DNA of 21,695 nucleotides from a virus. Positions within the stretch are counted from its first letter, which is position 1. Every line of letters begins with the position of its first letter. The notes beneath the pieces were generated by a model. The model did no database searches. It had not been told where the DNA came from and saw only the letters and a program-made list of their open reading frames with translations. The stretch lies in the IMG/VR virus record IMGVR_UViG_3300032278_002564, positions 1 through 21,695 of that record. The stretch is one strand, 5' to 3'. Position numbers and translations under genes: made by a program. This document shows positions 1-21,695 of the stretch, one piece after another.

Positions 1-2
1 AT

Positions 3-197
3 TTTGTTAAAAAATGTAGTACATATAGAGATGAGATTTGTGATGATTTTGGATTTACACCAACTAACGTTGTTAGTTTATGTCTTGCATCATATGAAGA
101 TGAATTTTTCCTTGATCGCGACTCATCACCATATCCGACGGTAAATATAAGCATGGCCTTAACTAAAAAATTGGAAGGAACATATAATGTCAAATGA
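3..197 (+). CDS. C-terminal end of an unidentified protein (5' truncated by window)
   Basis: An open frame enters from the left edge and ends at TGA 195-197, leaving 64 visible codons. The other two plus frames have stops inside this stretch. The visible residues include two cysteines near the start (KKCSTYRDEICDD) and a soluble, mixed-charge tail. I do not recognise the family. Its last 11 bases overlap the start of the first radical SAM gene, so it is probably the upstream member of the same operon. A promoter-like GGTAAATA element lies inside its last codons. Confidence 0.6.
   Translation, partial: FVKKCSTYRDEICDDFGFTPTNVVSLCLASYEDEFFLDRDSSPYPTVNISMALTKKLEGTYNVK
138..150 (+). promoter_or_regulatory. 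GGTAAATA late-promoter-like element upstream of the radical SAM operon
   Basis: The 13-mer ACGGTAAATATAA ends 36 bases before the first radical SAM start. The same 13-mer occurs on the minus strand at 16167-16179, upstream of gp14. Its TAAATA core matches the downstream six bases of the T4 late promoter TATAAATA. It lies inside the end of the preceding gene, so transcription of the radical SAM genes could be boosted separately from that gene. The promoter role is inferred. Confidence 0.4.
173..179 (+). promoter_or_regulatory. Strong Shine-Dalgarno (GGAAGGA) for first radical SAM gene
   Basis: GGAAGGA is followed by a 7-base spacer and ATG at 187. This fixes the start of the radical SAM protein even though it lies inside the end of the preceding gene. 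Confidence 0.7.
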
Positions 198-1476
198 AAT
201 TATTGCTATTCATCGTTTTGGTTCAGAATTAACAAAACATATATTTGGGTGGGATTTAGGACGCCGATGTAATTATGACTGTAGTTATTGCCCAGCACAT
301 CGACATAATAATTATTCACCTCATGCTATGCTTGATGACTTATTTGATACATATAAAAAGGTATCAAGATATAAAGATGTTTTAAAAAATCGATCGTTAA
401 TTGATGATTTTGTAATTGGGTTCACTGGTGGTGAACCTGCCGCTAATCCAATCTTTTGGGATTTTTGTAATAAAGCAAAAGAATATGATAACGATATTCA
501 ACTTGGATTAACGTCAAATGGAACTATACCACGAAGGGTATATGAAAAGATTGGTGATTATATTGACACTATGACAGTTAGTTATCATTGTGAAGCAGAT
601 GATAAGATTAAACAAAATGTACAAGATGCAATATTTTATATCCATAGCAATACTGATACTTACATTAATGTTAATGTAATGTTTCATTCGGACGAAGAAT
701 ATTTTAATGAATGTTTGGAGTTATGTCGTAGGTTAGATAAAGGTAACGTTTCGTTTGTTCCGAGAATAATAGGAGAAATTGAATCAAGTGGACTTGATGG
801 AAAACCAATTGATAAAGAATTTCATAGTTATTCTGCGAGTCAACTTGAAAGATTAGATGAATATTATGTTGAAATGCGTAAGGGAAAAGCACCATCAAAA
901 GCATCAGTAAAAGTAAATCCACCAAAGGTTGATGATAAGCCAATAGTTGCTATGGCCGCGAATAAAACAAGAAACGAGATTGGCAGACCGTGTTGTGGTA
1001 AAGTATTTTTTAATACATTAACAGAGGAAAATTTTGATAATGTTGTTTCTGTAACACCTGCATTTCGTAGTGCCCTTGAGTGGAACGAAACACAGTTTTT
1101 ACGGACTAGTAAATTTAAAGATTGGTATTGTTTAGTACATTTATATTTGCCACATTTACAGCATGAAACAAGAATGATTTATGCTCATCAAACTTGTCAA
1201 GCAACAACTAATCGTCATCGTCAGGGACCGTTATGCACAATTGAAACATTTGATGAATACATTGATAAAATTGATGCAGGCAATATTCCAATAATGCAAT
1301 GTCCTAATATGCAATGTAATTGTGGTCTATGCACTCCAAAATCAAAGTATTTGCCAATAGTAGAAGAAATGGTTAAAGAGATATTTCCAATGAAGAAATC
1401 AATGGAAGGACAGCAGACTCGTCAGCGTCGGCAAGAAACAAAAAAAATAATGAGAGAATTACGTCAAGATGTTTGA
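187..1476 (+). CDS. Radical SAM protein 1 with C-terminal cysteine-rich (SPASM/twitch-like) region
   Basis: A 429-aa protein expected to cleave S-adenosylmethionine to a 5'-deoxyadenosyl radical. The [4Fe-4S] motif CX3CX2C is seen as CNYDCSYC (C28, C32, C35), and TGGEP at residues 80-84 is the SAM-binding motif. The C-terminal third carries further cysteines: C269/C270 and CPNMQCNCGLC at 372-382. These are likely ligands of auxiliary Fe-S clusters as in SPASM/twitch enzymes, many of which modify peptides. A basic tail of about 30 residues (KKSMEGQQTRQRRQETKK) follows. Its core resembles radical SAM protein 2 (LGRRCNYDCSYC versus LGRFCNYKCSYC), so the two are probably paralogs. It overlaps the upstream gene by 11 nt and the next by 8 nt. 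The substrate is unknown. Confidence 0.85.
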   Translation: MSNEIIAIHRFGSELTKHIFGWDLGRRCNYDCSYCPAHRHNNYSPHAMLDDLFDTYKKVSRYKDVLKNRSLIDDFVIGFTGGEPAANPIFWDFCNKAKEYDNDIQLGLTSNGTIPRRVYEKIGDYIDTMTVSYHCEADDKIKQNVQDAIFYIHSNTDTYINVNVMFHSDEEYFNECLELCRRLDKGNVSFVPRIIGEIESSGLDGKPIDKEFHSYSASQLERLDEYYVEMRKGKAPSKASVKVNPPKVDDKPIVAMAANKTRNEIGRPCCGKVFFNTLTEENFDNVVSVTPAFRSALEWNETQFLRTSKFKDWYCLVHLYLPHLQHETRMIYAHQTCQATTNRHRQGPLCTIETFDEYIDKIDAGNIPIMQCPNMQCNCGLCTPKSKYLPIVEEMVKEIFPMKKSMEGQQTRQRRQETKKIMRELRQDV

Positions 1477-1690
1477 TGAATTTGATGTGCGAGTATTACA
1501 AAAAGAAGCTGCAAGAGTTATTGCAACAATGGATGCTACTAGTAATAACATTTGGAAATTTAATAAGAAAGGCCATCATAATAGTATGAATTGGTACAAA
1601 GCAGTTCTTGAATGGTATATAGAGCAATATGGTGGTCTTCCTAGTAAAACAGGCCCGGGAAAAGATGTAACATTTATTATTGAGGACTAG
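1469..1690 (+). CDS. Small protein of unknown function inside radical SAM operon
   Basis: A 73-aa frame whose ATG overlaps the end of radical SAM protein 1 by 8 nt and whose stop lies 1 nt before the ATG of radical SAM protein 2. This tight packing argues for a real, translationally coupled gene. The N-terminal half looks helical and charged. The middle is rich in aromatic residues and Gly/His (NNIWKFNKKGHHNSMNWYK), and the tail is acidic. It has no cysteine, signal peptide or membrane segment. I do not recognise a family. Because small proteins between radical SAM genes are often substrates or carrier partners, it is a candidate for either, but nothing in the sequence proves this. Confidence 0.65.
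   Translation: MFDEFDVRVLQKEAARVIATMDATSNNIWKFNKKGHHNSMNWYKAVLEWYIEQYGGLPSKTGPGKDVTFIIED
1682..1686 (+). promoter_or_regulatory. Shine-Dalgarno GAGGA deciding the start of radical SAM protein 2
   Basis: GAGGA lies 5 bases before ATG 1692. A TTG at 1680 is in the same frame, but it would place this ribosome-binding site inside the coding region, so the ATG at 1692 is preferred. Confidence 0.6.
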
Positions 1691-1691
1691 T

Positions 1692-2852
1692 ATGTCTGAC
1701 TTAAAATGGAGCGAATATGATTTTACAAAAATCCCATATGAGGATTTAGTTCGTGTAGGACAACGAACTATGTTATATCGTGATATGTTTACGGTAAGTT
1801 GGTTGCTTGGTCGTTTTTGTAATTATAAATGTTCATATTGTTGGCCGTATGCTCGCAGTGATAAAAAAGATCACAGGCCTACGGAACTTTGTTTACGAAC
1901 TATAGATAGTATAAAGGAGCAAGCACGTGAAAGGGGATTTAATTCTTTTCATTTTAGTCTTAGCGGGGGTGAGCCTACTTTCCACCCTGGCTATTTGGAT
2001 ATTTTAGAATACCTATCAGATGATGTAGCAAATACAAATTATACAAGTTTGCATATGACTTCGAATTGTTCACGTAATATGAAATGGTTTGAAACATATG
2101 TTAAGCACGCTGCAAAGTTTCATCGAGCAAGTATTACAGCAAGTTTACATTCAGAGCACGTAAATACTATAGAAAAAATGCAACAGTTTGCTGATAAGTT
2201 AATGTTCTGCCAAACATGGGATGTACAAGTTACTATTAACATGGTTATGATTCCTGAATGGTTTGAACGAGATTGGGAGAATGCATTATTTTTTCATAAT
2301 CAAGGTATTAATGTTACATTAAAACCACAAAGTGATCCTACAGCAAGCAGAGTAGTAGATGGATATACTCCCGAAATGTTAGAAACATTACACAATGGGA
2401 TGCCACAACGAGCATATACAGAAGTAAAATCTGAAATAGAAAGACCTAAGCCGTCATTTGAGATTGATGCAGATAGAGAATTGCAAAAACAAACATATAG
2501 CCAAGGAGTTCCTCCTCATTTTCAAGTAGAATTTAGAGATAGCAAAGGTAATCCGTGGTTTATGGATCAAGCAGAACGATTTAATGCTTTTAATTTTAAT
2601 AAATTTAAGGGATGGGAATGTTCAAGTGGGATGCGTAGTATTATTATACGAGAACCAGATGGAACAATTAAACGCAGTTATTCATGTGAGGATGTTCCTT
2701 TAGGACAAATCGAAGTAGGGTTTAAATTGTTTGAAAAACCAATGCCGTGTATTAGTAAAAGTTGTGTTAGCAGTGCTGATAGTAAAATTCCTAAACGAGC
2801 GCCAGGTACTAAAATGTCATTGTTTCCTGGTGATAAATCTTTTAATGACTGA
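1692..2852 (+). CDS. Radical SAM protein 2 with C-terminal cysteines
   Basis: A 386-aa radical SAM protein. CNYKCSYC gives C43, C47 and C50, and SGGEP at 91-95 is the SAM-binding loop. The C-terminal region contains ECSSGM, SYSCED and PCISKSC, which would supply ligands for at least one auxiliary cluster. The section around residues 240-275 is rich in charge and may be an insertion relative to simpler radical SAM enzymes. The start is placed at ATG 1692, one base after the previous stop and 5 bases after GAGGA, rather than at the in-frame TTG 1680. Its N-terminal half resembles radical SAM protein 1. It overlaps the next gene by 8 nt, so it is likely cotranslated. The reaction is unknown. Confidence 0.85.
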   Translation: MSDLKWSEYDFTKIPYEDLVRVGQRTMLYRDMFTVSWLLGRFCNYKCSYCWPYARSDKKDHRPTELCLRTIDSIKEQARERGFNSFHFSLSGGEPTFHPGYLDILEYLSDDVANTNYTSLHMTSNCSRNMKWFETYVKHAAKFHRASITASLHSEHVNTIEKMQQFADKLMFCQTWDVQVTINMVMIPEWFERDWENALFFHNQGINVTLKPQSDPTASRVVDGYTPEMLETLHNGMPQRAYTEVKSEIERPKPSFEIDADRELQKQTYSQGVPPHFQVEFRDSKGNPWFMDQAERFNAFNFNKFKGWECSSGMRSIIIREPDGTIKRSYSCEDVPLGQIEVGFKLFEKPMPCISKSCVSSADSKIPKRAPGTKMSLFPGDKSFND

Positions 2853-4038
2853 GTTTTATTTTGATAATATTGAGTTACTTGATATAGAGTTAAGTAATAG
2901 GTGTAATGCTTCGTGTCCTATGTGTGCAAGAAATATACATGGTTGGTCTGTTAATCCTCGATTAAAGTTAAATGAATTAACGTTAGATGATATTAAAAAC
3001 ATTGATAAGAAGTATTTAGATCTATTAGATACTATTAATATAAGTGGTAATTATGGTGATCCTCTGGCTTGTACACAGATATTAGAAATTGTACATTATT
3101 TTTTAAATAATACTTCTGCCCGAATTATTTTGAATACAAATGGTGGAATTCGAAATACAAGTGTATGGGAAACACTTGGACAGTATTCGAAGGAATATTA
3201 TAATAATGAAAGTAAGTTAGAAATTAGGTTTGCTATTGATGGGTTAGAAGATACAAATCATATCTATCGTATTGGTGTACATTGGAAAATGTTAATTAAT
3301 AATGTTAATGCTTATATTAATGCTGGTGGTGATGCTACATGGCGATATTTAATTTTCTCTCATAATCAACATCAAGTTGATGAGGCTACTAAACTTGCAA
3401 GTACGTTAGGATTTCGTTCTTTTAAATCAGTTATAACTGGTCGATGGAGAGCTGATAGTTTTCCAGTACTTGATAAAGAAGGTAATTTTAAATATGATCT
3501 TTTTCCTGGTAATGTTGATATGAGTGAGTATAAGCAATTTGATCATCGTAAAAAAAGTAGTCTTAATATTGGAGAAAAAAGAAATATTACCAAATACGGA
3601 GTGTCTCTTCAAGCTCGAAAAGGATATGCATATTTGGGTAATGAAAGATTTAGTAATTATAAACTTGAGGATTGGAAAGAGCTTGTAGAAACGCCACTAG
3701 ATGGCCCCCAACCACTTCTTTCGTGTTATGCAGAAAAAGATAAGCGTGTTTACATAGATGCTAATGGATATGTTTTTCCGTGCAACTCATTAGGATATAT
3801 TTCTGGTTGGGCTAATAAGTATGATACATTTGGTAATCAAGTTGTCGATGCTATGCGTAAATATAGTAACACAAATATTAAAGAAGATAATTTGTCAACA
3901 ATATTAAATGGTGAATGGATTAAACATATTTGGAACACATGGCATGCACATACTATACAAGAAGGTAGGTTAATGATGTGTTCGTATACTTGTGGTAAAC
4001 AAGGTACACATAAAATGATAAAGGAACATAAATTATGA
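2845..4038 (+). CDS. Radical SAM/SPASM-like protein 3 (GNYGDP variant)
   Basis: A 397-aa protein. CNASCPMC gives the CX3CX2C ligands C20, C24 and C27. Where most family members have GGEP it has GNYGDP (68-73), a variant also seen in protein 5 of this window. The C-terminal part has YIDANGYVFPCNS and MMCSYTCGKQG, typical of the SPASM/twitch layout in which a glycine turn is followed by cluster cysteines. The open frame extends upstream to 2731. I chose ATG 2845 because it gives the conserved short leader before the Fe-S motif and an 8-nt overlap with the preceding gene. It is a paralog of protein 5 (6429-7619), with which it shares a perfect 34-nt repeat. Confidence 0.85.
   Translation: MTEFYFDNIELLDIELSNRCNASCPMCARNIHGWSVNPRLKLNELTLDDIKNIDKKYLDLLDTINISGNYGDPLACTQILEIVHYFLNNTSARIILNTNGGIRNTSVWETLGQYSKEYYNNESKLEIRFAIDGLEDTNHIYRIGVHWKMLINNVNAYINAGGDATWRYLIFSHNQHQVDEATKLASTLGFRSFKSVITGRWRADSFPVLDKEGNFKYDLFPGNVDMSEYKQFDHRKKSSLNIGEKRNITKYGVSLQARKGYAYLGNERFSNYKLEDWKELVETPLDGPQPLLSCYAEKDKRVYIDANGYVFPCNSLGYISGWANKYDTFGNQVVDAMRKYSNTNIKEDNLSTILNGEWIKHIWNTWHAHTIQEGRLMMCSYTCGKQGTHKMIKEHKL
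3238..3271 (+). repeat. 34-bp perfect direct repeat, copy 1
   Basis: These 34 bases inside radical SAM protein 3 are identical to 6843-6876 inside radical SAM protein 5. Both encode the same peptide DGLEDTNHIYR at the aligned position of the two paralogs, while the flanking nucleotides diverge at once. It is either a gene-conversion tract or a strongly constrained segment. Confidence 0.85.
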
Positions 4039-5885
4039 GTCAAGTATTTTGTCCAATGCCTTGGATTACACAAAGCACTCGTAACAATGGTGATATCAGG
4101 ATTTGCTGTCAAGCAAATGTTGGATTTGATCAGGGTTTAGCTCGTAAAGAAAGAGATATTACTGAGGCTTATAGTTCAATTACAACAACTTCATATTTTA
4201 ATTTAGATCCTGGGGCATATGTAGAGAAGGTGTTAAAGCAACATAACAGAGGTTGGAATACATACTTTGGTGAGCTTGATACTGATTTAACTTCTCATAC
4301 ATTTGATAGACATTTTGGGAGTTTAATGAATTTTTGTGTTAAAAGAATTGTTTTATTTAGAGCAGTATATGTTGATGAAATGCAACAGGTTATTACATTT
4401 ACTTTATTTCGAAATAAAACAGATGCTACAAAATATATTAAAGAAAGCGGAATTCAAAAGTTTCTTAATGATTTAGAAAGTAATGGATTTGATTGTACAT
4501 TTCTTAATAACGAAATGTCAAATGATGATGCAGATGGAATGGTTTCATTATTAAGAAATTTGCAAAAAGAAAAATCAAAGATTGTTTTGCGTAGTGACAT
4601 AAATTATGATTATGTTGATTATTGGGATTTGAGAAATGTTGCTGAAACATATAATGCTGGAACTGCTGATTTAGATGAAGCAAGAAATATACCAATGCTT
4701 AAAGATGCTCGCATTAAGATGTTAAATGGTGAATGGCCAACAGTTTGTAAAAGATGTGAAGATGAAGAAGCTGCTGGATTGCGTAGCAGAATGCAGTATG
4801 AGAATGAAAGATGGACACATCAAGGTGTATTTGATTTAAAAAAAGCAAAACAAGTTACAGCATCTGATGGTAGTATAGATACTTCAACTTTGCCTGTTGT
4901 ATATTATGATTTAAGATTTGGTAATTTATGTAATTTAAAATGTCGTTCGTGTGGTCCAACAGATAGTAGTGGATGGTATGAAGATCGTGTAAAGATACAT
5001 AGTCCAACATATATTGATACTGTTGGTGTTGTTAAGTTAGTAAAAAATGAAAAAGGCAAATATGAGCCTGAAAATGATATTTACGGATGGTATAAAAGCG
5101 AAAAGTTTTGGAATCAATTAGAAGATAAAATGTCTGATATTAAGCATTTGTATCTTGTTGGTGGTGAGCCAATGATGATTGATAAGCACTATGAATTTTT
5201 GCAAAAATGTATTGATGCTGGAAAAGCCGAAGATATAGTTTTAGAGTACAATACAAATATTACAAATATACCAGAACGAGCATGGAGTATATGGAAGTAT
5301 TTTAAAGAGATCCAGATTGGTGCATCAGTTGACGGCATTGGACCAGTTGTTGAGTATATGAGAAATCCTGCTAAATGGAAAATCTTAAATCGTAATATCC
5401 AGAGATTAGATAAAGCAGAAGGAAGTTTTAAATTATGGTTCGCACCAACTATTAGTATTTTTAATGGTAGGCATTTACCAGAAATGATTATTTGGGTGTT
5501 AGAACAACAATTTTCTAGATTTGCTGTTCAAACATGGAAAGCACCTGTAACACCTCATCCGTTGCATCATCCAAAATTATATAATTTAAAAATATTGCCT
5601 CAAGATGTAAAAAATGAGATTGAAGAATATTATGAATCTAGCAAACCAAGAATTAGAGAGTTAATCTATTCAGCAAATAATATAGGTCCAGCATTAAAAG
5701 AAAAAAAATATAATCTTACTACTAATATACTAGATCATTATGTAAAATTTATGAATGCCGACGACTGGAGTAATTTGCTCCCTCAATTTTGGCATATAAC
5801 AGATAAACTAGATTCAATACGAGATGAAACTTTAGAGAATTCTATACCTGATCTTTACGAATTAATTAAACATACACGACCATGA
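4035..5885 (+). CDS. Twitch-type radical SAM protein 4 with large N-terminal insertion
   Basis: A 616-aa protein, much longer than the related 361-aa protein at 16211-17296. It has the same N-terminal cysteine set (C6, C24/C25) and CKRCEDEE (C238, C241). These are followed by the radical SAM motif CNLKCRSC (C299, C303, C306) and GGEP (376-379). The gap between the CC pair and CxxC is 213 residues here but 37 in the homolog. About 175 extra residues (roughly 35-210), mostly charged and partly helical, are therefore inserted between the two auxiliary-cluster half-sites. A Shine-Dalgarno AAGGA (4021-4025) precedes the start, which overlaps the previous stop as ATGA. It is likely cytosolic. The substrate is unknown, and the insert may be a substrate- or partner-binding domain. 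Confidence 0.85.
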   Translation: MSQVFCPMPWITQSTRNNGDIRICCQANVGFDQGLARKERDITEAYSSITTTSYFNLDPGAYVEKVLKQHNRGWNTYFGELDTDLTSHTFDRHFGSLMNFCVKRIVLFRAVYVDEMQQVITFTLFRNKTDATKYIKESGIQKFLNDLESNGFDCTFLNNEMSNDDADGMVSLLRNLQKEKSKIVLRSDINYDYVDYWDLRNVAETYNAGTADLDEARNIPMLKDARIKMLNGEWPTVCKRCEDEEAAGLRSRMQYENERWTHQGVFDLKKAKQVTASDGSIDTSTLPVVYYDLRFGNLCNLKCRSCGPTDSSGWYEDRVKIHSPTYIDTVGVVKLVKNEKGKYEPENDIYGWYKSEKFWNQLEDKMSDIKHLYLVGGEPMMIDKHYEFLQKCIDAGKAEDIVLEYNTNITNIPERAWSIWKYFKEIQIGASVDGIGPVVEYMRNPAKWKILNRNIQRLDKAEGSFKLWFAPTISIFNGRHLPEMIIWVLEQQFSRFAVQTWKAPVTPHPLHHPKLYNLKILPQDVKNEIEEYYESSKPRIRELIYSANNIGPALKEKKYNLTTNILDHYVKFMNADDWSNLLPQFWHITDKLDSIRDETLENSIPDLYELIKHTRP

Positions 5886-6427
5886 TTATAGCAGGAAATA
5901 AAAACTATGGAGTTGCAGAAGGATTGTCAAATATATATCCAGATGCAATGTATTGTTCCCGAACAACTGGATATGATTTTGATAAGCAAGAAAGTATCCA
6001 TGCTTTTGCAAAAGAGAGTTGTGGGCATAATGAGATTATATTAGTTAGTGCATTATGGAGATTTCAACAAACTTTATTACTTGAAAAAGTGTTTAAAGAA
6101 AATAGTAATGAGAAACTAACTCCATTGATTGTTGTAATAGGAAGTACTATTGATCGTTATCACAAAGCATCTTCTTGGATATATGGAACTGAGAAAAAAA
6201 CATTAAGGCAATATGCTGATAGTCTTGCAAAGTGTGGTGTGTGGTCTGATTCACCAAAAGTTAGTTTAATTAGTTTTTGTACTTTAAGTAATAAACAGAA
6301 AGAACATCAAGGTAGGGTATGTATGGATATGGATCGTGCTGTAAGTTATATAAAATGGATAATTGATCAACCACGTGATTTGTGTATTAATGAAATTAGT
6401 ATAGACATGATACAAGGAGAACAGTAA
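5882..6427 (+). CDS. Short SDR-like (Rossmann) oxidoreductase-like protein
   Basis: A 181-aa protein starting by ATGA overlap with radical SAM protein 4. It begins MIIAGNKNYGVAEGL, resembling a glycine-containing nucleotide-binding turn. It then has an IVVIGS strand (S88) and YGTEK (Y101, K105), which fits the YxxxK catalytic pair of short-chain dehydrogenases, with the Ser about 13 residues before the Tyr as expected. Classical SDRs are near 250 aa, so this is reduced, and the canonical GxxxGxG is imperfect. It may be a minimal NAD(P)-dependent reductase or a non-catalytic homolog. Its place between two radical SAM genes suggests it acts on their product or supplies a partner. The family call is tentative. 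Confidence 0.55.
   Translation: MIIAGNKNYGVAEGLSNIYPDAMYCSRTTGYDFDKQESIHAFAKESCGHNEIILVSALWRFQQTLLLEKVFKENSNEKLTPLIVVIGSTIDRYHKASSWIYGTEKKTLRQYADSLAKCGVWSDSPKVSLISFCTLSNKQKEHQGRVCMDMDRAVSYIKWIIDQPRDLCINEISIDMIQGEQ
6414..6419 (+). promoter_or_regulatory. Shine-Dalgarno AAGGAG for radical SAM protein 5
   Basis: AAGGAG lies within the last codons of the SDR-like gene, 9 bases before ATG 6429, and supports that start. Confidence 0.65.
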
Positions 6428-6428
6428 A

Positions 6429-7619
6429 ATGTATGCAAATTTTGAATCAGTAAAAGAACTTCATATAGAAATGTCAAGTCGGTGTAATGCGGCATGCCCA
6501 ATGTGTTCACGCAACGAGTTAGGAGGAAGTACTAGACCTGATTTAAAATTGAAAGATTGGGATAAAGAGTTAATTCCAAAAGTTTTTGATTTACGATTTA
6601 AAAATTTAAGAAATGTTTTATTTTGTGGTACACATGGTGATCCTGCTGTTGTTCCTCATAGCTTAGATGCGGTTGAATATCTTAAAACAAATTTTAATAC
6701 TACTATAGAGTTTTTCTCAAATGCTTCAACTCGTAATAAAGATTGGTGGTATGAGTTAGGTAAATTATTACAAGGAGAAATAAAAGATGAGCATTCTTTA
6801 ATAAAACATTATAGAAAGAATGATATTGGAATTTTTAGTATAGATGGGTTAGAAGATACAAATCATATCTATCGTAGACAAACACATTGGAATGTTATTA
6901 TGGAAAATGCTGAAGCATTTATTCGTGCCGGAGGCAGGGCACGCTGGGATTTTCTTATTTTTAAACATAACGAACATCAAGTAGAAGAAGCAGGTAACTT
7001 GGCTATAAAAATGGGATTTAAGCAATTTCGTCTTAGAAAAACTGCACGATTTAATTATAGTCCAACAGGGCCTGAAAGATGGCCAGTATATAATAGAACA
7101 CCATATGGCACTCCGCAAGAGTTTGCATATTATTTAGAGCCTCCTAATGATCCTAGATATTATAATGAAGAAATTGATAAATTTGAAGCACTAAAAGAAA
7201 AGTATGGATCTGCTGAGAAATACTTTGATGCAGCTAAAATTAGTTGTTTATATAAAGATGAGTTTCATCGGATATATGTGAATGCATATGGACAAGTTTT
7301 TCCTTGTTGTTTTATTAGTAATGATGTATATCCTGGTTTAAATCCAATTAAAAAAGATACAATTAAGAAAGTATTTGATGTATATGGTAAAACATTTAAT
7401 GATTTATCTTTGCATAAATGGGAAGATATTTTAAGTCATGAATGGTTTGATTCAAAACTTGAAGAAAGTTGGGATACAAATTTAGAAGGTGGAAAACTTA
7501 TGAGATGTAGCCGTACATGTGGAAATGAATATTCTCCGATTATGTCTCAGAGTAAAGATACTAGTCTTTGCCATGACAAGAATGTGTATTATTACGGCTA
7601 TGGTAATGAACAAAAATAA
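6429..7619 (+). CDS. Radical SAM/SPASM-like protein 5 (GTHGDP variant), paralog of protein 3
   Basis: A 396-aa protein. CNAACPMC gives C19, C23 and C26, and GTHGDP (67-72) replaces GGEP. The C-terminal cluster-like region includes IYVNAYGQVFPCCF and MRCSRTCGNE, followed by a Tyr/His-rich tail. Residues 139-149 (DGLEDTNHIYR) and the following AGG...W...IF.HN.HQVEEA region align closely with protein 3, so the two arose by duplication. The start is set by AAGGAG 9 nt upstream and lies 1 nt after the preceding stop. The next gene starts inside its 3' end. The substrate cannot be inferred, although the SPASM-like arrangement is common in peptide-modifying enzymes. Confidence 0.85.
   Translation: MYANFESVKELHIEMSSRCNAACPMCSRNELGGSTRPDLKLKDWDKELIPKVFDLRFKNLRNVLFCGTHGDPAVVPHSLDAVEYLKTNFNTTIEFFSNASTRNKDWWYELGKLLQGEIKDEHSLIKHYRKNDIGIFSIDGLEDTNHIYRRQTHWNVIMENAEAFIRAGGRARWDFLIFKHNEHQVEEAGNLAIKMGFKQFRLRKTARFNYSPTGPERWPVYNRTPYGTPQEFAYYLEPPNDPRYYNEEIDKFEALKEKYGSAEKYFDAAKISCLYKDEFHRIYVNAYGQVFPCCFISNDVYPGLNPIKKDTIKKVFDVYGKTFNDLSLHKWEDILSHEWFDSKLEESWDTNLEGGKLMRCSRTCGNEYSPIMSQSKDTSLCHDKNVYYYGYGNEQK
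6843..6876 (+). repeat. 34-bp perfect direct repeat, copy 2
   Basis: Identical to 3238-3271 and in the same reading frame and aligned position of the paralogous radical SAM gene. Beyond the repeat only short matches remain, for example around ACATTGGA. Confidence 0.85.
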
Positions 7620-8103
7620 ATTTAAAAAAAAATTTATAGATTGGTTAACAAAGTTTGTTGCAAAACCTAATCCTGCTTTTAATAATTTGCCGGTGTGTCC
7701 GTATGCTTTAAAAGCATTTCAAGAAGATAAAATAAAATTTGAACATGTTGAATTAGGACTTTATGCAAAATTAGTATCATATATTGATAAATGGGATGAC
7801 AACTATGATATCATAGTTATATTTCTTGATCCAATATATCTTCCAAAAGCACTTCCTTCAATTATTGAAAATGCAAATAAAAGACTTATGAAAGCAGACC
7901 TTGTTGCATTAGAAGATCACCCAGGTATTCCGGAAATAATAAACAAAGTAAAAGTTAATTTTGGTAAATCGACAATAGTGTTTGTGCAAAGATTAAGTAA
8001 AATTAATGAAGCATCGGAACATCTTAAAAAGAATACAACATATTATGAACATTGGTCTAAAGAAAATTTAGATGATGTTGTTAATTGGAGATTTAAAGAT
8101 TAG
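7606..8103 (+). CDS. Conserved-looking protein of unknown function with N-terminal CPYA motif
   Basis: A 165-aa protein, last gene of the plus-strand radical SAM operon. The open frame extends to 7519, but ATG 7606 (or 7600) fits the compact operon, overlapping the previous gene by 14 (or 20) nt. It begins with a lysine-rich stretch (MNKNKFKKKF). LPVCPYALKA (C31) follows, then alternating hydrophobic strands (YDIIVIFLD) and DHPGIPE near residue 107. The single early CPYA and the overall size recall DUF1415-type proteins, but the match is weak and I do not assign it. The terminal 11 bases overlap the end of the convergent gene on the other strand. Confidence 0.6.
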   Translation: MNKNKFKKKFIDWLTKFVAKPNPAFNNLPVCPYALKAFQEDKIKFEHVELGLYAKLVSYIDKWDDNYDIIVIFLDPIYLPKALPSIIENANKRLMKADLVALEDHPGIPEIINKVKVNFGKSTIVFVQRLSKINEASEHLKKNTTYYEHWSKENLDDVVNWRFKD

Positions 8104-8824
8104 ATAGTGCTTTGAAACTACGAATTTTGCTATCTCGCCTACATAGTTGTTTATATTTTTTAACATCCTTACTCCACTTCATACCAGTCCACCATTCGAA
8201 ACCATCTACATCTGCTTTGTAGATACTACTGCGTTCGTATCCAGGACCAGTATAAAGATATTCGTAACCTACGTCCCCGCCAGCACCAGGATTTTTATAT
8301 CTTTTTGCCCACGCAATTTCGTGTTGTAAAGTAACCTCACCTAACCGTAGTTCAGGATTTGCATAGTCCCAGGCAAACATATATGTTTCTATACCTTTGT
8401 AAGGCCAAATTTGATATGCAGTTTGCCAGGGAACCGGATAAAATTGCATCTTAGTAAATGCAACAATCTCATTATTTTGATAGTATATAAAAAATTTACA
8501 TCTGTCTGCGGGAGATAATGTTCGACCAAAGTCATTAAAATTGTGTTTTTTAATATATTTGTTTAGTATTTGTTCAAGTCTTTTTAGATATGTTGGTGTA
8601 AGTTCTTCTACTATTTCCCATTGCTCGTTGTATTCTTCATAGTTTGTTTCGGCTGTACATACGCGAGTACTACGAGACATATACCAATAATCGTTATCAA
8701 AAAGAAATCCTTTTTTAAGTGCTTCGTGTTCTGTATGATGCCCAACATCTTCTAAGGATATATCATTAAGTATAACTTCTCTGTTTTCTTGTTTTCCAAA
8801 TGTTGTTTCAATGACAGTTTTCAT
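8093..8824 (-). CDS. GNAT-fold / arginyl-tRNA-protein transferase-like protein
   Basis: A 243-aa protein, last gene of the minus-strand DUF6614-YqeY-amidinotransferase operon. Its ATG shares one base with the preceding stop (TAATG). The C-terminal half reads as EIAWAKRY, a Gly-rich loop, YEYLYTGPGYERSSIYKAD, FEWWTG, and then CRRDSKI. A tyrosine-glycine segment followed by YKA and an aromatic stretch recalls the C-terminal GNAT domain of aminoacyl-tRNA-protein transferases (YxxLGY...YK). The middle strand FFIYYQNNEIVAFTKM also fits a GNAT beta hairpin. An N-terminal region of about 75 residues has no match that I recognise. If the analogy holds it would transfer an acyl or aminoacyl group. The specific substrate is unknown and the assignment is tentative. 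Confidence 0.5.
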   Translation of the reverse strand: MKTVIETTFGKQENREVILNDISLEDVGHHTEHEALKKGFLFDNDYWYMSRSTRVCTAETNYEEYNEQWEIVEELTPTYLKRLEQILNKYIKKHNFNDFGRTLSPADRCKFFIYYQNNEIVAFTKMQFYPVPWQTAYQIWPYKGIETYMFAWDYANPELRLGEVTLQHEIAWAKRYKNPGAGGDVGYEYLYTGPGYERSSIYKADVDGFEWWTGMKWSKDVKKYKQLCRRDSKIRSFKALSNL

Positions 8825-10035
8825 TATAATTTGTAATCGTTTTGTATACCTTCTCTTTCAATGTCAAGTGTTAAGCAATGCCATCCACCGTCAAAAAAGA
8901 AACGATGTCGTAATGGACAAAATATTGGTTCCATATCATGTTTATGCAATATATCAACAAGAACAGGATTTTCACTATTTACAACAACATATTTGTCATC
9001 TAACACTAAACAATTTACATCAAAAATTGTTTCCTCAACTTCGCCTGTCCAATTATCTAACCATTCTTCTACAAATTGTGTAAATTCATTATTTTTTTCT
9101 TCACCTGGAACCCACCATTTGCCTTTGTTCAGATATTTAAGTTTTCGCCAACCTTCTACATGTGACCAGTTAGGATCATCGAAGTATATAATTTTCCAAT
9201 TAGGAAATATTGATTGTATATTATATTCTCTTACCCAACCTGCCGCTATTACTAATCCTGGTTTTAAAACGGAAAAAACACTGTCATCATGCCCAAATAA
9301 ATCTATTTCTTTGTATTCGAACATAGGATAATAAGATTTTAATGTTGATTTAATATCTGATGTTTGCCATATGTCCACTAAACAGTTTTTTCCTATTCGT
9401 GTTATATTAGGAGCACAAAATCCAGGCACTGGTTTTTTCTCTTTTATTTCGAGTTTTTCTTCTAATGATAGTTTAGTAACATCTGTCTCAGTTACTCCAT
9501 CAACTAATCGTCGTTTTAGTAATGAATCTAATGCATGATCTGATCGATGTAAACGTATTTTTCCATCGAGAACATCAAAATTACAATTCTCTTCACCGAA
9601 CCATTCAACATACTTTTCTCGCATCATATGAACAGTAAAAGCATTTTCAGTTACAAAAACTTCATTACCCATTATAATAGTTTCGTCTCTTACTTGTAAT
9701 GGTGGTGCTGGTATTAAATTATTTCTAGTTATATCATGTTCTTGATCCGGTCCGAGCCATCCGAGCCTTCCGTCGTTATCTATATAATCCATAATAGATT
9801 CTTTGTAGCCAAGTTCCGTCGGAGTAGCTTGATATACATTTATTCCATGAGATTCTAAAGTAGTTTTAAAATAATTTAAATCTTCGATTGTTTCGTCGAA
9901 TATTTTTTTGAATGTATATTCGATAGTAGGATTTTTTATGTTTGAAAAAAAAGTCGGTTCGAACACACTACCTAGTAATACGGTCTTTAGAGGAGAGAAC
10001 TCATCCCAACTGTTTATTTTTGCAAATTTAGGCAT
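8824..10035 (-). CDS. Amidinotransferase-like protein (glycine/inosamine amidinotransferase family)
   Basis: A 403-aa protein of the guanidino-group-modifying family, which moves an amidino group from arginine through a cysteine adduct. Seen: LKTVLLGS near the N-terminus, GHDDSVFSVLKPG (H249 and D251 in the HxD position), and FDGGWHCLTLD with C387 as the nucleophile, close to the GGxHC motif of arginine:glycine amidinotransferase. Length (about 400 aa) matches the family. Oddities: the usual PRD segment is PLQVRDE (115-118), and the Asp of the FDAAD-like segment is replaced by FCAPN (206-210). Substrate or mechanism may therefore differ. It overlaps the YqeY-like gene by 8 nt upstream and the GNAT-like gene by 1 nt downstream. 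The product may be a guanidino compound, but hydrolase activity is also possible. Confidence 0.75.
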   Translation of the reverse strand: MPKFAKINSWDEFSPLKTVLLGSVFEPTFFSNIKNPTIEYTFKKIFDETIEDLNYFKTTLESHGINVYQATPTELGYKESIMDYIDNDGRLGWLGPDQEHDITRNNLIPAPPLQVRDETIIMGNEVFVTENAFTVHMMREKYVEWFGEENCNFDVLDGKIRLHRSDHALDSLLKRRLVDGVTETDVTKLSLEEKLEIKEKKPVPGFCAPNITRIGKNCLVDIWQTSDIKSTLKSYYPMFEYKEIDLFGHDDSVFSVLKPGLVIAAGWVREYNIQSIFPNWKIIYFDDPNWSHVEGWRKLKYLNKGKWWVPGEEKNNEFTQFVEEWLDNWTGEVEETIFDVNCLVLDDKYVVVNSENPVLVDILHKHDMEPIFCPLRHRFFFDGGWHCLTLDIEREGIQNDYKL

Positions 10036-10303
10036 TGTAGTAATTTTCTAACACTTTTATTAAGTACTTGTCTTTAGCAATAAGATCAGGACGATTACCT
10101 TTATTAAATTGTATAATGGCCTTATTACTTTGTTTAATCATTTTTTTTATAACTTTTTGTATACCTTCATCATCGAGTTCAATACGTTCATCAACTTCTT
10201 GCCGCTGAATTGCAGCTCGTAATAAACGTATTGCGTCAAGTCGTTCTTGATCTTTAGAACGCATTGCGTCCTTCATATCTGCTATAATACGGTCTTTAAG
10301 CAT
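10028..10303 (-). CDS. Mini YqeY / GatB-tail domain protein
   Basis: A 91-aa protein matching the start of YqeY proteins: MLKDRI, DMKDAMRSKD, RLDAIRLLRAAI, then QEVDERIELDD. YqeY and the tail of GatB form helical domains that bind tRNA in amidotransferase complexes. Full YqeY is near 150 aa. This copy stops just after the first helical domain (VLENYYNA), so it lacks the second half. The frame can be extended upstream to 10396, but the start at 10303 matches the family start and overlaps the DUF6614-like stop by 8 nt (ATGCTTAA). It also overlaps the amidinotransferase start by 8 nt. It is presumably a tRNA- or protein-binding helper. The family call is firm and the role is inferred. Confidence 0.75.
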   Translation of the reverse strand: MLKDRIIADMKDAMRSKDQERLDAIRLLRAAIQRQEVDERIELDDEGIQKVIKKMIKQSNKAIIQFNKGNRPDLIAKDKYLIKVLENYYNA

Positions 10304-10649
10304 CTGGCCAATCTCTATACAATGCATGTTGAATATTATCTCCAACAAATTGATTAAAAGATTTGTGTTTTTCGTCAATCTTGCCATCAATTTCATCTAA
10401 TGCATAACTTTCTGGTTTAGCAACACGATGGAATGCGTTTTCTAATTGTGACATATCTTTAGTTTCTATCATAATATGCCATTCTGGTAAGTCTTGTATA
10501 CTACGAAATCCTAGTTTACAACGAGTAATACGAAACGATTCAATTTTACCTTCTTCAACGAGCCGGTCTAAAAACCCTCTCATGTTAGAAGTCCAATCAA
10601 TATCACTTATATCGCCTTCTTTGTCTGCCCACACATGATAAATGTCCAT
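10296..10649 (-). CDS. DUF6614-like small protein
   Basis: A 117-aa protein, first gene of the minus operon. It starts MDIYHVWAD, continues with FLDRLVEEGKIESFRITRCKLGF, EWHIMIETKDMSQLENAFHRVA, and ends with VGDNIQHALYRDWPD. I recall this pattern from DUF6614 proteins of alphaproteobacteria, a ferredoxin-like alpha/beta fold of unknown function. No catalytic residue is evident. A TATAAATA element on the minus strand ends 5 bases before its ATG, so the transcript may be leaderless. Its presence next to YqeY suggests acquisition from a bacterial, possibly alphaproteobacterial, genome. Confidence 0.65.
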   Translation of the reverse strand: MDIYHVWADKEGDISDIDWTSNMRGFLDRLVEEGKIESFRITRCKLGFRSIQDLPEWHIMIETKDMSQLENAFHRVAKPESYALDEIDGKIDEKHKSFNQFVGDNIQHALYRDWPDA

Positions 10650-10662
10650 ATAAATATTTATA
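10649..10662. promoter_or_regulatory. Palindromic bidirectional late-promoter-like element
   Basis: TATAAATATTTATA is a perfect 14-bp palindrome containing TATAAATA on both strands. Each copy ends exactly 5 bases before an ATG: 10662 on plus and 10649 on minus. T4 late promoters carry TATAAATA at about -13 to -6, so both transcripts would begin at or next to the start codon. The sequence is certain and its promoter function is inferred. Confidence 0.55.
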
Positions 10663-11510
10663 TGTATACAAAGGAGTTAATACAAGCAACTCGTCCTAGA
10701 GCGATGTATGATACAGAAATACATTCGTTTCATAAAAGTTTACATATATCTCCAATGGATTCCGATCCCGAAGGATTGATTGATAAATTTAAAGTTAAAA
10801 TTGATGAGTGGATTAGTGCTCATACAAGGATTAAATTTACTGGATTAGACAATTTCCCTGATAGAAATGTGGTTTTAGGAGTTACTCATCAGTTAGATGA
10901 CCTTCATATGCAATATAAGGGCCGTATAGCCGTCTTTAAGGGTGACTATAGGTACCACTGGCGGTTAGACCCAAACGTGCGCTGTAGGGCATTACACACG
11001 CTTGTATACCCCGATATAGTAGTACTCTCAGTTCCTTTTCCGGGTAATGCTAATATGCACCCAGAAACCATGGAAATCCTTGAAAAGTGTAGGGTATTTA
11101 ATATCCCAGTTCATATAGATGCCGCATGGTTTGGTTGTTGCCGAAACATTAATTTTGATTGTAATCATCCTGCTATACAAACAGTGACATTTTCATTAAG
11201 TAAAGCACTTGGAATGGGTATACATCGTGTTGGTCTTCGTTATGCAAGAAAGCCGCAACATGGCCCTGTAAAAATAATGAATGATTTTGGCTATACAAAT
11301 ATATCAGATGTCTGGATAGGATTACAAATGATGGAGAAATTTGGACCAGATTTTTGGTGGAACAAATATGGACAACATTATAATAAAATTTGTAAGGATT
11401 TTAATTTCGAACCTGCTAACGCAATTCATGTTGCATGGGACAATAAAGATTTAGTAGGTATTCGACGATTATTACGAGTGTTAGAGGAAGGTAAACCAGG
11501 TTCCATATAA
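10662..11510 (+). CDS. Shortened PLP-dependent aminotransferase-like (fold type I) protein
   Basis: A 282-aa protein. LSVPFPGNANMHPETMEIL and VHIDAAWFG (D153, the pyridine-nitrogen Asp position) are followed by TVTFSLSKALGMGIHRVGLRY, with K181 as the probable PLP Schiff-base lysine. This order fits fold type I aminotransferases/decarboxylases. These are usually near 400 aa, so much of the N-terminal and C-terminal small domain is missing or reduced. I use ATG 10662 rather than 10635, because the latter lies inside the divergent gene and upstream of the promoter-like element. The AAGGAG at about 10671 is inside the coding region and probably chance. Bases roughly 10915-11120 are visibly richer in C-ending codons than neighbours. 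It is followed by a TAATG overlap. Confidence 0.7.
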   Translation: MYTKELIQATRPRAMYDTEIHSFHKSLHISPMDSDPEGLIDKFKVKIDEWISAHTRIKFTGLDNFPDRNVVLGVTHQLDDLHMQYKGRIAVFKGDYRYHWRLDPNVRCRALHTLVYPDIVVLSVPFPGNANMHPETMEILEKCRVFNIPVHIDAAWFGCCRNINFDCNHPAIQTVTFSLSKALGMGIHRVGLRYARKPQHGPVKIMNDFGYTNISDVWIGLQMMEKFGPDFWWNKYGQHYNKICKDFNFEPANAIHVAWDNKDLVGIRRLLRVLEEGKPGSI

Positions 11511-12088
11511 TGAAAAATATTGCAATTATTATTGATGCTTGGGCGACCAATAACTTACTAGCAGACCGGGATATACCAGTTCGTATTATAGATCTAATAT
11601 CACAAAATCAAACAATTGATAGTGTAATATTGGCTAGTTACGATATAGCAAATGAATTTATCTCTCAGACTATTTGGTATACGAATTTTAAAAAATTTAA
11701 TTTATCGGATTTATTTACTAATACTGATTTTATAGATGACTTAAAGAACAACTTTACTCATCCTAAGTTTGTTGGCAAGTTAAGTTACCTGGAACACCAA
11801 ACACACCCGCAGATATTAAATAAAATATGGTCGGATAAGTTTCAAATAGCTGTTTTTCATCCTTGTCAATTAAATTTAGATAGTATAAAAAATGTTTACT
11901 TCTTCGGAATGGCGTGGGATATATGCGTTATGTCTCGCCCATTAGGGTGGAGGTGGTGGATAGATTTCACCGATAAAAATTTATTTGTTTATGGAAAAGG
12001 AGTTGGATGGGACAATAAAGATATAGATAAAACCATGTGGTTAGAACAAGAAGAAGAATTATATCAATTTGCTAGAACTTCAAAGTGA
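11510..12088 (+). CDS. Degenerate cysteine-hydrolase (isochorismatase)-like protein
   Basis: A 192-aa protein whose ATG shares one base with the preceding stop. It begins MKNIAIIIDAWATN, with an Asp at position 9 following a hydrophobic strand. Later it has VYFFGMAWDICVMSRPLGW with C139. This strand-Gly...D-x-CV arrangement matches the catalytic cysteine segment of isochorismatase/nicotinamidase-type hydrolases, and size (about 190 aa) also fits. The usual cis-peptide and metal-site motifs are not obvious, and the catalytic Lys (perhaps K86 or K90) is uncertain. It is probably cotranscribed with the PLP enzyme and could process the same compound. The family call is tentative. Confidence 0.5.
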   Translation: MKNIAIIIDAWATNNLLADRDIPVRIIDLISQNQTIDSVILASYDIANEFISQTIWYTNFKKFNLSDLFTNTDFIDDLKNNFTHPKFVGKLSYLEHQTHPQILNKIWSDKFQIAVFHPCQLNLDSIKNVYFFGMAWDICVMSRPLGWRWWIDFTDKNLFVYGKGVGWDNKDIDKTMWLEQEEELYQFARTSK

Positions 12089-12106
12089 GGGAATAATTCT
12101 AACGTA

Positions 12107-12532
12107 TTAATTTTTTTCTCTACTTAATACTAGATTAAGTTTTTTAATATTATTTTTATTTTGTAAAATTAATTTTGTTCCTGCATGTAATGGTTTTGGC
12201 CATGCTTCTATTTTAATCCAAGCATATCCAACATGTTCTTCATTTAGTATAGGATGGAATTCATCATTAACAATACTAACAAAACTTGCATATTTAAATC
12301 CTTCGTCGTTGCTAACAAAATTATCTAATGGAAATGTTTTAATTATATTTGGAACGTGTACTAGTTCTTCTTCAAGTTCTCTGTTTAATGCATCGCCGAA
12401 TGTTTCGTTAGGTTCAACTTTACCGCCAAAGAAACTCCATGTTAACGGATGGGATCCATCTTCAGCTCGCAATCCTAGCATTACTCTTTCTGTTTTTATA
12501 CTAAGGAAAATAGTTCCGACTGCTTCGATCAT
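12107..12532 (-). CDS. Nudix hydrolase
   Basis: A 141-aa Nudix protein, last gene of the minus-strand region. The Nudix box is clear: G37, E43, then R51-E52 and E55-E56, spaced as GX5EX7REX2EE. Val58 stands where the consensus Gly is usual. It should hydrolyse a nucleoside diphosphate linked to another moiety, with the glutamates binding Mg2+/Mn2+. WSFFGGKV and AEDGSHPLTW before the box are typical of MutT-like members. Its ATG overlaps the previous stop as ATGA. T4-like phages often carry Nudix genes (e.g. nudE), but orthology cannot be judged. It converges on the cysteine-hydrolase-like gene with an 18-nt gap and no clear terminator. Confidence 0.85.
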   Translation of the reverse strand: MIEAVGTIFLSIKTERVMLGLRAEDGSHPLTWSFFGGKVEPNETFGDALNRELEEELVHVPNIIKTFPLDNFVSNDEGFKYASFVSIVNDEFHPILNEEHVGYAWIKIEAWPKPLHAGTKLILQNKNNIKKLNLVLSREKN

Positions 12533-13563
12533 TTTTGTATTTCTTTTTCAATATTTTTTATAGTTGTAGGAAGTTCTTTTTTAACTTCATTAACTAGTTT
12601 TAAATTTTCTGTGTGATATTTTTTTATTTGTGTTTTATAATAGTTAGGTTCTTTTGTTGATTCGTAAAAGTTTATTAAGTCTTTTATAATAGTTATGTCT
12701 TGATTAAAAAAGAGATCTTTGTAACTAACGGTGTATAGCTGATCTTTCCAAATAGTTTTTAAGTCCATTATGTCGGACCCTGTGTCATTGTTAAGCAGAT
12801 TTGTTAAGTTTGTTTTTACTGCTTCAAAAAATTGGATTTTGTTGTTGTAAAATAATGGCGGGTTTTCATGAAGGATCAGCCAATTGATTATCTGTGATAA
12901 TACTCCAAACATTACTGTTGATTTTGAAATGTTAATAGTTTGATGCATTTCATCAATAACATTAAAGATATATTGATGTTGTTTTCGATCCATTAACCTG
13001 TGTCTACGAGGAACGAATATCTCAGATTGGTTAATATTGAGATATGCATCATAAACCTGTGTTCCTGTTTTTGCCATACATAATATGTCAATATAGTAAT
13101 TTAAGTCGTAGCTGATATCAATGTCAATTATTTTTATTTTCTCACTATTTTTAAGATAAAATTTAGAGATAATAAATCCATCATGATGCAGAGAAAAAAA
13201 TTTATCTTCAGCTGAATTGAATGTTTTGTATAATAAGTTATCATGTTTTTTTATCATTTCTTCTGAAATGTTTAAATGTAGTATATCTTGAATTGTAGAA
13301 TAATTAGCGGTTGTATTATATTTGTATAAACGTCCTTCAAATGAAGTATTGTTACTATAGTATTGATTATTTTTTAATTGTTGTCCAATTGGTCGATTCG
13401 ACATATCAGCATGATAATTTCTATCGATGAATAATCCAGTAATAAATTCACCACCAGCACCACAATTCCATCTAGTTGCAATTATGTCGTTGTTGTTTAT
13501 TTTTTTATAATATTTAGAATTTTTTTTAAAAAGTTTATCCATTTCTTCAAATGTTATTTTCAT
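12529..13563 (-). CDS. P-loop / sulfotransferase-like protein of unknown specificity
   Basis: A 344-aa protein. Near the N-terminus it reads DIIATRWNCGAGGEFITGLFI, a strand followed by a glycine-rich turn like the 5'-phosphosulfate loop of phage and marine sulfotransferase-like proteins. Near residue 285 it has YTVSYKDLFF, which recalls the 'YEDL' segment of that superfamily. The rest is rich in Asn, Lys, Ile and Tyr and ends in a charged, coiled-coil-like helix (ENLKLVNEVKKEL). It could transfer sulfate to a glycan or protein, or be a non-catalytic relative. Its ATG overlaps the zinc-ribbon stop as ATGA and its stop overlaps the Nudix start as ATGA, indicating tight coupling. Confidence 0.5.
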   Translation of the reverse strand: MKITFEEMDKLFKKNSKYYKKINNNDIIATRWNCGAGGEFITGLFIDRNYHADMSNRPIGQQLKNNQYYSNNTSFEGRLYKYNTTANYSTIQDILHLNISEEMIKKHDNLLYKTFNSAEDKFFSLHHDGFIISKFYLKNSEKIKIIDIDISYDLNYYIDILCMAKTGTQVYDAYLNINQSEIFVPRRHRLMDRKQHQYIFNVIDEMHQTINISKSTVMFGVLSQIINWLILHENPPLFYNNKIQFFEAVKTNLTNLLNNDTGSDIMDLKTIWKDQLYTVSYKDLFFNQDITIIKDLINFYESTKEPNYYKTQIKKYHTENLKLVNEVKKELPTTIKNIEKEIQK

Positions 13564-13736
13564 TTTTCGTTAAATTCTCTATTACAAGCATAACATATCC
13601 AAATTAATTTTTCATCGTCAAAATGTAAGGTACTCGTACGACACGAAGGACACTGAATCAGTGTTCGTTTAATTTCATTTAATTGACTATCCGCCAGAAG
13701 CCAGGATAGTAACGACCTTGATAAGAATCTAGCCAT
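13560..13736 (-). CDS. Tiny zinc-ribbon protein (58 aa or shorter)
   Basis: An open frame fills the gap between gp15 and the sulfotransferase-like gene. It ends at TGA 13560-13562 in ATGA overlap with the next gene. The last 32 residues contain CPSC (C29, C32) and, 15 residues later, CYAC (C48, C51), a classic zinc ribbon with the four cysteines in place. The nearest in-frame ATG is at 13736, overlapping gp15 by 58 nt. The residues before the ribbon do not look conserved, so the true start may be a non-ATG codon closer to 13660-13680. It is likely a nucleic-acid- or protein-binding ribbon. Confidence 0.6.
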   Translation of the reverse strand: MARFLSRSLLSWLLADSQLNEIKRTLIQCPSCRTSTLHFDDEKLIWICYACNREFNEK

Positions 13737-15055
13737 TTAGTACCGTCCCACTTAAATTGGTCTCCAGTGAAATTATTTTGTATATATGTTATATCTGATG
13801 TAGCTGATGAGTCAAAAAATACAACCCAATCAGCACCGTTGTATTGTATAATATCATTTTTACTTGCTACAAGTGTATTCCATGCAGCTGTTGGATATCC
13901 TGTTGCACCAATGTCGTCAAGAATTAAATATTTTTGATTTGCTATCGCTGTTGGTAATGTACCATCGCCTGGAAAGTTTTTATGCGGATCAATGATAGCA
14001 TTAACTGTAAAATTAGTTCCTGGTAATGTGTCTGTATCGGGTGTAAAGTCAACAACATTTGCTGTTCCAGTTGCGGCAATAGTTCCAACTATATCGTTGG
14101 TTGAAGTTTCAGGATCTGTGTTAATTCGTAGATGTATTTGTGTAACATTATCTTGTAATCCATTATATGGTGCAAGATAATCTTCCCAACTCATTTCTTT
14201 TCCGTCGCCTCTGTCATTTATTCCTGCATGATTTAATAATTGTAGTTGTCCATTTGTTACAGTTAATGAAGCATTTGTTGGGGTAATTATTTGTCTCGAC
14301 AAGAAGTCGTTATCTCCGAAGAAATCATACGTATCACGATCGAACTCCTCTGACATATCATACACTCTGTCTGTAATTTGCCGAATAAGTCGTTGTTGTT
14401 GTACTTTTGCTGGAGGACTAATCCAAACTGGCATAGTAAATGTTATTGAACCTATATCAATTTGTGTATCTATTCCTTGTGGTACTCCTCTAGAACTCCA
14501 ACTTATATCTGTTAATTCTACAACAACAAGAGATGTCCAGTCGAGAATATTTGTGCTAGCCTGTAGTTCAATTGATGGATTGAATAAAATTAATATTTGT
14601 TCAAAAAGTTGTAATTTTTGATCTGAGTTGCTAGTCCAAATATCAATTTGCATTGTTAGTGTGTATGGAGCTGGCATTAGTCGTTCAACAGTATATCTAT
14701 TACCAATCTCACTTGTATATTTGCCAGTTTCATGATCAAATTCTCTTTCAAGAATTTGTTTTTTGTCAGTATAAAACGGATCAAGTGTTCGTGATCTATC
14801 TGGTTGCATTGTTAGGATATGAGAAGTAATAAATGGGCAAGAGTTAACAACATTTTCACTATTGTTTCGTAAAATGTGTCCAACCATTCGTTGCATGTCT
14901 GCGTATCTGCAAGGAACTTTTATGAATTTTTCAACATTATCGGCGCCTTTACCAGTTTTAACTAATAAGCCACCGAACAGTCTCATAAATTGTAGAATGT
15001 ATCGACGAAATTGTTCATCGTAAAAATATCCTGCTTCGTTATATCTACTTGCCAT
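13679..15055 (-). CDS. T4 gp15-like tail sheath stabiliser/completion protein with long C-terminal extension
   Basis: A 458-aa structural protein. The N-terminus AGYFYDEQFRRYILQFMRLF and KFIKVPCRYAD align with T4 gp15 (GYFYNSSFRRY, KFIRVPITYA). FEQILILFNPSI matches gp15 VEQILPYFQPH, and ITFTMPVWISPP fits its later strand. gp15 caps the tail tube and sheath and joins the tail to the neck. T4 gp15 is 272 aa. Here about 180 extra residues follow, with two YNGADW/WDGTKW-type motifs (IIQYNGADWVVFF and FKWDGTKWLDSY) that look like small beta domains of phage surface proteins. It starts just after gp14, as in T4. Its last bases overlap the zinc-ribbon frame. Confidence 0.85.
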   Translation of the reverse strand: MASRYNEAGYFYDEQFRRYILQFMRLFGGLLVKTGKGADNVEKFIKVPCRYADMQRMVGHILRNNSENVVNSCPFITSHILTMQPDRSRTLDPFYTDKKQILEREFDHETGKYTSEIGNRYTVERLMPAPYTLTMQIDIWTSNSDQKLQLFEQILILFNPSIELQASTNILDWTSLVVVELTDISWSSRGVPQGIDTQIDIGSITFTMPVWISPPAKVQQQRLIRQITDRVYDMSEEFDRDTYDFFGDNDFLSRQIITPTNASLTVTNGQLQLLNHAGINDRGDGKEMSWEDYLAPYNGLQDNVTQIHLRINTDPETSTNDIVGTIAATGTANVVDFTPDTDTLPGTNFTVNAIIDPHKNFPGDGTLPTAIANQKYLILDDIGATGYPTAAWNTLVASKNDIIQYNGADWVVFFDSSATSDITYIQNNFTGDQFKWDGTKWLDSYQGRYYPGFWRIVN

Positions 15056-15056
15056 T

Positions 15057-16148
15057 TTAGAAATCCGCCTTCGGTTTTATTACTTTACTTAATCCTTGTT
15101 TTGATGGTACAGATTCTCCTGTGTTTCTGTCAACTATTAAGGTTGTATTTTCAGTAAATTGACGTAATACAGTGTTTGCCGCTCTCCATACAGCCCGATT
15201 ATCATCTTCAACTTTAACCCATCGTTCCCCTTTCTTTATAAACAGTCGATGAGGATTAAAATCTGTGCGTAAAAAGTATGCTCCTTCAGCCGCAGTATCT
15301 GGAAATGTTGCACCACTTCCTACAACGGATGATCCATCTGGCGGAGTAGCATTTTGTGCTTCTACAATTTTTCCACCAGTTTCGGCATCATAATATAAAT
15401 GTCCACCTTCGACGCCGTGTTTTGGAACTTCTTTTTCGCCTTGTTCTAATAGTGCCTCACTAATTTCAAGTTCGTTATTATATGTACTGAGTATATGTTT
15501 TAAATCATCTGCGTTGTCGCCGTCACCGAGTATATCACGATATTCGACAGTGTCTACTAATGCTTGACATTTAACTCGTAATAGATGTGGCCACCAGTTT
15601 GCATCAAATCCTGTTGATTCCCTAATTACATCTTCAATAACATAAAATTTTCTAATAGGTCCTGCTGAGTTATCAAGTCCTGTATCATCTGATAAATGAG
15701 GGAGTTCTAAAACATCGCCACTCATTAGTTTACGATCTAAAATAGTCATAGTATCGTTTAAATGAAACGTCATAAAGATAGTATCGTTTGCTAGGAATAG
15801 TCCAAATTGTGTTAAATCAAAGTCATTATCGGCTGGCGCATACACACCACGCATATCATATATGTCTTTGTCGTATTTTCGATCTCTGTTTTCTAAAAAT
15901 AGTAAATCTTGTATTTGTGTTTCTTTAACTATGTTGTCAGATCGTTTTCTTTTACCATAATTTGGTTGTGTTGAATCTTCTACAGCAACAGTACCATCTG
16001 GGTTAAGTTGGTCACCTTGGTCGTATATACCGATATATTTGTGAATAAAGACACCTGTGCCACCAGCATATATGTGTTCACCAACAACCCGGTCAACAAA
16101 CTTATAGTCGTTTCCTTTTTCAGGTTTCCATAGCGAAAGTCGGGGCAT
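15057..16148 (-). CDS. T4 gp14-like neck protein (head completion)
   Basis: A 363-aa neck protein. A conserved-looking N-terminal part (GGTGVFIHKYIGIYDQG) is followed by IQDLLFLENRDRKYDKDIYDMRGVY and LTQFGLFLANDTIFMTFHLND. Next come KLMSGDVLELPHLSD and IRKFYVIEDVIRE, corresponding to the T4 gp14 order [28 protein letters not shown] and FEITWVE. T4 gp14 is 256 aa, so this copy is longer, with C-terminal residues around 275-335 (PDTAAEGAYFLRTDFNPHRLFIKKGERWVKVED) resembling an added beta domain. It begins the structural pair gp14-gp15 and is preceded by a GGTAAATA element and AAAGAGAT as a weak ribosome site. It builds the portal-tail connector with gp13, which is not in this window. Confidence 0.8.
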   Translation of the reverse strand: MPRLSLWKPEKGNDYKFVDRVVGEHIYAGGTGVFIHKYIGIYDQGDQLNPDGTVAVEDSTQPNYGKRKRSDNIVKETQIQDLLFLENRDRKYDKDIYDMRGVYAPADNDFDLTQFGLFLANDTIFMTFHLNDTMTILDRKLMSGDVLELPHLSDDTGLDNSAGPIRKFYVIEDVIRESTGFDANWWPHLLRVKCQALVDTVEYRDILGDGDNADDLKHILSTYNNELEISEALLEQGEKEVPKHGVEGGHLYYDAETGGKIVEAQNATPPDGSSVVGSGATFPDTAAEGAYFLRTDFNPHRLFIKKGERWVKVEDDNRAVWRAANTVLRQFTENTTLIVDRNTGESVPSKQGLSKVIKPKADF

Positions 16149-16166
16149 AATAATTAAATCTCTTTA

Positions 16167-16179
16167 TTATATTTACCGT
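16167..16179 (-). promoter_or_regulatory. GGTAAATA late-promoter-like element upstream of gp14
   Basis: On the minus strand this reads ACGGTAAATATAA, identical over 13 bases to 138-150 on plus. It lies in the 62-nt gap between the twitch radical SAM gene and gp14, 21 nt upstream of ATG 16148 from the end of the TAAATA core. A structural gene is exactly where a late promoter is expected. Function is inferred. Confidence 0.5.
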
Positions 16180-16210
16180 TTCTCATCATAATAAATGCAG
16201 GTAAACGTTT

Positions 16211-17296
16211 CTATAATGAATGTTCTGGTATCAAATGCGGACATACGTCTATTAAATTTTCATTCCGGAATTTATCTAATTTTGTATTGTATGTATAAAA
16301 TTCATTTAATAAATCGTTATTACAAGGAATTTGTAACACTTTAACAATATCATTAAATTCTGGGTATTTTGAGTATTTACTTATTAGACTTTTTTTAATG
16401 TTTGGAGGAAGTACCCATGCACCTACTTGTTCTCTACCAAAATTAAAACCATACTGGCATTCAGCATTAAGTTCATTTTCTATCCAAGGTTTAAATTCTG
16501 CAAATTCATGAACATTATAATTTGTTAGTGTTGTAAAAATATCAACCTTATACATTTTTTTTAATTTTTTTGTATTTTCTAATATTTGTTTATAATCTGA
16601 TTTAGGCCCTCGGATGTAATTGTGTGTTTTTTCAAATCCATCAATGCTTACAGTCATGTTAGTGTTAAAAAATGAAAGTTTGTTAAGCCATGTTGGTAAT
16701 CGGCTTCCATTTGTTGATATTGATATTTCTAAATTTTTAAGTAATGATGGATTGTGTTTAAAATGTTCTATAAGTTTATTGAGAAAATATTTTACATTTG
16801 GCATTATTAATGGTTCTCCACCTTTAAGTTCCATATAGACGGTCCCACTATTACAACTATTAGCAATAGTATTAATTAAATTATTAATAGTTTCATTAGA
16901 TGCAGAATAAGCAATGCCTGGTTCTTCATCAAACCAACTTGTACTAATTTCTGGTCCGCACATTTTACATTTAAAATTGCATAAGTTACTTAAATTGATA
17001 TCATATACTTGTATACTTTGACTAGTTAGATAGGTAGCTCGCTGTTCTATGTATTCTTTTCTACTTGTAGTGTTTTTTGATTCAGCAATTTTACATCTGT
17101 TACAGTTTGCAGGCCATTGGCCCTTTTTCATTGTGTTAATATCATCTTGAAATATTTTATCTAACGATGAAAATTCAAACCCAGATTTATATGGTATTTG
17201 ACCTTCATACCAACAACATGGAGCAATGGATCCCCAGGGAGTAAGTTGTACTGCTTTTGTAAATGCTAGACAAGGTTTTATAGATTTATTTTTCAT
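16211..17296 (-). CDS. Twitch-type radical SAM protein 6
   Basis: A 361-aa protein. The N-terminus has C9, C27/C28 (IAPCCWY) and CNRC (C65, C68), a half-cluster layout typical of twitch radical SAM proteins. The radical SAM motif CNFKCKMC (C106, C110, C113) and KGGEP (158-162) follow. STNGSRLP and VSIDGFEKTHNYIRG are the usual later strands of the barrel. It is the compact counterpart of protein 4 (4035-5885), which carries a large insertion between the N-terminal cysteine sets. It overlaps the upstream B12-type radical SAM gene by 11 nt, so the pair is likely cotranslated. The substrate is unknown. Confidence 0.85.
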   Translation of the reverse strand: MKNKSIKPCLAFTKAVQLTPWGSIAPCCWYEGQIPYKSGFEFSSLDKIFQDDINTMKKGQWPANCNRCKIAESKNTTSRKEYIEQRATYLTSQSIQVYDINLSNLCNFKCKMCGPEISTSWFDEEPGIAYSASNETINNLINTIANSCNSGTVYMELKGGEPLIMPNVKYFLNKLIEHFKHNPSLLKNLEISISTNGSRLPTWLNKLSFFNTNMTVSIDGFEKTHNYIRGPKSDYKQILENTKKLKKMYKVDIFTTLTNYNVHEFAEFKPWIENELNAECQYGFNFGREQVGAWVLPPNIKKSLISKYSKYPEFNDIVKVLQIPCNNDLLNEFYTYNTKLDKFRNENLIDVCPHLIPEHSL

Positions 17297-19079
17297 AGTT
17301 TGCTTCTGGGGTTAGGACATATGTTGAAGTTTTATCAATAGTATCCCAGTTTTCTATTTTTTTAACTTTTGATTGTGCTGTTTTTGAAAATTGCAATGTT
17401 GTATTTCCAATTTGCTGTGCCCATTTTTGTATTTCTTCTTCGGTTAGTGTTGTTAGTATATCGTCATAAAATTGTATTATTTCTTTAAATGTATATTTTG
17501 CTTTATGTAAGGCTGTTAAAATAAAGTCATTTGCTCTAATTTCTCGTTCATGTGCTGAAAAAAGAATTCCTCTATCTCTAAAAATTTCTTGTTTTTCGTT
17601 ACCGTCGAAAACTATTTCTTTCCACTGTTTTCCGTTTCGTTCGTTGTACTTAATTGTATCCCAGGTTATGCCGTCTTGCTCAAGTATTTCAATGTTATAT
17701 TTGCTAGGATATGTTAGATATTCCCCGCCTTCTTGCACACAAAAAACATTGTCTTGATAACCATTCATTATCTTTCTTTCTGTAAAATCTTTAATAAAGT
17801 TAATTAATTCCTGAAATTGTTCTGATGTTTCCCAAGGGAAGTTATGAATAAAGTTACATCGATTCCAAATTCCAGTTTCATGTGCAAGTGTTAGATTCTC
17901 TTTAATTCTGTCACCTGTTACATTTTTTTGAATTGTCTTTAAAATTTCATCATTGATAGTTTCTGTTCCATACCATAAAGAAATACATCCTGCTTCACTT
18001 AATGCATTGTAGATTTCTTGATTACCTAATCGTAAATTTGCTGAATCATTCCATGTAATTTTTAAATTTCGTTTAATTATTTCGTTACAAAATTCAAGTA
18101 GCCAGGATTTTTTCCAATTAATTTGATCATTAAAAAATCTAAAATGTTTAGCACCTTGATTTGCCATTGCTTCGAGATGATCGACTGTTTCGTCAGGAGT
18201 TAAATGTGCGAATCCATCTATTGTTGCCATTGCACAAAATGAGCATTTCGACCGGCAGCCATCTGTAAATTTATATGGATATATTTGAAATGGTTCAACT
18301 GATTTTAATTTGCTATATTGTTCTAATAATTTTTTTGGTATAAAATCGGTTGGTGCAACTAAAATATCTGAATGATTTTTAAATTCTGGTTTAGGATAAC
18401 TTTTATGAGTAAAGAGAAAAGAAGTCTGCAGACATCTTATAGTTGCATGTCCGAGGCGATAAGATGTCATTTCTAAATATTGAGATCGACGAATATCAAT
18501 CAAATATTTTGCTTCTTCGTGTCCGATTGTGCCTCTAATATAAGATGTTGGATGATGTTCTTCTTCGATATTCATACAAAGATTTTCTAAATGTTTTTTA
18601 TTAATTTTACCAAAAACAGTATTTCCACCAATAAAAATTTCTATTTCGTTAAAATTTCTTTTTAAAAACGAAGTTAGTATTATTGCAAAGTGGAAAGTCA
18701 TTTTTAATGGCCAATAAGCCGTACTGCGACGAGTAAAAGATATGCCAATGGCATCATAAGAATTAACATCTATGTCTTGTAATAACCAATTTGTTAGATG
18801 TGGTAGGTATGATTCGCTGTGTTCATCAATAATAAGATAATCATTTAATTTATCTACTTTAAGAAGTACGCTAAAATCTTCATCTGAAAATTCAAAGTTG
18901 TCAATCTGCTGTCGATATCTGTTTAGTTTTGCATTTAAATCATAATGATCAACTGAGTATTGGTTAGCATCCCATGATCCTGCGATTGCAATACCACCGG
19001 CGTTAATGTCATTTAAAAGTCGTTTATTTACTAGACTTACATTTGGTACGTCAAGTAATAGAATGTTATTTTTTTCCAT
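17286..19079 (-). CDS. B12-binding-domain-type radical SAM protein 7
   Basis: A 597-aa protein. The first 230 or so residues resemble a Rossmann/B12-binding domain: MEKNNILLLDVPN, YDLNAKL, and YDAIGISFTRRSTAYWPLK...FIGGNTVFG. The DxHxxG motif of classical cobalamin binding is not evident, so B12 may not be bound. The radical SAM motif DGCRSKCSFCA (C275, C279, C282) follows. FRFFNDQINWKK, LSEAGCISLWYGTETIND and IHNFPWETSEQF are typical of the 'Elp3/MiaB-like' catalytic core. A ~150-aa C-terminal part has no recognised domain. It starts the minus operon: a GGTAAATA element ends 6 bases before its ATG. Confidence 0.85.
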   Translation of the reverse strand: MEKNNILLLDVPNVSLVNKRLLNDINAGGIAIAGSWDANQYSVDHYDLNAKLNRYRQQIDNFEFSDEDFSVLLKVDKLNDYLIIDEHSESYLPHLTNWLLQDIDVNSYDAIGISFTRRSTAYWPLKMTFHFAIILTSFLKRNFNEIEIFIGGNTVFGKINKKHLENLCMNIEEEHHPTSYIRGTIGHEEAKYLIDIRRSQYLEMTSYRLGHATIRCLQTSFLFTHKSYPKPEFKNHSDILVAPTDFIPKKLLEQYSKLKSVEPFQIYPYKFTDGCRSKCSFCAMATIDGFAHLTPDETVDHLEAMANQGAKHFRFFNDQINWKKSWLLEFCNEIIKRNLKITWNDSANLRLGNQEIYNALSEAGCISLWYGTETINDEILKTIQKNVTGDRIKENLTLAHETGIWNRCNFIHNFPWETSEQFQELINFIKDFTERKIMNGYQDNVFCVQEGGEYLTYPSKYNIEILEQDGITWDTIKYNERNGKQWKEIVFDGNEKQEIFRDRGILFSAHEREIRANDFILTALHKAKYTFKEIIQFYDDILTTLTEEEIQKWAQQIGNTTLQFSKTAQSKVKKIENWDTIDKTSTYVLTPEANYEK

Positions 19080-19085
19080 TTTTAA

Positions 19086-19094
19086 TATTTACCA
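19086..19094 (-). promoter_or_regulatory. GGTAAATA late-promoter-like element at start of radical SAM protein 7
   Basis: On the minus strand it reads TGGTAAATA, with the TAAATA core ending 6 bases before ATG 19079. This is the third GGTAAATA seen, and all three lie upstream of an operon start. At this spacing a T4-like late transcript would have no leader. Confidence 0.45.
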
Positions 19095-19106
19095 TATATA
19101 CATAGG

Positions 19107-19134
19107 TTGACAAGGCGTTCGAAAATAATATAGT
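19107..19134 (+). promoter_or_regulatory. Sigma70-type promoter for 19144 gene
   Basis: A perfect -35 TTGACA (19107-19112) and TATAGT (19129-19134) are separated by 16 bases. The expected start, about 6-7 bases further on, falls only a few bases before ATG 19144, so the transcript would be nearly leaderless. It is in the 64-nt divergent gap with the B12-type radical SAM gene, which would let this gene be transcribed early by host polymerase. Confidence 0.5.
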
Positions 19135-19143
19135 ATAGCAATC

Positions 19144-20304
19144 ATGCCCCGAAAAATACGGAAAATAAAAGCAGCTGCTGGTAATCCATTTAAAAAACCT
19201 TCATGGAAGGAGTTTGAGGATGATATTATAGATGTTGATAAAGTAGCAGTTCGTAGAGAAGTGTCTCAAGGTTCCCGGTATTACAATTATAAGCATAAAA
19301 GTAAAGATGGTAAAAAATGGTTTGTTGAATACTTAAAGAAAGAAAAAGTAGATAAAGATAAAATAAAGCATGTAAAGATAGTGCCAGATTGGCAAGTTGG
19401 TATTACATATGGCGCATTAGCAAAAATGCTTATGGATGGATGTCCACCGTTAGAGGAATATACTGTGGCACTTGATAAACGACTTGAAGAATGCCTTAAA
19501 GTAAAAGTTAAAGATATTGAAGTTGTAGAGAATAAAGTTTTGGCACCAGTTATCTCAATACAAGAGCGTATGAAATTAAATCTTGATGATTTTCTTGGCA
19601 AGCATGTGGAAGGTGAAATTGATGATTTCTTTCAAAATAAATTTAAGAGTAAATTTAAGTTAATAACTATACTACAAGTAAATGAAATAACGGGCAAAGC
19701 TGCTGGAATGATATCTGATTTATATGCTCAAGAAATATCTGATATAACAGAGTTATTAAATCCTCCAAAAGAACCGGATGACGAATTTGAACAATTAACT
19801 GAAGGTTATCCATATAAAAAAGCAGAATTAAAAAAGATTTTAGCGTTCTATACTATGCTTGCTGAAGATGCAGATCATTATGCAAATTCACAAAAAGCAA
19901 ATCGTAAAATTCGTGTTAAAAAAGCACCAAGTATTGAAAAAGTAGTAGCAAAATTAAAATACGCTGTTACAAATGAGCAGTATAAGTTAGTATCAATAGA
20001 TCCTAAAAAGATTATTGGCTCTCAAGAGTTATGGGTGTTTAATACTAAAACTCGCAAATTGGGCAAATATGTTGCTGGTAATGGGTTTAGTACTGGAGAA
20101 TTATCTGTTAAAGGAACCGGTATTATTGGATTTGATGAAAAGAAAAGTGTACAAAAAACAGTTCGTAAGCCAGATGTAACATTAAAAGAGTTTCAAAAAG
20201 CCGGAAAAGTAGCATTGCGTAAGTTCCTCGAAGATATAAAAGCAACTGATATAAAGTTAACCGGTAGAATCAATAAGGATGTAATTCTCTTAAAAGTCAC
20301 ATAA
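19144..20304 (+). CDS. Lysine-rich phage protein of unknown function
   Basis: A 386-aa basic protein. It begins with a basic stretch (MPRKIRKIKA), then RRYYNYKHKSKDGKKWFVEYLK-like helical segments. Further on are long charged helices and a C-terminal region SIEKVVAKLKYA...YKLVSIDPKKIIGSQELWVFNTKTRKLGKY. That last part, with a Trp-Val-Phe-Asn-Thr-Lys-Thr-Arg run, resembles conserved hypothetical proteins of marine T4-like phages as I remember them. No enzyme motif, signal peptide or membrane segment is seen. A virion or DNA-associated role is possible but unproven. A likely host-type promoter abuts its start. Confidence 0.65.
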   Translation: MPRKIRKIKAAAGNPFKKPSWKEFEDDIIDVDKVAVRREVSQGSRYYNYKHKSKDGKKWFVEYLKKEKVDKDKIKHVKIVPDWQVGITYGALAKMLMDGCPPLEEYTVALDKRLEECLKVKVKDIEVVENKVLAPVISIQERMKLNLDDFLGKHVEGEIDDFFQNKFKSKFKLITILQVNEITGKAAGMISDLYAQEISDITELLNPPKEPDDEFEQLTEGYPYKKAELKKILAFYTMLAEDADHYANSQKANRKIRVKKAPSIEKVVAKLKYAVTNEQYKLVSIDPKKIIGSQELWVFNTKTRKLGKYVAGNGFSTGELSVKGTGIIGFDEKKSVQKTVRKPDVTLKEFQKAGKVALRKFLEDIKATDIKLTGRINKDVILLKVT

Positions 20305-20311
20305 CTAAATA
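20304..20311 (+). promoter_or_regulatory. TAAATA element before the adenylating enzyme gene
   Basis: ACTAAATA ends 5 bases before ATG 20317, the same spacing as the two arms of the 10649-10662 palindrome. It starts at the last base of the preceding stop codon. It is weaker evidence because TAAATA is common in AT-rich DNA. Confidence 0.3.
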
Positions 20312-20316
20312 AAATT

Positions 20317-21695
20317 ATGAATGAATTCCAGGTAGATTTAACTCATCCAAATCCTGTACATACTTTAAGAAATGATGATAGTATTGCTATTACTGCAATT
20401 GATGATTCGATAACATATAGAGAATTTAATATTCGTATAAGAGAAGTTGCAGAAATATTATCTTCTCATGGTTTAACAGATAAACATCGTATTTTAGTTG
20501 TTGGTGATAGCGAGGATATGATATCAACTATTGTTTGGACCTATGGCGCAATATACTTAGGAGTATCACCATCGAATGCATCTACTGATCAAAGTGATGC
20601 AGAAATTGAACTTAAAGCAGATTCTGGAAATGTAGATGCTATTTTAAATATTGATGGTAGAATTAAATTTAGATCTGATTTAACAAAAACTACAAAGATT
20701 CAGCCAGAAGAACGATCTCTTATGTACACTTCTGGCACAACTAAAAAACCTAAAGGGAAATATACTGCTGAGCCACAGTTTTTTACATATCATAGTACAT
20801 GGAGGAAAGGTTTAGCCTCTACAGATCAATTACGAATATCATATAGATTGTTAGGAGAAGAAGTTCCTATTCGTCAACTGTCTGCTCATCCATGGGATGT
20901 TGGATATGGCGCATATAATGTAGTAAATAGTCTTTTTACAGGTGGAATATATCATTGGGTGCAAGATGAGTACGATATACCTGAAGCACAATCAAAATAT
21001 AAAACAAATTTTATGTCTAATTATCCATTGGCTTACGATAGGATATGTGATGCAGGTGTTTGTGATCCCCCAATTGATGTAGTTGAACTGTCAGGTGGAG
21101 CATGTGAGCCTGACGCTGTTGAAAGAATACGAAAAGCGTTGAACCCAAAGGTAATATGTAATTCATTTAGTAGTAGTGGTTCTGGTATTTTATTAATTAG
21201 ACCGGTTTATCCAGAAGATGATCCAAGTATTTGTGAATGGGTGCATTCTACTGATCTTGATCCAACTTTAAAGATAAAATTGGATGAAATTGGAAGGCTT
21301 TGGTATAGTAGAAGTGACAGTCCATGGGAAACTGATAATGATTTATTTGAACGTAAGGGTGATTATTATCGCGTTACAGGAAGAGCCAATGATGAGTTTT
21401 TACTGTTTGGTGGTGGTAAAATTAGTACATGGGAAATTGAAGGATATGCTAATGAATTAGCAAAACCAATTTTTGGTTGTGGTGAGCATATGTATTGTTT
21501 TAAACTTAATGGACTTGATGGTTTTGATCATCATGGGCTAATTTATAGTGGTCCGTTAGATATTAATCTCCTTAAAAAAAGAATGGATAAATTAATTAAG
21601 TATAAAAGACCAGACAGAATTTATCAAGTAAAAGAAGAATTTTGGGCATTGAATATTAAAATTTCCAGAGATCACATGTCAGAAAGAATAGGCAA
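20317..21695 (+). CDS. Adenylate-forming (AMP-binding, acyl-CoA synthetase-like) enzyme, 3' end cut by window
   Basis: At least 459 codons of an ANL-superfamily enzyme that would activate a carboxylate with ATP. Motif A3 is YTSGTTKKPKG (137-147). SGGACEPDAVERI fits the strand before A5, but the usual YGxTE is replaced by FSSSGSG (284-290). GDYYRVTGRAND (348-359) is A7/A8, and FGGGKISTWEIE is the hinge to the C-terminal domain. A likely A10 lysine is K448 (NIKISRD). Length and order fit small acyl-CoA or aryl-CoA synthetases, and no carrier-protein domain is seen before the edge. It starts at ATG 20317, 12 bases after the preceding stop. Such enzymes are unusual in phages; the substrate cannot be read. 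Confidence 0.85.
   Translation, partial: MNEFQVDLTHPNPVHTLRNDDSIAITAIDDSITYREFNIRIREVAEILSSHGLTDKHRILVVGDSEDMISTIVWTYGAIYLGVSPSNASTDQSDAEIELKADSGNVDAILNIDGRIKFRSDLTKTTKIQPEERSLMYTSGTTKKPKGKYTAEPQFFTYHSTWRKGLASTDQLRISYRLLGEEVPIRQLSAHPWDVGYGAYNVVNSLFTGGIYHWVQDEYDIPEAQSKYKTNFMSNYPLAYDRICDAGVCDPPIDVVELSGGACEPDAVERIRKALNPKVICNSFSSSGSGILLIRPVYPEDDPSICEWVHSTDLDPTLKIKLDEIGRLWYSRSDSPWETDNDLFERKGDYYRVTGRANDEFLLFGGGKISTWEIEGYANELAKPIFGCGEHMYCFKLNGLDGFDHHGLIYSGPLDINLLKKRMDKLIKYKRPDRIYQVKEEFWALNIKISRDHMSERIG

Follow-up and report, generated by a model that had tools for sequence, protein, structure and literature searches.

Leaderless mRNAs are known from the cI gene of phage lambda and from mycobacteria. 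Phage transcripts are said to be often leaderless in an AR9 paper (PMC5312081). The T4 late promoter consists of an 8-bp TATAAATA core at −13 to −6 with AT-rich sequence just downstream and no −35 element (PMC2988020), and the late promoter of the cyanophage S-PM2 is NATAAATA (PMC2984593); late promoter prediction by the cyanophage method was reported to be unsuccessful in pelagimyophages (PMC7029224). In bacteria, bidirectional promoters share one symmetric −10 region and give divergent starts 7-25 bp apart (PMC10268837). Here, we describe a locus in which features of all these systems appear to meet.

The window, i.e., the whole stretch of DNA analyzed (21,695 bases, 68% A+T), is a 21.7-kb fragment of a virus record; it encodes a tail sheath stabiliser resembling T4 gp15 (PF16724), along with numerous radical-SAM genes. 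Among cultured phages, the gp15-like protein places the window closest to Pseudomonas phage PA5oct with its kin, to Sinorhizobium phage Phosso, and to Agrobacterium phage Atu_ph07, at 37-38% identity. The radical SAM matches (Pfam) fall on seven called genes within 187-7619 and 16211-19079: five of the first seven genes on the plus strand plus two minus-strand genes, with two matches below the curated cut-off; such a number is unusual for a T4-like phage.

A perfect 18-bp palindrome, CATATAAATATTTATATG, is located at 10647-10664 between two divergent genes and takes in both start codons. This strandless element, recognized from the sequence and followed in an IMG/VR scan, loses its symmetry one base further out on either side. 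The initial annotation had claimed a perfect palindrome serving two divergent genes, which is correct, but the element is larger than claimed, as TATAAATATTTATA (10649-10662) is only the 14-mer core of the 18-bp sequence. On the plus side, a TATAAATA core (10649-10656) is followed by the spacer TTTAT (10657-10661) and the ATG from 10662; on the minus side, the core runs from 10662 to 10655, followed by the same spacer TTTAT and the ATG from 10649, so that the claimed distance of 5 nt from each core to an ATG holds in both directions. The cores would occupy −13 to −6 if +1 is at 10662 and 10649, respectively. They overlap at 10655-10656; the two ATGs are separated by 12 bp, and the predicted starts are 13 bp apart. 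Neither strand of the 21,695 bases contains a further copy of TATAAATA, compared with 5.7 copies in shuffles. We looked for a GGAG-type Shine-Dalgarno sequence upstream of the 10649 and 10662 starts and found none at either, in agreement with the initial annotation, and an alternative in-frame ATG at 10635, 27 nt upstream of the plus start, likewise lacks one. An AAAGGAG is present at 10670-10676 within the plus gene; no ATG, GTG, or TTG is suitably spaced from it. Sigma-70 promoters at the palindrome were also considered and rejected, because no sigma-70-like match overlaps the site.

The minus gene (10296-10649, 117 aa) matches DUF6614 (PF20319) in Pfam, and the match begins at residue 1, which supports the minus start at 10649. 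It probably shares a transcription unit with a YqeY-like gene (PF09424 by Pfam match; 10028-10396, minus strand), whose listed frame overlaps it. A Pfam search with the plus gene (10662-11510, 282 aa) gave nothing above the cut-off; a low-confidence model and four aligned homologues, to which an SLSK-type lysine motif is common, indicate a probable PLP-dependent fold-type I (aminotransferase-like) enzyme, where the mean pLDDT of 58 suggests the superfamily and no more. The gene downstream (11510-12088, plus strand, 192 aa, no family found) is probably in one transcription unit with the plus gene. Neither gene of the divergent pair encodes a structural protein. The bacterial relatives of the DUF6614 protein are mostly from Alphaproteobacteria at 35-47% identity, too distant to name a host, and a host inference from this protein was rejected.

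Quite probably, the palindrome represents two overlapping, opposed T4-type late promoters that give leaderless mRNAs for both genes, as judged from the sequence. Since T4 late cores are situated at −13 to −6, a spacing of five bases between core and start codon (k = 5 in TAAATA-Nk-ATG) places +1 on the A of the ATG. A gp55-like late sigma on the host RNA polymerase would recognize TATAAATA on either strand without a −35 element, and transcription would start 5 nt past the core, on the A of the ATG, producing mRNAs that are presumably translated without a leader: one for the PLP-enzyme gene on the plus strand and one for the DUF6614/YqeY genes on the minus strand. With predicted starts 13 bp apart, the melted regions would largely coincide, so that two polymerases could not open the site simultaneously; the direction of transcription would be chosen at each initiation event, the two mRNAs would be mutually exclusive in this sense, and both genes would be expressed late.

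The spacing in related phages, which the initial annotation had named as a check, was measured as k upstream of the called gene starts in each genome, with starts taken from our own ORF script instead of a trained gene finder. The three closest viral relatives of the window show a genome-wide spike at 5 nt, with 19, 11, and 20 sites at k = 5 against means of 1.03, 0.43, and 1.03 per other spacing (G001, G002, and G003, respectively), and in HTVC008M, a cultured Pelagibacter phage, the corresponding values are 10 and 0.43. Spikes were also found in G033 (10 vs. 0.16), G035 (7 vs. 0.30), G028 (6 vs. 0.59), and G034 (6 vs. 0.70), counts that include palindrome sites because G027, G028, G030, and G033-G036 were chosen as palindrome-bearing. 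Mosig has 5 sites against 0.78, and the signal of Melnitz is weak (3 vs. 0.73). In a motif-free test, TAAATA at −11 was the top position-specific hexamer in G001, G002, G003, HTVC008M, G033, and G035. No k = 5 spike exists in T4 (0), Syn9 (0), PA5oct (1), the 100-kb parts of Phosso (0) and Atu_ph07 (0), or the relatives G017 (1) and G024 (2), and few sites were found in G005, G022, G030, and G036. In G007 (L157-L162), TAAATA occurs 6 times at 4 nt and 4 times at 5 nt, and in G027 (L432-L438) 5 times at each; the 4-nt spacing may reflect a start site displaced by one base. In G034 (L446-L449), just 4% of called first starts are preceded by a Shine-Dalgarno sequence and the top positional hexamer is TATAAT at −12, which suggests that this phage also has leaderless sigma-70-type promoters. 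The window itself has one k = 5 site by the strict gene caller and three when frames of at least 60 aa are counted directly; the strict count is low because the first plus-frame ATG is 10635 and because short or open frames are dropped.

The genes behind these cores are often structural. G001 has 21 k = 5 genes, and among the 10 scanned, hits to structural, connector, or packaging families were obtained for five (a baseplate wedge of the gp25 type, a head-tail adaptor, the small and large terminase subunits, and a second baseplate/virion-matching protein) and a PAAR hit for one; one of the others has a family of unknown function only, and three have no match at all. In the first 20 kb of HTVC008M, all six k = 5 ATGs are the starts annotated by the depositors. 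The k = 5 genes of this phage include the tail tape measure, the DNA end protector (gp2), and the head completion protein (gp4); gp2 and gp4 form a divergent late pair (L095:18392-19440) with two back-to-back k = 5 cores and starts 27 bp apart, at 18916 (minus) and 18943 (plus). Among reciprocal best hits between G001 and G003, a k = 5 partner exists for 9 of 12 G001 k = 5 genes but for only 7 of 139 others (Fisher 2.5e-8), and the spacing is exact even where the five spacer bases differ between the orthologues. At greater distances, k = 5 is shared by none of the orthologue pairs in G001-HTVC008M, G001-PA5oct, HTVC008M-T4, and HTVC008M-Syn9, and HTVC008M shares it with Mosig in 2 of 6 cases and with Melnitz in 2 of 9, which indicates that the sites turn over.

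We found gp55-like genes in 13 of 21 records (G001, G003, G017, G024, G033, G034, G035, PA5oct, T4, HTVC008M, Syn9, Mosig, and Melnitz), eight of which (G001, G003, G033, G034, G035, HTVC008M, Mosig, and Melnitz) are phages with the full or weak 5-nt rule. The family was searched for and not found in G002, G004, G007, G027, G028, G030, and G036; neither gp55 nor gp33 is in the 21.7-kb window, and a search for the gp33 family in G001 and G003 was also negative. Ribosomal protein bS21, encoded by many of these phages (e.g., G001:C1:167017-167172, G003:C1:23069-23224, and G024:C1:25322-25477), is present in G001-G004, HTVC008M, Mosig, and Melnitz. As a cause of the leaderless pattern it was rejected for lack of a clean correlation: every clear-spike relative examined first (G001, G002, G003, and HTVC008M) has it, but so do the spike-less PA5oct, Atu_ph07, Phosso, and G024, and it is missing from the spike fragments G028, G033, G034, and G035.

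The window contains other candidate late promoters. A ACTAAATA core at 20304-20311 (plus strand), separated by exactly 5 nt from the downstream ATG that opens the gene at 20317, is another candidate leaderless late promoter. For the minus-strand gene at 19079, the distance from its ATG to a GGTAAATA core at 19086-19093 (minus strand) is 6 nt. A further GGTAAATA at 140-147 precedes the radical SAM gene at 187, which has AAGGA before its ATG, the layout of a conventional leadered late promoter. With three copies against 1.4 expected, GGTAAATA is not significant in the window and was rejected as a separate late motif. In the divergent region 19080-19143, between the genes at 19079 (minus) and 19144 (plus), we observed TTGACA-16-TATAGT; since no more than 9 nt separate its −10 box from the plus ATG, a promoter of the sigma-70 type there would be nearly leaderless too.

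TAAATA before the ATG could instead be a translation signal, an A/U-rich start context on transcripts that start further upstream. The motif is indeed registered to the start codon, and in 98 k = 5 sites from 11 sets including the window, T is preferred at −1 (73 sites; A at −12 in 58), possibly a ribosome context; Shine-Dalgarno use is also low in some of these phages (0.04 in G034). However, base counts over the same 98 sites from 11 sets gave no enriched −35 element, the core equals the published T4 late core (PMC2984593, PMC2988020), and the surroundings of the k = 5 genes suit a promoter: an upstream gap of at most 5 nt, a tight operon junction, precedes 7% of them (n = 94) compared with 45% of other genes (n = 1070), and 33% compared with 14% have a divergent neighbor, as expected of promoters. 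At the palindrome itself, where 12 bp separate the ATGs, transcription from further upstream would have to begin within the opposite gene, in a region without an overlapping sigma-70-like match. We therefore regard a pure translation signal as improbable. An operator bound by a dimeric regulator also typically shows perfect dyad symmetry between divergent genes; such a reading is very unlikely here given the single non-palindromic cores at identical 5-nt spacing throughout these genomes and the many unrelated genes to which the palindrome is joined (52 stretches). Chance in AT-rich DNA is already disfavored by the counts and is hardly credible: the 14-mer TATAAATATTTATA has one copy in the window and appeared in 0 of 100 shuffles, and exact CATATAAATATTTATATG is found in 52 IMG/VR stretches, compared with one for the same-composition control palindrome CATATTAAATTTAATATG, although the window is 68% A+T and 8 of 34 exact palindromes elsewhere open no frame, so CATATAAATATTTATATG arises by other routes too.

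It is unlikely, though less so, that only one direction works, the other half being a by-product of TATAAATA with an AT-rich spacer and the second gene being driven from elsewhere. The DUF6614 locus in relatives speaks for such a view, since palindromy is evidently not required there: separate, non-palindromic promoters occur in G005, where the divergent starts are 39 bp apart, and in L008 and L014, where the divergent neighbor starts with TATAAATATTTTTATG. The exact palindrome is absent from this locus in all 44 relatives, so the conservation of the palindrome, on which the initial annotation had made its interpretation depend, does not hold for this gene; the 5-nt geometry does, as all four distinct nearest relatives keep TAA[AG]TA-N5-ATG (G in L002 and L008, A in L009 and L014). 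Across 31 distinct DUF6614 upstream regions, TAA[AG]TA is at k = 5 in five and at k = 4 in two. In contrast, the palindrome is found again at other gene pairs. Two homologues of the plus gene carry it (L205, 38% identity; L257, 19%), and a third (L046, 38%) has a single k = 5 core. Among 34 non-redundant exact palindromes, frames of at least 60 aa are opened both ways in 17, one way in nine, and neither way in eight, where 3% would be expected to open both ways and 18% of random ATGs at these loci open a frame of 60 aa; grouped by reading the N-termini, the 17 cases make up 12 gene-pair groups in addition to that of the window. When one degenerate base is allowed on each side, both frames are open in 13 of 84 cases at k = 5 but in 0 of 27 at k = 4 and 1 of 26 at k = 6 among the matches listed, an excess over the ATGs shifted by one base with Fisher 0.008 among these matches, and all 13 carry at least one exact TATAAATA. 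Non-redundant degenerate cases whose sequence ended too soon were dropped (2 of 86 at k = 5, 2 of 29 at k = 4, and 2 of 28 at k = 6), and the counts of the CATNTAAATATTTANATG scan of IMG/VR are lower bounds, to be read as "at least". In the L166/L173/L206/L250 group, the palindrome is 94-100% identical, whereas the 60-bp flanks are 62-82% identical on one side and 23-72% on the other (ungapped).

The interpretation of two opposed late promoters starting at the AUG is thus supported as far as sequence can go. More broadly, we lean towards the view that several marine lineages of the T4 superfamily, including HTVC008M, have shifted part of their late program to leaderless mRNAs by fixing the gp55 core at a distance of 5 nt from the AUG, and that the 18-bp palindrome is the extreme form, in which promoters, start sites, and start codons are each paired in one element and the two late mRNAs exclude each other at each initiation. 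A major phage superfamily would then have its late promoter tied to the start codon, so that promoter and translation start could not vary independently. If this is true, changes of the ribosome during infection, such as phage bS21, could favor leaderless late mRNAs, and the k = 5 mRNAs offer a testable set for what phage bS21 selects late in infection, an open question according to PMC9723584. The start-at-AUG layout may also explain the failed late promoter prediction in pelagimyophages reported in PMC7029224, and the 5-nt core gives gene callers a start-site signal. In the accessible literature searched, we recognized no description of leaderless late transcription in T4-like phages; the T4 late core, bidirectional promoters, and leaderless mRNA are known separately, and their joining appears undescribed as far as we found.

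Compared with the T4 late promoter, which works with gp55-RNA polymerase, gp33, and gp45, the palindrome has the same TATAAATA core, and gp55-like genes exist in the relatives; however, no called T4 start has TAAATA 4, 5, or 6 nt upstream, and the commonest T4 spacing, 28 nt, leaves room for a leader, whereas the core of the palindrome abuts the start codon. The cyanophage late promoters share the identical core in marine T4-like phages, but Syn9 has no gene start at k = 4, 5, or 6. As in other leaderless mRNAs, the predicted mRNA starts at the AUG without a Shine-Dalgarno sequence; the difference is that leaderlessness here would be set by late promoter spacing, across many genes of a T4-superfamily phage. 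The predicted starts of the palindrome, 13 bp apart, fall within the 7-25 bp of bacterial bidirectional promoters. These depend on sigma-70, have starts usually 18 bp apart, and often give an antisense non-coding second RNA (PMC10268837), whereas both RNAs predicted from the palindrome are mRNAs from the AUG, and the sigma would be encoded by the phage.
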